A stretch of 64,000 nucleotides of DNA from Thermoproteota archaeon (GTDB lineage: Archaea > Thermoproteota > Thermoprotei_A > Sulfolobales > Ignisphaeraceae), in the NCBI GenBank assembly GCA_030550585.1, contig JAUQPB010000005.1, positions 1 to 64,000 on the forward strand. Reading direction: 5' to 3'. This document shows positions 1-64,000 of this stretch, one piece after another. The notes beneath the pieces were generated by a model that saw only the letters and a program-made list of their open reading frames with translations, had not been told where the DNA came from and ran no database searches. Positions within the stretch are counted from its first letter, which is position 1. The number at the start of each line of letters is the position of its first letter. Made by a program: the position numbers and the translations under genes.

Positions 1-194
1 TCTATCTCCGTCATCTCAGTCGATGTCAGAAACTCCCATAAGGGAGTAGAAAGAGTTAAGCTGCTTGGAAGCCTGTCCCTCACGGCTTGCAACGTAGTTT
101 GAAACTCCCATAAGGGAGTAGAAAGCTCCAGATCTTTCCACAATGGTTGCTTAAACAGCCAAGTCCTAAGAAACTCCCATAAGGGAGTAGAAAG
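1..194 (+). CRISPR. CRISPR array, trailer end (3 repeats)
   Basis: Three identical 25-nt repeats lie at 29-53, 101-125 and 170-194. Each begins GAAACTCC, has a CATAAGGG core and ends AGTAGAAAG. The two complete spacers are 47 and 44 nt, and a partial spacer precedes position 29. The inner part CTCC-CATAA-GGGAG is a short palindrome. The GAAAG 3' end matches the usual crRNA 5'-handle side of archaeal type I-A/III-B repeats, so transcription should run rightward. The leader and most of the array would then lie left of the window, and 194 is the trailer end. No cas genes occur in the window. Confidence 0.95.
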
Positions 195-271
195 GGCAAA
201 GCTAGAGGTATCTACCTGAGAAAATGAGGGTATAGAAGAGTCTGAGGGGTGTTGGTGTGGTAGTCATCTGT

Positions 272-1391
272 TTATTTTCTCTTCTCTAGTGATAGTAGTA
301 GTGGGATTGCTGCTAGAAATAGTGTTAGACTTGTTAGGTATGGTAGTATTGGGTTTAGTTTTGCTAGTAGCCCGACTATGAGGGGTGTTGCGAGGGCTAC
401 CATTTTCTCGAAGCTTGATAGTCCGGCTAGTATGCTACTTGCTTTGTCGCTTGGTATTTTGCTGAATATCCACGATCTGTAGAAGGGTAGTGATAGGGTG
501 TTGCCGAATTCTGCCATGATGTTTGCTGCTAGTATGGCGTAGAAGTTGGGAACTAGAAACATTATTAAGGCCCATAGAGTTCTCAATGCAAAGTATAGGG
601 ATATGACCTTGAATCTATGTCTAGGGTTTATATGCTCAGATAGGTGGGTTGCTGATAGTGATGCTAGTATTGAGGGTGGTCATCATATAGTTTACCAAGA
701 CTATCTCGGGTGCTAGATATAGTGCGAGGATCTCCAACGCCTCTAAGGTGAGTATAGCTTTGAATTCTCTATCGAATCTAAAGGTAAATACATCGCCTAT
801 CCTCTCCCTGGCATCGAGCCTGGGCAAATACTTAACCAAGTACATTACCGTGAATATTGAGGAGGTTCCTATAGCTATGAAGCCAATTGCATAGTGTATC
901 GGCTTAGGGAATAACACACCAAAGACATATCCCAATACAATGAAGCTTATAGCCTCGCTTGGCAGTGGCAGTCTCATGTGCCATGCATAAACCTCCTCAA
1001 GCCTGTCCTTAGGGTATAGCTGCTTCTCAGCAGCTTGATACAGTGGATAGAAGATCCTAGAGACCCTATCCACAAGCAGGCCCAGCGAGATCGTTAACGG
1101 CCCTAGAAATCTGTATGAAAGCCCATAAAGAACATTCTCAACACCATCCAATACATCTATCAGGATAAGGCCATGCCTAATCGTTACTCTGTCAAACAGC
1201 CTGCCAATGAGATAGGTTAGGGGAATCGAAGCAATGTTTACCACAGTGAAGAGAAGCCCTATCTCAAGTATAGAATAGCCTGCCATAAGCATGTAGACAG
1301 ACAGCATATACCAAGTGATAAGGATAGGTGATATGATTGTGTGGTAAACTATGTATCTATGAGCACCTACGAGTATATCACTCCACTTCAA
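272..1391 (-). pseudogene. Frameshifted MFS permease
   Basis: One major facilitator transporter split over two frames. The N-terminal piece (1391-636, TTG start) has about seven hydrophobic segments. The C-terminal piece (586-272) has about three. Reading the second frame upstream from 586 gives a seamless loop, SEHINPRHRFKV, that runs back to about position 680. A single-base indel near the CCC at about 676-682 therefore accounts for the break. Restored length is about 372 residues, slightly short for MFS proteins (about 390-420). It could be a true pseudogene or an assembly error. The substrate cannot be told. A second, intact MFS gene lies at 33052-34263. Confidence 0.8.
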
Positions 1392-1592
1392 AGCGCATCA
1401 TCACAACTATTTGAAACTAAGAACCATCTCTACAAGTATTTCCCTTAGCTCAAAAAGGCTATCTAAGCTATATATATTCAGCGGAGTGCTCCCACACAAG
1501 CAAAGCCTTAGAACATATCGTTAAAGATCTGGATTTAAAACATTATTAAAGGTGGCAGACCAACCACAACAAAACAACACTCATAAGAATCA

Positions 1593-1760
1593 TATGAACC
1601 ACGGGTTTACAACCTATCACTAGACCAACAGCTCGACACACACCTGAAGTGGCACGGCAAAATCTATACAATGTTCGCCATCACATAAAGCAAAGAGGTG
1701 CTGGAATTCGCCACGCTACAAGAGCTCATTGGCTGGATAAACCAGAAGCTATACTCCTAA
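1593..1760 (+). pseudogene. Short decayed ORF, unknown
   Basis: A 56-codon frame reads like protein (YEPRVYNLSLDQQL, then HGKIYTMFAIT). A TAA interrupts it at 1686-1688, after which it continues in the same frame (EVLEFATLQELIGW) to a TAA at 1758. I do not recognise the family. It looks like the C-terminal end of a lost gene. Between it and 2007 only unsupported short frames on both strands are visible. The call rests on amino-acid appearance alone. Confidence 0.25.
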
Positions 1761-2031
1761 CCACAACCGTTTTTATCAATGTTTGCTATATACTTTAAAT
1801 TCTCTTTTGAGAGAAAAGAATGCTTTTGCACAAGGTTCTCGGAGAAATCTTGTACAGGCTTAAGGCTGTGTAAAGTTTCTGACGAGACTCGTTTAAACGA
1901 TATTAAAACCCATACCCTCTCTTTTCTGTCAATTGACAAGCTGACCAAGAATAAATATAGCCATATAGATTATCTCACTACACATCACGATAATAGTTGA
2001 GGTGCATTATAAAAAATAAACACCGGTTTAA

Positions 2032-2075
2032 GCCTGCGGAGCCGGAGGACCCGGGTTCAAATCCCGGCGGGCCCG
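2032..2075 (+). tRNA. 3' half of tRNA-Arg(GCG), isolated
   Basis: The fragment starts inside the anticodon arm. It has loop CTGCGGA (anticodon GCG at 2036-2038), stem strand GCCGG, variable loop AGGAC, a perfect T arm (CCGGG-TTCAAAT-CCCGG), acceptor strand CGGGCCC and discriminator G. The D arm and 5' acceptor strand are absent upstream. Its acceptor strand pairs perfectly with GGGCCCG at 4714-4720, and its anticodon strand pairs with CCGGC at 4742-4746. A TATA-like box (TTATAAAAA, 2008-2016) lies about 20 nt upstream, so it might be transcribed. It is either an attachment-site or recombination scar of an integrated element, or half of a split tRNA. Confidence 0.7.
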
Positions 2076-2447
2076 CTACACACTTTATGTAACTCCACAC
2101 TTTATCTATTGTTTAATATAGCTTAAGCTTGTTATATCCGGAATTTTCTAACTGCCTCGGTTATGTTCCATACTTCTACCACGACATGGTTCCTCGGGTT
2201 GCTGAAGCGATTGTCCGTGCCTGGAAAAATCATAGAGAAGGCTAAAAATAGTGGGTACGGGCAACCACTATATATGTCGAGGAGGTCTAGGGTATCCACG
2301 AAATTAAATTATATATAAATATATAATGTGAAACTATTTGGGTGTATTAGGAACACTGTATAGAATATTGCGCAGTAAGCTTGCTTAATCTCTCCTGGGA
2401 AATTAAGGCATGAGTTTTTGCTTGATTTAAAAGTGTATTATGGTAAC
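2076..2447. other. Intergenic, no supported gene
   Basis: Between the tRNA fragment and vapC I see no convincing frame, repeat or RNA. The first bases (CTACACAC, 2076-2083) recur after the degenerate tRNA copy at 4786-4793. The tRNA-related duplication therefore extends a little beyond the tRNA 3' end. Confidence 0.5.
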
Positions 2448-2855
2448 TCAGTACTTGTTTCCTTTACTGATATCAATTGATGATAAAGTTTTCACATACT
2501 TTGATGCTACTTGCCTTAACTTTGCATCGTCTGTTACTAGTGTTAATTTCTCTTTCATCGCTGTGTGGATGTAGGATGCATCATAGATGGTTAAGCCTTC
2601 TCTGAGTGATAAAGTGAGAACCTCTTTCTCGAATTCCCTTATAGTGTGTATTTCCACTATGTTGAATATGCTTGTGAGGATCTCCACGAGCTTAAAGCCG
2701 GTCTCCACACCGATCCTCTTGATTAAGTATACCTCTTTCCACACAGCATTAAGAGATTCATATAGTGCTAGATCCAAAGTGTGTGCTTTCACGAAAATAC
2801 TTAAATCACCACGCTTCACCAGGTTCACAATAGCACTTGAATCCAGTAGGAACAA
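2448..2855 (-). CDS. vapC: PIN-domain toxin VapC
   Basis: A 135-residue PIN-domain ribonuclease, the toxin of a VapBC pair, expected to cut RNA when freed from its antitoxin. The acidic active-site residues are visible: D5 in MFLLDSSAIV, E33 in LYESLNAVWKE, D92 in TIYDASYIH and D109/D110 in VTDDAKL. Length is typical of the family. The start lies 2 nt after the stop of the upstream antitoxin gene, so the two are translated as one unit. Archaeal genomes carry many VapBC pairs, and the RNA target cannot be inferred. Confidence 0.9.
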   Translation of the reverse strand: MFLLDSSAIVNLVKRGDLSIFVKAHTLDLALYESLNAVWKEVYLIKRIGVETGFKLVEILTSIFNIVEIHTIREFEKEVLTLSLREGLTIYDASYIHTAMKEKLTLVTDDAKLRQVASKYVKTLSSIDISKGNKY

Positions 2856-2857
2856 TT

Positions 2858-3085
2858 CTACCTCCTCTCTCTATCTCCACGTATTAGATCTACCACTTCT
2901 TCATCTGGAATACTGGCTATTTCACCTAGTATATTCCTTAGTTTCTCTTCAAGCTCAGCTAGAATTCGTTTCTTAACTTCTTCCTCTAAAGCCTTCTTTA
3001 TGATTGGTCCTGGTTTAATCCCATATTTATCCATAAGTTCTTTCAATTTCTTAGGTATCTTAGCTGAAACAGTCACATAAGTCAT
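2858..3085 (-). CDS. vapB: VapB-type antitoxin
   Basis: A small antitoxin (75 residues from ATG 3085). The N-terminal part (MTYVTVSAKIPKKLKELMDK) looks like a ribbon-helix-helix DNA-binding arm. The C-terminal helix (LEEKLRNILGEIASIPDEE) is the usual toxin-wrapping segment. A longer frame opens at 3145. I prefer 3085 because a TATA-like TTATATT lies near 3112-3118, about 25-30 nt upstream of a start there. It is followed directly by vapC. Such antitoxins normally repress their own operon as a complex with the toxin. Confidence 0.8.
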   Translation of the reverse strand: MTYVTVSAKIPKKLKELMDKYGIKPGPIIKKALEEEVKKRILAELEEKLRNILGEIASIPDEEVVDLIRGDRERR

Positions 3086-3179
3086 ACTCTTAACCAATAA
3101 TACTTTTTCAATGTAAACCAATATAAGGTTTACTAATAAGTGCACCTATGTTGCGCGTGTTTCAGTTGTTCTGTGACAA

Positions 3180-3489
3180 CTGGGTATTGCTGGTGGTGTA
3201 GCAGGTGGAGCAGCTGGTGTTGCTCTCGGTGGTTTCATAGGCTTAGTAATAGGCTTCACAACACAACAAGTGCTGAGGCAAGCAATTGTGGGAATGTTCC
3301 TACTACTAACTAGCTAGACCATTCAAAATAAACGACGTGATCGATGTTGCAGGTGAAAGCGAGGTTAAAGTAGAAGATATAACAACGCTATTCACGATTG
3401 TTAGAAGGAAAGACGGGTTCCAAGTACTAATACCAAGCAGCGCTATCATAGGCCAAAAGATCGTTATTAGGGAAAGAGCGAAAGAGTAG
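3180..3489 (+). pseudogene. MscS mechanosensitive channel remnant
   Basis: Two consecutive frames resemble the pore helix and beta domain of MscS channels. First comes a Gly/Ala-rich helix (GGVAGGAAGVALGGF, then GLVIGFTTQQVLRQAIVGM). After a frameshift near 3306-3318 comes PFKINDVIDVAGESEVKVED and a segment ending VLIPSSAIIGQKIVI. This is the order TM3, then beta domain, seen in MscS. TM1, TM2 and the start are missing, with a TGA directly upstream, and most of the C-terminal domain is gone. It is a dead remnant about 100 codons long. Confidence 0.7.
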
Positions 3490-4045
3490 CATTTACACAG
3501 TGATAAGACAAGTAAGTTTTTATAAATCTCCTTCCCTAATTGTACTTTTTCTACTTGTAATCATAGTGTAATCTGCAAGGAATTCGAAAATAGCTCCAAG
3601 TGCTATCAATCCAAGTAGTAACAAATCCAATTGCCTTCAACGTATAGTGCTGGGAAATCATTGAAAGTATAGTTGATAACTATTCCACTTCGTCAAATAT
3701 AGCTTAAATCACCTGGGTTCACCTCTTTATATGCTTGTTATATTAGTATACTATAGACTAACTCTATATCGAAGAAGTTATCGCAGAAAACACAGAAACT
3801 TCCTCAATTTCACCTCGTCGATAACTACTATTGAAACATAACCTCGTCCTTTAGGACAGAGAGGAGGTAGACCGCGGTGGCTGTTCATCTAGGATCCAGC
3901 GGGTTGTTTGTTTCCAGGAGAGGAGGTTTCTTTGAGCATCTCCAGGTAGTCGAGGACGTTCTCTTCCTTTGCCCTTGTCTCTAGAATCACCGAGTGTTTA
4001 ATTAAATAATACTAAATAATACTTAGAATCTTAATTACTGCACGG
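3490..4045. other. Intergenic, degraded
   Basis: No intact gene is visible. Two weak traces are worth recording. A minus-strand frame ending with TAG near 3889 (ETRAKEENVLDYLEMLK) looks like the C-terminal tail of some lost protein. A small hairpin GTCC-TTTA-GGAC at 3846-3857 is followed by AGAGGAGG. Neither can be assigned to an element. Confidence 0.3.
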
Positions 4046-4705
4046 GTGGTTGGCTTATTCAGTGCTGAGGTTGCCAGGAGGCTTCAGTCAAGGTTATCCA
4101 TGATTGTACTTGAGGAACTAGATGATTTTCCAAGCTTGGATTTAGAGACTATTAGATTTATCGCGGGCTTCGACTCCTCGTATGCTGGGAACATACAGTG
4201 TGCTGTAGTAGTTGTCTATGATCTCCAGGCAGGTCGAGTGGTCGAGAAAACCCATGTAGGTGTTTCTGTTAAAGTACCCTATATTCCTGGATTACTGGCT
4301 TTCAGAGAGATACCTGGGTATATGAGAGCATATGGTAAACTAAGTGTTAAACCAGATGTATTAATGATTGATGAACATGGATTAGCTCATCCAAGAGCGT
4401 TTGGAATAGCGACACACCTAGGGTTAATCCTGAATAAACCAAGCATAGGAGTGGCGAAGAAGCACCTACACAGTGAAATAGTAACAGTAGACAATAGGAA
4501 AATAGTGAAAGCACATGGAAGAATAATTGGCGAAGTAATAGAGCATGAAAAACAGAAAATATATGTAAGTATAGGATACAAAATAAAACTCGAAGACGCG
4601 GTAAAAATAGTGAAAAAACTACTAGTCGAAAACAAGAAGCTACCAATACCACTACAAATAGCAGACGAATACTCAAAAACAATTAAAAATAAATACTACA
4701 AGTAG
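4046..4705 (+). CDS. nfi: Endonuclease V
   Basis: Deoxyinosine 3'-endonuclease (219 residues) that nicks DNA next to deaminated adenine, a useful repair activity at high temperature. Family signatures are FDSSYAG with catalytic D43, VPYIPGLLAFREIPG with E88, the acidic IDEHG (D109; most members have DGHG), LAHPRAFG, and IGVAKKH with conserved lysines. It starts at GTG. The gene stands alone between an MscS remnant and the tRNA-Arg copy. Its last codons overlap the AT-rich TATA-like sequence about 26 nt ahead of that copy. Codons shift from T/G-ending near the start to A/C-ending near the end. Confidence 0.93.
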   Translation: MVGLFSAEVARRLQSRLSMIVLEELDDFPSLDLETIRFIAGFDSSYAGNIQCAVVVVYDLQAGRVVEKTHVGVSVKVPYIPGLLAFREIPGYMRAYGKLSVKPDVLMIDEHGLAHPRAFGIATHLGLILNKPSIGVAKKHLHSEIVTVDNRKIVKAHGRIIGEVIEHEKQKIYVSIGYKIKLEDAVKIVKKLLVENKKLPIPLQIADEYSKTIKNKYYK

Positions 4706-4713
4706 TAAAATAA

Positions 4714-4786
4714 GGGCCCGTTGCCTAGCCAGGATAGGGCGCCGGCCTGCAGAGCCGAGTACATGGATTCAAATCCCGGGATTTAC
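4714..4786 (+). tRNA. Degenerate tRNA-Arg copy: 5' half intact, 3' half ruined
   Basis: The 5' half is perfect: acceptor GGGCCCG (4714-4720), a D arm pairing GCCT with GGGC, anticodon strand CCGGC and loop CTGCAGA. The third anticodon base is A here and G in the 2032 copy. Downstream the T arm keeps only TTCAAATCCCGG and the acceptor strand is lost, so it does not fold by itself. Joined with 2036-2075 it gives a perfect cloverleaf with anticodon GCG. TATA-like TTAAAAATAAATA at 4682-4694 sits at promoter distance. It is either a pseudogene left by recombination at a tRNA gene or the 5' half of a split tRNA. Confidence 0.65.
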
Positions 4787-4865
4787 TACACACCAGGTTT
4801 TACACAATCGGTTAAAGTGCTTTTTATACCTTGTGTACCAAGTCAATTCTAGTATGGTGTAAATC

Positions 4866-5217
4866 TTGAGTAGGTGTAGTACCATACGGTATCTTGATGG
4901 TGCTGCGACACGGTTTATTGATAGCTCTCGTCACATAATTGAATGACTATAGTCTTCCGTGGGATTATGAGCTGAAAGAAAGATAAGGGAAGTACCCGTC
5001 TAAGAGACAACACCAGAATCTGTCGAGGAGAGGTCGAAAACGGTATGAGAAGGTCTATATATCTATCCTGGGCTACGAGGTTAAGAGAAACCAGTTCCTC
5101 ACGGGATATTGTTTTCAATTGCCACACTTGATTTTCAGAGTATTTTTTTTAGCGGAAGTGAGGTGGGGTTGTGGGATTTGTAGCGAGCCTCGGGGTAGAG
5201 GTATATGCGGATACTAG
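4866..5217 (+). pseudogene. Decayed gene of unknown function with its promoter
   Basis: From TTG 4866 a frame reads STIRYLDGAATRFIDSSRH and then stops. One base later the reading resumes as DYSLPWDYELKER. After an in-frame TAA (4984) it runs on as NLSRRGRKRYEKVYISILGY to a TAG at 5215. A TATA box (TTTTTATACC, 4823-4832) stands about 40 nt ahead of the start. One indel and one stop thus split what was one basic protein of about 115 residues. I do not recognise the family; the basic, tyrosine-rich sequence would suit a nucleic-acid-binding or mobile-element protein. Confidence 0.4.
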
Positions 5218-5263
5218 CTAAGCTATTTTGGGTTAGGCATCTTGAACGTGAGTTAGACTTATT

Positions 5264-5298
5264 AGTTCCGGGGCGGAACTAGGTTCCTGGGCGGAACC
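5264..5298 (+). promoter_or_regulatory. Tandem palindromes abutting the ATPase start
   Basis: Two 17-bp inverted repeats, AGTTCCGGGGCGGAACT (5264-5280) and GGTTCCTGGGCGGAACC (5282-5298), each have a perfect 6-bp stem and a 5-nt centre. They are spaced 18 bp apart. The second ends exactly at the GTG start codon (5299). A TATA-like ACTTATTA precedes the first. They could be a two-site operator over the transcription start or two mRNA hairpins. A comparable pair precedes the paralogous gene at 57900. Confidence 0.7.
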
Positions 5299-6336
5299 GT
5301 GGCGCTATTTGATGTGAGGCCTAAGTCTCGGAGGGAGGAGCTGTTTGATAGGGAGAGAGAGCTTGGGGAGCTTGGCTCAGCTGTTTCTCGTGGACACCCG
5401 TTAATTCTGCTTCTTGGTGTTAGGCGTATTGGCAAGACGAGTATTCTCAGAACTTTTCTCAGTACTGTCAATGGTATATACGTTGATATGAGGGGTGTTG
5501 TTAGGAGGCAGGATCTGGAGGCTAGGGTTGCAGACTATGTGAGTGAGCATTTGGATAGGTTTAGGAGGTTTTTAAGTGGTGTGAGAGGTGTTTCTATAGC
5601 TGGTCTCTCTATCGAGATTAGGTGGAGGGGTAGGGACTCAATCAGTTTTCTGGGTCTTCTCGAAGAGTTGAACAAGAGGGGAGAGAGGTTCGCTATAGTC
5701 TTGGATGAGGTGCAGCATGCGAGACCTCCTCTGTCCGCCGAGCTCAGAAACGCTATAGCCTATGCCTATGACAACCTAGAGAACATCACGTTCATTATAG
5801 CAGGCTCTGAAATAGGTATGGTACGCGATTTCCTCAGGCTCGATGACCCCTCATCCCCTCTATACGGCAGGCATGTACATGAGATAGCTGTTGAGAGGTT
5901 TAGCATGGATCTGTCGAGAGAGTTTCTGTATAGAGGATTTAGAGAAGAGGGTGTAGAACCCCCTAAAGAAGCTATAGAAGAGGCGATCAACTTCTTCGAC
6001 GGCATCGTCGGGTGGCTCGTCCTCTTCGGCAGAAGCTATGTAGATGGCGCCAGAGACTTCAGCTACATCAAGAGACTGGCAATTGAAACAGCTCTACAAG
6101 AACTCAACAAACTCACCAACAGAGAAAAAGCAGTTCTAAAAGCCGTGGCACACGGCTGCAGAAACTGGAGTTGCGTAAGAGACTTCATAGCCGAGCAACA
6201 CGGAATCCTCCTACCAAAATCAACACTATCAAGAGTCATAGACAAACTCGAAAAACTCAGCATAATAAAAGACTACACATTCCTAGACCCAGTATACAAA
6301 GAAGCCTCCAAAAACCTACACACAACTCTAACCTAA
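5299..6336 (+). CDS. Archaeal STAND-like ATPase with C-terminal winged helix
   Basis: A 345-residue member of the archaeal ATPase family (Pfam Arch_ATPase type). The N-terminal motif RREELFDRERELGEL is followed by Walker A GVRRIGKTSIL and Walker B FAIVLDEVQHA, with the sensor region around IIAGSEIGMVRDFL. The last 80 residues (NREKAVLKAVAHG to LSIIKDYTFLDP) look like a winged helix-turn-helix domain. Cellular role is unknown; such proteins are common in hyperthermophiles and are often called signalling or DNA-linked ATPases. GTG start follows the tandem palindromes. It is paralogous to 57900-59003. Third codon positions change strongly from G/T-rich to A/C-rich along the gene. Confidence 0.85.
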   Translation: MALFDVRPKSRREELFDRERELGELGSAVSRGHPLILLLGVRRIGKTSILRTFLSTVNGIYVDMRGVVRRQDLEARVADYVSEHLDRFRRFLSGVRGVSIAGLSIEIRWRGRDSISFLGLLEELNKRGERFAIVLDEVQHARPPLSAELRNAIAYAYDNLENITFIIAGSEIGMVRDFLRLDDPSSPLYGRHVHEIAVERFSMDLSREFLYRGFREEGVEPPKEAIEEAINFFDGIVGWLVLFGRSYVDGARDFSYIKRLAIETALQELNKLTNREKAVLKAVAHGCRNWSCVRDFIAEQHGILLPKSTLSRVIDKLEKLSIIKDYTFLDPVYKEASKNLHTTLT

Positions 6337-6381
6337 GCAACAAAACCCACAACACCCCACCCCATCTAGGAGATCAAGAAA

Positions 6382-6406
6382 CTTTCTACTCCATTATGAG
6401 AGTTTC
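6382..6406 (-). repeat. Solitary CRISPR-repeat-like element
   Basis: On the minus strand this 25-mer matches the array repeat at 29-194 in 23 of 25 positions. The two differences are G for C within the CATAAGGG-side palindrome half and one A-to-T change. No second copy flanks it. Directly downstream on the plus strand is a TATA-like GTATACTATATTC (6409-6421). The element therefore sits just upstream of a promoter, as does 24219-24243. Confidence 0.8.
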
Positions 6407-6652
6407 TTGTATACTATATTCACGTAGATGTGGTTTCTGTCTAGTTGTCGAGAAGGTTTTGGAGAGTGTTTGACGATGCTCTAGAGTCGATGGGGATCTC
6501 TGGTGATGTGTAGATGAAACTGTTGGGGTCTAGGGTGGGATAAGAACACAGGTATCGTATGTAAACCCTTTTGAGGTTGTCTCTATAACAGCTTTGCTGT
6601 ATGTAGATAGCATCGGCATCGTATACCCAGTAAGAGCTTGGCTATTGTGAAA
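6407..6652 (+). other. Promoter and start of a lost vapB-like gene; otherwise empty
   Basis: From 6408 the sequence TTGTATACT...GTAGATGTGG resembles the promoter and start of the intact vapB at 9662-9690 (TTGTATACTG...GTAGGTGTGG). Both continue TTTCTGTCTA or TTTTTGTCTA. Here the frame runs only about 15 codons (MWFLSSCREGF) before a stop. An adjoining frame reads VVEKVLESV, recalling AVVEKALEE of the intact antitoxin. I read it as a truncated antitoxin gene. Nothing else is visible up to the MgtE remnant. Confidence 0.4.
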
Positions 6653-7466
6653 TTAGGTTAGAACTGTGGTTATATCGCCTACGCTTGTCACTACTGGGGC
6701 GGATGCGGTTGCAGGGTCTATCCTGAGTTTGGCTAGTATGATTGGCAGTAGTGCACCGACTATGTCTGCTACATAGCATGACACGGCCAAGGCTGTGGAA
6801 ACCACTGTGGCTATTTTTAGTGCGTAGTCCATGTCTCTGAGGGATAGAAACGGTATTGCAAAGCCTATGGCGAAGGCAAGTGGTGCTAGCATTAGAAGCG
6901 TAAGTGTTGTGGTGATAAACTCTTTGGCTATAACCTTCAGCACATCTCTTCTAGACACCCTCACCTCTCCTGTAACAAGACTCCTCAAAAATATCTATTG
7001 CCTCGCCAACAGTCATACTATCTTCGAACACCGGTATCCGGGTAGTCATTATACCCCCAACACTTTCAGGTGGAAACCTCATTATCTTTCCAACTTCTGA
7101 TGAAAGCTCTGGCGGAAGTAGCTTGAGTATCTCAAGCCTCGTTTTAGACGGTAGTTTGTAAAGAACATCGGCAATCTCATCTACAGGAAGCTTTGCCAAC
7201 AACTTAACAATATCATCAACACCCCTAACCGATGCTATCCCATAAACAATCTCATCTGGGAGCCTAGCCAATACCTCAACAAGATTCTCAAGATTTGAAA
7301 CAGCAAAAATCTTTCTCCGAGCGCTACTATCAAGCCTTATAACCACATCCATAGCATTTGGAGGATCTAGAGAATTGAATATCGATACAGCCTTCTCAAC
7401 ATCGTTACTCTCGACATACCCATTAATAATATCCACAACATCAGTCACATTACTCGACTCACTCAT
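6653..7466 (-). pseudogene. mgtE: Internally deleted MgtE magnesium transporter
   Basis: The N-terminal piece (ATG 7466 to 6951) holds the MgtE N domain, with its helical repeats of the LPVDEIADVLYKLP and LLPPELSSEVG type. It continues into the first CBS strand (SVGGIMTTRIPVFE). After a frame change near 6951-6990 comes a C-terminal channel piece ending DPATASAPVVTSVGDITTVL, the Mg2+-selective motif of MgtE. Most of the CBS pair and the first membrane helices are missing, and the usual tail after the motif is cut off. About 270 residues remain of the normal 430 or so. It is almost certainly non-functional. Confidence 0.8.
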
Positions 7467-8015
7467 TACAGCACCCAACTCGATGCATTCGAATTGGAAT
7501 AGATATAGATTATTTGTAAACTTTAGCTGAAGCTGATATAGATAACGACACACTCAAATAGTGGCCAAGAACACTAGGCTCAAGTCTGGTATAGATTTAT
7601 AATTGTTGCTGTCACCCTTCTCTACAACCCCGTCTTCGTTGCATAAGTCGAGAAACCAGTCATTCACTATCCAAGAACTTAAGCTTCCTGTTTCTAGAAA
7701 CTAGCCCCAAAGAATTGCTATAACTGTGTATATGGTATGACTTGACAGTTCTTCGCATGTATTATCAACATCGGCACAAATATTTTGTCGACCCATTTGA
7801 TTCGGCTCCTCAGCAAATCTGTAAGCATGCAATAGCAGTGACCATAATCTTAGCAAGTATCTTTTCCTTACTTCCCACTCCCAAAAACTCTACGGCAAGC
7901 TCTAGTCAAAATATGTTGGCGAGGGGAGCACTCTTACAGAGGCCTATTTACTAGCTAACCGAAAGTATTTCACACTACGATGAACTCTCTAACAAGTCTT
8001 GTGAAACAATAAAAA
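7467..8015. other. Intergenic, nothing identified
   Basis: About 550 bp between the MgtE remnant and the flavodoxin gene. A 70-codon plus-strand frame at 7742-7954 exists but has no recognisable family, promoter or ribosome-binding site, so I do not call it. No repeats or RNA signatures are seen. Confidence 0.4.
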
Positions 8016-8546
8016 CTACAGGTCTGGCATGGGTGTGTGGTGTTTGTTTGTGGTTGTTCTAGGTTTTTCTAGTAGGCCTATCTTTTGTAGCCAGTTCTGC
8101 ACTCTTTGCTGTAGGTCTCTTCCCCCATCTTCGTAGACTACAAGCTCTGGGAGTATTTTTGAGTTGGGGCACAGCCTCTTGATCTCTTCGATTGATCTTC
8201 CCTTGCCGCCTCCTCCGTGGGTTATGAATGGCGCTATTGTCTTTCCTGAAAGGTTGTGGTTTGCGAGGAACGATGCTACTGGCGGTGCTATTGTCCCCCA
8301 CCAGTTTGGCGAGCCTACGAAGACTATGTCGTACTGCTCGATGTTTTCAATCTTTGTTTTTAGTGGTGGGAGGTAGCCAGACTCTATCTCCCTCTTGGCT
8401 TGTCTAAGAGTTTCTGAGTAGGAGGTTGGATACGGCTTTTCCGGCACAAGCTCGACAATATCTCCCCCTACATATTCGTGGATGACCTGGGCAACTCTCC
8501 TAGTGTTTCCAGACCAGCTGTAGTAGACTATGAGGGCTTTGGCCAT
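8016..8546 (-). CDS. Flavodoxin-like protein
   Basis: A 176-residue flavodoxin-fold protein that should bind FMN. The phosphate-binding loop YYSWSGNTRRVA is at residues 8-19. The second flavin loop is VFVGSPNWWGTIAPPV and the third region is ITHGGGGKGRS. This arrangement matches the flavodoxin-4 type, often NAD(P)H-dependent reductases or electron carriers. The C-terminal tail after residue 160 is rich in Pro and Thr and looks unstructured. It is transcribed away from upp and has no operon partner. Confidence 0.88.
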   Translation of the reverse strand: MAKALIVYYSWSGNTRRVAQVIHEYVGGDIVELVPEKPYPTSYSETLRQAKREIESGYLPPLKTKIENIEQYDIVFVGSPNWWGTIAPPVASFLANHNLSGKTIAPFITHGGGGKGRSIEEIKRLCPNSKILPELVVYEDGGRDLQQRVQNWLQKIGLLEKPRTTTNKHHTPMPDL

Positions 8547-8771
8547 GGTTCACCCCCAGCATACTGTGTATTTGACTATTACCTAGTACGGTATTTTAAT
8601 GCTGCAGAGGCGTTTTACTTGTTCTGGGTCTCTATGTGAAAAGAATAGGCTTTTTCCCTGTGTACAGTGCTGCAACATCGTCTTCAGCGTCTCAGCATAT
8701 AAAGGGCGATGTTGTGCAAGTGCTTAAGAGTGTTGTGATATAGAAGATGAAAATGGTGGGGTGCCAAGCCC

Positions 8772-9437
8772 ATGATAAGAGTTAATGTTGTTAGCCACCC
8801 CTATGCCCAGGCCATCTTAACAGTGCTTAGGGATAGGAGGACTTCGCAGATAGAGTTTAGAAAGGGTTTGGTGAGGGTTGGCAGGGTTTTGGGCCTTGAG
8901 ATGGTGAAAGAGTTTGAGGTGGAGGAGTGCGAGGTCGAGACACCGCTTGGCACCAGGGCCAAGGGTATAAGGATTAAGGACCTCGACCGAGTGGTTATAG
9001 TTACTGTGCTTAGAGCTGCATGGCCTCTGACAGAAGGGCTTGTCAAAATATTCTACAACGCTAGGCAAGGCGTTGTGGCGGCTAGGAGGCTTGAGGAGAG
9101 GGGGATGCACAACCACGAGTTCGAGATTGAGGTGGCCTACGTGAAAATCCCGGCAATATCGCCCAACGACATAGTCATTGTAAGCGATGTGATGGTCGCG
9201 ACAGGCTCGACCATGAGCAGGGTTCTGCGAGAGGTTATACGATATGGAAAAGCCAAGAAATACTTCATAGCATCTGTTATAATAACCCCAATAGCCTTTG
9301 AAAAGCTTAAAAAGACTGCTGAGGAGCTGGGCATCGACCTAACAATATACACCCTATCGATAGACCCACAGATAAACGAATCAGGGTACATAGTGCCTGG
9401 GCTGGGAGACGCTGGCGACAGGGCATTTGGCTCATAA
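8772..9437 (+). CDS. upp: Uracil phosphoribosyltransferase
   Basis: Salvage enzyme that makes UMP from uracil and PRPP (221 residues, typical length about 210-220). The PRPP-binding loop appears as VIVSDVMVATGSTM and the uracil-binding C-terminal signature as YIVPGLGDAGDRAFG. The conserved N-terminal HPYAQAIL and VLRAAWPLTEGL are also present. The ATG follows a short leader. No other pyrimidine gene is adjacent. Family assignment is firm. Confidence 0.95.
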   Translation: MIRVNVVSHPYAQAILTVLRDRRTSQIEFRKGLVRVGRVLGLEMVKEFEVEECEVETPLGTRAKGIRIKDLDRVVIVTVLRAAWPLTEGLVKIFYNARQGVVAARRLEERGMHNHEFEIEVAYVKIPAISPNDIVIVSDVMVATGSTMSRVLREVIRYGKAKKYFIASVIITPIAFEKLKKTAEELGIDLTIYTLSIDPQINESGYIVPGLGDAGDRAFGS

Positions 9438-9683
9438 CCAGCGGTTGCCGGGCTCAACCCCTATTCAAAAATCTTTGAAAGCAGTACAAGCAGCTGTGGA
9501 GACACGGTGTTCCACACCTCATCTACATATTGGTGTTGGTCACAGCAAAACCTTCTGGAAAATTCGTCTAGTACATAATTTTGGCAAAACAACATTTTTC
9601 CTGTTGTACCCCCAACACCACTGTTATTTAGGTTCTGTAGACCTCAAAGACTTATGTAGCAATTTGTATACTGTTTCATGTAG

Positions 9684-9917
9684 GTGTGGTTTTTGTCTAC
9701 AGCTGTCTTGTCTATTAGGGTTCGGCGAGAGCTTAAGGAAGAGGCTGAGAGGCTTGGCATAAACATTAGAGCTGTTGTTGAAAAGGCGTTGGAGGAGGAG
9801 ATCCAGAGGGTCAGACAGGAAAAGTTTAAGAAAGTTGTTGAAGAGGCTCTAAAATATGTTGACATCCCCGTTGATGAGTGGGTGAAAACAGTTAAGGAGT
9901 CTAGGTTCGAGAGGTAG
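9684..9917 (+). CDS. vapB: VapB-type antitoxin
   Basis: A 77-residue antitoxin preceding vapC. The N-terminal strand and helix (VLSIRVRRELKEEAERLG) look like a ribbon-helix-helix arm, and the C-terminal amphipathic part should hold the toxin. The GTG 9684 is only about 17 nt from a TATA-like GTATAC (9665-9670). A later start in the VLSIR region is therefore possible. The promoter and first codons resemble 6408-6450, a remnant of a related gene. Confidence 0.75.
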   Translation: MWFLSTAVLSIRVRRELKEEAERLGINIRAVVEKALEEEIQRVRQEKFKKVVEEALKYVDIPVDEWVKTVKESRFER

Positions 9918-9926
9918 TGTTGCAAC

Positions 9927-10337
9927 ATGGTTCGCAGATACCTTCTCGATGCCTCGACCCTCTACCCACTGGTACTCAAGTTGGGGGAAGGCCTAATCAG
10001 ATACTCCAACAGGTTTGCTGTTCTCGATATAACCATATATGAGGTTGGGAATACCATTTGGAAAGAGTTTAGAAGAGGTAGGATAAAGAATGTGGGTATT
10101 GTGTGCAAACTATTTGAAGAGATCTTTAATGTGGTACACATTCTGAGACCACAAATGCCATTGGACAAGGTTGTGGAGCTTGCAGTCAGCGAGAACCTCA
10201 CACTCTATGACGCTGTCCATCTATATGTGGCGCGAGCACATGGAATAAAGCTTGTTACAGAGGACAGCGATTTGCAGAGGTTCTCCGAGGCAATCAACAC
10301 AGATCAGCTACTGAAGGAGCTGCAGGCTGTTGGCTAA
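9927..10337 (+). CDS. vapC: PIN-domain toxin VapC
   Basis: A 136-residue PIN ribonuclease. The active-site carboxylates are D8 (YLLDASTLYP), E39 (ITIYEVGNTIWKE), D95 (TLYDAVHLY) and E112/D113 (VTEDSDL). It starts 9 nt after the vapB stop. It shares the IWKE and TLYDA signatures with the first VapC of this window, so the two pairs are related but not recent duplicates. Confidence 0.9.
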   Translation: MVRRYLLDASTLYPLVLKLGEGLIRYSNRFAVLDITIYEVGNTIWKEFRRGRIKNVGIVCKLFEEIFNVVHILRPQMPLDKVVELAVSENLTLYDAVHLYVARAHGIKLVTEDSDLQRFSEAINTDQLLKELQAVG

Positions 10338-10465
10338 GCTTTTTACGAGTGTTGTTGCGGCAGCCGGTAGATTGGTGGGGTTGGACAGGCATCTAAAGTC
10401 TCTCAATTTTTAGGTGCAACACTTTTTATCTAAGCTCTACACAGCCCGGTTTTTGGTGTTGTGGC

Positions 10466-11938
10466 ATGGGTTTGAAGTTTGGCAAGGGGTTCAGATTCGG
10501 CTTTTCGACTGTTGGTGTTCAGCATGAGATGGGGTTGCCTGGCTCAGAGTTTGAGAGTGACTGGGTTTTGTGGCTGAGAGACTACGAGAATATTGTTGCC
10601 GGTGTTGTAAGTGGTGATAGGGCTGAGAACGGCCCTGGCTACTGGCATCTGTTTAGAGAAGACCATGCTAGGGCGGCCTCTATAGGCATGGACGCCGCCT
10701 GGATAACCATTGAGTGGGCTAGGATATTCCCCAAGCCGACATATGATGTGCAAGTGCCTGTAGAGAAAGACTCTGAGGGCATCAAAGCTGTGAACATAGA
10801 CTATGAGCACATTAGAAAGCTTGGGGCCTACGCAAATAGAGATGCTGTTGAACACTATAGAGAGGTACTCATGGACTGGCGTAGCAGAGGCGGCATGGTC
10901 GTTGGCTGCCTCTTCCACTGGTCTCTACCAACATGGCTCCACAACCCCGTGGCTGTAAGAAAGCTTGGTGTAGACAGAGCCCCCAGCGGCTGGGTCGATG
11001 AGAAGACGGTTGTGGAGTTCATAAAATTCGTGGCCTACATAGCCCACGAGCTGGATGAGGCTGTTGACATGTGGTACACAATGAACGAGCCCCTGGTGAT
11101 AGCGAGGCTTGGCTACATAGACATACACTCGGGCTTCCCACCAGGCTACCTAAGCCTAGAGGCATATGAAGCCGTTGTCAAGCATCTCATAGAAGCCCAT
11201 GCAAGAGCCTATGACACGATAAAGCTCTTCTCCAAAAAGCCCGTCGGGATTGTCGAGTCAGTCGCTTGGTACACGCCCAACACAGAAAACGATGGTGGTG
11301 CAGCTCAAAGAGCATTCGAAGACAATCTAGCTGTTCTAGACGCTGTGACTAGGGGTGTCTACCGCGGGCTTAGAAACTCCTTCGAGAGGGAGGATCTGAG
11401 GAACAGACTCGATTGGATAGGCCTAAACTACTACACCAGAACCGTTGTCAGAGCAGACACCAAAACGCTGTGGGGGTATAAAGCTGTACACGGTTACGGC
11501 TATCTATGCAACCCCGGCAGCATCTCCAGAGATGGGAGGCCTTGTAGCGACTTTGGCTGGGAGGTCTACCCCGAGGGGATATACCATGTGCTTAAAAGCC
11601 TCTATGAGAGGTACAAGCTCCCAGTCTACATAACAGAAAACGGTGTTGCAGACGCCGAAGACAGGCTCAGACCAAGGTTCATAGTCTCCCACTTATACTG
11701 GGCATACAAAGCACTATCCGAAGGAGTTGACTTGAGGGGGTACTTCCATTGGAACCTAATAGACAACCTAGAGTGGGCAAAGGGCTACAGCATGAGGTTT
11801 GGCCTATTCTACGTCGATATGGAGACCAAGAAGAGGTGTGCCAGGCCAAGCACCTACATATTCAAGGAGATTGCACAGCCAAAGGAAATCCCAGACGAAT
11901 TTCTACACCTCGTATACCCAGCAAAGACATGGCCATAG
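10466..11938 (+). CDS. lacS: GH1 beta-glycosidase (LacS type)
   Basis: A 490-residue family 1 glycoside hydrolase, close in length and layout to Sulfolobus LacS (489). It hydrolyses beta-galactosides and beta-glucosides by a retaining mechanism. The acid/base glutamate is E208 in YTMNEPLVIA and the nucleophile is E391 in VYITENGVAD. The N-terminal FGFSTVGVQHEMG and the C-terminal HWNLIDNLEWAKGY aglycone-site motif are present. No signal peptide is visible, so it should be cytoplasmic. It is a single gene with no sugar transporter nearby. Confidence 0.95.
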   Translation: MGLKFGKGFRFGFSTVGVQHEMGLPGSEFESDWVLWLRDYENIVAGVVSGDRAENGPGYWHLFREDHARAASIGMDAAWITIEWARIFPKPTYDVQVPVEKDSEGIKAVNIDYEHIRKLGAYANRDAVEHYREVLMDWRSRGGMVVGCLFHWSLPTWLHNPVAVRKLGVDRAPSGWVDEKTVVEFIKFVAYIAHELDEAVDMWYTMNEPLVIARLGYIDIHSGFPPGYLSLEAYEAVVKHLIEAHARAYDTIKLFSKKPVGIVESVAWYTPNTENDGGAAQRAFEDNLAVLDAVTRGVYRGLRNSFEREDLRNRLDWIGLNYYTRTVVRADTKTLWGYKAVHGYGYLCNPGSISRDGRPCSDFGWEVYPEGIYHVLKSLYERYKLPVYITENGVADAEDRLRPRFIVSHLYWAYKALSEGVDLRGYFHWNLIDNLEWAKGYSMRFGLFYVDMETKKRCARPSTYIFKEIAQPKEIPDEFLHLVYPAKTWP

Positions 11939-11958
11939 CGAAATAGGTGGAAGACAGC

Positions 11959-12873
11959 TTAGCTTTCCTTCTCCTTCTCCTCCTCTATTACATTTCCATA
12001 GACAGCTGCTATCCCCAGCTCCTCAGCTCTCTTCAAAGCATCTTCAAGTATGTCTACAGCGACAATTATCTTCCTATCTGGTCTCCTGCCAAGAACCTTC
12101 TCAAATATCTCGCATCTCGTCTCAAACCACTCGACATCGTCTGCATCAGCAAATGATTTAACCTCTATGAAGAAGACCTTGTCGTCGTGTACATATATAT
12201 CCATTTCAAGTTTGGCTCCCTTCCTATAGTACACGCCGTTAACATCCTTTATAGTGATCTTCTCAACCCTCTCACCCTCAACACCAAACGACTTAAGAAC
12301 ATCTTTATAGAGACTAAGAATAGTCTTCTCCAAGTCGATACCAAGTCTACGCCCAAGAGAGCCAACAGAAACCTCTAAACGCTTCAAAGACCTTGAATGC
12401 TCCTCCAACCTCTTCACAATCTCATTAAATTTCCTGTCATGCTCTTCAAGTCTAGCAAAGACTTCAGTAAATCTCTTGTTTATCTCCTCCCACCTCCTCT
12501 CCTCCAACTCAACAAACCTATTGAAATCCTCTCTCAACCTCTTCAACTCACTTTCAATAGCTTCGAACCTCTTGTATGCCTCCTCCCACCTCCTGTTATT
12601 CTCCTCCCAACGCCTATTATTTTCCTCCCACCTCTTATTATTCTCTTCCCATCTTCTGTTGTTCTCCTCCCACCTCTTCTCCTGCTCCTTAACAAAAACA
12701 AGAAAGTCTTCTCTAAGCCTCTTCAACTCCTCCTCATGCCTATCAAGCCTCTTCAAAACCTCCCCAAAGCCGATAAGACCGGCTATAGCATACCTAAACT
12801 CCTCATCCTCCTTCAAAAGCCTGAGAAACTCGCTCTTGAGGCTACTGTTATTGGTGGTGGATGCTACACACAT
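11959..12873 (-). CDS. Coiled-coil protein with PD-(D/E)XK-like C-terminus (DUF3782 type)
   Basis: A 304-residue protein typical of Sulfolobales and Desulfurococcales. A long charged coiled coil (residues about 30-190) includes five tandem RRWEENN heptads. The C-terminal 100 residues (KLEMDIYVHDDKVFFIEVKS, then VEWFETRCEIFEKVLGR) fit a restriction-endonuclease-like fold with a D...EVK active-site pattern. Function is unknown; nuclease activity is inferred only from the motif. It runs convergent with lacS. The start ATG follows a short leader. Confidence 0.75.
   Translation of the reverse strand: MCVASTTNNSSLKSEFLRLLKEDEEFRYAIAGLIGFGEVLKRLDRHEEELKRLREDFLVFVKEQEKRWEENNRRWEENNKRWEENNRRWEENNRRWEEAYKRFEAIESELKRLREDFNRFVELEERRWEEINKRFTEVFARLEEHDRKFNEIVKRLEEHSRSLKRLEVSVGSLGRRLGIDLEKTILSLYKDVLKSFGVEGERVEKITIKDVNGVYYRKGAKLEMDIYVHDDKVFFIEVKSFADADDVEWFETRCEIFEKVLGRRPDRKIIVAVDILEDALKRAEELGIAAVYGNVIEEEKEKES
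12580..12680 (-). repeat. 21-bp tandem repeat coding WEENN heptads
   Basis: About five copies of a 21-bp unit (plus strand CTCCTCCCACCTCTTATTATT and variants) encode RRWEENN or KRWEENN heptads of the coiled coil. The copies differ mostly at third codon positions. This indicates older expansion under protein-level selection rather than a fresh slip. Confidence 0.8.
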
Positions 12874-13077
12874 TTGATGCAGCCCAACAAACCTCTCAGC
12901 TTATAAAATGAGTTTGGCTTCCTAGAAAAATAAACATTTTGCTCGCCAGAGCTGTTGTCACGCTTATTAACTATGTACTGATAGGATAGTAATTGATGTT
13001 TTGGTTTTTCAGATGGTGTCTAGTAGCGGTTTGGTGCTTTATGGAAGGTTTATAGTGGATCCGACATTGCATTCGAG

Positions 13078-13747
13078 CTAGTGGTCTGGGGACTCCTCTC
13101 TCAGTATAGACCTTGGTCGCTCTCCGCTACAGTGTATGGGTGCTATCTTCTCCACGCCTAGATTTAGCAGCTGTTCAACTGTCTTTCTGCATTCATTGCT
13201 GGTTGTTCCCTCCATGTGGAATCCTCCAAAAACCAGATAGGGCTTTAATTTGAGGTCTCTAACAGCCTTTGCAACTATGTTTACAATACCTGGGTGACTG
13301 TATCCAGTAATTATAGCAAGACTATCTCTGACATTTATCGCCAGAGCCTGTTCCATGGGAGGGCCACAGAGCCTGCCCACCACAGCAACGCCAGGGGCTA
13401 TCCAAGCCGTTTTATCCACCTCAACAATATTTAGACCCCGAATCCCCACCTTCTTAGAGGCCCCTTCGGAACATAGACAGTTATCCCAGGCCTCGCCTCA
13501 GCCATGTAGCTCAAACCATTTGTGTGATCCCCATGCTCATGCAACACAACAGCAAATTCTATGCCCCTAGCGTCTACCCCCAAACTCCTCAAATTCCTCT
13601 CCAGAACACCTGGATCCGGACCCACATCAAACAAGAACCTGGAAGAAGGGTCTCAACAAATATGCTCAAACCCCATGCAACCTCTAGCCCAGAGCCCCCA
13701 CGGCTATCCACAACAACCACAATCCTACAGCTATCAGCTGAACCCAA
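13078..13747 (-). pseudogene. Frameshifted metallo-beta-lactamase-fold hydrolase
   Basis: Three frames add up to one MBL-fold enzyme. From TTG 13747 it reads CRIVVVVDSRGGSGLEVAWG. A shift near 13635-13650 leads to FDVGPDPGVLERNL and the metal motif HEHGDHTNGL. A shift near 13440-13450 leads to GRLCGPPMEQALAI, GYSHPGIVNIV and HCSGERPRS. The order matches the family around dihydropterin-type MBL phosphate synthases. All zinc ligands seem retained, so the damage is only two indels and recent, or they are sequencing errors. A Shine-Dalgarno-like GGAGG lies upstream. Confidence 0.75.
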
Positions 13748-13837
13748 TACCCCAACCTCCAATAACACAATTATTTATAGCGATGAATTTATAACTTTTT
13801 AATAGCATTGGCTCCTCCACCATCAAACTAGCGAATT

Positions 13838-14728
13838 CTATGCCCGTTGCCCCTGTCTCGTCTTTAGATATGTCTCAACAATTTTCAGTGTCTTAATTTG
13901 TGCGTCTCTAGCCCCCTGGACCTCCACATGGTTTACCCCACCCACCGCTAGAACCGCTCTTACACGATTCAAGTGGTTTTTTATGACCTTGTATATCTCG
14001 TCTAGGTCTTCGGTTATCAGCCCACCCCTCTCTGGGTCTACAAGTGTTATCCTCGCTCTATCCACTGGCTTCTCCATCTCCCACCTGTTCACAATTGTGT
14101 AGACTGCTATGGGGATTGCAAAAGCTTTTCTCAGTTTTATTAGCTGGCTGAACTCGTCTACTTCGTGTGCATAGTCTGTTACCACAACCAGTGCCGAGTT
14201 TTTCCTAACAATCGTTTTTAAGATGTTGACAACTCTGTCTATGCCTATAGAGCCCCCCACGCCCTTTTCCCTACACACAGTACTCTCGATAACCTTGATT
14301 GCTTCTCTGCCCCTCAAACCCCTATACACGTTTACATTGTGTGAGAAGATGATGAGGGTTATCCTGTCTGTGAATCTGTGGGACAGCTCCAGTAGGAGGG
14401 AGAGTGTATAGAGAGAGGCCGCCACCTTCTCCTCGTCCAGCATAGACTCTGTGAAGTCTGTTGCAAATACCACCTCCTTCATCTGCTCTACATGGAAAAC
14501 CTTTGTATATAGCTTGTAGTCTCCTGTGACCACATCTAAGGATCTTGCTGACAGTCTCCAGTCTATATACCTTATATCGTCTCCCTCTTGATACTCTCTA
14601 AAATCTGCATATTCGAGCCCTATCCCAAGATACCTAGACTTGCTGAGTCCCAGCTCCATTGATGTTGCATAGGATTGCCCAAGCTTTGAATATGCCTTCG
14701 CCGTTTTGCACAGTTCTCTACTTGACAA
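13838..14728 (-). CDS. DUF58 protein of MoxR module
   Basis: A 296-residue DUF58 protein. The family signature is clear: LEYADFREYQEGDDIRYIDW followed by RLSAR. A degenerate VWA-like fold follows, with the MIDAS-like loop reading DFTESM where true VWA domains have DxSxS. These proteins partner MoxR AAA+ ATPases, probably as chaperone adaptors or substrates in assembling surface or metal-containing complexes. Its start overlaps the end of the upstream gene by 11 nt, and that operon is divergent from moxR. Confidence 0.88.
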   Translation of the reverse strand: MSSRELCKTAKAYSKLGQSYATSMELGLSKSRYLGIGLEYADFREYQEGDDIRYIDWRLSARSLDVVTGDYKLYTKVFHVEQMKEVVFATDFTESMLDEEKVAASLYTLSLLLELSHRFTDRITLIIFSHNVNVYRGLRGREAIKVIESTVCREKGVGGSIGIDRVVNILKTIVRKNSALVVVTDYAHEVDEFSQLIKLRKAFAIPIAVYTIVNRWEMEKPVDRARITLVDPERGGLITEDLDEIYKVIKNHLNRVRAVLAVGGVNHVEVQGARDAQIKTLKIVETYLKTRQGQRA

Positions 14729-15605
14729 TAACTATGTCACCAACTTTGACTATGTCGCTGTAGGCTATATCCTCGAATTCTGCTGCCTCCTGCTCCTCCT
14801 CTACGAAGCTCTCCATAACCTTAGCTATCTTCTCCCAATCCCTAAACCCCTTCAGAATATTCTCAACCTCTCTAGCAACAGACAGATCCAGCTTGCTAAA
14901 CCTGTAGGGGTCTCTAAACTCCACAAGCCTCTCATAGACCTCTCTATACCCAAGCCTCTTTATGTTAGAGGTGAAGGCTATCCAGTTAACAACTCTCCTC
15001 CTACTCCTAACCCTGTAAACCCTAAAACCAACCGTCTTGGGCGCAACAACAACCTCTTTGCATATGCCCAGCAAACCCCTTGAAACACTGACAACAAGCT
15101 TATTCAAAATCTGCTCAATTCTATAAACAGACTTTTGCTGCTGGACTGGCAACCCCCGGAAAGAGGCTTCCCTAGGGGTTGAAAGAAGAACTATCTTGAC
15201 AGTAGAGTCGAAATCGTCTACAGAGACCCTCTTTATATCTATGAGCTGGATCTCGTCCAATGAGATAAAGCCCTTAAGCCAAACAACATCTTTTTCTGCA
15301 ACCCTATACGGTATGTCTAGGCCCTCTCTCCTAGCTATGGACACCAACACCTCGAGAGGCTCGTTTCCAGAGGCCAGGCCCCTACTCGATAAAATGTGCA
15401 CAAGTTTCTCCACATCAACAACAGGCTCGCTCACCCTAAAGGCGGTATATACAGAGAGCTTCACATCGTTATCCATAATCTGGGGCTCCTTGACATAGCC
15501 GTAGATAAGGGCCTCTGAGTCAACAACCATGGCATCTCTTATCTCGTCGAAGCTGTAGAACCTCCCCATGTGCTGCGACCACATAAACTTATTTCTAGAC
15601 ACCAA
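14718..15605 (-). CDS. Hypothetical protein of MoxR module
   Basis: A 295-residue soluble protein that I cannot assign. The first 45 residues (GRFYSFDEIRDAMVVDSEAL, then YGYVKEP) resemble a PRC-barrel-like beta domain. The middle is mixed alpha/beta. Near the end an acidic stretch (FVEEEQEAAEFEDIAYSD) precedes a final strand. It is translationally coupled to DUF58 and divergent from moxR, so a role with the MoxR ATPase is likely from context alone. TTG 15605 is the outermost start; ATG 15584 is also possible. Confidence 0.7.
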   Translation of the reverse strand: MVSRNKFMWSQHMGRFYSFDEIRDAMVVDSEALIYGYVKEPQIMDNDVKLSVYTAFRVSEPVVDVEKLVHILSSRGLASGNEPLEVLVSIARREGLDIPYRVAEKDVVWLKGFISLDEIQLIDIKRVSVDDFDSTVKIVLLSTPREASFRGLPVQQQKSVYRIEQILNKLVVSVSRGLLGICKEVVVAPKTVGFRVYRVRSRRRVVNWIAFTSNIKRLGYREVYERLVEFRDPYRFSKLDLSVAREVENILKGFRDWEKIAKVMESFVEEEQEAAEFEDIAYSDIVKVGDIVIVK

Positions 15606-15668
15606 AATCTAGGCTAGACACCAGAGATAAAAGCTTTGGGCTGGGATGGCAAAGACCAGGGTGTTTAT

Positions 15669-16739
15669 GTGCCCGCATCTAAAATAGATGTAGATGCCAT
15701 TAAGACAACAGTAGGGGAGATTCTGAAGCAGCTAGACAGAGCTGTTATAGGCTATGAGACTGAGAAGAGAATTGTCATAGCATCTCTTCTTGCAAACGGG
15801 CATGTCCTGCTCGAGGGTGTGCCCGGAATAGCTAAGACAACCCTAGTCAAAGCTCTTTCTAGAGCTCTTGGGCTTTCAGAGAAAAGGATTGTTGAAATCA
15901 GTGGCGTTCCATACAAGGGCTTCTCGAGGATACAGTTCACACCAGATTTGATGCCATCGGATATAACAGGGTCTCTAGTGTTCAACATAGCTCTGAAAGA
16001 TTTTGAGATTAGGTTCGGCCCCATCTTCACATACATTCTCTTAGCTGACGAGATCAACAGGGCTGTGCCCCGAACCCAATCAGCTCTTCTCCAAGCTATG
16101 CAGGAGAGAGAGGTGACTATAGGTGGCAGAACCTACCCACTCGAGATAAGGGGGCAGGGCAAGTTCTTCTTTGTGCTCGCAACGCAGAACCCTATTGAGC
16201 AAGAGGGCACCTACCCACTTCCAGAGGCACAGCTAGACAGATTCATGGTAAGGCTCTTCATGGGCTATCCGAAGAGCTTAGAGGAGGAGAGGAAGATATG
16301 CGAGCTCCACATGAACAGACTTACAGAGCCTGTTGAAGATGTTGAAAAGGTTGTGGAGCCTTCGTGGATCGTCGAAGCACAGGAGTACATAGCTGCAAAC
16401 ATTAAGGTGGATAGCAACGTTACAAACTATATAGTGAGGCTCGTCAGATCCACAAGACCAGAGACGTTCGACTCCATAAAAAAGTATTTTGAGTTTGGGG
16501 CAAGCCCAAGAGCATCGATAGCCCTTGTCAGGCTCTCTAAAGCAGTAGCGGCTATGAGGGGCTCTGAAGTGGTTGCCATAGAGGATGTCGACCAGATCGC
16601 TTTCCACGTCCTCAACCACAGGGTTATACCAAATCTGGAGACCGTTATGGAGGTTGGAGGGGGTTTTAGAGCAAGGATATCTGTTATAAGCGAGGGTATT
16701 GAGCTAGCGAAGAAGGTTGCTAGGGGTGGCAAGCCATGA
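15669..16739 (+). CDS. MoxR-family AAA+ ATPase
   Basis: An AAA+ ATPase of the MoxR branch, about 356 residues. Walker A is GVPGIAKTTL, Walker B is ILLADEINRA, sensor 1 is VLATQNPIEQEGTYPLPEAQ, and the lid domain contains FGASPRASIALVRL. MoxR proteins work with VWA-domain partners to remodel or mature proteins. The frame opens at TTG 15636. GTG 15669 fits better with a TATA-like AGATAAAAG at 15624-15632 and leaves room for the divergent promoter. It overlaps the next gene by 4 nt (ATGA), so it is co-translated with an ABC ATPase. Confidence 0.92.
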   Translation: MPASKIDVDAIKTTVGEILKQLDRAVIGYETEKRIVIASLLANGHVLLEGVPGIAKTTLVKALSRALGLSEKRIVEISGVPYKGFSRIQFTPDLMPSDITGSLVFNIALKDFEIRFGPIFTYILLADEINRAVPRTQSALLQAMQEREVTIGGRTYPLEIRGQGKFFFVLATQNPIEQEGTYPLPEAQLDRFMVRLFMGYPKSLEEERKICELHMNRLTEPVEDVEKVVEPSWIVEAQEYIAANIKVDSNVTNYIVRLVRSTRPETFDSIKKYFEFGASPRASIALVRLSKAVAAMRGSEVVAIEDVDQIAFHVLNHRVIPNLETVMEVGGGFRARISVISEGIELAKKVARGGKP

Positions 16740-17647
16740 CCATGATAGAGTTTAGAGAGGTTAGCAAAAGGTTTGGAAAGGTAGAGGCCCTGAAAAACGC
16801 CTCTTTCGAAATACCCGAGAACACTGTAACAGCTTTTCTGGGGCCCAACGGTGCGGGGAAAACAACGTCGATGAAGCTGATAATGGGCTTTCTAAAACCT
16901 TCGAAAGGTGCTGTGCTTGTCTGGGGGGAGGAGCCATGGAGAAACGAGAGTATTAGAAGCAGGATTGGATATCTTCCAGAGAAACCTGTGTACCCAATGG
17001 ATCTAACAGTCGAGGATTTTCTAAGTCACCTGGCAGGGCTGAGGAGATTGGGTAGAGCAGATGTCGAGAGGGTGTCAAGGCTCGTAGGACTGGAGAAGCT
17101 CATGGACAGGAAGATAAGAAGCCTGTCAAGAGGCTACCTCCAGAGAGTTGGAATAGCCCAGAGCCTCTTGGGAGAGCCAGAGCTGCTCATACTAGATGAG
17201 CCTACGGCTAACTTGGATCCAGCCGCTAGGAGAGAGATATTAGATGTTCTCAAGGTTCTGCACAAAGAGCTCAAAGTATCGATGATAATATCCTCTCACA
17301 TAATACCAGAGCTACAAGAGCTATCAAACTACGCTATCTTCATAGACAAGGGAACGGTTCTAGACTACGGGTATCTCAACGACCTCTGGAGGAAATACTC
17401 TGTAGAAACAGTCTTCACAATAGAGGCTACAGACATTGAAACAGTTGCTAAGCAGCTCATTGAAAAACCTTTTGTACACGCCATCAAGCGTGTCAGCAGT
17501 GGCACCCTCGAAGTCTCTATAGACCCCAGCCACTTTAAAGTATTTGAAGCCCTCCTCACAGAGATAAACCATAAGATAAGGCGCTACGAATTCAAAACAG
17601 CCAATCTAGGAGATCTCTATGAAAAGATTGTCAAGTCCAAGCCTTAG
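16736..17647 (+). CDS. ABC transporter ATP-binding protein
   Basis: A 303-residue ABC ATPase. Walker A is GPNGAGKTTSM, the signature is LSRGYLQRVG, Walker B is LLILDEPTANLDP and the H-loop is IISSHI. The C-terminal extension of about 80 residues is typical of exporter (ABC-2, NatA/CcmA-like) ATPases. It is coupled at its start to moxR by an ATGA overlap. Its end overlaps the permease gene by 29 nt. The substrate is unknown; context suggests the pump serves the same process as the MoxR/VWA complex. Confidence 0.92.
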   Translation: MTMIEFREVSKRFGKVEALKNASFEIPENTVTAFLGPNGAGKTTSMKLIMGFLKPSKGAVLVWGEEPWRNESIRSRIGYLPEKPVYPMDLTVEDFLSHLAGLRRLGRADVERVSRLVGLEKLMDRKIRSLSRGYLQRVGIAQSLLGEPELLILDEPTANLDPAARREILDVLKVLHKELKVSMIISSHIIPELQELSNYAIFIDKGTVLDYGYLNDLWRKYSVETVFTIEATDIETVAKQLIEKPFVHAIKRVSSGTLEVSIDPSHFKVFEALLTEINHKIRRYEFKTANLGDLYEKIVKSKP

Positions 17648-18446
17648 AAGAATATACGAGCAAACAGCATACATGGCCAACAGAAGAATGAGATCCTACT
17701 CCATAGCTGTGATAATAACCGATGTCATCACCGCTTTATTCATATTGATGCTTGGATGGCAAGCCCCAGTCACAGTATTGGCGCTGCTTCCTTTAGTCCC
17801 GTCAATCAGTATCTACAAGATTGTTATAGCAGCTCAAATATCTGGCATTGCAAGAGAGATCAAATCAGGGGAGGTGCAGCTCTACCTAGCCCACACATTA
17901 ACTAGAGTAGAGTATTTGTTAAGTACATTTCTATTAGCTGGTATAACACCTGCTCTCCTCCTAGTATCGACATGTAGTGTGGTGATAGCCATAGTCGCTC
18001 CAAATCTGCTTTATACAATAGGTGAGTACATTCTCTACATCTTTGTAGACCTCCTAATCTTCTCAGCAATTGTAGTATTAGTGGCTAGCCATGGTTACGA
18101 AGGCACTACAATCATTTTGGGTGTTTTCCTAGGGCTTTTCATATGGATTGCTACAAGCATTCTCCTTTTCTTTTACACATACTCAGGTTTGTCTTATACA
18201 TACTCAAGTAATGTCTCTCCACTTAGCCCCCCACTACTATATCTAGTATATTTGTCGTTCTCTATCTGCGCATTGCTATCTCCCTTTACATACCGTGTAC
18301 TCTATATCGCCTATACACAGACCTACAAACCCTCGCCACCACCCATTCCCCCACCAACTCCACAAACTATTATGTTGCTTGCCTTGCTATTGACTATAGC
18401 TTTGTTAGGACTGGCTTTAAGAGAAATTAAAGTTAGAGATATATAG
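17619..18446 (+). CDS. ABC-2-like permease subunit
   Basis: A 275-residue integral membrane protein with about six hydrophobic segments. Two are near residues 28-70, then about 105-130, 135-160, 165-190 and the C-terminal end. A proline-rich loop (PSPPPIPPPTP) precedes the last helix. No family motif stands out, but position, overlap with the ABC ATPase and topology make it the membrane partner. Codon use near the end is A/C-rich. Confidence 0.75.
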   Translation: MKRLSSPSLRRIYEQTAYMANRRMRSYSIAVIITDVITALFILMLGWQAPVTVLALLPLVPSISIYKIVIAAQISGIAREIKSGEVQLYLAHTLTRVEYLLSTFLLAGITPALLLVSTCSVVIAIVAPNLLYTIGEYILYIFVDLLIFSAIVVLVASHGYEGTTIILGVFLGLFIWIATSILLFFYTYSGLSYTYSSNVSPLSPPLLYLVYLSFSICALLSPFTYRVLYIAYTQTYKPSPPPIPPPTPQTIMLLALLLTIALLGLALREIKVRDI

Positions 18447-18465
18447 GTTTTGTAGGTGGTGAGCT

Positions 18466-19464
18466 GTGATAAAGGTTGTGTTGTTTGCACTTGCACTATC
18501 AACAGCTATTATCCTAGCACTTCTTGCGGTAGCATATTTTCATCAAATAACCATTGTATATAGAGACGACAGCAATGGTCTTGTATTTAGAGAAGATCCG
18601 AAGATAATTGGAGAAACAGATGATAAGATCTGCTACATCCACATATATGATATAGCGCAACGGGGCTCTTCTCAAATACTACCTACACAGTATCCAGAGC
18701 TATACCGCTTGAATATAAACTCAATAAATATCTCGATATCATACGACATTTGGATAGGGATAAACGCCTCGATAAAAAGCGCTTCGACGAACCGTACAGT
18801 ACTAACTGCGGGAACATTATTACTTAATAGTATTAAAGATGCCTCTGTGAGGGTTTTTGAGGTTAATAAGAGTAGTAGTATAGAGCTTGAGAGGATTATT
18901 AGAGAGGAGCTTCGTCGCTCACAATACTCTGACTACATACCTTTAGTTGTTGGCGAGGGCTATAGAAGGGTTATTGACTACGTTGAGCAAGTAGCAATTA
19001 AAGAAATGATGTGTAGCCCCTCACGGTTGTTCACAGGGATGATATCGAATTTAACTGTTTATAGATTTCAATGGTTATGCCCAACTTCGGATCTTCCTCA
19101 CATAGGCAATGTGCATGTAGTCGAAATGTGCCTTAATAGAGGGGCTCTCATATCAATTTTACTTGGAGGCTTCATGAGAATAGACAAGGTTATTGATTTA
19201 GTTGCAAACGCAACGAGGTATAACCTCTCAGGGGATGCAATTAAAGCTATTGTTTATTCCCTCACTTTACCATTTGTACTTGACTCTATTATGGCTATGA
19301 ACTACAATATTGTGCTTAGCCCACAGGCAGTGCATATTTGGAGGGCTCTAGCCTTTCTACTGGCGTTTGTCAGCGGGATATTCCTTCACTATAGGCTTAG
19401 ACCTGAAGAATATAGTGGTTTTATAAGATTTTTCAGAAGGTTACGCCGGAGAATCGGTGGATAG
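18466..19464 (+). CDS. Membrane-anchored extracytoplasmic protein
   Basis: A 332-residue protein with one N-terminal membrane helix (residues about 3-24), a large outside domain with several N-x-S/T sites and four or more cysteines, and a second helix near 290-310. A basic cytoplasmic tail (RFFRRLRRRIGG) follows. I recognise no family. It is the last gene of the moxR-ABC operon (GTG start, 19 nt after the permease). It runs 32 nt into the convergent VWA gene. It may be the ligand-binding or scaffold part of the transporter. Confidence 0.7.
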   Translation: MIKVVLFALALSTAIILALLAVAYFHQITIVYRDDSNGLVFREDPKIIGETDDKICYIHIYDIAQRGSSQILPTQYPELYRLNINSINISISYDIWIGINASIKSASTNRTVLTAGTLLLNSIKDASVRVFEVNKSSSIELERIIREELRRSQYSDYIPLVVGEGYRRVIDYVEQVAIKEMMCSPSRLFTGMISNLTVYRFQWLCPTSDLPHIGNVHVVEMCLNRGALISILLGGFMRIDKVIDLVANATRYNLSGDAIKAIVYSLTLPFVLDSIMAMNYNIVLSPQAVHIWRALAFLLAFVSGIFLHYRLRPEEYSGFIRFFRRLRRRIGG

Positions 19465-20407
19465 TTACTCTATAGACTATGTAGATGGCGAGGGCCGCCA
19501 CGAGTATTGGTGGTAGAAGAGGTGTGTACACATCAACTGTTTTCACAGCCTTTGCACTGACCTCTACCCTCTGAATAGCTTGCGAGGCCTGCTCCAAGGC
19601 TTTGCCGAGAGCCTCTGGTAGCTTGTCAACTGTTTCTGCAACGTATGGCTCTCCCCCGGTGCTATCCGCTATAAGCCTCATCTCCTCTATACCCTCTTGT
19701 TCGGAGCCTATGAACACAGTGTATATTGGTATTCCAAGTCTTTTGAAATCATCTAATAGCGGTCTATAGTCATTTGTATCCCCTGGGAGACCATCTGAGA
19801 CGAAGACTATTGAGGCAGAAACATTGTATTCTCTATATGGTTTCAACCAGTTTAGTGCTGATCTCAGGGGGTAGCTATACATTGTACCACCATTCGCCTC
19901 AGCCTTCTCTACAGCCTCTACAATCTTGCTCCTATCGCCTATAGGTGCAACAGCTTGTTTAACTCTGTCAGCGAACTCTATGAAACCAACATCTATGCTT
20001 TGGGGGAGTCTCTTAACAACGTCTACTATAACCCTCTTGGCAGTCTCTATCTTTGTGCCACCCATACTGCCGGAGGTGTCCAATATTATTATGAGGGGCG
20101 GCCTCACATTAAATGATAGCTCGGAAACCTCTTTAGACTCTACATAGATCTGCTTCTGTGTGACAATATAGGGCTCGGCTAGAGCTAGTGAGATAAGGGC
20201 TACAAGGGCGAGTTTCAGGGCTAGGGTCGCGATTCTAAATCTCGTTCTCTTTGGGGCTAGCCTCTTAGAGGCTATAGAGGCGAGGGAGTGTCTGTATCTA
20301 TAATTCTTTGAGTATAGCTTTGGGAAGAGCATATGCAGTAAGATAACAATTGTTGTGGATATGGCAAAGGCAGCTATGAATAGATAGGGGTTTTTGAGTG
20401 TGATCAC
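19433..20407 (-). CDS. VWA-domain membrane protein (BatA/BatB-like)
   Basis: A 324-residue protein. Two membrane helices come first (about 8-27 and 60-82), then a von Willebrand A domain with MIDAS loop DTSGSMGG, conserved T in ANGGTMYSYP, and VFVSDGLPGD. A C-terminal helix sits near 298-316. This is the layout of BatA/BatB proteins linked with MoxR in bacteria. Its GTG start overlaps the stop of the upstream VWA gene by 4 nt. It probably binds metal and a partner outside or in the membrane. Confidence 0.88.
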   Translation of the reverse strand: MITLKNPYLFIAAFAISTTIVILLHMLFPKLYSKNYRYRHSLASIASKRLAPKRTRFRIATLALKLALVALISLALAEPYIVTQKQIYVESKEVSELSFNVRPPLIIILDTSGSMGGTKIETAKRVIVDVVKRLPQSIDVGFIEFADRVKQAVAPIGDRSKIVEAVEKAEANGGTMYSYPLRSALNWLKPYREYNVSASIVFVSDGLPGDTNDYRPLLDDFKRLGIPIYTVFIGSEQEGIEEMRLIADSTGGEPYVAETVDKLPEALGKALEQASQAIQRVEVSAKAVKTVDVYTPLLPPILVAALAIYIVYRVTIHRFSGVTF

Positions 20408-21348
20408 AACCCCTCAGCCAGGCTAAGTATTGTGAGAGGCAGTGCCGCCAGGAGTATGTAGAGCTGTATCGAATAGTCCTTTACAGGGGTTTCGATGTAA
20501 AGCTGGCCAGAGGCTTTAAAGGCTCCGTACCTAGCTTCGACGTAGAGCTTCTCAGCTATGTAGTTGAGAGCCTCTACCTCGTTTGTTAGCATCCCAACCC
20601 TTATCACTTGAACCCCATACCTTTTACATGTCTCTTCAAAGCTAGATGCCCTAGGATCGCTACCGACTAGTATAGCGAGCAGAGGGATGTTGCCAGCTAC
20701 AACAGCTTTTACAGCATCTTCTACAGGCGAGCCATAGTTTGCCGCGCCATCTGTTACAACAAGTAGTGCTGTTGGTATTGGAGATGTCTTTGCTTTTGAG
20801 AATCCAAAGTATATGGCATCGCCAATAGCAGAGTACTTTTCAAGTTCTAATTTGCTGAGAACAGAAGAGCAGGTTTCGAGAGAGCTTGTGTTTGTAGCTA
20901 TGCAGAGGGGCTTCACATTGCTGCTAAACCCATACACCTCTACAGCATCTCTCCTCTCAACAGCTTTTCTAGCAATCCTCAGAACTAGGTCAACTGCGCT
21001 TCCAATTCTAGTTGGATATGCATCTGTTTTCCCCATACTCGTGGATATATCTAGTAGAATAATGATTTTTGCATTGGTTATATTTACACTGAGTATGTTG
21101 TCCATGGTCACAGGGGTGTAGGTGTATGTCACTGTATAGGGCTGTGCAACAGCAACTGCAAGAAGCATGGGAGCAATAAACTTTGCTATCAACAGAGCTC
21201 TTGCAACCTTCCACCCACCCAATCCACCAAGCTTCGATGAAAGCTCGGAAGATCTCCTCCTACTTCTGTAGAGCAATAAAGTAAGTACTGTGGCTATGGC
21301 CGGCACAAGAACGAGTGCCAGGGGGTGGTCAAACCCTATGCTAGTCAT
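20404..21348 (-). CDS. VWA-domain membrane protein (BatA/BatB-like)
   Basis: About 314 residues from ATG 21348 (MTSIGFDHPLAL). Helices lie near 8-24 and 55-72. The VWA domain has MIDAS loop DISTSMGK and VVTDGAANYG, and there is a final helix near the C-terminus. A longer frame opens at 21483 but would bury the coupling ATG. At 21348 the ATG overlaps the upstream stop (ATGACTAG). It forms a pair with the next VWA gene, as BatA and BatB do. Confidence 0.87.
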   Translation of the reverse strand: MTSIGFDHPLALVLVPAIATVLTLLLYRSRRRSSELSSKLGGLGGWKVARALLIAKFIAPMLLAVAVAQPYTVTYTYTPVTMDNILSVNITNAKIIILLDISTSMGKTDAYPTRIGSAVDLVLRIARKAVERRDAVEVYGFSSNVKPLCIATNTSSLETCSSVLSKLELEKYSAIGDAIYFGFSKAKTSPIPTALLVVTDGAANYGSPVEDAVKAVVAGNIPLLAILVGSDPRASSFEETCKRYGVQVIRVGMLTNEVEALNYIAEKLYVEARYGAFKASGQLYIETPVKDYSIQLYILLAALPLTILSLAEGL

Positions 21349-22267
21349 CCGATTCAGGGGGGACATAGCCGGCTCCACCACCAACACCTTGGCTACTACC
21401 GCTAGAGCTTCCCTGTTCATTGCCCTCCTGTCCCTGGCCCGGCATGCCCTGCTGGATAAGGGATAGAAGCTTGTTTCTAGCATTCATAACCTCTAGCGAT
21501 AGAGGCCCCGAAACCCCTACATCCTCCAATTCCTTTTTCAGGCCGGCCAGGCGTTGCTGGTCCCCAACTCTCTCACCTTTGCACAGAGCCTCTACAACAT
21601 CTCTATAGCTTTTGGCCATCTGCATAACATTGTACGCAGCTTGCAGAGACTTGAAAACATTTTCGAATCTTCTAAGAGATGCGTTTACTACCCCAACATG
21701 GTTCTCCGCCAAATAGCTGCTGTTGACATTTCTAAGAATATCTATAGCCGAGGCCGTAGAGCCAATCGCCCCAACCACTTTATCCTCGACCAAGCCGAAC
21801 TTCTCAAGAGCCTCATCAACTCTGCAAAGAGCCAAAAGCTCGAGAGACTCCCTCAGAGTTGTAACAGAGGAATTCAAATCTCTATAAGCTTCAACACCTT
21901 TAACAGAGGCGCTAGCCACATATAGATAGCTTTTTGCAGCACCAACAAAGAAACTGTTGTCAGAACCATAAACAGCAGATACATTACGCAAATACCTCTC
22001 CAACCTCATCCTAACACCATAAACATCGCTGAAATCGTATCCAGAAACACCAAAACCTTTGAGAACACCCTCAAGAGCAATAGACGACTTGTTGAGATAT
22101 TGAACAGCTCTAACATAATCCTCCAAAACATTTATATGAGGAGAGCTTACAACACGAGGCCAAAAACTATATATTATAAAGGCGATAGAGAGAAGCAAAA
22201 TGATAAGAGCAGCCAACGAATACCTATCACGCAAAAACCTCTGACTCCAAGCCACATTAACCTCCAT
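21341..22267 (-). CDS. Membrane-anchored helical protein of VWA operon
   Basis: A 308-residue protein with an N-terminal helix (residues about 17-37). A mostly alpha-helical outside domain with many N-x-S/T sites follows. The tail is Gly/Ser/Gln-rich (MPGQGQEGNEQGSSSGSSQG). No family is recognised. It is first in the operon with two VWA proteins, which suggests it is the counterpart of the TPR (BatC/BatE-like) subunit in bacterial systems; that is inference. Confidence 0.75.
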   Translation of the reverse strand: MEVNVAWSQRFLRDRYSLAALIILLLSIAFIIYSFWPRVVSSPHINVLEDYVRAVQYLNKSSIALEGVLKGFGVSGYDFSDVYGVRMRLERYLRNVSAVYGSDNSFFVGAAKSYLYVASASVKGVEAYRDLNSSVTTLRESLELLALCRVDEALEKFGLVEDKVVGAIGSTASAIDILRNVNSSYLAENHVGVVNASLRRFENVFKSLQAAYNVMQMAKSYRDVVEALCKGERVGDQQRLAGLKKELEDVGVSGPLSLEVMNARNKLLSLIQQGMPGQGQEGNEQGSSSGSSQGVGGGAGYVPPESDD

Positions 22268-22411
22268 AAATCAAAACCTCTACAAAACAAGTATTCTCAA
22301 TAAGAGAATAAAAATCTTTGCTATGCAAAAACCAAGCAAAATCCTCTATGCTCATGGGAGCTTCTAGATAAATTTGCTCGCTGGGCTGGTGTAAATTGTG
22401 TTATGGAAAAT

Positions 22412-24114
22412 TTATTCCTCTATATAGTAGACATAATTAGTATTCAGCTTATATACCTCTATGTAGGCTCCAGGCCATATGTCAGAGCCGCTAAAAACTC
22501 TTTCTCTTGTCTGATCCTGGTTTATGTATGTATACCATGGGTCTAAGAAGAATGTTGTTCCTGCTGACCAAACCCTATAGCCAATTATATCATATTTTTC
22601 AACTATACTGAAGTCTGTATCGAATATGTAGATTCTATGGCGACTGCCAAATTCTGTGTCGGTTGCGAAGGATGCAGCAAACATGATTTGGCCTTGTGAA
22701 TCTATTACCGGATATATTGTTGGATTTTCGTGTCCCTTCTCAAATATTGTTTTGACATATATGAATTCTCTTGATGTTGGACCGTTTATTCTCCATAGTA
22801 TTGTTCCTGCTGAGAAACTTGATGTGAGTGCGTACCATGTCCCATTAAATTTGAAGATGGCTATGTCGTAGTGTCCCCATCTGCCACTAGGTGGAGCGTT
22901 AACCAGCTTTACATCTTCGTACAAGCCTCTAAATCGAGATTATCGCTGAACACAACCTTGGCTATTCTATGTAGCTCTCCTTGGTATGTTGCTCCCCAGT
23001 TCATTATATAGCCGTGGATTTTGCCGTCGACCCACTTAAACAATACTCCTTGACCTGTGTAAGCAGGGTTTCCACGGATTATGATGAGCTTTACCGGCTT
23101 GAAGTTTATGAAGTCCTTCGATCTGAGTATTAGCAGGCCTAGTGGTTGCCGGTAGAACCCTGCTGTTGCAAAGAACAACATATATCCTTCAGAGTCTTTT
23201 AATATGGATCGCGGATCATATTTTCCATTACTCCAATCGAATACGGGTCTAAGATCTCTCATACCCGCGCCAGCTAGCTGGTAAACTGCGAGATTCTCTA
23301 TGACTACTGATGCACTGCAGATCCTCAGCAGAATTCTGGTATCATATACCCAGAGCTGAGGTGTTGAAAGCCGTGATAAAAGAATCCAGTCTTCATCAGT
23401 TTCACGTTTTGCAAATATCTCAACGGCTCCTGTTGTGTAGGCAAATAGAAGCTCAAGTCTCTCTGTATTTATTGGAATAGATATCTAATTCAAAGCCCAG
23501 CGACCCTCAAGGTATACCGTAGTGTCTCTATCGAAACCAATTTTTACACTTACATAGTGTTTATCTGAACGAGGAGACCAAAGAGACTCTAAAATCTCAT
23601 TCTATACATTAGGTATGGTCAGAACAAGTCTATAGACCTTGTATCTGTCTATCTTAACTTCATTGTTATATGCATATACACATACATTCTCAGCCATTAT
23701 TTCCAGCCCTCTATATGTCAACCTATATGTGTCATTAACAATCCACCTCTTATCCATAGTCTGCAAATCCTCTTGATAATAGATAACATCATCAAAGTAT
23801 ATAAATGGCATTACCACAGACAACCTCTCCCCAAGCTCCAAAAAAGGAGGTTGAGGTAGCTGATAAGTGGTAACTGTTCTGAACTCTGTAACAGTTTTTA
23901 CCTCTGTAGCCGTTGCAGTAACCGTTGCTAACATTGATGTAGTAACTGTTTTGATATCTGTATTTGTAATCGTATTTGTAACTGTAATTGTATTAACCTC
24001 TGTCTCAACATTGATCGTAAACCTGGCAATGCTATAACCAATTAAGCTAGAAACCAGCATTACTAAAACTATTATAATGACATATTGTCTATTAAAGTGC
24101 ATCACATCTTTCAC
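22412..24114 (-). pseudogene. Broken anchored surface protein with propeller-like domain
   Basis: One gene of about 567 codons with three lesions. The N-terminus has a membrane helix and a Thr/Val-rich stalk (TITVTNTITNTDIKTVTTS), typical of archaeal surface proteins. The frame is cut by in-frame TAG codons at 23602-23604 and near 23486-23488. Sequence between and after them still reads well (GFDRDTTVYLEGRWALN; TERLELLFAYTTGAVEIF). A frameshift near 22915-22925 joins the last part (APPSGRWGHYDIAIFKFNG). The body resembles five-bladed glycosidase propellers (GH43-like) with repeated SKDF and HENPTIYP-type turns. Other window genes end with TAG, so recoding is unlikely. Confidence 0.75.
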
Positions 24115-24218
24115 TTGTAATTATAAATAAAATGCGAGAAATTCTAATAAATTTGTTATACTACCCTTATGACATTTATGTAAAGATATCCAATGCATTT
24201 ATACTGCAACAGTTGTAG

Positions 24219-24243
24219 AAAATTCTCATAAGGGTGTAGAAAT
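24219..24243 (+). repeat. Solitary CRISPR-repeat-like element upstream of SPFH operon
   Basis: This 25-mer matches the array repeat in 20 of 25 positions. It includes the whole CATAAGGG core (24227-24234) and GTAGAAA at the 3' side. It is single and in direct orientation. It ends 2-3 nt before a TATA box (GTTTTTATATTGC, 24244-24256), so it would lie about 35-60 bp upstream of transcription start. This is the same placement as the element at 6382-6406. Confidence 0.7.
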
Positions 24244-24287
24244 GTTTTTATATTGCTGTGTGGTTTTATGTTTTTTGGGTTGTGCGC

Positions 24288-24788
24288 ATGGTTAGGCGTG
24301 ATGCGTTGTTGGAGAAGCTCCTCAATGTTTTGCCTGGTTTTCGTGGCTATAGAAAAAAGGAGTATGTGAGGGAGGATGATAGACTTGTTAGAGAGTATAT
24401 AGTGAGGGTGTTGACCGAGGCTATAAGGGATTTGGAGGAGGCTATTGCGAATATTGCTATATATGATTTTGGTTCGGCTGAGCTTTTCGATAGTGTTTTG
24501 AGGGATCTTAGAACTGTTGCTGATAGGATTAGGTGGGCTGAGCATGGTTATGCCCCTCATTTCAACATTGTTAAGATTCAGGAGGAGGATTTGAATAGGA
24601 TGAGAGAGGTTGATCTATCTATTGTTGAGAATGCTGAGAAGATTAGAGAGTTTGCGGCGAGTGTCAAGAGGGATTCTATGCTTAGAAACCCTGTTAGAGA
24701 GAGGGTTCAGGAGCTGGTCAAGCTCATAGATGATGTGAGGGCTAAGCTTGTGGAAAGAGAGAAGATTGTTAGAGGCTGGGTGCAGTAG
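24288..24788 (+). CDS. Helical hypothetical protein, first gene of SPFH cluster
   Basis: A 166-residue, highly charged and apparently all-helical protein (for example YIVRVLTEAIRDLEEAI and VRERVQELVKLIDDVRAKLV). No membrane segment or known motif is visible. I choose ATG 24288 (MVRRDALLEKLL); the frame opens at GTG 24258, which is too close to the TATA box. About 50 bp separates it from the SPFH gene. Its helical form would suit an ESCRT- or phage-shock-like membrane partner, but no homology is claimed. Confidence 0.7.
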   Translation: MVRRDALLEKLLNVLPGFRGYRKKEYVREDDRLVREYIVRVLTEAIRDLEEAIANIAIYDFGSAELFDSVLRDLRTVADRIRWAEHGYAPHFNIVKIQEEDLNRMREVDLSIVENAEKIREFAASVKRDSMLRNPVRERVQELVKLIDDVRAKLVEREKIVRGWVQ

Positions 24789-24839
24789 CTGGTGAGGAGC
24801 TACAAAGTTTATTAACGTTTCAAGATATGTGTCCTGTAG

Positions 24840-25913
24840 GTGCATGGTTTGGCTCTCAACAAGATTGGAAAGGTCATAGGCAAGGCAGGTAGCAAGATAA
24901 GTGGTTTCCAGCCTAAACTAATCGAGTGGAAGGATGCCACACCAAATGATATTGTTTGGAGATACCCGGATGAGGTAATTCCGTGGGGCTCCACGATCGT
25001 GGTTAAGGAGTGGGAGAGAGCGGTTTTCTACAGAGATGGCAAGGTCTATGGTGTTCTGGGCCCCGGCAGGCATGTTCTCGATACTCAGAATGTTCCGTTT
25101 CTACAAGGACTTGTAGAGGGGTTTTATGGGGAGAGCATATTTAGAGCCATAATCATATTTGTTAATATCAATAGGTTGCAGGGTAAGTTTGGTGGTAGAA
25201 GCCAAACCGTTGAGCTCATACCAGTCAATTTCTATGGGGTCTACTACTATAGGGTTGCAGACCCAGCTCTATTTGTTAACAAGGTTGTTGGACCTGACTC
25301 TAGATTCACTAGAGAGGAGCTTGACGAGTATATAAGGAGCTACTTCCTGAACAACCTCATGGCATTCATAAGCCAGTCTAGCATAAAAGACCTCTATATG
25401 AAGGCTGCTGAAGCTAGCAAGAGGGCTGCTATGGTACTTAGAAAGCCTTTTGATGAGATAGGGCTCATGCTTGAGGATGTCCAGTTCGAGGGTATAGATG
25501 TCCCGCCAGAGTATAGAGAGAGGATGTTCTGGTTGATGCAGGGAACATCAGCAGCCTATCTAGTACAGCAGGAGACTGCTAGAAAGTTTGCTGAAGCGAT
25601 TGAGAAGACGCAGGCTGGGGGAGCAGCCTTCGGCGCAGGGGTAGTGGCCATTCCGTGGGCTCTACAGCCGCCCCCACCCCAGGCACAACAACAGCCAGCT
25701 ACACAAGCCCCAGCTGCAGCAACTGCAGGTGTTGCTACAACAGCTCCTCAACAGGGTTATGTGGCTAGATGCCCATACTGCGGCCAGGCACCTGTGCCAC
25801 AAGGAGCCAGGTTCTGCCCATTCTGCGGAAAGCAAGTGAAGTGGTGTCCCAACGGACACATAGCTCCGGCTGAAGCCAACTTCTGCCCTGTCTGTGGCAG
25901 CAAGCTTGTATAG
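24840..25913 (+). CDS. SPFH/band-7 protein with C-terminal zinc ribbons
   Basis: A 357-residue protein. An N-terminal SPFH (stomatin/prohibitin-like) domain covers about residues 35-250 (WGSTIVVKEWERAVFYRDGK, then YGVLGPGRH). A Pro/Ala/Gln-rich linker follows. Zinc-ribbon units form the end (CPYCGQAP, CPFCGK, CPNGH, CPVCGSKL). This layout resembles the band-7/virion-core-like family of bacteria and archaea, thought to scaffold membrane domains. There is no clear membrane helix, so it may associate peripherally. It lies in tandem with two more zinc-ribbon genes. Confidence 0.88.
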   Translation: MHGLALNKIGKVIGKAGSKISGFQPKLIEWKDATPNDIVWRYPDEVIPWGSTIVVKEWERAVFYRDGKVYGVLGPGRHVLDTQNVPFLQGLVEGFYGESIFRAIIIFVNINRLQGKFGGRSQTVELIPVNFYGVYYYRVADPALFVNKVVGPDSRFTREELDEYIRSYFLNNLMAFISQSSIKDLYMKAAEASKRAAMVLRKPFDEIGLMLEDVQFEGIDVPPEYRERMFWLMQGTSAAYLVQQETARKFAEAIEKTQAGGAAFGAGVVAIPWALQPPPPQAQQQPATQAPAAATAGVATTAPQQGYVARCPYCGQAPVPQGARFCPFCGKQVKWCPNGHIAPAEANFCPVCGSKLV

Positions 25914-25925
25914 GTTAGGCAGTGA

Positions 25926-27029
25926 ATGTCTCAAAGCTTTAGATGCAGCAATTGTGGGGCTCCTCTAGATGTTTCTCCAGAAACAATAGCTGTTGTGTGT
26001 AGCTACTGCGGCTATCTCAACTGGATTAGAGAGGATCTCAAAGAGGAGATTCTCGTTGTAAAGCCATTGGGCGAGAGAGAAATCCTTAAAAAGATAGAGG
26101 CTTTTGGCTCTCGCAAAAAGCTTGGCCAAGTCTTTAAAGAGACCAACCTATCCAAACTCACGTTAGTGCTAGTACCATTCTACCTCGTTGATGTGTCTGC
26201 ACAAGCCGATTACAGTGCCAATGTTGTTGTCAGTGTTAGGAAGTGTCGGAGAGAAAAGAATGAGGAGAGGTGTTGGACAGAATCTAGAAACGTGTTTGTA
26301 AAAGGGGTTTACGGACCATACAACGATATAGTGCCTGTTGTTGGTAGAAGGGGGAGCAACGTCTTATCTGTTAGAGTACTAGGGAAAAAATATGCTGTTA
26401 GCAGGGTAGAGGCGGTTCCTCTGGGCGAGGCCAAGCTAGATAAAGATGTGTGGAGGGGTATACTATCGATAGAAGTAGATAAGAAGACTGCCATGGACAT
26501 AGCCCTCAACGAACATCTGAATAGATTGAGAAGCATCGTTACAGAGGTTATAAAGAGAGAGGCGGAGAGCAGGGTCATGATGAGAGGAGAGCATGTAGTG
26601 GGTTCAACAATTCTATGGAAAAGAATAACGCCAATAAACGTGAAGGCAGCTACATCCAAACCAACCCTATTGCCAATGTACACAGCTGTCTACATGTATG
26701 GAGGCAGCATCTACAGGGTAATCCTCTGTGGATGGGATGGAGAGGCAATAGCTTTTGAAAGGCCTATGAGAATGTCTGAGAGAATTGCCTGGGGAACACT
26801 ATCAGCTATAGCCTCGGGGGCGTTGGGCGGCTTATCGGGTATGCTAATAATGGCCAACCCCATAGCCTCTTTACCACTTCTGGTGATAGGTGGGGTGGCC
26901 TCCTGGTACTGCATGAGAAAGGCTTTGACACCTGTTAAAACAACTGTTGTAGAGCCCAGCTTCAGAAACCTGCTTAATCTTGAGCTTGCAATCCATGGGA
27001 TCTCCAGTATATTGGGTGAAATCCTCTGA
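25926..27029 (+). CDS. Zinc-ribbon membrane protein
   Basis: A 367-residue protein. The N-terminal zinc ribbon CSNCGAPLDV...VCSYCGYLNW (residues about 7-36) precedes a long alpha/beta region with no recognised family. A hydrophobic hairpin follows near 285-330 (LSAIASGALGGLSGMLIMA and PLLVIGGVASWY). It starts 12 nt after the SPFH gene and its stop overlaps the next gene. It is clearly paralogous in layout to that gene (ribbon, body, glycine-rich hydrophobic pair). It probably works with the SPFH protein at the membrane. Confidence 0.8.
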   Translation: MSQSFRCSNCGAPLDVSPETIAVVCSYCGYLNWIREDLKEEILVVKPLGEREILKKIEAFGSRKKLGQVFKETNLSKLTLVLVPFYLVDVSAQADYSANVVVSVRKCRREKNEERCWTESRNVFVKGVYGPYNDIVPVVGRRGSNVLSVRVLGKKYAVSRVEAVPLGEAKLDKDVWRGILSIEVDKKTAMDIALNEHLNRLRSIVTEVIKREAESRVMMRGEHVVGSTILWKRITPINVKAATSKPTLLPMYTAVYMYGGSIYRVILCGWDGEAIAFERPMRMSERIAWGTLSAIASGALGGLSGMLIMANPIASLPLLVIGGVASWYCMRKALTPVKTTVVEPSFRNLLNLELAIHGISSILGEIL

Positions 27030-27997
27030 GCGAGGCAATAGACAAGGCTAGGTTTAGGTGTAGCTACTGTGGGGCAGAGATAGAGGTTCCCAAGAGCTAT
27101 GTATATGCCACGTGCCCCTACTGCGGAACAACCTTCAGACTTGATAAACCAGATGAGAAAGTGGATCACTATATCTTTGCAGCCTCCATCGACAAGAACT
27201 CTGGGTACAGAATTGTGAAGGAGTTTGCCTCGATGCAGGTTGGGGCAGCAAGAGATATAGAATCTAATACATCTTTCGAATCCGCTTACCAGTACCTTGT
27301 CCCTCTATACCTATACGAAATCAATGTCAAGGCTATGTGCATTGGAGAGTCGGAGAAGGTCGAAGAGGATAAGGTGGAGATGGATGTCCATGGAGGAGAA
27401 GAATTCGCCTACATAGTTACACACGCATCAAACTCTCTACCCATAGCCATACCAAACGACTACTCCTTCCCAGCCAGAAGCCGCACCTACTTCAAGCCGT
27501 CCATCATCAAGGAAGGGGTCTACCTAAACCCAACCCTCGATCCACAGACCATATTCAACAAGGTTAAAGAGCCTTATATAAGAAAAGCAGCTTCAGAAGC
27601 TACAACAGCCTGCGGCTCGAGCTACAGACTAGTGGACAACTCGAAGTATGCGGGCATAGCCCACTACCCCTTCTGGCTTGTAAAGTATAGGTACAGAGAC
27701 AAGGTGTACACAGCAGTTGTTGACGCAGCAGACGGCACAGTTGTATACCTAGAGTACCCCATGGACTCTGTCTCCAGGCTAAAGGGGCTGGCAGGAGGCG
27801 TAGCAACAATGGCAGCTGCAGCCATTGTAGGGGGACTGATAACAATGGTTCTAGCTAATAGCATTATGTATGGTGTTATTGGAGGGGCTCTAGCATCTAC
27901 ACCAGCACTTGCTGTAGCCCTCCAAAAGCTCTTGAAATCCAAAGGTGTTTACAAATATAAGCCCTCGGAAGAGGCAGTCTTTGCACCAGTAAGATAG
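27026..27997 (+). CDS. Zinc-ribbon membrane protein, apparent CTG start
   Basis: The zinc ribbon CSYCGAEIEV...CPYCGTTFRL is in frame upstream of the first ordinary start (GTG 27161). It continues back to CTG 27026, which overlaps the preceding stop as CTGA. The next upstream codon triplets reach a TGA at 27017, and no ATG, GTG or TTG lies between. With CTG the protein has 323 residues. Its plan matches the preceding gene: ribbon, alpha/beta body, then glycine-rich hydrophobic pair near 260-300. Either CTG starts it, or a GTG/ATG was lost. Confidence 0.8.
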   Translation: MSEAIDKARFRCSYCGAEIEVPKSYVYATCPYCGTTFRLDKPDEKVDHYIFAASIDKNSGYRIVKEFASMQVGAARDIESNTSFESAYQYLVPLYLYEINVKAMCIGESEKVEEDKVEMDVHGGEEFAYIVTHASNSLPIAIPNDYSFPARSRTYFKPSIIKEGVYLNPTLDPQTIFNKVKEPYIRKAASEATTACGSSYRLVDNSKYAGIAHYPFWLVKYRYRDKVYTAVVDAADGTVVYLEYPMDSVSRLKGLAGGVATMAAAAIVGGLITMVLANSIMYGVIGGALASTPALAVALQKLLKSKGVYKYKPSEEAVFAPVR

Positions 27998-28104
27998 AAC
28001 CACCACTTCTTTTGGAGTAAACTCTTCTCTATTCACTTCAAACCTATGCTAGGTTAGGTTTATATACTAGAAAATATGCTATACTTAGTTAATGAGGCTA
28101 GAAT

Positions 28105-28530
28105 ATGGGGGAGAGGCCAACAGCAGCCTTTGTTCTATCTCTTATAGGCGGCTTGCTAATAACAATTGAAAGCATAATTGCGATAATAGTCATTAAATTA
28201 GCCAGTGACATTGCAACTTCTATGGTGCCGGGGATAAACGCATCCATCAGTGCTATTAGTGGTCTAGTTATGGCTGTTAGTGTTCTAGGGATAGTACTTG
28301 GCATCATAATTGTAATCGGCTCGCTGCAAATCAGATCGGGTGTGCCGAACAAGGTTAGGACATGGTCCATAATCGTATTAGTCCTATCTGTAATAAGTGT
28401 ATTCACTGGTGGTGGATTCTTTATAGGATTCATACTAGGGCTGGTAGGCGGTATACTAGGTCTTGTGTGGAAGCCAAGCAAAGCCGAGTCAGCAACATCA
28501 GCGCCATCTTCTCAAGCACAAACAACGTAG
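28105..28530 (+). CDS. Small four-helix membrane protein
   Basis: A 141-residue protein with hydrophobic segments at about 9-31, 50-74, 85-105 and 107-125, and a Ser/Ala/Gln-rich tail. The pattern recalls small archaeal DUF4064/DUF6114-like membrane proteins, but no motif is diagnostic. It is about 107 bp after the zinc-ribbon gene and may have its own promoter (TATGCTATACTTAG near 28075-28088). Confidence 0.65.
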   Translation: MGERPTAAFVLSLIGGLLITIESIIAIIVIKLASDIATSMVPGINASISAISGLVMAVSVLGIVLGIIIVIGSLQIRSGVPNKVRTWSIIVLVLSVISVFTGGGFFIGFILGLVGGILGLVWKPSKAESATSAPSSQAQTT

Positions 28531-28624
28531 AACATATTCAAAAACAATTCATTTTTATGATTTTTATTATTATCTTATTTGGATTTGTCAAAAGATGTAG
28601 AATAGCTGGCTTTGCATCTCTTTG

Positions 28625-29734
28625 CTATTTTATCTTCCTTTTCTTCAAACCTTCTATGTATTCTGGTGTTAGTGCTTCTGCAAATCCTTTCACAAGCTTT
28701 ATCGCGTTTATGGCGTCGTTTATGTCTGCTACCTCTACTGGTGAGTGGAGGTATCTTGTCGGTATTGATACCACTCCTGTTGGGACTCCCTCTCTGTTTA
28801 GCTGTATTGCTGATGCATCTGTTGTTCCCCCTGGGAGAACCTCTAGCTGGTATGGTATTCCAAGCTTGTTTGCAACCTCTATGAGCTTGTCAACAATCTC
28901 TTTGTGTACTATTATCCCTGACGAGCCTCTACCATCAGCAATCTTTATCGCTGGGCCTTTCCCGAGTGCAGTTACCCACTCGCTTTGTGGTGTCCCGGGC
29001 AGGTCGTTTGCAACTGTGGTGTCTATTGCTAGCGCTATGTGGGGGTCTATGGAGAAGGAAGTTGTTCTAGCGCCTTTGAGCCCAACCTCCTCCTGGACGG
29101 TTGCAACCAGATAGATATCAGCCTCGCTTCTCTCAATCATTTGAAAAGCCTTTATAGCCACTGCAAGTCCTAGCCTATCGTCGAACCCCCTCCCAGTTAT
29201 CCTGTCAGAGCCAAGCAGAGCAACATCCCTGTCAAAGACTATCACATCGCCGACATCTATGCCCATCGCCTTAACCTCGTCCCTAGACCTGGCACCAACA
29301 TCAACGAAAAGATCCTTTATCTCGGGAACCTGCCTAAGCTCCTCAGGCTTGGCAGCGTGAGGGGGCTTGAGGCCTATAACCCCTCTGTAGACCCTTCCAT
29401 CCCTAGTCTTCACCAAAACCCTCTGAAAAACAAGAGCCCTCTCACCAACACCGCCAATAGGCTGAACACGCAGGAAACCACTGTCCTCTATAAAACTAAC
29501 GAAAAGCCCGATCTCATCCATGTGTGCAGCCAACAAAAATCTGTAGACACCCCCACCACGCTTCAAAGCAATCACATTACCTAGGGAATCCACCCACAAA
29601 CCATCGGCATAGTCTCTAACCAAATCGATGACCAGGCCCCTCACATCATGCTCCCTGCCAGACGGTCCAACAACACCACATAGCCTCTTAACCAACTCAA
29701 CAAACTCGTTTCTATCAACATTATACCCACCCAT
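28625..29734 (-). CDS. M42-family aminopeptidase
   Basis: A 369-residue dinuclear metallopeptidase of the M42 family (TET-like, large dodecamers that trim peptides after the proteasome). Ligand and catalytic motifs are AAHMDEIGLFV, GRGFDDRLGLAV with the bridging Asp, VQEEVGLKGA with the catalytic Glu pair, AIDTTVAND and the C-terminal RYLHSPVEV with His. Length and order are typical. It is a single gene. Early codons are G/T-rich and late codons A/C-rich. Confidence 0.92.
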   Translation of the reverse strand: MGGYNVDRNEFVELVKRLCGVVGPSGREHDVRGLVIDLVRDYADGLWVDSLGNVIALKRGGGVYRFLLAAHMDEIGLFVSFIEDSGFLRVQPIGGVGERALVFQRVLVKTRDGRVYRGVIGLKPPHAAKPEELRQVPEIKDLFVDVGARSRDEVKAMGIDVGDVIVFDRDVALLGSDRITGRGFDDRLGLAVAIKAFQMIERSEADIYLVATVQEEVGLKGARTTSFSIDPHIALAIDTTVANDLPGTPQSEWVTALGKGPAIKIADGRGSSGIIVHKEIVDKLIEVANKLGIPYQLEVLPGGTTDASAIQLNREGVPTGVVSIPTRYLHSPVEVADINDAINAIKLVKGFAEALTPEYIEGLKKRKIK

Positions 29735-29919
29735 ACAAACCCACCAAACACATAATCAGCAAAAGAAATAGACCGAGACATTAAAATCTTTTTTGAAAAC
29801 AAGCATACAGAGCCATAGAAATGCTCAACACAGTTACATTACTGTGTAGAACCTGCAATCCCTATCTAAAGCTTTAATACATCATGAAGTTAAATTGAAA
29901 AATTATTTTTTAGGAGATT

Positions 29920-30222
29920 CTAATAAACTCTAGACATGGTACAGCACAGGTAATGGGGTAAAATTACATAGACATGGCCAAATACAGCTATTGAAAAGTT
30001 GTATATGGCAAGCACATTGTATAGATCCTCATAAGCTATGCTAAAGAAACCTCCGACTACATCTAACATAAGAGATGCCAATGTGTTTTGCGGGTCAAAC
30101 GCTGAGATTGTAGCTAAGGCAAATGATATAACAACGTTCCACAAACCTGAGGAAATGCTGTTAGACATGCTAATTTTATTGGTGTCTGCAAAAACTGGTG
30201 TAGGGCCTTGTGCGGTCTGCAC
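29920..30222 (-). CDS. Doubtful small hydrophobic ORF in 0.6-kb gap
   Basis: The gap 29735-30330 contains a 100-codon frame from GTG 30222 with hydrophobic stretches (NVVISFALATISAF; NVLAIYNFSIAVFGHVYVIL). A TATA-like ATTATTTTTA lies near 30284-30293 but fits a different-frame ATG near 30248 better. A frameshifted gene is therefore possible. No family is recognised. Outside it I see only a small hairpin (ACACAG...CTGTGT, about 29829-29848). Confidence 0.25.
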   Translation of the reverse strand: MQTAQGPTPVFADTNKISMSNSISSGLWNVVISFALATISAFDPQNTLASLMLDVVGGFFSIAYEDLYNVLAIYNFSIAVFGHVYVILPHYLCCTMSRVY

Positions 30223-30330
30223 AATACTTTATTTTTCTATGACCCATATTGTTTGTTTTTCTGCTTGTGGCTTGGGGATTTAGATAAAAATAATTTTGTA
30301 ATTTTGGTTGTTGAGATTACTGCAATGTGT

Positions 30331-31743
30331 CTAGCAATTCTGTTTTCTTGCTGGTTTTGAGACGAGGTTTGTAATGGGCATGACCATGAGTGATGCTGCC
30401 AAGGCTGGGACAAATGCGTAGTATGTCCATGGGAAGCTGAAGTGGCCGTAGGCGCTAACAGCGATTGCTATGGCAAAGCTTGTGACCATCGATGCTATAG
30501 CTCCTTCAGCAGTTGCTTTTCTCCAGTATAGACCGTATATGATCGGGCCTACCAATGTTGATGATAGTATTGCTGTTGTTACACCAAATAGCGTTATCAG
30601 CATTTCTGGCGGTTTTAGAGCTAGGATCGTGGCTGTGGCTGCTAGTGTTGCTGTGGTTATGCGGAAGAACATAGCATCTCTTTTTGTGTTGCCAATGAGG
30701 TTGTTTCCAAGCTTCTTCACAACATCTCTTAGTGTGTGTGTCAATGTGTTTATCAATGCAGATATCGTTGACATCGAAGCTGATAGTATCGCTATTATCA
30801 TTAGGGTGTCGAAGCCTTTTGGCATGAGAGTCTTTGTTAGATAGATGAATGCGTGGTCCGGTTTAACACTATCTGAAGATATTATGGCTCTTGTTGTAGC
30901 AGATGCTATGTCTAGTGAGAGGGTTAGTGTAGCCACAGTAGCTGTAGCTACAACTGTTGCCAGTTTAAGTGAGATTCTATCCCTTGCTGTTATGAATTTC
31001 ATTACCAGAGCAGGGTTTCCAATACCCATGAAACCTAGGCTTAGATAGAAAGAGAACATGGGTAAGAGGTCTCTGTAGGGCCAGCTGGCTAGCAGAGGAT
31101 CTATGCTTGAAAGCCTCTGCTGCAAATTCCCAATACCGCCAACACTAGCAAGAGATGTTACAGCTATTGCTATGGCCATGGCTAGCATGAAAACGGCTTG
31201 GATGCTCTGTGTCCAGACTTGAGCCAAATAACCTCCGAGGGCTATGTAGAGAAGTGTTGTAACAGACGATATTAGTAGCGACATCGTGTAGTCGAGGCCC
31301 ATGGCCTCCAAGGCTCTTGCCATACCAATTAGCGCAGATATGGTATATATGTAGAGCCCGACGAAAGTTGTTAAAGCTGCTATAACGCCAGCCAAACTCG
31401 ACTTGTATCTAACCTCGATGAACTCAACAATAGATGAAAAGCCAAATCTCCTAGAAAATGCTAACAGCCTTGGACCAATAAATATAAATGCTGCTAAGGT
31501 TCCCACAAAAACCACGAAAACATCTTTCCACAGCACCAGCAAACCATACTTCCATCCGATTGCAGTTGCGCCAACAAATATAACTGAGCTGAAATATGTT
31601 GTGAAGAACGATAGCGCTGTTGCTACACCACCGAAATTGAGCCCGCCGACATACAAATCACTGGCACTGCTAACCCTCTTAGCAGCATACACACCTATTA
31701 GAATCATAGCAAGAAGATAGGCAGATATAATAGCGATATCCAC
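30331..31743 (-). CDS. Sodium:solute symporter (SSS family)
   Basis: A 470-residue transporter with about 13 hydrophobic helices. SSS features include the N-terminal DLYVGGLNFGGVATALSFF, an unwound-helix region ATAIGWKYG, and the conserved GLYWRKATAEGAIASM near the end. The substrate cannot be read; this branch includes carboxylate, pantothenate and proline carriers. It is directly downstream of a small membrane ORF that is a usual partner. A second family member is partly seen at 63253. Confidence 0.9.
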   Translation of the reverse strand: MDIAIISAYLLAMILIGVYAAKRVSSASDLYVGGLNFGGVATALSFFTTYFSSVIFVGATAIGWKYGLLVLWKDVFVVFVGTLAAFIFIGPRLLAFSRRFGFSSIVEFIEVRYKSSLAGVIAALTTFVGLYIYTISALIGMARALEAMGLDYTMSLLISSVTTLLYIALGGYLAQVWTQSIQAVFMLAMAIAIAVTSLASVGGIGNLQQRLSSIDPLLASWPYRDLLPMFSFYLSLGFMGIGNPALVMKFITARDRISLKLATVVATATVATLTLSLDIASATTRAIISSDSVKPDHAFIYLTKTLMPKGFDTLMIIAILSASMSTISALINTLTHTLRDVVKKLGNNLIGNTKRDAMFFRITTATLAATATILALKPPEMLITLFGVTTAILSSTLVGPIIYGLYWRKATAEGAIASMVTSFAIAIAVSAYGHFSFPWTYYAFVPALAASLMVMPITNLVSKPARKQNC

Positions 31744-31755
31744 TATAAATGTGGA

Positions 31756-31896
31756 TCACCCCATGCACAGATAGTCTTCTTTCAATTCCCTACCTTCTTT
31801 GACTGAACCAACCCAGTAGTACGCCAAGGCTATGGCTACTCCTAAACAGTATAGTGCTATAGCCAAGGCAACATCTAGCGATACAATAGATACCAC
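31756..31896 (-). CDS. Small accessory subunit of SSS symporter
   Basis: A 46-residue peptide from GTG 31896 with one membrane helix (SLDVALAIALYCLGVAIALA), then YWVGSVKEGRELKEDYL. Tiny one-helix genes of this kind commonly precede SSS symporters. The frame extends upstream to 31953, but a TATA-like ATTTTTATTTC near 31926-31936 places the start near 31896. The gap to the symporter gene is 12 nt. Confidence 0.65.
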   Translation of the reverse strand: MVSIVSLDVALAIALYCLGVAIALAYYWVGSVKEGRELKEDYLCMG

Positions 31897-32049
31897 CAGA
31901 TAGTAGAGAGTGTGAATGGAGCAGAAATAAAAATTTTGTTGTGGCCCACCCATTAATACTGGGATCTTTACAAAGACTCAATCCCTGCTTCGTTAGACAA
32001 GCAATTTTTTAAGCTTTTATCGATGATTGTGTAGCTGAGAGGTGGTTTT

Positions 32050-32880
32050 GTGGTTAGTGTATGCTACATATCTCTTGTTGGAACATCGCTTTTAGGAAAT
32101 TTCAACAGGGTTTTGGGGGCGAGGTACAGGTCTAGATACCCCGATTTCGGGGAGTGGTACAGGCTTTCACCATCTGATGATAGGAACAGGATTCCTGATG
32201 GAGATGTCTGCAAGGCTTTGGAGGACCGCAGTCTAATTGGCGATATGATTAGCTTTGTTGTTAATGAGAGGGGGAGGAGTTGTGCTGAAGTAAACGGTGT
32301 TTTGGGTATACAGAGCGTTTTTGGGCATAGCCCAGGCGATGTCGAGATTGTTTTGCTGTACACCAAAACATGTAGCGCTAGACTCGTTTCCAAAGTTCTT
32401 GTAGAGGCTTTTCAGAGACTCGGTTTTCAGAAGCCTCTTCTCATTGAACTGAGCAAGATTGAGAGCATCGACGAGTTTGACTACGGACTTGTAGAGCTAC
32501 TAGACAAGGTGTTCAGCATAGTCAGCGATAGGAGGTCGAGGGGTATGAGGATATACATAAACGCTACACCAGGGTTCAAGGCAGAGACAGCATTTATTGT
32601 GATAGCATCTATGCTTCTAGGGGTGGACGCGGCTATATATATCCACGAAAGCTTTGACTACCCAGTCATATTACCATCGCTGCCAATAGCGATTAGAAAA
32701 GAGGAGCTGGAGCCACTGCTCAAAGTATTCGGCGAAGACAACTCCATACATATAAACGCCTTTGTCTCGGCATTGGGAGATTCAAAGCTTCGCGAATACA
32801 TCGACAAGGGGATAGTGAGGATGAAGGGAGAGGAGGTTGTTATAAGACCCTGGATAAGATATTTGATCGAGAAAAGCTAG
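32050..32880 (+). CDS. CARF-like protein, APE2256 family (putative ring nuclease)
   Basis: A 276-residue protein of the CRISPR-associated APE2256 type. The N-terminal strand and loop LVGTSLLGN, a second loop with LLYTKTCSAR, and INATPGFKAETAFIVIAS form the nucleotide-binding Rossmann-like CARF core. A small C-terminal domain (residues about 215-276) follows. Relatives bind or degrade cyclic tetra-adenylate second messengers made by type III CRISPR systems. No cas10 or effector gene is near, so it acts in trans or elsewhere. GTG start; TATA-like AAGCTTTTATC upstream. Confidence 0.75.
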   Translation: MVSVCYISLVGTSLLGNFNRVLGARYRSRYPDFGEWYRLSPSDDRNRIPDGDVCKALEDRSLIGDMISFVVNERGRSCAEVNGVLGIQSVFGHSPGDVEIVLLYTKTCSARLVSKVLVEAFQRLGFQKPLLIELSKIESIDEFDYGLVELLDKVFSIVSDRRSRGMRIYINATPGFKAETAFIVIASMLLGVDAAIYIHESFDYPVILPSLPIAIRKEELEPLLKVFGEDNSIHINAFVSALGDSKLREYIDKGIVRMKGEEVVIRPWIRYLIEKS

Positions 32881-33051
32881 AATTTTTTCGAAAACCCTCT
32901 TTACCGAGATTCCAAACCCCAAAGCCTCTATCCATAGATGCGAGTATAACGGTAATCAGGTATCGCTCCCCCAATCACCACTCAGCAAAGACCAATCCTC
33001 ATCATCTCCTCGGCAAATTTCATTTTTATAAGTAAGGTTTTTACCTTATCG

Positions 33052-34263
33052 CTAGTCTCCGCTCCGGCGCCTATATCTCGTTATCGCTGGTATCGATGCT
33101 ATAGCTGTGGCTGACATGTAGAACACCACCTCAGGAGACTTCAAGACATCGGCAAGTAGACCGCCAATGCTTGTCGCTATCGCGGGGACAATGTTTTGTA
33201 TTAGATATACTGTAGAGCTGTGCTGGATCCTGTTCCCCGGATCTACATCCGATATCATGTGGCTTATAATAGACATCCATATGCCTATCCCTCCAGCCCC
33301 AGCAGCGAAAGCTCTTACTATTTGGAGTTCAACTGTTTTGAGCTGTGGGAATATAGCTGTTGATATAGCTGCTACTGCAATTGATATGCCTGCGAGAGAT
33401 AGTGGATCTACTCTCCTAAGTACTTCGCTGAATGCTATAGGCATTAGAATGCTTGCCACAAAATTGGATATGTTGATTGCTGTTATCCATAGTTCGTCTC
33501 CCCCAAGCCTATAGATTATGTAGGGGGCTGTGAGAGCTGTTGGGAGGTTGAGTGCAAGATATAGAACGACTATGGCTATGTAGAATAGGGGGCTGGGTCT
33601 AGAACCCCTTATCCCCACATCATCTATCTGCACAACATTTTTGTGAATATCTTTCAGCATTATGATGAGCGGCATATCCAGTAAGAATATGGCTGACACT
33701 AATAGAAACAGCCTACCATAAGAGCGAACACCGGTTTCAAAAGCAAATATGTAGCCAGCTATTATCGAGCCTGCCAAAGCCCCTAGAGTGCCAAGCAAGC
33801 TGTCTAGGGCAATATATCTCGGCTTCCAATCATCTGGAATGTTATCAGCTATATAGTCTGTCCATGCAATTGCTGCAACATTTCCGAAGAGACTAGCTAT
33901 AGAGAAAAGAGCTGTTGTTGCATACAAAAGCTTGAGAGAGCTGAGTACATTTGTCAGTACAACTATTGCAGTAGCCATGTAGAGTACTCTTGATAGAGCA
34001 GCAGAAAGCTTGAACAAAGCGATTCTATGCAACCTGAAAAAACCGGGTCTCTTCAATGCAACGAGGAAGGATATCGATGATACGAATAGCGGTAGTGCAT
34101 AAGAGGCTGAAACCTGTATGTAGTCGTCTGTTAGCCTGGATGCAAAGGCTAGTCTATAGCTCCATAGACCGCCGAACCAGATGCCCCATAGGAAAGAGTC
34201 TATGAGCAAGACCACTACTAAAAACATTCTGGATCTATCCAAAAAGCCTTCACCCAAGCACAT
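33052..34263 (-). CDS. MFS transporter
   Basis: A 403-residue major facilitator with about 11-12 hydrophobic segments and a central cytoplasmic loop near residues 195-225 (KDIHKNVVQIDDVGIRGSR). The loop between TM2 and TM3 lacks a classical GxxxDRxGRR motif. No substrate signature is seen. It is a single gene between the CARF-like gene and the HTH/zinc-ribbon regulator, with a long GTG/ATG-rich start region. Confidence 0.85.
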   Translation of the reverse strand: MCLGEGFLDRSRMFLVVVLLIDSFLWGIWFGGLWSYRLAFASRLTDDYIQVSASYALPLFVSSISFLVALKRPGFFRLHRIALFKLSAALSRVLYMATAIVVLTNVLSSLKLLYATTALFSIASLFGNVAAIAWTDYIADNIPDDWKPRYIALDSLLGTLGALAGSIIAGYIFAFETGVRSYGRLFLLVSAIFLLDMPLIIMLKDIHKNVVQIDDVGIRGSRPSPLFYIAIVVLYLALNLPTALTAPYIIYRLGGDELWITAINISNFVASILMPIAFSEVLRRVDPLSLAGISIAVAAISTAIFPQLKTVELQIVRAFAAGAGGIGIWMSIISHMISDVDPGNRIQHSSTVYLIQNIVPAIATSIGGLLADVLKSPEVVFYMSATAIASIPAITRYRRRSGD

Positions 34264-34373
34264 CGTCGATTATTTTTTGGCGAACCGAAAGTAGGTTAGC
34301 ATTGACTTCAAGGCTACAAAATATTGTTATACCTATAGTTTAAAGGGTTTAAATATGCCAAGGAGAGTCATAT

Positions 34374-34694
34374 TCACTGTACACTAGCTATGATGAATCT
34401 CGGGGGCTCTATCCACTCGCTTTTGCATTTCGGACATCTGGAGGGCTTCTTAGGCTTTTCAAGATCCTTGAATACATATCCGCATTTCCTACACCTTGGC
34501 GGTACCATCAAAAGAGCTTTTCTATTGCCGCTCTTCCTCCTAATGCTCTTCGCTATATGCTCTAGGTGGATATACACATCTTTCACATCTAGTTCAAAGA
34601 TATTTGCTATCTCATCAGCTGAAACAGGCTCTCTAGCCTCCTCCAAGAACCTGGCAATCCTCTCTCTAATACTCTCATAACTCTCTTCAGACAC
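34374..34694 (-). CDS. HTH and zinc-ribbon transcriptional regulator (COG3357 type)
   Basis: A 106-residue archaeal regulator. The winged-helix part (IARFLEEAREPVSADEIANI) is followed by a C-terminal zinc ribbon CRKCGYVF...CPKCKSEWIEPPRF. A frame extends upstream to 34958, but TTTAAATATTTTA at 34740-34752 and the family length place the start at GTG 34694. It is divergent from the ferritin-VIT gene with a shared control region holding a 13-bp direct repeat. Control of that gene in answer to metal or redox state is a reasonable inference. Confidence 0.85.
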   Translation of the reverse strand: MSEESYESIRERIARFLEEAREPVSADEIANIFELDVKDVYIHLEHIAKSIRRKSGNRKALLMVPPRCRKCGYVFKDLEKPKKPSRCPKCKSEWIEPPRFIIASVQ

Positions 34695-34789
34695 ATTCCA
34701 ACACCAGTTGAACTCGACACAGCTTTTGAAACGTCCTTTAAAATATTTAAATAGAGTAGCTTTATCCACAAAAACCAGCCTTTTCTTAT

Positions 34790-34832
34790 ACAAAACGGTT
34801 TGGTGGCTCAATTGCAAGCACAAAACGGTTTG
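34790..34832 (+). promoter_or_regulatory. 13-bp direct repeat, putative operator
   Basis: ACAAAACGGTTTG occurs at 34790-34802 and again at 34820-34832, exactly 30 bp apart (about three helical turns). The first copy adjoins a TATA-like TTTTCTTATA and the second lies before the preferred ATG (34842). The spacing places both copies on one face of the DNA. It lies between the divergent HTH/zinc-ribbon gene and the ferritin-VIT gene. Confidence 0.65.
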
Positions 34833-34841
34833 ATATTGAGA

Positions 34842-35690
34842 ATGTGTATAGATGAGCTCGAATCCCACCATATATACAGAGCCTTGGCGAAAACGCCTCT
34901 TGTCAGCAAGAAGATGAGAGGCGTTTTGGTTAGAGCTTCTGAGGATGAGTACAAACACTATATTTTTTGGAGGAGGTTTGCTGGGGAGTGTAGACCGAGG
35001 TTTCTAGCTCTAAAACTGCTTGTCTACACATTTCTATTCTATATATACGGTTTAACAATATTGATAAAGTTCATTGAGTCCAAGGAGAGCTTTGCAATAG
35101 ACTCCTATAAGAAGATTGCAGAGGCGTATCCCAGTATACGAAATGAGCTAGCGAAAATCATAGAGGATGAGGAGAGACATGAAACAGAGTTTGCAAACTC
35201 TATAGACGAGGCCAGGGTTAGGTACATAGGCTTTATAACACTCGGCATATCAGATGCTCTCATAGAGCTCACAGGAATCTACACAGGGTCTCTAGGAGCC
35301 TTCGAAAACACCATCAGCGCTGGTTTAACAGGGTTGCTAGCAGGGGTATCAGCATCTATATCAATGGCTGTTGCAGCATACTCTCAGGCAAAACAGGAGG
35401 GAAGGGATAGACCGGGGCTCTCAGCACTCTACACATTCATAGCCTATATAACAGCCTCAATCCTATTAGCATTGCCATACTTTCTAGCACCATCTATATA
35501 CACAGCATTTGCAGCCATGATGATAGTTGCAATGGCTATTGTAGCTTACATGTCATTCTATGTAGCTGTCCTGCAAAAAACAAGCTATCTAAGGGAACTC
35601 GCTTTAAACACAGCATTGATATTCGGAATTTCGATACTGCTATACATCCTGGGGTCTGTACTGGCAAAAACTGTATCACCACTTCACTAG
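34842..35690 (+). CDS. Ferritin-like/VIT1 membrane metal transporter
   Basis: About 282 residues. The N-terminal rubrerythrin-like domain has helix motifs CIDELESHHIYRALA and EDEYKHYIFW, then IIEDEERHETEF. A VIT1/CCC1-type domain follows with GISDALIELTGIYTGSLGAF and three to four more helices. Such fusions (MbfA-like) sense iron in the ferritin part and export or sequester it. The frame opens at TTG 34800. I choose ATG 34842 since the ferritin fold begins there and the direct repeat would otherwise be coding. Confidence 0.88.
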   Translation: MCIDELESHHIYRALAKTPLVSKKMRGVLVRASEDEYKHYIFWRRFAGECRPRFLALKLLVYTFLFYIYGLTILIKFIESKESFAIDSYKKIAEAYPSIRNELAKIIEDEERHETEFANSIDEARVRYIGFITLGISDALIELTGIYTGSLGAFENTISAGLTGLLAGVSASISMAVAAYSQAKQEGRDRPGLSALYTFIAYITASILLALPYFLAPSIYTAFAAMMIVAMAIVAYMSFYVAVLQKTSYLRELALNTALIFGISILLYILGSVLAKTVSPLH

Positions 35691-35736
35691 AAAGCCCTTC
35701 TATTTTCTCCATTATCAATTCTCTTGTTAAAAAGAT

Positions 35737-36729
35737 TTAGATTTCTGTTGCTAGCCTGCCTATAAGCTTTATCTTCTCTATCGCTATCTTCTCTGGGAGA
35801 AACTCTAGATTTGTGTTGTGCGTTACATATATATTTTCAGCGTTTCTCAAGGTCTTGCCAAGCTCCTCTAGAAATCTCTTGAGCTCTTCTACACTCTCCA
35901 TCCGAGTGTTTCTACTGTCTATAATCCCCAGGGCAATCTCCCTGAAGCTCTCTAGATCCTTACCCACCTTTTCTATGGCTTCTCTATCCAAAAGCTTGTT
36001 GCTGACAAGATCTACAACTGGTATGATTCTCGTATCTCTGGAGATTCTACCAATTTTCTTTATGTTTTCGCTGTTGTAGCCAAAATAGATGGTTATCCAT
36101 ATAGAGCCTTTGAACAGTTCTGAGACCCTCTTATAGAGATCTATAAGCTCGTCTGGAACTATAGTAAAGGCTAGTTCGGGTTCGTGGATGTCAAGATGTT
36201 TGACCCCTTCTCTAGAGCACCTCTCTGCCTCTGTTAAAACAACTTTCTCTATGTAGTCTCTAGCAAGAGACTCTCTAGACATGTAAGCATTGTCAACAAC
36301 AAGAGAGTTTGTAGCTAGTGTTAGTGGTCCTGGCAATGACAGGCTAACCATTTCTACCTTATCGATGTAGCCTATACCCTTCAGATCATCTACAAGATTT
36401 GCACATACAACAGCACCTCCATAGCTTATAGCTTTGCTGAAGACTGGCTGGCGGAAGAAGAAGTTATTGTCGTAGAATCTCTTGAGACCGTTGACCTCGG
36501 CGCCGATGTAGCTGGATAGAGGGTTGAACAAGTCATCCCATCTGTACATACCATCACTGCTTCTACTCAGTCTAGCATTAGAGACTAGGTCTAGCAGATT
36601 CTTCAGCTCTCTTCTGTATACCTGATCCAGTTGCTTCCTATCTATCTTCCCCAGCTGGTATCTAGACAATGCCTTAGCTATTCTCTTGGTTCTGGGCATA
36701 GAGCCGAAAACCATTCCTTTGAACATCAC
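35737..36729 (-). CDS. MetE N-terminal-like protein
   Basis: A 330-residue protein related to the methionine synthase (cobalamin-independent) barrel. The N-terminal FGSMPRTKRIAKAL resembles the family's IGSYPR start, and later HLDIHEPELAF matches the VDEPAL position. The zinc-ligand positions of the catalytic domain appear lost: IYFGYNSEN stands where HICYG is found in the neighbour, and VTHNTNLEF where NPDCG is found. It is 6 nt downstream of the catalytic gene. It likely serves as the folate or methyl-donor-side partner in a two-gene MetE. Confidence 0.8.
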   Translation of the reverse strand: MMFKGMVFGSMPRTKRIAKALSRYQLGKIDRKQLDQVYRRELKNLLDLVSNARLSRSSDGMYRWDDLFNPLSSYIGAEVNGLKRFYDNNFFFRQPVFSKAISYGGAVVCANLVDDLKGIGYIDKVEMVSLSLPGPLTLATNSLVVDNAYMSRESLARDYIEKVVLTEAERCSREGVKHLDIHEPELAFTIVPDELIDLYKRVSELFKGSIWITIYFGYNSENIKKIGRISRDTRIIPVVDLVSNKLLDREAIEKVGKDLESFREIALGIIDSRNTRMESVEELKRFLEELGKTLRNAENIYVTHNTNLEFLPEKIAIEKIKLIGRLATEI

Positions 36730-36735
36730 ACTATC

Positions 36736-37758
36736 TCACCTTTTCAGCGGTATCCTGTCTAAGCCTCTTTCCCTCAGCTCCTTCCTAACAATCTCGACAC
36801 CTCTAACCATATTCTCCAGCTTTGCTCTAGCTATTTTCCTAGGCAGGAGTTTTAGCCCACAATCTGGGTTGACATAGATTTGCTCTGGCTTTACATACTT
36901 AAACGCTTTGTTCAGGGCTTTTGCAACTTCTTCGGGGGTTTCAACTCTTCTTGAGTGCACGTCTATTACACCTAGACCCACCTCCTTATCCCCTAACCTA
37001 TCCAAAATTCCGATGTCTCTAAAGCCTCTATTGGCAAATTCTAGCGCTAGCTGACTAAACCTAAGCCTGTCGAAGTAGTTGGCTAGAAGCTCGTAATTTC
37101 CATAGCATATGTGTATCCCCAGCTTTATGTTCACGCCCTTGGTAACCTCATTTACAGCATCAATAGCCCACTCCATTTCCTTGGGACTTGTTGTTAGGGC
37201 AGGCTCATCAACTTGTACAAACAGCGCGCCTGCCTCCTCCAGCCTCTTGATCTCTGAATTAATGATTTTCGCAAGCTCGAATACCAGATCCTCCTTCGAG
37301 GGATAGTACTCGTTATAGCTCCAATCAGCTATTGTGTAAGGTCCTGTCACAGTTACTTTGAGAACCCTTCTACTGCTTACCCTCCTAAGATACTGAAACT
37401 CTTCAACAACTATAGGCTTTTCATAGACAAGCCTCGAGACAACTGCGGGCTTGTTGAAGAAGTTGTTTCCCCATACCCTCACAGGGCCATAGAATCTGAA
37501 ACCTCTGATCCTCTCAGCAAAGTATTCTACCATGTCATCTCTGCGCATCTCTCCATCGCTTGGAATGTCTATTCCAGCCTCCTCCTGCTCCCTAACAACA
37601 GCCTGCACAGCATCGTCAAAAGCCTCGCGAAGCTCCTCTACACCTATTCTACCAGCTCTATAGAGCTTAACAGCATATACAAGCCATCTAGGTCTGGGAT
37701 AGCTACCTATAACAGTTGTGGGAAGCACAGGCAACTCCACATTCATCTCTTTGAGCAT
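36736..37758 (-). CDS. metE: Cobalamin-independent methionine synthase, catalytic part
   Basis: About 340 residues: the C-terminal (core) MetE barrel that moves a methyl group to homocysteine. Motifs are TTVIGSYPRP, DGEMRRDDMVEYF, VQVDEPAL, zinc ligands in IHICYGNY and the Cys of YVNPDCGLK. Crenarchaeal core-MetE enzymes may use methyl donors other than methyl-tetrahydrofolate glutamates; the donor is not evident here. ATG 37758 follows a GGTG element, and TATA-like CTATATAAATC lies at 37820-37830. It is divergent from thyX. Confidence 0.9.
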   Translation of the reverse strand: MLKEMNVELPVLPTTVIGSYPRPRWLVYAVKLYRAGRIGVEELREAFDDAVQAVVREQEEAGIDIPSDGEMRRDDMVEYFAERIRGFRFYGPVRVWGNNFFNKPAVVSRLVYEKPIVVEEFQYLRRVSSRRVLKVTVTGPYTIADWSYNEYYPSKEDLVFELAKIINSEIKRLEEAGALFVQVDEPALTTSPKEMEWAIDAVNEVTKGVNIKLGIHICYGNYELLANYFDRLRFSQLALEFANRGFRDIGILDRLGDKEVGLGVIDVHSRRVETPEEVAKALNKAFKYVKPEQIYVNPDCGLKLLPRKIARAKLENMVRGVEIVRKELRERGLDRIPLKR

Positions 37759-37917
37759 AGCCAACCACACCCAGGGGGCTGTGAAGCAGCTCTACAGAGA
37801 ACTCAGAACACTTGATTTATATAGAGACCCTCCATCCAATTTGCTGAACAGCTTATCTAAATCTGTTTTAGGACAGGTTTATCTAGATGCGCTCTCCAGT
37901 TATCTCGGCTATGGCGC

Positions 37918-38664
37918 ATGGCTACCGTTAGACTTGTCGCATATACAAAACCTGTTGTAGGCGAGGATCCCCGGAGGCTTGCTGTTCTAGCAGTCAAGGT
38001 TTCTGCCGGCAATCTCCACAAACGCGACTGGATCCACTACCTAACATTATATCCTGAAGAACATGTCGGCGAACACATAGTCAAAGCCTCTCGGTATCCA
38101 GTGGTCTTAGAGCACATAGTCTTCACATTCCTAGTAGAGGACATATCCCGTGTCGCCAGCCACCAGCTGGTTAGACACAGAATAGCCTCCTATACCCAAG
38201 AATCCCAACGCTATAGCGAAAGCTATATGAAGCAAGTCATCGAATGCCTCAATATCATTGGGGCGAGCAATGCCGAAAAAGCTTTTGAGATATTTAAAGA
38301 AAAGCCCAAAGATGTCTTACACTGCATAGAAAAGGGCTTTGTAGTACCTCCCCAAATCATGTCAAATAGCCAAGCACTACAAACATTCACAGAAGAGATT
38401 CTCAGAGCAATCTACAGCTACTACAAACTATTGAACCAGGGGATCAGCCTAGAGGACGCGAGATTCGCCATTCCACAAGCATCTAAAACACGACTCCTAG
38501 TCACACTAAACCTACGAGAACTACTCCACATCGCATGTCTCAGACTAAAACCAGAGGCACAGTGGGAGATAAGAGAAATAGTAGAAAAAATGTTAGCAGA
38601 GGCCTCAAAAATAGTTCCAGAAGCAACCGAACTACTAAAACTAACATGTAGTGACACAAAATAA
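37918..38664 (+). CDS. thyX: Flavin-dependent thymidylate synthase
   Basis: A 248-residue ThyX that makes dTMP from dUMP with FAD and methylene-folate. The family motif RHRxxSxxxxSxR appears as RHRIASYTQESQR (residues about 85-97) preceded by VASHQLV. The C-terminal region has NLRELLHIACLRL with the conserved Arg/His face. The folate-linked neighbour metE is divergent. Late codons are strongly A-ending. Confidence 0.95.
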   Translation: MATVRLVAYTKPVVGEDPRRLAVLAVKVSAGNLHKRDWIHYLTLYPEEHVGEHIVKASRYPVVLEHIVFTFLVEDISRVASHQLVRHRIASYTQESQRYSESYMKQVIECLNIIGASNAEKAFEIFKEKPKDVLHCIEKGFVVPPQIMSNSQALQTFTEEILRAIYSYYKLLNQGISLEDARFAIPQASKTRLLVTLNLRELLHIACLRLKPEAQWEIREIVEKMLAEASKIVPEATELLKLTCSDTK

Positions 38665-38875
38665 AGAGCACTGCATTCGACAAGTTCAATCTATCACTAT
38701 TATCATCTCTACATCTTCCACAATAGCTTATGGCGAGTCCATTTATCAAGTAAGATATTTTCTTCGATATAGATTGGTCATCCTTTTGTTAATAAGAATT
38801 GATACTGCTATGAAACTGTACTTCTTTAGCATATTCAAAGCTATTCCTTCCTAGAACATGGCATGCTTTTATATG

Positions 38876-39118
38876 ATGAAGATTTTTAGAGTTGTTGCCA
38901 AATTTAATGTTGGCTTCCCCTAAACTGTGGTCTATGGGTTTTTTGGGTATGTTAGGAATTTGCCTGATGGGAGTGTGGAGATACATGTTGAGGGGTCTGA
39001 GGATAGGGTTGATGCTTTTGTTGAGGCTGTTAAAGGTCTTAGGGAGTTTGATATATGGGAGGTTGAGTTGGTGAAAACGAGTGTTGTTGGATACAATGAT
39101 TTTGTTATAGTGCCATAG
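38876..39118 (+). pseudogene. Decayed acylphosphatase
   Basis: The frame reads MKIFRVVAKFNVGFP, TAA, then TVVYGFFGYVRNLPDGSVEI and continues to a stop at 39118. The second part is the standard acylphosphatase core with catalytic Asn in GYVRNLPDG. The stop and a missing stretch fall where the catalytic Arg loop (VQGVGFR) should be. Translation could restart at GTG 38927, giving 63 residues without the Arg, unlikely to be active. TATA-like CTTTTATATG lies at 38865-38874. Confidence 0.65.
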
Positions 39119-39143
39119 GCTAAGGCTCTATTCTGTTTGTGGT

Positions 39144-39584
39144 CTAGATGTCTACGACGAATGTTGCGTACCACCTGCTGTTTTCTCTCCATATTCTCAT
39201 CTCGTTATATGTAACTGCTTTGACAACTGTTCTAGGTTCGTGTTTGCCATGTTGAAACTCTTCTCCTTTTGCATACCCCTCTAAACAGATTATCTTCTCC
39301 TCGCCACTTTTCTCATACATTTTCAGAACCTTGAATTCTCCGAAAACGAGGTTTTTGCTGTCGTGGTGATAGAGCATCTCTTCTAGCCATCTGTAAAGCA
39401 GATTCTCCATATCATATCCACACACAGTAACAGGGATAGTCTCTCTGGGTTCAACTTTTGTGGTATCTGTAATGACTTCGAACATCGCTTTTGCCGCCTC
39501 TTCGAAAACAGCCTCCACACTCTCTCCCCAAACCTTTATAAGCACATCAGCAGTGTGGCTCATAAACTCGTAGCCTCTATCCAT
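39144..39584 (-). CDS. Archease
   Basis: A 146-residue archease, the partner that allows the RNA ligase RtcB to work over many turnovers in tRNA splicing. The family's N-terminal FMSHTADVLIKVWG, the central YRWLEEMLYHHD and the C-terminal KAVTYNEMRI are present, with acidic residues that bind metal. RtcB itself is not in the window. Its role in tRNA splicing is of interest given the odd tRNA pieces at 2032 and 4714. Confidence 0.93.
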   Translation of the reverse strand: MDRGYEFMSHTADVLIKVWGESVEAVFEEAAKAMFEVITDTTKVEPRETIPVTVCGYDMENLLYRWLEEMLYHHDSKNLVFGEFKVLKMYEKSGEEKIICLEGYAKGEEFQHGKHEPRTVVKAVTYNEMRIWRENSRWYATFVVDI

Positions 39585-39658
39585 ATCACCACCAATCTGT
39601 AGAAACTATGCAACAAGGATTTTAAAGCTTGAAACAATATAAAATACTGGTGTTTTCC

Positions 39659-40249
39659 ATGGCAAAACTCAAGATTTTGCCCACAGACACTCTGATAATT
39701 GTTGACATGCAAAACGATTTCATGCCAGGTGGCGCCCTCCCAGTCCCCAATGCACTATCGATAATCCCCACAATCAACAGGTATATAGAGGTGTTTGAGA
39801 AGGCAAAAGCAGTCGTTGTTGCCACAAGGGATTGGCACCCACAAAACCACATCTCATTCAATACTAGGGGCGGTCCATGGCCGCCACACTGCATTCAAAA
39901 TACATGGGGTGCTCAGTTCCACAAGGATTTGAAGCTGCCTAGAGACGCCATAGTGGTTTCGAAGGCGTTCAAAGAGGATAAAGAGGCTTACAGTGGATTC
40001 GAAGACACCGAGCTAGACTCTGTTCTGAGGCAACGTGGTGTGAGAAGGATTTTCGTGGCTGGTGTAGCCACAGAGTACTGTGTGAAGGCAACGGCTGAAG
40101 ATGGCTTGAGGCTAGGCTACCAAGTGTTTATTTTGGAAGATGCTGTGAAGGGTATAAACAGCCCTCCAGGATCTGAGGAAAGAGCTATAGACAATCTTAT
40201 AAGCAAGGGGGCTGTAGCTATAAGGATAGGCGATATTGTAACAGATTGA
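39659..40249 (+). CDS. pncA: Nicotinamidase
   Basis: A 196-residue isochorismatase-fold hydrolase that turns nicotinamide into nicotinate for NAD salvage. The catalytic Asp is in IIVDMQNDFM, metal-binding residues in ATRDWHPQNH, the catalytic Lys in VVSKAFKED, and the nucleophile Cys in GVATEYCVKATA. ATG 39659 is preferred to the TTG 30 nt upstream, as it matches the family N-terminus. Confidence 0.93.
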   Translation: MAKLKILPTDTLIIVDMQNDFMPGGALPVPNALSIIPTINRYIEVFEKAKAVVVATRDWHPQNHISFNTRGGPWPPHCIQNTWGAQFHKDLKLPRDAIVVSKAFKEDKEAYSGFEDTELDSVLRQRGVRRIFVAGVATEYCVKATAEDGLRLGYQVFILEDAVKGINSPPGSEERAIDNLISKGAVAIRIGDIVTD

Positions 40250-40319
40250 TTTGTGGTTAACCGAGGTGAAGCGCAAAGCACAAAACATTTCTAAGTGTAT
40301 AGAAGCCTAGGGCAGAGAC

Positions 40320-40862
40320 TTGAGCAGCGAGAACATAGCTAGCAAAGTGATAGAGTATCTGAAGTGGCATCCAAATGCAAAACCATCTGAAATAGCAGAC
40401 TATCTAGGTGTTAGCCCAAGGCTTGTCAGAGCTGTTCTGGCAAAGCTGAGGGCAAGAGGTGTTGTGTCGAGGACAGAGAAAGGCTATGTACTAAGGGTGG
40501 AGGCACCTAAAACAGGTGTGAACACAGAGAAGATAGAGCAAAAGCCATTAGCAGACGTCACAAATATTACTAGAGAAGATAGAATTGCACTAGAGTCGAG
40601 GGATGTTCAATCCAGGTTGAGCGAGCTGGAGAATAGAGTAGAGTCTATAGAGAAAACCATCAACGAGCTGAAGAGCGCCATAGACAGTAAAGCAATTGAC
40701 AAAAACGCGGGGAAAACAACATGCAGAGAAATCTACGAAGCAATAGAGCTGGTGAAAATGGGTCTGGAATCCATTAGAGTGGGAGACCAGCACTCCCTCG
40801 ATTCAGTGCTAAACGAACTTGAAGACGTTCTGGAGAGACTAAGGAAATGCTTGGCCAGCTAA
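40320..40862 (+). CDS. Winged-helix protein with coiled coil
   Basis: A 180-residue protein. Residues about 5-60 form a helix-turn-helix of the MarR/ArsR-like winged kind (NAKPSEIADYLGVSPRLVRA, then LRARGVVSRTEKGYVL). After a linker comes a coiled coil (LSELENRVESIEKTINELK) and a second helical stretch. It is probably a dimeric DNA-binding regulator; the targets are unknown. TTG start. It follows pncA by 70 bp. Confidence 0.75.
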   Translation: MSSENIASKVIEYLKWHPNAKPSEIADYLGVSPRLVRAVLAKLRARGVVSRTEKGYVLRVEAPKTGVNTEKIEQKPLADVTNITREDRIALESRDVQSRLSELENRVESIEKTINELKSAIDSKAIDKNAGKTTCREIYEAIELVKMGLESIRVGDQHSLDSVLNELEDVLERLRKCLAS

Positions 40863-40977
40863 TCAGTGGGAGGAATGATCAATCACCATTCAGTGCGACC
40901 GAAAGCTCATCATCTCCACGCCTAGCCCTTAGATGGCGAAAACCTCCTTTAAGGCTTGCTGCTCTTCTAAGTCAACC

Positions 40978-41901
40978 CTATATAGGTTGCTCGGCTATAG
41001 AGTCTCTCGCTAGCGAAATATCCAACACTGATTTTGCGTATACAAAACCCTCTCTATACCCCGCAACAATCTCCTGGCCCTGGGACTCTATAGCACTGGA
41101 GAAGAGCCTGTATGCATCTTGAAGCAGCTTTCTGTGGAACACCACTATTGTTGTGATGATGTTGAAGCTCTTTGTACCCTTTGCCTCCTCACCAGGTGCT
41201 CTAGCAACTGCAACCTCTCTGCAGAGACTTCCAGAACGCGGCTTTTTGAAGCATATCTCTACTCTTGCACCCCTAGCCCTGGGCCTCTCTTTGTACTCTT
41301 CAACAAATCTGTAAACACCCTTCTCCTCGTCATAGACAAGCCTCTTATCCGCAGGGGCCTCTACAACCCATTTGACAGAGGTCTCATAGCCAGTGGGCCC
41401 CAGCTTTACCCTGGCAAGGGCTAGCTCGCTTCCCTTCGAGGCTCTAAGCTCTATTTCCTTTGTCGGTATTTTCGATTTGTCTAGACACAAAACGACAATG
41501 TCTCTATATTCACCAGATTTGATGATAAAACCCGGTGCAATTGCCAGAACATTGTTTCCTCTATCGACATAGACGTAGAAAGAGCTGTTGCAGATTGTGT
41601 CGAGGTCTAGCACCGATGCTTCAACTTGTTGTGCATTAGCCACCTCTACCTTGCTGTGATAGCTGCTGCTCTTGCCATTGCTAACCCAGTACCCCTCTAT
41701 ATAAACATCTCCAATATCGATTGTGGCTACAGCTGGGAGGAAAAGCTTTTTGTCTTCGATGTGCATACCATATACAAATCTCTTCACCAAATCCTCTCTA
41801 GAGATGTGAAGAGCGTAAGACGCAACGATAGCGACAATGGCTATAGACATAAGGGCTATAGATATGGATATGAAGGGATTGATTTGTATCTCAAAATACA
41901 T
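40978..41901 (-). CDS. Membrane-anchored hypothetical protein
   Basis: A 307-residue protein with one N-terminal helix (residues about 10-30) and a mainly beta-strand outside region with few cysteines (CNSSF, CLDKSK, CFKKPRSGSLC). The C-terminal stretch is helical. I recognise no family. It is transcribed with the same direction as the flavoprotein gene but with a separate 75-bp gap. Confidence 0.65.
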   Translation of the reverse strand: MYFEIQINPFISISIALMSIAIVAIVASYALHISREDLVKRFVYGMHIEDKKLFLPAVATIDIGDVYIEGYWVSNGKSSSYHSKVEVANAQQVEASVLDLDTICNSSFYVYVDRGNNVLAIAPGFIIKSGEYRDIVVLCLDKSKIPTKEIELRASKGSELALARVKLGPTGYETSVKWVVEAPADKRLVYDEEKGVYRFVEEYKERPRARGARVEICFKKPRSGSLCREVAVARAPGEEAKGTKSFNIITTIVVFHRKLLQDAYRLFSSAIESQGQEIVAGYREGFVYAKSVLDISLARDSIAEQPI

Positions 41902-41976
41902 TTGCTGTACCCATATCCTATTTGGCTGTTCTCGAGCAAGTTTTTATACTGCTATTGTATGTGGGGGAGGGTTTGC

Positions 41977-43317
41977 TCATCTAAGTTTCTTATATGCATC
42001 TAGAGCAGCTGTGTAGAGTGGGTATGTAACTGGGGATGGCGTTAGCCATGGATGTGTAGCCACTTGTAGTGATAACACATCTAGTAGGTGGGTCTTGCTC
42101 TGTATCAATATACTGACCATGTTTACCAATTCAGCGACCGATTGTCCTCCGGCTACTTGAGCCCCTATTATCTCTCCAGTTGTTTTTGACACTAACAGCT
42201 TTAGTTTTACTGTCTTGGCTCCTGGGAGTATAGTTGGGTGTTTGTCCACAGCCTCCGCAACCCCAACAACATATTCTATCCCCTCTTCTCTAGCTCTGCT
42301 CTCTGTTATCCCCACGGCTCCGAGAACTACTTCCCCTATCCTAGTGGAGAACGCACCTACATGTCCTATGTATCTACAAGACGTGTTGGTTGCCATATGT
42401 AGTGCAGCTACTCTAGCATCTGTTGTTGCGGCAGAGGCTAGCTGAACGAGCATTGGCTTTCCAGTGACTAGATCGAGCCTCTCCACACAGTCTCCAACAG
42501 CATAGACAATCGGGTTGCTAGATCTTCTACAGCTATCAACTACTATACCCCCTGTAACACCTATCCTCAGATTCATAGCCTTAGCCAAATCTGTGTTGGG
42601 CTCAACACCAATAGCTATAATAACGACATCAGCTGGAATCTCCTCGCCATTCGATAGCCTAACCTTTTCAGCTCTCCCACTACCTAATATCTTTGAAACG
42701 GTTACACCAGTCTTTATATTCACACCACGCTTCTTCAGCTCCTCCTCAGCCAAAATAGCGAAATCCTCGTCAAAGTTCTTGAGAAGACAGTGGGGGAGAA
42801 CCTCAACCAAGGTAACATTTTTACCTGTTTTCGAAAGGTCATCCGCTATCTCAACACCTACAAAACCACCTCCAACAATAACTATATTCGAAGCCTCTTT
42901 AACAGCTTTGATCATCTCCCTCAGATAGTTATAGTCCTTGATGATGTGATAGACATTCTTCAGATCCTCACCATATACACCAAGTCTCTTGGGCCTAGAG
43001 CCGGTGGCTAAAACAAGTTTCTTAAAACCTAGCTCCCCACTTTTCAATGTCTTGACGGATCTTCCATTCAGATCAACAGATGCGACCTCATCAACAAAAA
43101 TCTCAACACCTAGTTTGCGCAACGATTCGTCGCTAAGAATATTCTTATCGATGCTATCTATAGAGTTGAATAGGTAGGGTATGGCACAGGGAATCAAAAC
43201 CCTTTCCTCTCGCCTAATAACAGCAACAGACATCCCAGGGCTAAGCCTCTTCAACATAAGCGCAGTTGTGTAACCAGCTGGACCACCCCCAACAATCAAA
43301 ACATCATATGCTTTCAA
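41977..43317 (-). CDS. CoA-disulfide reductase/NADH oxidase-type flavoprotein
   Basis: A 446-residue FAD and NAD(P)H oxidoreductase. The FAD loop is IVGGGPAGYTTALM, the single active-site Cys is in LIPCAIPY, the NAD(P) loop is IVIVGGGFVGVEIA and the second FAD motif is VYAVGDCVERLD. The C-terminal dimer domain has HPTILPGAK. The redox Cys places it with CoA disulfide reductases and NADH oxidases that handle thiols, peroxide or sulfur in hyperthermophiles. The exact substrate is unclear. Confidence 0.9.
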   Translation of the reverse strand: MKAYDVLIVGGGPAGYTTALMLKRLSPGMSVAVIRREERVLIPCAIPYLFNSIDSIDKNILSDESLRKLGVEIFVDEVASVDLNGRSVKTLKSGELGFKKLVLATGSRPKRLGVYGEDLKNVYHIIKDYNYLREMIKAVKEASNIVIVGGGFVGVEIADDLSKTGKNVTLVEVLPHCLLKNFDEDFAILAEEELKKRGVNIKTGVTVSKILGSGRAEKVRLSNGEEIPADVVIIAIGVEPNTDLAKAMNLRIGVTGGIVVDSCRRSSNPIVYAVGDCVERLDLVTGKPMLVQLASAATTDARVAALHMATNTSCRYIGHVGAFSTRIGEVVLGAVGITESRAREEGIEYVVGVAEAVDKHPTILPGAKTVKLKLLVSKTTGEIIGAQVAGGQSVAELVNMVSILIQSKTHLLDVLSLQVATHPWLTPSPVTYPLYTAALDAYKKLR

Positions 43318-43368
43318 CAGACTTCACCAATGTTGTAAGGGATGGATCAGAATTTATACCTCATTGTT

Positions 43369-44157
43369 TCAATCTTCTCGCAGCATTCGCTCGTACTCAT
43401 CATATGCATCGTCCAATGCCTTCAAAAGCGTTTGTTTCGCTCCATACACATAGATCTTCTCTATAGCCTTTATAGTAACCCCCCTCGGCGTTATCACACT
43501 GTCTCTCAAATCGCTAACACTCTTCGCCTCTAGCAAAGCTCCAACACCCTGAAAAACTGTGGAGAGAGCCTTCTTAGCTATGTTGTATGGCACTCCAGCC
43601 CTTAGTGCAGACAATAGAAATGTGTCAAAAAGCTCTGCAACCATTGCCGGGGTTGACGCTGAGTAGAATGTTAGCATATCCAAGATTTTTTCATCGACCC
43701 ACTCAACTGTTCCTAGAAGACTGAAAACCTTCTCCACATAATCATTCTTTCTACTCGGGGGCGAGAGTGCTATGAAACCCTTGTTTATTTCGACAGCCAC
43801 GTTAGGCATTGCTCTATAGACTGTGGATTTTGGTAGCAGATTCTCAAGTTTTTTCAATGGTGTTGCAGCCGCTATGGATACAACAATTTTGTTGCTAGCA
43901 AAATCGGCTAGGTTTTTCAGAGCCTCCTCAACATCCCCAGGCTTTACAGCAACAATAATGATGTTAGAGACTGTGAATACGTCCTCGGCACTCCCCACCA
44001 CTCTAAATCCAAGAGACTCTGCATCTGCTCTAGCCTGAGGAGCCTTGTCATAGACTGTTAAACAAGCTTTTTCTATACCTGCCTTTGCAAAGCCCACTGC
44101 TATTGCTTTACCCATTCTGCCAAAGCCTATCAATCCTATTCTCAGACACTGGGACAA
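43369..44157 (-). CDS. proC: Pyrroline-5-carboxylate reductase
   Basis: A 262-residue enzyme for the last step of proline synthesis. The Rossmann loop is IGLIGFGRMGKAIAVGF. The conserved VAVKPGDVEEAL, MPNVAVEINKGF and the C-terminal substrate region (YSASTPAMVAELFD; ITPRGVTIKAIE) are present. Most ProC have TSPGGTT at the last site; here TPRGVT retains the turn. It is divergent from the aminotransferase gene. Confidence 0.9.
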   Translation of the reverse strand: MSQCLRIGLIGFGRMGKAIAVGFAKAGIEKACLTVYDKAPQARADAESLGFRVVGSAEDVFTVSNIIIVAVKPGDVEEALKNLADFASNKIVVSIAAATPLKKLENLLPKSTVYRAMPNVAVEINKGFIALSPPSRKNDYVEKVFSLLGTVEWVDEKILDMLTFYSASTPAMVAELFDTFLLSALRAGVPYNIAKKALSTVFQGVGALLEAKSVSDLRDSVITPRGVTIKAIEKIYVYGAKQTLLKALDDAYDEYERMLRED

Positions 44158-44218
44158 GCAATTGCACCACCTATAGCTCTGATCAACAGGTTTTTATACT
44201 CTAGCGACAGAAGATTTT

Positions 44219-45451
44219 TTGTTGGTGCATCCATTGAGGCAAGCACCAACGAGCGCTATAAGAGATGTTATAGATTTTCTGAGGGGGGAGACAGGCTTCA
44301 TATACACAGCAAAGGCTAGAGAGCTGTCTAAGAAGGGCTTCAAGGTTATAAACTTTGGTGTGGGGCAACCAGATTTTCCAACACCGAAGCACATAGTTGA
44401 AGAGGCTAAGAAGGCTCTTGACGACGGCTTCACAGGGTATACAGAGGTTGCTGGGATACCAGAGCTTAGACAGGCTATAGCAGAGTATTTGAATGAGAGA
44501 TACGGATCTGATGTAAAACCGGATGAGGTTATTGTCACACCTGGTGCAAAAGCAGCTTTGTTCCTAGCCTTCGCAGCCTATATAAGACCTGGTGACGAGG
44601 TTATAATCCCAGACCCCTCATACTATGTATACCCCGAGATAACAAAGTTTCTCGGTGGAAAACCTGTTTACGTGCCACTGAAGTGGCTTGGCTCTGAGAG
44701 AGGCTTTGAACTAGATGTAGATGCAATTGAAAAAGCTATAACAAGCAAGACCAGGGCCGTAGTTATAAACAATCCACACAACCCAACAGGAGCCCTATTC
44801 ACGCCAAAGGAGATTACAAAGATTTTTGAAATAGCTACTGAGAGAAACATTCTCGTTATAGTAGATGAGATCTATGACAACTTTGTCTATGAAGGAGATT
44901 TCAAGTCTTTCATAAGCTTCGAGAACTGGAGAGACTACGTAGTCTATACAAATGGGCTCTCAAAAACGTTCTCAATGACTGGCTGGAGACTTGGATACCT
45001 AGTCGTCAGAAGAGAGATAGCATCTAGGCTAACAAAACTCGCTGTAAATGTGTGGACCTGCGCCACCTCATTTGTTCAAAGAGCTGGGGTAAAAGCACTA
45101 AAAGGTGATTGGGGGCCGGTGAAAGAGATGATAGAAACTTTTAGAAGAAGAAGAGATATCATGGTTAGCGAGCTCAGCAAAATCGATGGTGTGGCTGTGT
45201 GGAGAAGTAGGGGGGCATTCTACCTGTACCCCAACATCAGAAAAGTTTTGGACAAGCTCGACACAGATGTTGAAACATTTGCAAATAGGCTTCTAGAGGA
45301 GAAGCATGTAGTCTTGTTGCCGGGAACTGTATTCTCTGAAACAGATTTTGGCAGAAATTTCATAAGACTAAGCTTTGCATTGAATGAAGAGCTCATTGTC
45401 GAGGGTGTCAATAGATTGAAGAGTTTTATATATGAACACAAAAAGCTGTGA
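44219..45451 (+). CDS. Class I/II aminotransferase
   Basis: A 410-residue PLP enzyme, aspartate or aromatic aminotransferase type. Sequence marks are INFGVGQPDFPTP, INNPHNPTGALF, VDEIYDNFVYEG, the PLP lysine in TNGLSKTFSMTGWR, and the C-terminal Arg in NFIRLSFA. Substrate choice between aspartate and aromatic keto acids cannot be settled. It could feed aryl-pyruvates linked with IorAB. The start is TTG 44219 or a later codon. Confidence 0.9.
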   Translation: MLVHPLRQAPTSAIRDVIDFLRGETGFIYTAKARELSKKGFKVINFGVGQPDFPTPKHIVEEAKKALDDGFTGYTEVAGIPELRQAIAEYLNERYGSDVKPDEVIVTPGAKAALFLAFAAYIRPGDEVIIPDPSYYVYPEITKFLGGKPVYVPLKWLGSERGFELDVDAIEKAITSKTRAVVINNPHNPTGALFTPKEITKIFEIATERNILVIVDEIYDNFVYEGDFKSFISFENWRDYVVYTNGLSKTFSMTGWRLGYLVVRREIASRLTKLAVNVWTCATSFVQRAGVKALKGDWGPVKEMIETFRRRRDIMVSELSKIDGVAVWRSRGAFYLYPNIRKVLDKLDTDVETFANRLLEEKHVVLLPGTVFSETDFGRNFIRLSFALNEELIVEGVNRLKSFIYEHKKL

Positions 45452-45504
45452 TTCTGTGAAATGTTTTAGAGACTCTGATTAGAGTATATCGATGGTGATA
45501 GGAC

Positions 45505-46725
45505 TTGAGAAAAATACCTATGGATAAGCCAATTGTTGAGATAGACGGGGATGAGATGGCTAGGGTCATGTGGCACTGGGTTAAGGAGAAGCTCATAGAA
45601 CCATACGTAGATTTGAAGACAGAGTACTATGATCTGCATATAAAGGTTAGGGATGAAACAAACGATGAGATTACCATAAGGGCTGCAGAGGCTATAAAGA
45701 GGCTTGGGGTCGGCGTTAAATGCGCGACAATAACACCAAATGCTGATAGGGTTAAGGAATACAATCTTAAGAGGGAGTGGAGATCGCCCAATGCAACAAT
45801 TAGAGAGGTTCTTGATGGCACGCTATTTAGAGCTCCAATTATTGTGAGCAATATTAAGCCTGCTGTCAGGTTTTGGACAAAGCCAATTGTTGTTGCAAGA
45901 CATGCTTTTGGAGACATCTATTCTGGCACTGGTTTGAGGGTTGAAGAGCCTGGCGAGGCTTATATAGTCTACAAAGGGGCTAGCGGAAGAGAGTACAAGA
46001 TAAGGATAGGTTCTCTCCCATCAGCAGGGGTTATACAAGCATACTACAACCTAGACAAGTCTATATATTCATTCGCTAGAGCCGTCTTCAAATACGCCAC
46101 TATGTTCAATTTGAATGTGTGGTTCGCGGCAAAAGAGACCATATCCAAGGTCTATGATGCTAGGTTCAAGGAGATATTCCAAGAAGTGTATGAGAAGGAA
46201 TTCAAAGAGGAATTCACAAAAAGAGGACTGAAATACGAGTACTATCTAATCGATGATGCCTATTCCAGGGCCATTAGATCCGAAGGAGGTTTTGTGTGGG
46301 CGACAAAGAACTATGACGGTGATGTCATCTCAGATATGGTGGCATCTGCATACTCGGGAAGCCTAGCTATGATGACATCAGAGCTTCTATCTCCAGAAGG
46401 CTACTACATGGCTGAGGCAGCCCATGGAACTGTCCAGAGACACTACTACAGATACTTAAAGGGGGAGAAGACATCGACAAACCCAACAGCAATAATATTT
46501 GCCTGGTCAAGAGGGCTCAGAAGAAGAGGTGAGCTAGATAACAACAGCGAGCTAGTGAGGTTCTCAGAGCTTCTTGAGAAGGCTGTTATCAAGACTATCG
46601 AGATCGACAGGATTATGACTCAGGACATTGCAAAGGTTTCTGAGCCCCCAGTTAATCTGGTTGCATCAACAGAGGAGTTTATAGAGGCTGTTCGGAAGAA
46701 CCTCGAGCACATGGTAAGCCACTGA
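45505..46725 (+). CDS. icd: NADP-type isocitrate dehydrogenase, eukaryote-like subfamily
   Basis: A 406-residue isocitrate dehydrogenase. Its motifs are those of the homodimeric subfamily found in eukaryotes and some bacteria: VEIDGDEMARVMW, EWRSPNATIREVLDGTLFR, ARHAFGDIYSG and EAAHGTVQRHYYRYL, the last near the NADP-binding EAAHGTVTRHYR of that group. Most Crenarchaeota carry the other subfamily. Start TTG 45505, or ATG 45520. It follows the aminotransferase gene by 53 bp. Confidence 0.92.
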   Translation: MRKIPMDKPIVEIDGDEMARVMWHWVKEKLIEPYVDLKTEYYDLHIKVRDETNDEITIRAAEAIKRLGVGVKCATITPNADRVKEYNLKREWRSPNATIREVLDGTLFRAPIIVSNIKPAVRFWTKPIVVARHAFGDIYSGTGLRVEEPGEAYIVYKGASGREYKIRIGSLPSAGVIQAYYNLDKSIYSFARAVFKYATMFNLNVWFAAKETISKVYDARFKEIFQEVYEKEFKEEFTKRGLKYEYYLIDDAYSRAIRSEGGFVWATKNYDGDVISDMVASAYSGSLAMMTSELLSPEGYYMAEAAHGTVQRHYYRYLKGEKTSTNPTAIIFAWSRGLRRRGELDNNSELVRFSELLEKAVIKTIEIDRIMTQDIAKVSEPPVNLVASTEEFIEAVRKNLEHMVSH

Positions 46726-46830
46726 CTTTTTTGTTGATGATTAAAACATTTAATTCTATTTGCCCTAGATACCTAGTCTAAAATATATCATCATAAGTAT
46801 GTAGTTGGGGTGGCCTAGGCGAGTAGAGAA

Positions 46831-47772
46831 TTGAGGAAAGCTGTTGAGATAATAAATCTAGTTAAAAAGTTTGGGAACTTTGTTGCGGTAGACAATCTGT
46901 CTCTAGACATCTACGAGGGAGAGATATTCGGTTTGCTGGGTCCAAACGGAAGTGGCAAAACAACAACGCTTCTAACAATAGCCACAGTCTACAAGCCTAC
47001 ATCAGGTGATGTGAGGGTTTTTGGCTATAGCGTTGTGAGGGATGGTGATATGGTGAGAAAGCTTGTTGGAATGGCTTTTCAAGAGCCTAAAGCACTTGGC
47101 ATAGACAAGCCCTATGACCTACTCATGTGGCATGCGAGAATGGTCGGCTATTCAGCAGGTGATGCAAAGAAGGTTGTGAGAGAGGTTATGGATTCCCTCG
47201 GACTTTGGGAACATAGAGACAAATACTTCTATCAGTTGAGTGGTGGCACAAGGAAAAAGGTTGAGATAGCGAAAGTTCTTATACAAAGACCGAGGGTAGC
47301 AATATTTGATGAGCCGACTGCACAAGTGGATGTTATTTCTAAGCATGTTCTGTGGGATGCAATTAAGGAGTTGAGGAAAGAGGGCTCAACAATAATCATC
47401 TCGACAAATGATATGTTTGAGGCTGAGAGGGTTTGTGAGAGAATAGCGATAATATATAGGGGTAGGCTAAGAGCTGTGGGAACTGTTCAAGAACTCAAAG
47501 ACTCGATGCCATATGGGGATGTCATAGAGTTATCTGTGGCTGGCAAAGACATTGATGTTTCAAAGGTTTTGGAGATTCTGAATAGTTTTGGGAGGGTTTC
47601 GGTGAATGGGAGCACATTCATGGTTTATGTGAACAGGGGTGAGGAGAAAGCTATAGAGATTGTCGATGCTCTTAGGCGGCGGGGAATCACAATATCTAGG
47701 ATTATGGTAAAAGAGCCTACACTCGATGATGTGTTCTTCTACATAACTGGTGCTAAACTGAAGGAAGAGTAA
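46831..47772 (+). CDS. ABC exporter ATP-binding protein
   Basis: A 313-residue ABC ATPase. Walker A is GPNGSGKTTTLL, Q-loop AFQEPKA, signature LSGGTRKKVEIA, Walker B VAIFDEPTAQVD and switch IISTND (N where H is usual). The C-terminal extension with VKEPTLDDVFFYITG is the DrrA/NodI-like end. It is followed by two permease genes in one operon. Such systems export drugs, lipids or polysaccharides. Confidence 0.92.
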   Translation: MRKAVEIINLVKKFGNFVAVDNLSLDIYEGEIFGLLGPNGSGKTTTLLTIATVYKPTSGDVRVFGYSVVRDGDMVRKLVGMAFQEPKALGIDKPYDLLMWHARMVGYSAGDAKKVVREVMDSLGLWEHRDKYFYQLSGGTRKKVEIAKVLIQRPRVAIFDEPTAQVDVISKHVLWDAIKELRKEGSTIIISTNDMFEAERVCERIAIIYRGRLRAVGTVQELKDSMPYGDVIELSVAGKDIDVSKVLEILNSFGRVSVNGSTFMVYVNRGEEKAIEIVDALRRRGITISRIMVKEPTLDDVFFYITGAKLKEE

Positions 47773-47793
47773 AGACTGGATGTGGGTGATGAT

Positions 47794-48606
47794 ATGAATT
47801 CTTTGGCAACGGCTCTTAGGCAAATATTTTTGCTTGTTCAATGGGATTTGACAAAGATTTTGAGAAGAGTTATATTTGTTGTTATGAGAGCCACATGGTT
47901 TGCAGTACAAGTTTCTGTGTTTGGATTGGCGCTAGCATATATGGTTAGTGCACGGAGCCTTGGGTTAGATACCCAAGCATACTACAAGTTCTATCTGTTC
48001 GGTATATATACATCGATACTTTTTTCGATAACAGCCTCTAGAGCATATGACATTGCGGAAGAGTTTGAGGAGGGCATTATAGAGTATCATCTATCCCTGC
48101 CAATGAATAGAAAGGTTTTGGCAATTGGCAGAGCAGTTGGGGGTGGGATAGCTTCAACTCTTTTCACGCTTCCAATGTTTGCAACAGTTGTTGTATTAGC
48201 ACAGGAGTTTTCCATAGAGGCGATACTGATATCTATTATAGCCTCGCTAGCCTTTTCAATTGGTATAGCAGGTCTTGTAATATCGATAACACTAAGCATA
48301 AAGTCTGGTGACGCAACAGACATTTTGATGGGTGCTCTTGATGCTATTCTCGTGAGGCTTTCAACAGTTTTCTACCCAGCTGTTGTTATAAAAAGTATTG
48401 CCCCATACTATTATAGTGTTATAGCGAACCCTGTTTCCCATCTAGCAGATCTGCTTAGGCTGTTCTACTCCTTTGAGGAGTTCAAAGCACTTGCTATAGC
48501 AAGTCCATTAGCATTGGCATCCTATATAGTTGGGCTGTCCATAGGCTTTTCATTTCTTGCAGTATATGTTGTTGAAAAGAAGCTTGAGGGAGGTGGGTGG
48601 AGATAA
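47794..48606 (+). CDS. ABC-2 permease subunit
   Basis: About 270 residues with six hydrophobic segments, the ABC-2 membrane topology. The cytoplasmic coupling region is EEFEEGIIEYHLSLPMNRK, similar in place to the LLxLPxSR motif. ATG 47794 follows GGGTGATG; the frame also opens at GTG 47782. It lies between the ATPase and a second permease, so the exporter is probably a heterodimer. Confidence 0.85.
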   Translation: MNSLATALRQIFLLVQWDLTKILRRVIFVVMRATWFAVQVSVFGLALAYMVSARSLGLDTQAYYKFYLFGIYTSILFSITASRAYDIAEEFEEGIIEYHLSLPMNRKVLAIGRAVGGGIASTLFTLPMFATVVVLAQEFSIEAILISIIASLAFSIGIAGLVISITLSIKSGDATDILMGALDAILVRLSTVFYPAVVIKSIAPYYYSVIANPVSHLADLLRLFYSFEEFKALAIASPLALASYIVGLSIGFSFLAVYVVEKKLEGGGWR

Positions 48607-49370
48607 CCAACATAGACAAGGTTTTTCTAATAGCCAAGAGAGATCTTGACAGGTTTTGGCAATCAAAACAGTGGCTAGCTGGGCAAATAGCAATGAATCT
48701 TGCAGATATCTTCATATTCGCACTGATTTTCAGAGGCATTGTGAGAAGAGATCTCATACCAGATTACCTGAAGTTCATGACTCCAGGCGCTGTAGCACTA
48801 GCAACATTTGTTGCTGCATTTTCGATAGGTAGAGAGGTTGGGATGGAGATTAGAAGAAATACTGTAGAGTATCTTCTAACATTGCCAGTGTCGCGACAGA
48901 ATCTTGTGCTTGGCAGAGTGCTTGGAGGTATGCTGAGAGGGCTAATATACCAGCTAGTCTTCCTCGTTCTTGCCTCGATAATAGATTCTCCACCCACCCT
49001 AGTACAGCTCCCCGTGCTAGTGGCAACATCCGTTCTGCTCACAATGTCCATGTCCAGCCTAGCAATAGCTGTATCGTCTATCAGTAGAGACTTCAATATA
49101 CAGGCAACTTTCAGAGCACTAACATACTATCTCCTATTCTTCTTCTCAAATGTTTTCTACACAAAGCAGGTTCTAGCGCTGAGATTTCCACACCCACTCC
49201 CAGAGATAATAAGCATAACACCTATCTCAATTGCGGCAGATATCTATAGATGGTGCTTCAACTACTATCAGCAACTAGACCCCCAGAACCTTGTACTACT
49301 CGCTATATGGAGTCTTGCACTAACCCTCCTAGCATCTGCAACATATCTAAGAAATCTGACAAAGCGTTAG
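48597..49370 (+). CDS. ABC-2 permease subunit
   Basis: A 257-residue ABC-2 membrane subunit with six helices and the coupling motif NTVEYLLTLPVSRQNLVLGR. It overlaps the preceding permease by 10 nt. Its stop overlaps that of the convergent methyltransferase-like gene by 4 nt (49367-49370). Confidence 0.88.
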   Translation: MEITNIDKVFLIAKRDLDRFWQSKQWLAGQIAMNLADIFIFALIFRGIVRRDLIPDYLKFMTPGAVALATFVAAFSIGREVGMEIRRNTVEYLLTLPVSRQNLVLGRVLGGMLRGLIYQLVFLVLASIIDSPPTLVQLPVLVATSVLLTMSMSSLAIAVSSISRDFNIQATFRALTYYLLFFFSNVFYTKQVLALRFPHPLPEIISITPISIAADIYRWCFNYYQQLDPQNLVLLAIWSLALTLLASATYLRNLTKR

Positions 49371-50335
49371 CCGTACCCAGCTAAAATGGGTAGGGTTACA
49401 CCTAGAGCATATGCCAATGCGGTTGATGTCCTCATGGCAAAGCCTGTTAAGGGGCCTAGCCTCACCTCCGCTACACACTTGCTTCTCAAATCAAGTGACA
49501 CATCCTCATACTCGTTTCCGAGAACAAAAGCGATTGTCTTACCCTTAAACGTTTTGACTAAGTCTATAAGCTTTTTCTCATCGTCTTTTGCATACATAGA
49601 CAAGGCTATGGCTATATCCACATCTTTGAGCACTCCATCAAGACTGTCAACAACCTCGATGTTGTCTAGGTCAATTCCCAGAATATCTAGGACTTTTCTA
49701 AGGGCTTTCTCATTTGGTTTATAGAGCCTTAGCCTAAATCCTATGGCTCTTGACAGCTGTATCAAATCCATGATCTCGTAATCTGTTTGTGGACGCTCAA
49801 TAACAGCGATAATGTTTCTTGCTATAGCAGCTGGTATACCTCCTCTCACAAAAATTCTGGTAATACCTTCATCTGCATAGCCTATAACCGAGAGCCCCTT
49901 GTCTACCCCAACAAAGATTATATTGTGGGAACTTAGATTTGGGGTTGCAAAGCCTTTTTCGGTTAGAGCTTTTACAATGAGTCTAGCAATTTCGATACTA
50001 GTCAACGGATATTTCTTATCCCATCTTCTAACCTCAATAGCAACCTCCTTGCCAGGAAAAACCGCTTTTATTGTTTCAAGAGCTTCGTCAACCAACTTCT
50101 CGATGCTTCTATCATAGACGTAGGAGCGGACTATATATGTCATTGAAATGCAGCTGATGTTTCTCAAAAAATCTATGACCTGTGGAACATGTGCATCACC
50201 AACTTTTAGAATGCCTCTCAAACCCCAGTTGTAAACAATTGAAACTTCTATACCTAGACCTTCGCTAAGCTTCTTGACCAAATAATCCATGCATCTATTC
50301 TTTGAAAAAGGTTCGAAAAGCAGAAGAATATCCAT
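49367..50335 (-). CDS. THUMP-domain protein with SPOUT-like C-terminus
   Basis: About 322 residues. The N-terminal third has a THUMP-like RNA-binding plan (FGS-like start DILLLFEPFSKNR, then VRRWDKKYPLTSIEIARL and NIIFVGVDKGLSVIG). The C-terminal half has the knot-type end LGPLTGFAMRTSTALAYALG seen in SPOUT methyltransferases, preceded by IAFVLGNEYEDVS. It likely modifies or binds tRNA or rRNA using S-adenosylmethionine. The target is unknown. Confidence 0.75.
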   Translation of the reverse strand: MDILLLFEPFSKNRCMDYLVKKLSEGLGIEVSIVYNWGLRGILKVGDAHVPQVIDFLRNISCISMTYIVRSYVYDRSIEKLVDEALETIKAVFPGKEVAIEVRRWDKKYPLTSIEIARLIVKALTEKGFATPNLSSHNIIFVGVDKGLSVIGYADEGITRIFVRGGIPAAIARNIIAVIERPQTDYEIMDLIQLSRAIGFRLRLYKPNEKALRKVLDILGIDLDNIEVVDSLDGVLKDVDIAIALSMYAKDDEKKLIDLVKTFKGKTIAFVLGNEYEDVSLDLRSKCVAEVRLGPLTGFAMRTSTALAYALGVTLPILAGYG

Positions 50336-50356
50336 GTACAACAATCCTTTCAGAAT

Positions 50357-51376
50357 CTAGCGCGGCTTTACAACCACCCTGCCTATAACCTGGCCTCTTC
50401 TAAGCCTCTCTAAAGCCTCGTTGATTCTATCTAGAGACACAACATCGTCTACCACAATCTTTATCTTCCCCTCTGCAACGAGGTTCACAGCCTCTATAAG
50501 CTCCTGGAGAGTGTTGCCAACAGATCCTATAATAGTGGCCTCTTTAACCACTATATCTAGTGGGTTTACAGACACTGGCTCCCCTGTATATCCAATAACA
50601 ACTATTCTCCCTTTCTTGGCCAGCATTTTGATAGAGTTTGAGAATGTTTCCTTGGATCCCACAAGCTCGTATACAACATCAGCTCCTTTACCGCCAGTTA
50701 TACTCAAAACCCTTTTAACAACATCCTCTCTAGCAGCATTAACTATATAGTCTGCGCCAAGCTCTCTAGCCTTCTCTAACTTCTCATCCCTCTTGCCAAT
50801 CGCTATAACCTTTGCACCAACAAGCTTGTTGTACTGAATCAAAGCAAAACCAACGCCGCCAACACCGTAGACAACAGCATATTCTCCAACCTTTGGAGAA
50901 GCTTTTTTAGTGGCATGTATAGCTGTTGTGACGCTACATCCTATTGGAGCGGCTTGCTCAAACGGTATGTTATCGGGCAGCTTAACAACGTTTCTAGCTG
51001 GAACCTTTACATATTCGGCGAAACCGCCATCGGATATGAAGCCGTATTCAGCTTTTGGACTCTCGCACAAGTTCTCCTCACCAACTAGACAATATTTGCA
51101 CTTGCCGCATCCAACATAGTAGTAGACCACGACCCTGTCCCCAGGTCTAACATCAGAAACGCCATCGCCAACCTCTTCAACGATGCCAGCTATCTCGTGG
51201 CCAAGGGTTATTGGGTGAACACCTAGATCTAGAACCCCATCTAGAAAATGAAGTTCTGTGTGGCAAACACCGGCTGCCTCTACCCTGACAAGAACCTCTC
51301 CATATCCAGGCTTCGGCTTAGGAACATCTTCTATAACAAGCGGTTTGTGGGGCCCGTAAAACCTAGCTGCCTTCAT
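50357..51376 (-). CDS. Zinc-dependent alcohol dehydrogenase
   Basis: A 339-residue medium-chain dehydrogenase. Catalytic zinc ligands lie in GVCHTELH and LGHEIAG. The structural zinc lobe CGKCKYCLVGEENLC has its four Cys. The NAD loop is VVYGVGGVGFALIQ. Sulfolobus relatives act on alcohols and aldehydes, or reduce acryloyl-CoA. The exact substrate is not visible. It is in line with the purP gene but has its own 50-bp gap. Confidence 0.92.
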   Translation of the reverse strand: MKAARFYGPHKPLVIEDVPKPKPGYGEVLVRVEAAGVCHTELHFLDGVLDLGVHPITLGHEIAGIVEEVGDGVSDVRPGDRVVVYYYVGCGKCKYCLVGEENLCESPKAEYGFISDGGFAEYVKVPARNVVKLPDNIPFEQAAPIGCSVTTAIHATKKASPKVGEYAVVYGVGGVGFALIQYNKLVGAKVIAIGKRDEKLEKARELGADYIVNAAREDVVKRVLSITGGKGADVVYELVGSKETFSNSIKMLAKKGRIVVIGYTGEPVSVNPLDIVVKEATIIGSVGNTLQELIEAVNLVAEGKIKIVVDDVVSLDRINEALERLRRGQVIGRVVVKPR

Positions 51377-51426
51377 ATTTCTCAGCCAAAGCTAGTGAGA
51401 GTCTAGACAAATCCAAATATAGTTTT

Positions 51427-52503
51427 CTATGTTAAAACCTCTTCAATTCTGTTCTTCTCTATCGCCAGTCTAATCTCTCTTGCAATTCTCCTTCCAGTAC
51501 TCATAGGCTCGCTCCAGTACAGATATGAGTATGGGCTTCCATTCACATATATGTTGGTTCCAGCAACAATCCTGCCCGAGAACTCGAAGACCTTTATATT
51601 CATATTGTCGTCAATTATACTCTCAAGGCAGAAGGGTCCTATTGCCCCAGGTGGCAAGCTCTTCTTAGTCTCCTCAACAAACCTAATTCCATACTCTAGA
51701 ATCTTCGGCAACAGGCTCTCTCTCAGCACTAGGGGAAGGTTGCCAACAACAACAAATGTTGGTTCTATACCCATCTCAGCAACAACATCTGGTGGCACTC
51801 TTCTTAGCCCATCAACATTTGTCTCATATCTTATGTCAGCACCTAGAATCTCAACCCTGTTTAGTATTGGGCTGTAGAAGTAGTGGTAGTAGGCTGTAAC
51901 CCCAACCAGATACTCTTGAATCATAGCCTCTTCAAATGTTTTTATAAGCCCTTGCTCAACTCTTTTTCTAAGCCCCTCCTCAACCTCTCTACTGTTTTTC
52001 GCTATAAAGTATCCCCTCCCACCCTTAGCACCAGGCAACTTAACTATAACGGGCCTATCTATTTCCTCACCAAATCTGTATACCCTAGGAATTGGTATAC
52101 CAGCTCTCTGAAGAAGACCCATTTTAGCCCATTGATCGGCCTCAACCCTAAAAAGCTTCCTCAAACCAAATATGGGCACAGCTATATTCTCTGCACAGTC
52201 AAGGCCAACATACTCTACATAACTCCCATGAGGAACTATAACAGAGTTCAAAGAAACAAGCTTCTCAACCACATCATTTCTACACAAATCTCTCCAGCTA
52301 TTCAACACAATGAAACTATCGATCAAATGTTTGAAATGCTCGTAAAACCACAGCCTATCGCTAGTAACAATGGCAACGGTCTTGAACCCCTCCATCTTTG
52401 CACCATGAAATATCTGAAGAGATGAATGGCTAGCTAGAGTCGCTATAGAAACCCTATCCAAATCGTATCTAGATACTATATCCCGAATCACGATACAGCC
52501 CAA
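51427..52503 (-). CDS. purP: FAICAR synthetase PurP
   Basis: A 358-residue archaeal ATP-grasp enzyme that uses formate and ATP to formylate AICAR in purine synthesis. Family marks are the N-terminal [57 protein letters not shown] and the C-terminal [10 protein letters not shown]. No other pur gene is near. Some archaeal genomes carry two PurP versions, of which one has another role; this copy keeps the standard motifs. Confidence 0.93.
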
Positions 52504-52702
52504 TGCAAAGATACTGAGATTGTAAAAGCTATTTAAAGCTTCATATATATAGGTTGTGTAGAATGTCAGACAACAGTTAAGGGACGCAAATACGAGTCGA
52601 TAGCAACGAGCACTAGCCTAGATACCCAAGGATCCAAACATAGTCTTGATATTTGGTAATGCGAAGATTCTTTGCGAATCAACTTAATCTAATCTACTGT
52701 TT

Positions 52703-52777
52703 TGAGTATACTCATTATACCTATATTGATGTGTTAGTGCCACAAATCTTATAAACCATGTAAGAGTATACTCTTAC
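52703..52777 (+). promoter_or_regulatory. Palindromic operators around a TATA box
   Basis: TGAGTATACTCA (52703-52714) and GTAAGAGTATACTCTTAC (52760-52777) are perfect palindromes sharing the core GAGTATACTC, with centres 60 bp apart. The TATA-like CTTATAAACC (52748-52757) lies between them, so the second palindrome covers the expected transcription start. A partial third core GGTATACTCA lies at 52805-52814 inside the gene. This is the layout of a repressor site. Confidence 0.75.
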
Positions 52778-52792
52778 TTGGGTGAGTAAAAC

Positions 52793-53011
52793 ATGGTAAA
52801 AATAGGTATACTCAGATCATTAACAATATCAGTAAAGAACGTGTTTGGTAGAGACAGCAAGGTATCAGCCAATCAATATAGTGACGAAACTGAAAAGGAT
52901 ACGGCGAGTTATAGCAATAATAGGTTAAAATACCCATCAATATTATGCACTCCTACAATACCTACCATATGCTATGAGATAGGGAAAGACGGGTATATAA
53001 AACCCATATAG
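52793..53011 (+). CDS. Small protein behind palindromic operators
   Basis: A 72-residue protein of unknown function with ATG start, clear promoter and a strong T-rich end. It begins with a basic helix (MVKIGILRSLTISVKNVF), then a Ser/Asn/Asp-rich stretch and three Cys (LCTPTIPTICYEIG). The start is faintly like NuoI/ferredoxin-type subunits, but the Cys pattern does not match. It could be a decayed relative or a different family. A tightly controlled small gene is supported mainly by its operators. Confidence 0.5.
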   Translation: MVKIGILRSLTISVKNVFGRDSKVSANQYSDETEKDTASYSNNRLKYPSILCTPTIPTICYEIGKDGYIKPI

Positions 53012-53037
53012 CGATTAGACAAAGCAATGTAAAACAA

Positions 53038-53071
53038 AATATAATTATTTTTTAATATAATTATTTTTTTA
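53038..53071. terminator. T-rich convergent terminator region
   Basis: AATATAATTATTTTTT occurs twice in tandem (about 53038-53053 and 53054-53069). It sits between the convergent ends of the 52793 gene and the DUF72 gene. Runs of T fit archaeal termination for the plus-strand gene. Confidence 0.55.
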
Positions 53072-53776
53072 TCTTGTTAATAGAGAAAGCATTTTTCTTG
53101 CGTTTTCAAGCATCCAATGATTGTTATTGAAGAAGACATATACTTTCTTAGGATTCAAATTCAATACGTTTTTAGCCAAGTCCTCTAATTCTTCGTCAGA
53201 GTATTCATATGCATACCACTCGGTTCTTCCATGAAGCCGTAAATAGATTATATCATTGCATGTTTCAATCCATCTGCCAATCGGAGAATCTATAGATACT
53301 AGCGTGAGGTTTAATTCTTTGGCTAACTCAACAGTATCCTTGTTGAACCAGCTCTGATCTCTAAACTCTACGGCTATTCTATGGCCTAGACCAGTGGTTT
53401 TAACGAACTTTTTGAGCCTTTCAACATTGTTTTCATTCTTTTTGAATGTTGGGGGCATTTGAAACAGGTAAAAATCTGTGTAGTTGTCGAGTGGTTTAAA
53501 CAGCTCTACAAATTTTCTCCATATTTCGTATGATTTCTCGTCTAGTCTATGAACATGGGATATACTTCTATGGACCTTGATAGACCATCTAATAGGTTTT
53601 AGAGCTGTTTTCTTCGCCCATCCAATAACCTGGTTTCTAAACGGAAATCTATAAAACGAGGCATTCAATTCAACAGCGTTTAGCCGAGAGTTTCTCAAAT
53701 ACCAATCGAATGTTCCATCCTCGTTCCAGTCATATAGCCAGCCGGAGGTTCCTACATAGACCTCTATATCCAACAC
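53069..53776 (-). CDS. DUF72 family TIM-barrel protein
   Basis: About 235 residues. Family marks are VYVGTSGWLYDWN, LNAVELNASFYRFPF, WSIKVHRSISHVHR, FLFQMPPTF, IAVEFRDQSWF, YLRLHGRTEWYAYEYS and VYVFFNNNH. DUF72 proteins are TIM barrels of unknown activity. The frame opens at 53863 within the end of the H+-ATPase gene; start GTG 53776 or TTG 53773 fits the family N-terminus and the TATA-like AATTATTTTTA near 53800-53812. Confidence 0.88.
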   Translation of the reverse strand: MLDIEVYVGTSGWLYDWNEDGTFDWYLRNSRLNAVELNASFYRFPFRNQVIGWAKKTALKPIRWSIKVHRSISHVHRLDEKSYEIWRKFVELFKPLDNYTDFYLFQMPPTFKKNENNVERLKKFVKTTGLGHRIAVEFRDQSWFNKDTVELAKELNLTLVSIDSPIGRWIETCNDIIYLRLHGRTEWYAYEYSDEELEDLAKNVLNLNPKKVYVFFNNNHWMLENARKMLSLLTR

Positions 53777-53810
53777 CAACAAAATTGTTTTAGTGCATCC
53801 TAAAAATAAT

Positions 53811-56228
53811 TTATGTAATGCCGAACCTCTTAAACACAAATACTTTAGCAGGATCGATACCAAGTGTGAATGCGGCTGAGTAGATTAGTGCAACAACTGT
53901 TTTATCGAGGTCTATCGGAGTTATTATAATTCCTACACAACCGAGAATTGTAAACGCCACTATAACACCTATCATCGATGCTACCAGCTCTCTACCCGGT
54001 TTTGAACTCCAAAACCATTTTCTCTCCCTAACTATGAGCACTCTAAACTGGCTTGTAAAGACCATTACAAGTAGTATGAATGTCTGCATTTGTTGCATGT
54101 TGAAGTGGTAAACTGTCGACCCTATGTAAATAGCTATAAGACCTTCTATGAGTAGCAACAATCCTAGGATTGTTGAAGATAGTGCAAGTGCTCTGAATCT
54201 CCACTTACTCGGGTTTGTTGTTGGCTTTGCATTATCTGTTGCTAGAGACATTGTAGCAAAGTCGTTTGCGAAGACTAGGAGTGTCATGCCAAGCAGTGAA
54301 AGAACGTCGTATTTGAGTATTATGAACCCTATTACAAGTAGCAAAGTAAATTGGATTGTTTTTGAAACTTTGTTTATTATCCATGTTAATGCCCTCTGAT
54401 AGACTTCTCTACCAGTTAGAAGAATGTCCGCAACCCCCTCTAGACCAGGTTTTAAAAGAACTACACCTGCCGACGCTTTTGCAACGTCTGTTGCATTGGC
54501 AACAGCTATGCCGAGCTCGGCCTGCTTTAGTGCAGGTGCATCATTTACACCGTCTCCCATAACCCCTACGAAGTGGCCATTGCTTTGCAGACTTTTCACT
54601 ATAATGTATTTGTCTTCTGGATAGACCTCCGCAAATATATCAGCTTCTTCAACGAGCACTCTTCTGCTGTTCTCATCGGCTTTCTTCAATTCGTTGACTG
54701 TTACAACCTTCTCTCCAATTCCAACCATTTTAGCGACTTCTCTCGCTACAGCAACATTGTCTCCTGTGACCATCTTAGGCCTTATTCCAACGCTCTTCAT
54801 CTTTTCTACGAGTTCTCTAGAGTTTTGTCTAGGAGGGTCGAAAAGTGCTATGATACCAGCTAACCTATATTTGCCAGATCCATACTCTTTTATGGCGACA
54901 GCTAGAGATCTGTACCCTCTGTTGGCAAACTCTTCAACTGTTTTCATAGCCTCCGCAACCTCGGGGCTGTTGCCAACGAGTTCTGCTATTATTTGAGGAG
55001 CTCCTTTTGTAACGAGAAACCTCCTACCCTTTATATCTACTATAGCCTCTGTTCTCTTGGTTGATGGGTCAAATGGTCTGAATTCTACTATGCTATACCT
55101 TTTTCTGGGCAGATTCAGCTTCTTGGCAAACTCAACAATTACATTATCTATCTGATCCTTGCCCTCCTGGCTAGACGAATAAAATGCATATTCAATCACA
55201 TCCTCTTTTGTAAAACCATTCAACGGCTTGACATCTACTATAGAAAGTCTGTTCTCTGTTATCGTACCAGTCTTGTCGAGGCATATAACATCAACAGAGG
55301 CTGCATCCTCTATAGCGCTAAGCCTAGTGACAAGCACATCTCTTGATGCGAGTCTAGAGGCTCCAACAGCCTGCATAATCGTTAAAACAGTTGGCAATGC
55401 AACTGGTACAGCACCCATCAATATTGTTACAGCGAATGTGGCTATGGCTATCGGCGTGTTCTTCAACCCTGTTACAACCGCAAATACAATTGCTATAGCT
55501 ATGGCTGCTAACCCTATGTACATACTGTATCGAGTGATGACAAACATAACCTCTTGCTGATGGGACTTGGGCTGAGCTATCTTAACAAGCTCAACTGTTC
55601 TCCCAAAATATGTGCTCCTCCCAGTATTGACAACAACTGCTTTGGCTCTGCCACTTCTAACTATAGAGCCTGCGTAAACAATTCCACCAGCAGATATATC
55701 CACGGGTAGCGACTCTCCAGTAAGCATAGACTGGTCAACGGTAGCACTACCCTCGATGATCTTGCAATCGGCTGGCACAACATCGCCGATGCCGAGAGCA
55801 ATAATGTCTCCGGGAACAAGATACTTAGCGTCTATCTGAACCCATTTACCATCTCTTAGGACAACCGCCTTTAAAGCAAGCTTAGATTTCAATAGCTCTA
55901 AAACCCTCTTGCTCGACTTCTCATGATAAAAACCTATAACAGCATTGATAAACATTAAAGAGAATATGATTGAAGCCTCTATGTAGTGGCCAACAGCAAT
56001 AGATAGTACAATTGCTATTTCAAGCAGCCATGCCATGGGATTCCAAAATCTCTTCAAAAAACTCTTTACAGCACTCTCTCTTCTCTCCTCAACATAGTTA
56101 AGTCCATAGACCTTCAGTCTCCTATTAACCTCCTCAGATGACAAGCCATTCAAACTTGTTTGCAGAACATTCAGAGTGTCCTCAATACTGAGAGCCTCAT
56201 AATCTTTGGTACTTCTAATCTGTGAAAT
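53811..56228 (-). CDS. P-type H+-ATPase (type IIIA)
   Basis: A plasma-membrane proton pump, about 805 residues. Marks are the phosphorylation motif DKTGTITENR, actuator loop TGESLP, hinge GDGVNDAPALKQA, and nucleotide site KGAPQIIAEL. About ten helices are present, with ILMGAVPVALPTVLTIMQAV in TM4. The first ordinary start is TTG 56153. The conserved N-terminal part (DYEALSIEDTLNVLQTSLN) is encoded upstream in the same frame, with no ATG, GTG or TTG before a TGA. GGTGAGGG precedes ATT 56228, so an ATT start is plausible. Confidence 0.9.
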   Translation of the reverse strand: MSQIRSTKDYEALSIEDTLNVLQTSLNGLSSEEVNRRLKVYGLNYVEERRESAVKSFLKRFWNPMAWLLEIAIVLSIAVGHYIEASIIFSLMFINAVIGFYHEKSSKRVLELLKSKLALKAVVLRDGKWVQIDAKYLVPGDIIALGIGDVVPADCKIIEGSATVDQSMLTGESLPVDISAGGIVYAGSIVRSGRAKAVVVNTGRSTYFGRTVELVKIAQPKSHQQEVMFVITRYSMYIGLAAIAIAIVFAVVTGLKNTPIAIATFAVTILMGAVPVALPTVLTIMQAVGASRLASRDVLVTRLSAIEDAASVDVICLDKTGTITENRLSIVDVKPLNGFTKEDVIEYAFYSSSQEGKDQIDNVIVEFAKKLNLPRKRYSIVEFRPFDPSTKRTEAIVDIKGRRFLVTKGAPQIIAELVGNSPEVAEAMKTVEEFANRGYRSLAVAIKEYGSGKYRLAGIIALFDPPRQNSRELVEKMKSVGIRPKMVTGDNVAVAREVAKMVGIGEKVVTVNELKKADENSRRVLVEEADIFAEVYPEDKYIIVKSLQSNGHFVGVMGDGVNDAPALKQAELGIAVANATDVAKASAGVVLLKPGLEGVADILLTGREVYQRALTWIINKVSKTIQFTLLLVIGFIILKYDVLSLLGMTLLVFANDFATMSLATDNAKPTTNPSKWRFRALALSSTILGLLLLIEGLIAIYIGSTVYHFNMQQMQTFILLVMVFTSQFRVLIVRERKWFWSSKPGRELVASMIGVIVAFTILGCVGIIITPIDLDKTVVALIYSAAFTLGIDPAKVFVFKRFGIT

Positions 56229-56398
56229 AGTCCCTCACCTCATTTGCCTGTTCTTTAGAGACCGGGTTAAAAATATGGCAAAAATAATATAAGGCTATAG
56301 TGAGATTATAGTTGTATACCACGGCTAATAACTTGCGTTTGTAAAGCACCGAAAATACTGATGCCAAGCTTAGTCAAAGGGATTTCACGGTATGCACT

Positions 56399-57742
56399 TT
56401 AATCTAGTCTTGCAATGATGTAGAGCGAGGCGGCTAACGGCATCATAGATAGTGCGAAAGCTGGTATAAAGCCTTCGATGGCATCTAATATGACGAGAAT
56501 GCTGAAGATTATTGCAATGGCTATAACCGTTATGCTTTTCGATCCCTCCTCCTGTTTTGGGGTAACCTTATACGGTATTCTAACCCCGATTAGCGAGGCT
56601 ATTACATATGGTATGATAGCTATAGATGTTACTGTTGTTAGTGCCGAGGCTCTTCCAGATACATATGGCATGTCATAGCCGCCATATTCTCTGTAGAATT
56701 TATACACATTTATCGACTCTATGGCTAGAGAGGCTAGGAATAGTATTAGAAGAGTCAAATCGGCAACTGTTATCTTCGAATGCTCTACAAGTGGCGAGAT
56801 TCCGGCTAGGATGAACCCTATAGCCGATAAAACAGCTATTATTGGCTGGAGTATGTATAGCAAGGCCTCTAGCTTTACAATAGTTTTTGCCCTCGACTTT
56901 AGAATGTGTTTGCCGAACCTTTTAAGAACGTCTGTTGTTCCATAGGCCCACCTCTTCTGCTGAATTAGATAAGCCTCAACAGTTTTTGGAGCACCAACAC
57001 ACATAGGCTCTATAAGCCTTGGCATAACACCTTTCTCTAGAAGCTGTGTACCAAGCCAAATATCATCTTGTATAACATCGATTCTGTAAAGCCCTATATC
57101 AGCCAGTATATCCCTTCTAATCGCTGTGCCACTGCCGAGAGGATATATGAACAGCCCCTTCGAAAACTTGTTTTTGTAGTATAGCCAACTCCCATACTCT
57201 GTTAAGAAGGCTATTGTGCTAGAGGATCTGGTTGAGCCCTTGTCGCAGACTCTCCACCAAGAGATGCAAACATCTTTGCATTTCAGCATAGACTCTATAG
57301 CCTCTTTCGAGGGATAACCATCGACATCAATAACAGAGACTGTGCCTCCAATAGAGAATTTTATACCATCATTTATAGCCCCATTTCTACCACCAAAACC
57401 ATTAAACCTCCTCATAACAAATATAGAATCCCACATCACCATATCCTCTAAAACATCGTAGAATGCCCCGCTATCAGAGTAGTCAGCTACTACAACACAT
57501 TCAAACACCTCTCCAAGAGATTCGTGGAGTTGGTAGAAGTGCTTTGTATACTCTCTAACAATATCTTTTGGCTCATTCTTTACGGGGGTTATAATCGAGA
57601 GAAACCCCTGCCCTCTATCCCTAGACATCGGTTCGCCAATTACAAGACGTTTTGAAGGTTTTGAAAGTATTGTGTGGTATATGCTGACAATTAATAGTGA
57701 CAAGGATATCATGGCAAGCGAGATTGTAAATAACATGAGCAT
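56399..57742 (-). CDS. Processive family 2 glycosyltransferase
   Basis: A 447-residue membrane glycosyltransferase. It has an N-terminal helix and a GT2 domain with TPVKNEP, VIDVDGYPSKEA (DxD), VIQDDIWLG and the QQKRWAYGT motif (Q-x-x-R-W) of processive enzymes. Four or five C-terminal helices follow. It should extend a polysaccharide or glycolipid through the membrane, like cellulose or hyaluronan synthases. Product unknown. Confidence 0.88.
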   Translation of the reverse strand: MLMLFTISLAMISLSLLIVSIYHTILSKPSKRLVIGEPMSRDRGQGFLSIITPVKNEPKDIVREYTKHFYQLHESLGEVFECVVVADYSDSGAFYDVLEDMVMWDSIFVMRRFNGFGGRNGAINDGIKFSIGGTVSVIDVDGYPSKEAIESMLKCKDVCISWWRVCDKGSTRSSSTIAFLTEYGSWLYYKNKFSKGLFIYPLGSGTAIRRDILADIGLYRIDVIQDDIWLGTQLLEKGVMPRLIEPMCVGAPKTVEAYLIQQKRWAYGTTDVLKRFGKHILKSRAKTIVKLEALLYILQPIIAVLSAIGFILAGISPLVEHSKITVADLTLLILFLASLAIESINVYKFYREYGGYDMPYVSGRASALTTVTSIAIIPYVIASLIGVRIPYKVTPKQEEGSKSITVIAIAIIFSILVILDAIEGFIPAFALSMMPLAASLYIIARLD

Positions 57743-57860
57743 TTACCCGCAGAGCCTAAACACTGTCACCACTTTGAAAGAGGGGGTCTAATAAACCTAG
57801 TATCCAATTGATCAACATCTCCATCAATTCAAGTCCACGCTTTTGGTCAAATACTTATAA

Positions 57861-57898
57861 ACTTGTGGTACTACAAGTAGGCTTGGGGTGCTACAAGC
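57861..57898 (+). promoter_or_regulatory. Tandem imperfect palindromes at second ATPase start
   Basis: ACTTGTGGTACTACAAGT (57861-57878) and GCTTGGGGTGCTACAAGC (57881-57898) are two 18-bp imperfect inverted repeats, 20 bp apart. The first has 8 of 9 base steps paired if G-T is allowed. The second ends 1 nt before ATG 57900. TATA-like ATACTTATAAA (57851-57861) precedes them. The layout repeats that of 5264-5298 with different sequence. Confidence 0.6.
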
Positions 57899-57899
57899 A

Positions 57900-59003
57900 A
57901 TGCTATTCGATCTACAGCCAAAAACAAGTAGGAGAGATCTATACGATTTTGATAGAGAGCTTGAAGAGCTGATTAAGAGTATCGAGTTGAATCCGCTAAC
58001 AGTTGTTGTAGGCATTAGGAGATCTGGAAAGACATCTCTTCTGAGAGTTGCATTAAACGAGTGTGGCTATCCCTACATATATATAGACCCTAGATTCTAT
58101 TCAGCACCTACATACAGAGATTTTGCATATATTTTAAGGAATTCTGTTGAAGATTTTCTGAGAAGATACGGTGGTGTGTATAGGAGGATTGTAGAGATTC
58201 TAAAGAATGTTAAGGGAATTTCAATAGATTTGCCAACTCTGTCTGTAGAGGTTAGCTGGAGAAGAGGTGAGAGGATGGAGATCGGGGAGCTGTTAATAGC
58301 TCTTGATAATCTGGCTAAGGATATTAAGAAGCCAATTGTTATAGCCATTGATGAGGCTCAAGAGCTTTCTAAAATTACTTGGATGCCAATTACAAGGCTA
58401 TTCGCATATGCATATGACAATCTCAGGAATTTGAGAATTGTTTTGACAGGATCGGAGATAGGTGTTCTATTCAAGTTCCTGGGGATAGAGGACCCCAGCT
58501 CTCCTCTCTATGGAAGATACATACACGTGATTAAGACGAGGAGACTATCTAGAGAAGAGTCCATGGACTTTCTCGAAAAAGGCTTTTCCGAGTTAGGCAT
58601 AAACATCCCCCACAACATTATTGAAAGAGCTGTAGATGAACTCGACGGCATTATAGGTTGGCTAACACTGTTTGGCTATACATGCTACCTAAACCCAGGC
58701 ACCTGTGTAGAGAACATCGACAAGATTCTTGAGCAGGCTATTAAAATAGGTAGAGAAGAGCTGGAGAAGTTCCTATCAACAAGTAGAAGCACCAGATACA
58801 AAACATTGCTAAAAATCCTCACAACAGAGAGAAGGTGGAGCGAAATAAAAATGTTGTTAGAGACTGAAGAGAGCAGAACAATAAACGATAGAACCCTCTA
58901 CGAACATCTAAAAAGATTGATAGATCTATCTATAGTTGAAAAGAAAAACGATTCATACATAATATCAGACCCCATCCTGCGAAAAGCAGCCCAACTCCTC
59001 TAA
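57900..59003 (+). CDS. Archaeal STAND-like ATPase with C-terminal winged helix
   Basis: A 367-residue paralogue of 5299-6336. N-terminal SRRDLYDFDRELEEL is followed by Walker A GIRRSGKTSLL and Walker B IVIAIDEAQEL, with VLTGSEIGVLFKFLG and DPSSPLYGRY shared with the paralogue. A winged-helix C-terminus follows (LLKILTTERRWSEIKMLL, then LYEHLKRLIDLSIVEKK). ATG 57900 aligns with the paralogue's start; GTG 57888 would run into the palindromes. Function unknown. Confidence 0.87.
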   Translation: MLFDLQPKTSRRDLYDFDRELEELIKSIELNPLTVVVGIRRSGKTSLLRVALNECGYPYIYIDPRFYSAPTYRDFAYILRNSVEDFLRRYGGVYRRIVEILKNVKGISIDLPTLSVEVSWRRGERMEIGELLIALDNLAKDIKKPIVIAIDEAQELSKITWMPITRLFAYAYDNLRNLRIVLTGSEIGVLFKFLGIEDPSSPLYGRYIHVIKTRRLSREESMDFLEKGFSELGINIPHNIIERAVDELDGIIGWLTLFGYTCYLNPGTCVENIDKILEQAIKIGREELEKFLSTSRSTRYKTLLKILTTERRWSEIKMLLETEESRTINDRTLYEHLKRLIDLSIVEKKNDSYIISDPILRKAAQLL

Positions 59004-59262
59004 ACAATACAATGAATATCCATAGCAATGTCGAGCTCCATATCCTACAATCATGCAATGCGCAACCAGATATTAAAATTCTGCACTGCATGCACTAGCA
59101 TTGGGAAGAGATTAGCCCATGAAACTGTTTTTATATGCTATTCTTCTACGCTATGGTGATGCTCATGCAAAGTTGCAGAATATGCAAAATAAAAACATGT
59201 TTAAACCTTATTAAATATTCTATGATTTGCTTATTTTGCAAAAAAACTTTTAAGCTAGGGCA
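59004..59262. other. Intergenic, AT-rich, no gene seen
   Basis: A 260-bp AT-rich stretch between the ATPase and the paaK operon. It contains a TATA-like TGTTTTTATATGC near 59128-59140 with no frame behind it. A near repeat of TTTGC/GCAAA motifs is present (GCAAAGTTGC, TATGCAAAAT, TTTTGCAAAA). A short non-coding RNA is possible but not supported. Confidence 0.3.
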
Positions 59263-59418
59263 TTGAAGTATGTAAAGGTGTCTTTAATTGTTTTGGTGTT
59301 GCCTATTGTATCAATAGAAAATGTATTTGAAAAAGAGTTTGAAAAATGTGGAAAAGAGATGGTGAAACAGCGGTTTCATAATCTCATAGAGTGTGGTAAA
59401 CCTATCTACATGTTCTAG
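59263..59418 (+). CDS. Small ORF ahead of paaK
   Basis: A 51-codon frame from TTG 59263 (or 46 codons from GTG 59278). It has a hydrophobic start (VSLIVLVLPIVSI) and a charged end with two CGK motifs (FEKCGKEMVKQRF; LIECGKPIYMF). Its TAG is 7 nt before the paaK ATG. A TATA-like ACTTTTAAGC at 59248-59257 fits a leaderless GTG 59278. No family recognised. Confidence 0.4.
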   Translation: MKYVKVSLIVLVLPIVSIENVFEKEFEKCGKEMVKQRFHNLIECGKPIYMF

Positions 59419-59425
59419 GGTGTAT

Positions 59426-60733
59426 ATGATGAAGGTGAATGTGTGGAACCCTAGTGTTGAGTTGTTGTCTAGGGATGAGCTTGATAAGATAAAGCTTCAG
59501 AGACTCAAGGAAGTTATCCACAGAGTATACAACAACAACCAATTCTACAGGAAAAAGATGAAAGAAAAAGGATTGAAACCAGAAGACATAAAAACATTAG
59601 AAGACATCAAAAAACTGCCATACACAACAAAAGAAGAGCTAAGGGAGCTTTATCCATACGGCGCTTCTGTGGTGCCCTTAGACAGCTTAGCTGAGGTTAG
59701 GGCTAGCAGTGGTACTACCGGAAAGCCAACTGTAACCCTATACACTATGAAGGACATTGAGAATTGGAGTGAGGTTATGGCTAGAAGCCTTGTTGCAACC
59801 AATATTGTTAAAGGCGATATACTTCTAATTGCATATAACTACCACATGTTTACAGGTGGCTTCGGTTTTCACTATGGAGCTTTGAAAGTCGGTGTAACAG
59901 CAATACCAGCTGGCGTAGGTTTTACACAGAGACAGGTAATGTTGATAAAGGATCTTGGTGTAACAGCAATTACTAGTGTTCCTAACTATGCTATTAGGTT
60001 GGCTGAGGTTGCTTTTGAGATGGGTGTAGACCCTGCTAGAGATACTAGGGTTAGGAAAGGCGTTTTCGGAGCTGCTCCGTGGAGCGAGGAGATGAGGAGG
60101 AGAATTGAGAAGATATGGGATATGCAAGCATACGATATGTACGGCTTGAGCGAGTTGTGGGGCCCTGGGGTAGCGATAGAGTGTGTATATAAGAGTGGTC
60201 TTCATGTTTGGGAGGATCACTTTATTGTTGAGGTTGTTGATCCGAAGACTGGTGAGCCTGTAGATGTTGAGGAGAAGGGGGAGCTAGTATTCACAACACT
60301 AACAAAAGATGCAATGCCACTAATAAGATATAGAACAAGAGACATATCGAGAATACTAGACGAAAACAAATGCCAATGCGGAAGAACACACACAAAAATA
60401 GACAGAATACAAGGAAGAACAGACGACATGTTCATAATAAACGGGGTGAATGTATGGCCCTCTGCTGTTGAGGAGGTTCTTCTCAAAGAGCCTCTTGTAG
60501 CTCCCTACTACCAGATTGTTATAGATAGGGTTGATGCATTAGATAGGATGACTGTTTTCGTTGAATCGAGAACAAAGCTTGGCGAAAACGATAAAATTGC
60601 TTTAGCTAAGAAGCTTGAGTATGAGTTGAAGGAGGTTATATTGGTTACGCCAAGGGTTGAGGTTGTCGACCCTGGGACGCTACCCAGATTCGATGGAAAG
60701 CCAAGGGTAGTTGTTGATAAAAGGGCGTTGTAG
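59426..60733 (+). CDS. paaK: Phenylacetate-CoA ligase (AMP-forming)
   Basis: About 435 residues. An adenylate-forming enzyme that activates aryl-acetates to CoA thioesters. The P-loop-like ASSGTTGKPTV, GVFGAAPWSEEM, YDMYGLSELWGPG, YRTRDISRIL and DKR-type end GKPRVVVDKRAL are present, as is a Cys cluster (CQCGR). The ATG 59426 is preferred to 59393. It is 2 nt ahead of iorA, so it shares an operon with the indolepyruvate oxidoreductase. Two inner stretches use very A/C-rich codons. Confidence 0.92.
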   Translation: MMKVNVWNPSVELLSRDELDKIKLQRLKEVIHRVYNNNQFYRKKMKEKGLKPEDIKTLEDIKKLPYTTKEELRELYPYGASVVPLDSLAEVRASSGTTGKPTVTLYTMKDIENWSEVMARSLVATNIVKGDILLIAYNYHMFTGGFGFHYGALKVGVTAIPAGVGFTQRQVMLIKDLGVTAITSVPNYAIRLAEVAFEMGVDPARDTRVRKGVFGAAPWSEEMRRRIEKIWDMQAYDMYGLSELWGPGVAIECVYKSGLHVWEDHFIVEVVDPKTGEPVDVEEKGELVFTTLTKDAMPLIRYRTRDISRILDENKCQCGRTHTKIDRIQGRTDDMFIINGVNVWPSAVEEVLLKEPLVAPYYQIVIDRVDALDRMTVFVESRTKLGENDKIALAKKLEYELKEVILVTPRVEVVDPGTLPRFDGKPRVVVDKRAL

Positions 60734-60735
60734 CT

Positions 60736-62592
60736 TTGCCAAAGAGAAAGACTATTCTTGGAGAGCCCAACTCGATAGCGTTTCTACTTGGTAACGAGGC
60801 TATAGCTAGAGGAGCCATAGAGTATGGCATTGGTGTTGCAGCAGCATATCCGGGAACACCGTCAAGCGAAATTGTAGAGTCTTTGGCTAGTGTCGCCAGC
60901 GATCTGGGGATATATGTCGAGTGGAGTGTAAACGAGAAAACAGCTTTTGAATTGGCATACGCTGCTGCAATGAGTGGTGTACCAAGCTTAACAGCTATGA
61001 AGCATGTTGGTCTAAATGTAGCTGCCGACCCCTTGATGACAAGTGCTTATACAGGTGTCAAGGCGGGTTTCATAATTGTTACAGCCGATGATCCCTATAT
61101 GCATAGTAGCCAAAACGAGCAGGACAACAGATGGGTTGGTCTACATGCCTATATACCGGTTTTAGAGCCTGCCAACCCCCAAGAGGCAAAGGATCTGACA
61201 TATCTTGGGCTGGAATACTCTGAGAAGCTGGGTCATCCAATAATACTTAGAAGTGTTACTAGAGTGAGTCACGCTAGGGGGCTGGTCAGACTAGGCCCCT
61301 TAAGACCCCCTAGAACGGTAGGTTCTTTCCCTAGAGAGCCACAGAAATGGGCTGTTGTGCCGGCACATGCAAGGAAGATGAAAATAGATGTTCTGAGGAG
61401 ATGGAGAGAAATCGAGGATGTCTTTGCAGAGTTTCCATACAACAAAATCGATGATAGCAACTCAAATATACTTATTGTAGCTTCTGGCATTGGATACCCG
61501 TATGCTAAAGACGCTCTCAAAATTGTTGGTGTAAAAGCAAAGATTTTGAAAGTGTCCACGCCAGTACCCCTGCCAAGAAAACTAGTTGAAAAGGCTGTGA
61601 ATGGCATTGAGAAGATTCTGGTTGTTGAAGAAACCGATCCTGTTGTCGAAATGCAGCTAAAGTCTATTCTATTCGATTTACATATCGATGTAGAGGTTCA
61701 TGGAGCTGACTATCTTGGTAGAAAAGGAGAGCTAACAATAGATAGAGTTGCAGAGGCAATAGCAAAAATAGCTGGTGTAAGCTGGAGTCCTCCAAAACCA
61801 ATTGAGGTACCTATCAATGTTCCTCCTAGAAAGCCCATTCTATGTCCTGGATGCCCCCACAGAGCAACGTTCTATGCCTTGATAATGGCAGCTAGAGAGC
61901 TTGGTGTAGACCCTATATACAGTGGTGATATAGGTTGCTATAGCCTTGGCATCGACCCCCCATTCAATGCACAAGATACGATAACCAACATGGGTGGAAG
62001 CATAGGTCTTGCAAACGGCTTCTCACATACTGTAAAGAACAGACCGGTGGTTGCAATTCTAGGAGATTCAACATTCTTTCATGCTGGGTTGCCACCCCTG
62101 CTAAATGCTGTCTATAACAGAGCACCAATGCTTGTACTTGTGCTAGATAATGAGACTACTGCTATGACCGGGTTCCAGCCCCATCCCGGAACAGGCTTGA
62201 CGGCTATGGGAGGAAAGGGTAGGAAGATATTGATAGAAGAGGTTGCAAAGGCTATGGGGGCCGACTATGTGGATGTTTTCGATCCATATGATGTTAGAAA
62301 AGCTATAGAGTCCATTAAAACTGGGCTCAAGGTTGCTATGGATGGTGGCGTAGCTGTTTTGGTTGCTAGAAGAGTCTGCTCGTTGCTAGCAGCAAGGCTG
62401 GGCTTGGCAAGAGATAGGTATTTTATTGATAGCAACAGATGTGTTGGTTGTAGCGTTTGTACAAATATATTAGCTTGCCCAGCTATAGTTATCGGAGAAG
62501 ACAATAAACCACGTATAATAGAATCGCTCTGTAGTGGATGTGGCGTATGCGCCCAGATATGCCCATTCCAAGCAATAACAAAGAGAGGGTAA
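60736..62592 (+). CDS. iorA: Indolepyruvate:ferredoxin oxidoreductase, alpha subunit
   Basis: A 618-residue IorA. It has a pyrimidine-binding half (GVAAAYPGTPSSEIVESLA, VEWSVNEKTAFELAYAAAM), a C-terminal TPP domain (ILGDSTFFHAGLPPLLNAV, LDNETTAMTGFQPHPG), and two [4Fe-4S] sites at the end (CVGCSVCTNILACP and CSGCGVCAQICP). The first lacks ordinary spacing because of the ILAC insert, usual in this family. It interconverts aryl-pyruvates and aryl-acetyl-CoA with ferredoxin. TTG start. Confidence 0.95.
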   Translation: MPKRKTILGEPNSIAFLLGNEAIARGAIEYGIGVAAAYPGTPSSEIVESLASVASDLGIYVEWSVNEKTAFELAYAAAMSGVPSLTAMKHVGLNVAADPLMTSAYTGVKAGFIIVTADDPYMHSSQNEQDNRWVGLHAYIPVLEPANPQEAKDLTYLGLEYSEKLGHPIILRSVTRVSHARGLVRLGPLRPPRTVGSFPREPQKWAVVPAHARKMKIDVLRRWREIEDVFAEFPYNKIDDSNSNILIVASGIGYPYAKDALKIVGVKAKILKVSTPVPLPRKLVEKAVNGIEKILVVEETDPVVEMQLKSILFDLHIDVEVHGADYLGRKGELTIDRVAEAIAKIAGVSWSPPKPIEVPINVPPRKPILCPGCPHRATFYALIMAARELGVDPIYSGDIGCYSLGIDPPFNAQDTITNMGGSIGLANGFSHTVKNRPVVAILGDSTFFHAGLPPLLNAVYNRAPMLVLVLDNETTAMTGFQPHPGTGLTAMGGKGRKILIEEVAKAMGADYVDVFDPYDVRKAIESIKTGLKVAMDGGVAVLVARRVCSLLAARLGLARDRYFIDSNRCVGCSVCTNILACPAIVIGEDNKPRIIESLCSGCGVCAQICPFQAITKRG

Positions 62593-63206
62593 AGATAGAA
62601 GCTGTTTTTACTGGCGTTGGAGGACAAGGAATAATCACTATGGGCACTATCCTAGGTGTTGCATGCAGTAAAATAGGCTTGAATATAATAACAGCTGAAA
62701 CACATGGAATGTCTCAGAGAATGGGCATGGTGGACTTCTTTGTTAGAATTGGAGATGTTGAAGCACCTCTAGTCCCACAGGCATCGGCAGATATAGTAGT
62801 GTCTTTAGAGATGATTGAAGCGCTAAGATCTGTTAGACATCTAAAGAGATGCGGATGGCTATTGGTCGCAGATATATATATACCTCCACCATATGTAGAG
62901 AATGTTCCATCGAGAAAAGATATAGTTACTGTGCTAGAGAGGCTGCCAATAAACTCTATTCTAATCAATGTAGAGGAAATAGTAGAAAAACTGAATGATA
63001 GCCGCGTTGTTAACATGGCAATGCTAGGAGCCTTCATGGCCATAGAGGATGTATCGAAGATAATACCAGTTACACTGGTTGAAGATGTTGTTGAAGAAAG
63101 GCTCGGCCCAATAAATAGAGAGGCGTTTGGAATGGGGTATAAGCAGGCTGTGAAAAAGATAAAAGATGGGGATCTCATTTCGAGATGTGCAAAAACTAAT
63201 GTGTGA
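62559..63206 (+). CDS. iorB: Indolepyruvate:ferredoxin oxidoreductase, beta subunit
   Basis: About 215 residues of the gamma-type (POR_N-like) domain. VFTGVGGQGIITMGTILG, ETHGMSQRMGMVDFFVRIG and PLVPQASADIVVSLEMIEAL are characteristic of IorB. ATG 62559 overlaps iorA by 34 nt. With PaaK it allows uptake of aryl-acids into aromatic amino acids, or the reverse during peptide fermentation. Confidence 0.93.
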   Translation: MPIPSNNKERVKIEAVFTGVGGQGIITMGTILGVACSKIGLNIITAETHGMSQRMGMVDFFVRIGDVEAPLVPQASADIVVSLEMIEALRSVRHLKRCGWLLVADIYIPPPYVENVPSRKDIVTVLERLPINSILINVEEIVEKLNDSRVVNMAMLGAFMAIEDVSKIIPVTLVEDVVEERLGPINREAFGMGYKQAVKKIKDGDLISRCAKTNV

Positions 63207-63252
63207 ATACATTGATAATGTGTTTTTGAGGTGTTGCACACAAAATTTCATT

Positions 63253-64000
63253 TCATCTTGATCTAGATACTATGCCATCCCTTCTTAGCATGCTCAATCC
63301 AACAAATGATGCTAATGAGATTGTTGCAGCTGGTATTGTTGGATGAATCCATGTGGTTCTGTACATATATATGTACCAGATTATTCCTGTGACAGCTCCT
63401 GCAATCATAGATGCTACAGCCCCCTCTTTACTTGATTTTCTCCAGTAAAGTCCTAGAATCACTGGTCCAATGAAACACGCAAAGATCGTTCCAAATGATG
63501 CACTAACAATGTCTATAATCAGCTTGTTGTCTATTAAAGCTATTGGTAGTGGTAACAAAGCGAAAACAGCTACAGTAACTTTGGATAAGCGTATCAATGT
63601 TTCCTCCTCTAGGCTTCTGTTAAGCAAGACTATATCTCTTATAACTGTATTCGAAATTGCAAGCACGGTTGCAGCTATTGTGGATAGCGATGCTGCTATT
63701 GGTGCTGAGAGTATTAGTCCTCTAATACCTTCGGGCACTATCAGCATCACCATATTGGGTATAACCCAGTCGCTATCTTTCATCAGTTGCGAAATTTGTT
63801 GTGGACTTAGGTGGGGATCTAATATTAGATGTGCGTATATCCCAAGTGAGAATACTAGCATAGCATACAATGATATAAGTATAGGTCCTATGATCCTCCC
63901 TCTCGAAATAGCTCTAGAATCTTTAGCCGCATAAAACTGGAACAACAAATTGGGCAAGGCTATTTGAGCCATGCCTATAGAGAATGTTACGCTCATTATC
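63253..64000 (-). CDS. Sodium:solute symporter, C-terminal part
   Basis: The last 248 codons or so of an SSS transporter whose start lies past the window end. Hydrophobic helices and the family motif GLYWRKSSKEGAVASMIAG are shared with the gene at 30331. Also seen are FYAAKDSRAISRG and the conserved SAPIAASLSTIAATVLA helix. The two are paralogous. Confidence 0.88.
   Translation of the reverse strand, partial: IMSVTFSIGMAQIALPNLLFQFYAAKDSRAISRGRIIGPILISLYAMLVFSLGIYAHLILDPHLSPQQISQLMKDSDWVIPNMVMLIVPEGIRGLILSAPIAASLSTIAATVLAISNTVIRDIVLLNRSLEEETLIRLSKVTVAVFALLPLPIALIDNKLIIDIVSASFGTIFACFIGPVILGLYWRKSSKEGAVASMIAGAVTGIIWYIYMYRTTWIHPTIPAATISLASFVGLSMLRRDGIVSRSR

What the first reader, a model, noticed from the sequence alone, without database searches (positions are those of the whole stretch)
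24219..24243. Second solo CRISPR-like repeat at the promoter of the SPFH/zinc-ribbon cluster
Twenty of 25 bases match the array repeat, including the whole CATAAGGG core. The element ends 2-3 nt before the TATA box of the cluster. Distance to TATA equals that at 6382-6406. Two independent solo repeats with the same placement suggest a regulatory use, by a Cas complex or a repeat-binding protein, instead of chance.
Basis: partly seen in the sequence, partly recalled or inferred. Interest (0 to 1): 0.65.

Follow-up and report, generated by a model that had tools for sequence, protein, structure and literature searches.

The report
Decayed solo CRISPR repeats between promoters
In this heat-loving archaeon (Ignisphaera), the short stretch in front of a membrane-protein gene cluster is a real but worn copy of the cell's CRISPR repeat, one of an inverted pair, and it looks more like a scar of past CRISPR-array loss or genome rearrangement than a shared gene switch.

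Summary
In detail: 24219-24243 matches the array repeat at 20/25, contains CATAAGGG, and ends 1 nt before the TATA box of the SPFH/zinc-ribbon cluster. The "second site with the same placement" does not hold: 6382-6406 is a good solo repeat (23/25), but it lies on the opposite strand relative to its TATA-like sequence, between two convergent genes.

New facts: (1) A second, inverted copy of TCATAAGGGT lies 63 bp away, so the element is an inverted pair between divergent genes. (2) In the closest species (G005) the homologous inverted copy is 21/25 repeat-like, so the locus truly carries repeat-derived elements. (3) A rearrangement breakpoint between the two species falls at the edge of the inverted copy. 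(4) In G005 another solo repeat stands exactly where this genome has a 42-repeat array.

Six other congeners have the gene cluster without the element. It changes about as fast as its flanks, and repeat cores near TATA boxes are not enriched, so a regulon is not supported.

Best reading: decaying solo CRISPR repeats at a rearrangement site, one now abutting a promoter. A repeat-binding-protein operator (as for Sulfolobus Cbp1 non-canonical sites) is possible but less likely. Modest interest.

The parts
24219..24243 (+). repeat-like element 'arm2', 20/25 to the CRISPR repeat, 3' end abutting the SPFH-cluster TATA box
24155..24179 (-). inverted partner 'arm1' (core TCATAAGGGT at 24163-24172); 13/25 here, but its G005 counterpart is 21/25; centre-to-centre distance to arm2 63 bp
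24245..24253 (+). TATA box TTTTTATAT of the SPFH cluster; the preceding AAATG (24240-24244) is the BRE position
   Evidence: identical in G005
24196..24204 (+). upstream TATA-like CATTTATAC, conserved in G005; part of a 16-nt direct repeat with the main TATA region, spacing 49
24163..24166 (.). synteny breakpoint relative to G005: left side colinear with G005:C5 up to 19233, right side joins inverted at G005:C5:126574 and downwards
24288..24788 (+). first gene of the cluster (166 aa, LIMLP_15305-like by a weak NCBIfam match)
24840..25913 (+). SPFH/Band_7 protein with C-terminal zinc ribbon
25926..27029 (+). 367-aa protein with weak N-terminal zinc-ribbon match
23602..24114 (-). divergent gene: 170-aa protein with an apparent membrane anchor; ortholog in G005 79% identical but no longer next to the SPFH cluster
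6382..6406 (-). other solo repeat, 23/25, in a convergent intergenic region; ortholog at G005:C5:3406 (-)
29..194 (+). trailer end of the CRISPR array (three repeats; contig starts here)

Best explanation
The element is a decayed solitary CRISPR repeat, one of an inverted pair left between two divergent genes by past loss or rearrangement of CRISPR arrays. SHOWN: in this genus a single repeat can stand where a relative has a whole array; the pair is repeat-derived; a rearrangement breakpoint lies at the edge of one member. INFERRED: the pair arose by array loss or repeat-linked rearrangement, and it is now drifting. The repeat's A-rich 3' end (GTAGAAA) doubles as the BRE just upstream of the TATA box, so that end is kept by ordinary promoter constraint, not because a Cas or repeat-binding protein reads it.
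For: Repeat origin: 20/25 here, and 21/25 at the homologous spot in G005 with different letters retained; 0 of 20,000 shuffles match either within its intergenic stretch. Scar mechanism in the same genus: at G005:C1:559147 the left flank aligns to the window genome's C3 up to 33201 (before the leader), and the right flank begins exactly in the last repeat (C3:36407) of a 42-repeat array. Rearrangement: synteny with G005 is colinear to 24163, then joins inverted from 24166. Drift: arm2 identity between the species 84%, flanks 77% and 89%. No conservation: absent from six other SPFH clusters. No regulon: no other repeat-like site with <=6 mismatches in 1.28 Mb apart from 6382, and the core near TATA is not enriched. 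BRE overlap: A-rich positions -3 to -6 before TTTTATA are the rule in this genome.
Against: An inverted pair, each member pointing its 3' end towards one divergent gene and, in G005, each followed by a T-run (TTTTTATA, TTTTTAAG), is a tidy arrangement for debris. CATAAG is invariant in all five homologous copies while most other columns vary, as a bound core would be, though the copies are related and few. No array has been seen at this exact locus in any relative.
Confidence: 0.5

Rival explanations
1. A non-canonical operator for a CRISPR-repeat-binding transcription factor (Cbp1/Cbp2 type): the protein that coats arrays also binds these two repeat-like sites and, by occluding the BRE/TATA, represses the divergent promoters.
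For: In Sulfolobales, Cbp1 binds 92 non-CRISPR sites in S. solfataricus P2 with a repeat-like 21-bp motif, and start sites within 50 bp of such sites are more often up after cbp1 deletion (PMC10883916). Cbp1/Cbp2 are not linked to CRISPR loci and are thought to have other transcriptional roles (PMC4390879). Arm2 abuts the TATA box; the arms are symmetric; 63 bp is six helical turns.
Against: Cbp1's strongest contacts are six bases near the repeat's 3' end. That end is degraded here: GTAGAAAT in arm2, GTATAACA in arm1, GTAAAAAT in G005 arm2. Not conserved in six congeners. Whether this genome encodes a Cbp homolog was not tested (no query sequence at hand).
Confidence: 0.2
2. An operator pair for an unrelated transcription factor whose site is about TCATAAGGGT; the resemblance to the CRISPR repeat is partly coincidental.
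For: TCATAAGGGT occurs three times in 455 kb and two of these are the inverted pair 63 bp apart. In G005's SPFH-side arm1 the CATAAG core stays while the right half of the repeat is gone.
Against: Does not explain the 21/25 match to the full repeat, both ends included, in G005. The G005 arms do not keep TCATAAGGGT exactly (CCATAAGTGG, TCATAAGAAT, CCATAAGGGA). No other promoter shows the motif.
Confidence: 0.17
3. Chance: an AT-rich promoter with a BRE that happens to resemble the repeat.
For: About 0.17 sites with <=5 mismatches are expected by chance in the 1.28 Mb scanned.
Against: The homologous intergenic stretch of G005 holds a 21/25 site (0 of 20,000 shuffles), and the core is repeated inverted in the same 173-bp gap.
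Confidence: 0.08
4. A solitary repeat unit that is transcribed and acts as a crRNA mimic or Cas6 substrate (Racr-like, CreA-like).
For: A second TATA-like sequence (24196-24204) lies about 23 nt upstream of the element and is conserved in G005.
Against: The main TATA lies downstream of the element, so the cluster's own transcript would not contain it. The stem is broken (TTCTCATAAGGGTG). No virus or plasmid context was noted around it. Cas6 was not detected in this genome at E<=0.01 with TIGR01877.
Confidence: 0.05

Closest known systems
[quoted passage not shown]
   Same: single repeat-like site outside arrays, some near start sites, crenarchaeal host
   Different: here the 3'-terminal core of the repeat is degraded; binding and a Cbp protein were not tested; the site is one of an inverted pair; several strong P2 sites are in IS110-family transposons
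Solitary repeat units / RNA anti-CRISPRs (PMC10651486)
   Same: isolated intergenic CRISPR repeat near promoter-like sequence
   Different: chromosomal setting with no virus or plasmid genes noted nearby, degenerate stem, element lies before the TATA box and would not be transcribed from it
Residual repeat of a deleted CRISPR array
   Same: seen in this genus at G005:C1:559147, where one repeat stands in place of the 42-repeat array of the window genome
   Different: no array has been seen at the 24219 locus itself in any relative, and two inverted repeats remain, not one

Membership tests
Solo copy of the host CRISPR repeat | similarity to the host's own repeat beyond chance, outside an array | tested here: met
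   20/25 here, 21/25 at the homologous G005 site, no array within 200 bp
Relic of a lost array | array with leader present at the same locus in a relative | tested here: not met
   no array at this locus in the genus members examined; met for another solo, G005:C1:559147 versus G000:C3:33419-36431
Cbp1/Cbp2 non-canonical site | repeat-like motif including the 6-bp core near the repeat's 3' end | tested here: inconclusive
   GTAGAAAT retained in G000 arm2 (last base changed), lost in arm1 and in G005 arm2
Cbp1/Cbp2 non-canonical site | genome encodes a Cbp homolog that binds the site | not tested
   no Cbp sequence was available as a query; binding needs an experiment
   present in 2 of 8 genus members with the cluster
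Solitary repeat unit / Racr | carried by a mobile element and transcribed | tested here: inconclusive
   neighbouring genes with a family match are cellular-type and the element precedes the cluster's TATA box; transcription not testable here

The most novel reading that the evidence does not exclude
A CRISPR repeat, dispersed as an inverted pair, has been taken over as the core operator of a divergent promoter for a membrane-stress-type (SPFH) gene cluster, so that array-binding chromatin proteins also set expression of a host gene.
Probability: 0.15. Interest if true: 0.6.

Novelty: new member of a known kind. Interest (0 to 1): 0.35.

Why it matters
It shows how to tell real but decayed solo CRISPR repeats from chance by using a close relative. 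It gives a clean case of a single repeat standing where a relative has a whole array, and it places repeat-derived DNA at a chromosome rearrangement breakpoint. If the operator reading were right, it would link CRISPR array chromatin to host gene control outside Sulfolobus.

Tried and rejected
Two solos with the same placement: rejected, the 6382 site is inverted relative to its TATA-like sequence and convergently placed. A genus-wide regulon of repeat core plus TATA: rejected, no enrichment over the reversed pattern. A conserved element of SPFH promoters: rejected beyond the closest species pair. A structured RNA known to Rfam: none in the window. The reciprocal junction in the window genome (C6, beside a gene that looks like glmS) shows no repeat-like element, so a simple two-repeat inversion is not proven. 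Literature searches for degenerate repeats at promoters and for CRISPR-linked inversions gave no direct precedent.

Full report
WHAT IS THERE. The window is the start of contig C1 of a 1.76-Mb archaeal genome. Contigs of its same-genus genomes match records titled Ignisphaera sp., so the genus is Ignisphaera. The genome carries 137 sites within 3 mismatches of GAAACTCCCATAAGGGAGTAGAAAG, nearly all in arrays. The site at 24219-24243 is AAAATTCTCATAAGGGTGTAGAAAT, 20/25, on the same strand as the cluster it precedes; the TATA box TTTTTATAT starts at 24245. The cluster encodes a 166-aa protein, an SPFH/Band_7 protein with a C-terminal zinc ribbon, and a further protein with a weak zinc-ribbon match.

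IS IT CHANCE? In 1.28 Mb of this genome only two non-array sites have six or fewer mismatches: 6382 (2) and 24219 (5). Shuffled repeats give 0.17 sites with <=5 mismatches in the same DNA. On that count alone 24219 would not be convincing. Two further facts make it so. First, TCATAAGGGT occurs only three times in 455 kb outside arrays, and two of these lie 63 bp apart, inverted, in this one intergenic region. Second, in the closest species (G005, first protein 92% identical) the inverted member is GAAACTGCCATAAGTGGATAGAAAG, 21/25 to the repeat; none of 20,000 shuffled repeats reaches that in the stretch. The locus therefore holds two inverted, repeat-derived elements.

THE SECOND SITE. 6382-6406 is a better repeat (23/25), but it lies on the minus strand, between convergent genes, with its 5' end facing the TATA-like sequence at 6410. 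It has an ortholog at G005:C5:3406 in near-identical flanks. It is a solo repeat but not a promoter element, so the argument from equal placement falls.

CONSERVATION. The SPFH cluster was found in eight genus members. Only G000 and G005 have the element; in the six others no repeat-like core is seen upstream, although at least five of them carry repeats of this family. Between G000 and G005 the element is 84% identical, the DNA between the arms 77%, and the TATA/leader stretch 89%: no excess conservation. CATAAG is nevertheless invariant in all five homologous copies of the two genomes; these copies are few and related. Searching the genus for CATAAGG followed by a TATA-like sequence gave 31 sites against 51 for the reversed pattern, so there is no sign of a regulon.

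REARRANGEMENT. Window 11720-24163 is colinear with G005:C5 6808-19233, and window 24166 onwards matches G005:C5 from 126574 downwards. The breakpoint thus falls at the edge of the inverted core (24164-24171). In G005 a block of about 26 bp that contains the left part of the repeat is present at both separated ends. The reciprocal junction in the window genome shows no repeat, and G005's contig ends close to the site, so the exact event is not resolved.

WHERE SOLOS COME FROM. At G005:C1:559147 a single repeat stands in place of the 42-repeat array of the window genome: the left flank matches up to C3:33201, before the leader, and the right flank starts exactly in the last repeat at C3:36407. 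The simplest reading is loss of leader plus array, leaving one terminal repeat; read the other way, the array was gained at that spot. Other solos exist at G009:C1:873091 and 1846636 and at G006:C3:85937.

HOW IT MOST LIKELY WORKS. Shown: repeat-derived inverted pair, breakpoint, no wider conservation. Inferred: the pair is debris of array loss or repeat-linked rearrangement. Its A-rich 3' end serves as the BRE of the SPFH promoter, in keeping with the A-rich positions -3 to -6 seen before TTTTATA in this genome. The main rival is a repeat-binding protein: Sulfolobus Cbp1 binds repeat-like sites outside arrays, and nearby start sites respond to its deletion (PMC10883916). Its key contacts are at the repeat's 3' end, which is degraded here, and no Cbp homolog was sought, for want of a query sequence.

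VERDICT. A real, non-chance, repeat-derived element whose regulatory use is unproven and not supported by comparison beyond one species pair. New member of a known kind; modest interest.

SIDE FINDING. In another congener (G006:C8) five repeat-like sequences with <=5 mismatches lie in frame inside genes of one cas locus (cas6 twice, cas3', and a further gene of the same operon twice), against 0.0015 expected. In cas6 they encode an N-terminal extension and a loop that are absent or shorter in relatives. This may deserve its own study, for instance as Cas6 sites in the cas mRNA.

Noticed in passing
L097 (G006:C8:1-20000) 5333-5357, 5503-5527, 6868-6892, 8951-8975, 9154-9178 (-): Five CRISPR-repeat-like sequences (1 to 5 mismatches) lie in frame within genes of a cas locus (cas6, cas3', a further gene of the operon); 0.0015 expected. 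In cas6 they encode an N-terminal extension and a variable loop; possible Cas6 sites in the cas mRNA.
   Followed up: partly
L065 (G005:C1:555000-562000) around 4148; G000:C3:33202-36431: One solo repeat in G005 stands exactly where the window genome has a leader and a 42-repeat array: array loss leaving the terminal repeat, or array gain.
   Followed up: yes
window 24163-24166: Breakpoint of a large rearrangement relative to the closest species lies at the edge of an inverted repeat-like core.
   Followed up: partly
L097 12208-12232 (+): A repeat-like sequence (6 mismatches) just downstream of a TATA-like stretch, at the start of an ORF that looks like biotin-protein ligase (birA).
   Followed up: no
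window 24192-24207 and 24241-24256: 16-nt direct repeat (81%) that contains two TATA-like boxes 49 bp apart upstream of the SPFH cluster, both kept in G005.
   Followed up: no
L046 (G000:C4:770001-790000) about 3000-12000: Run of genes on one strand whose sequences (several RAMP-like, one of 941 aa) look like a type III CRISPR effector operon near an array; judged by eye only. No Cas6 was found in this genome with TIGR01877 at E<=0.01.
   Followed up: no
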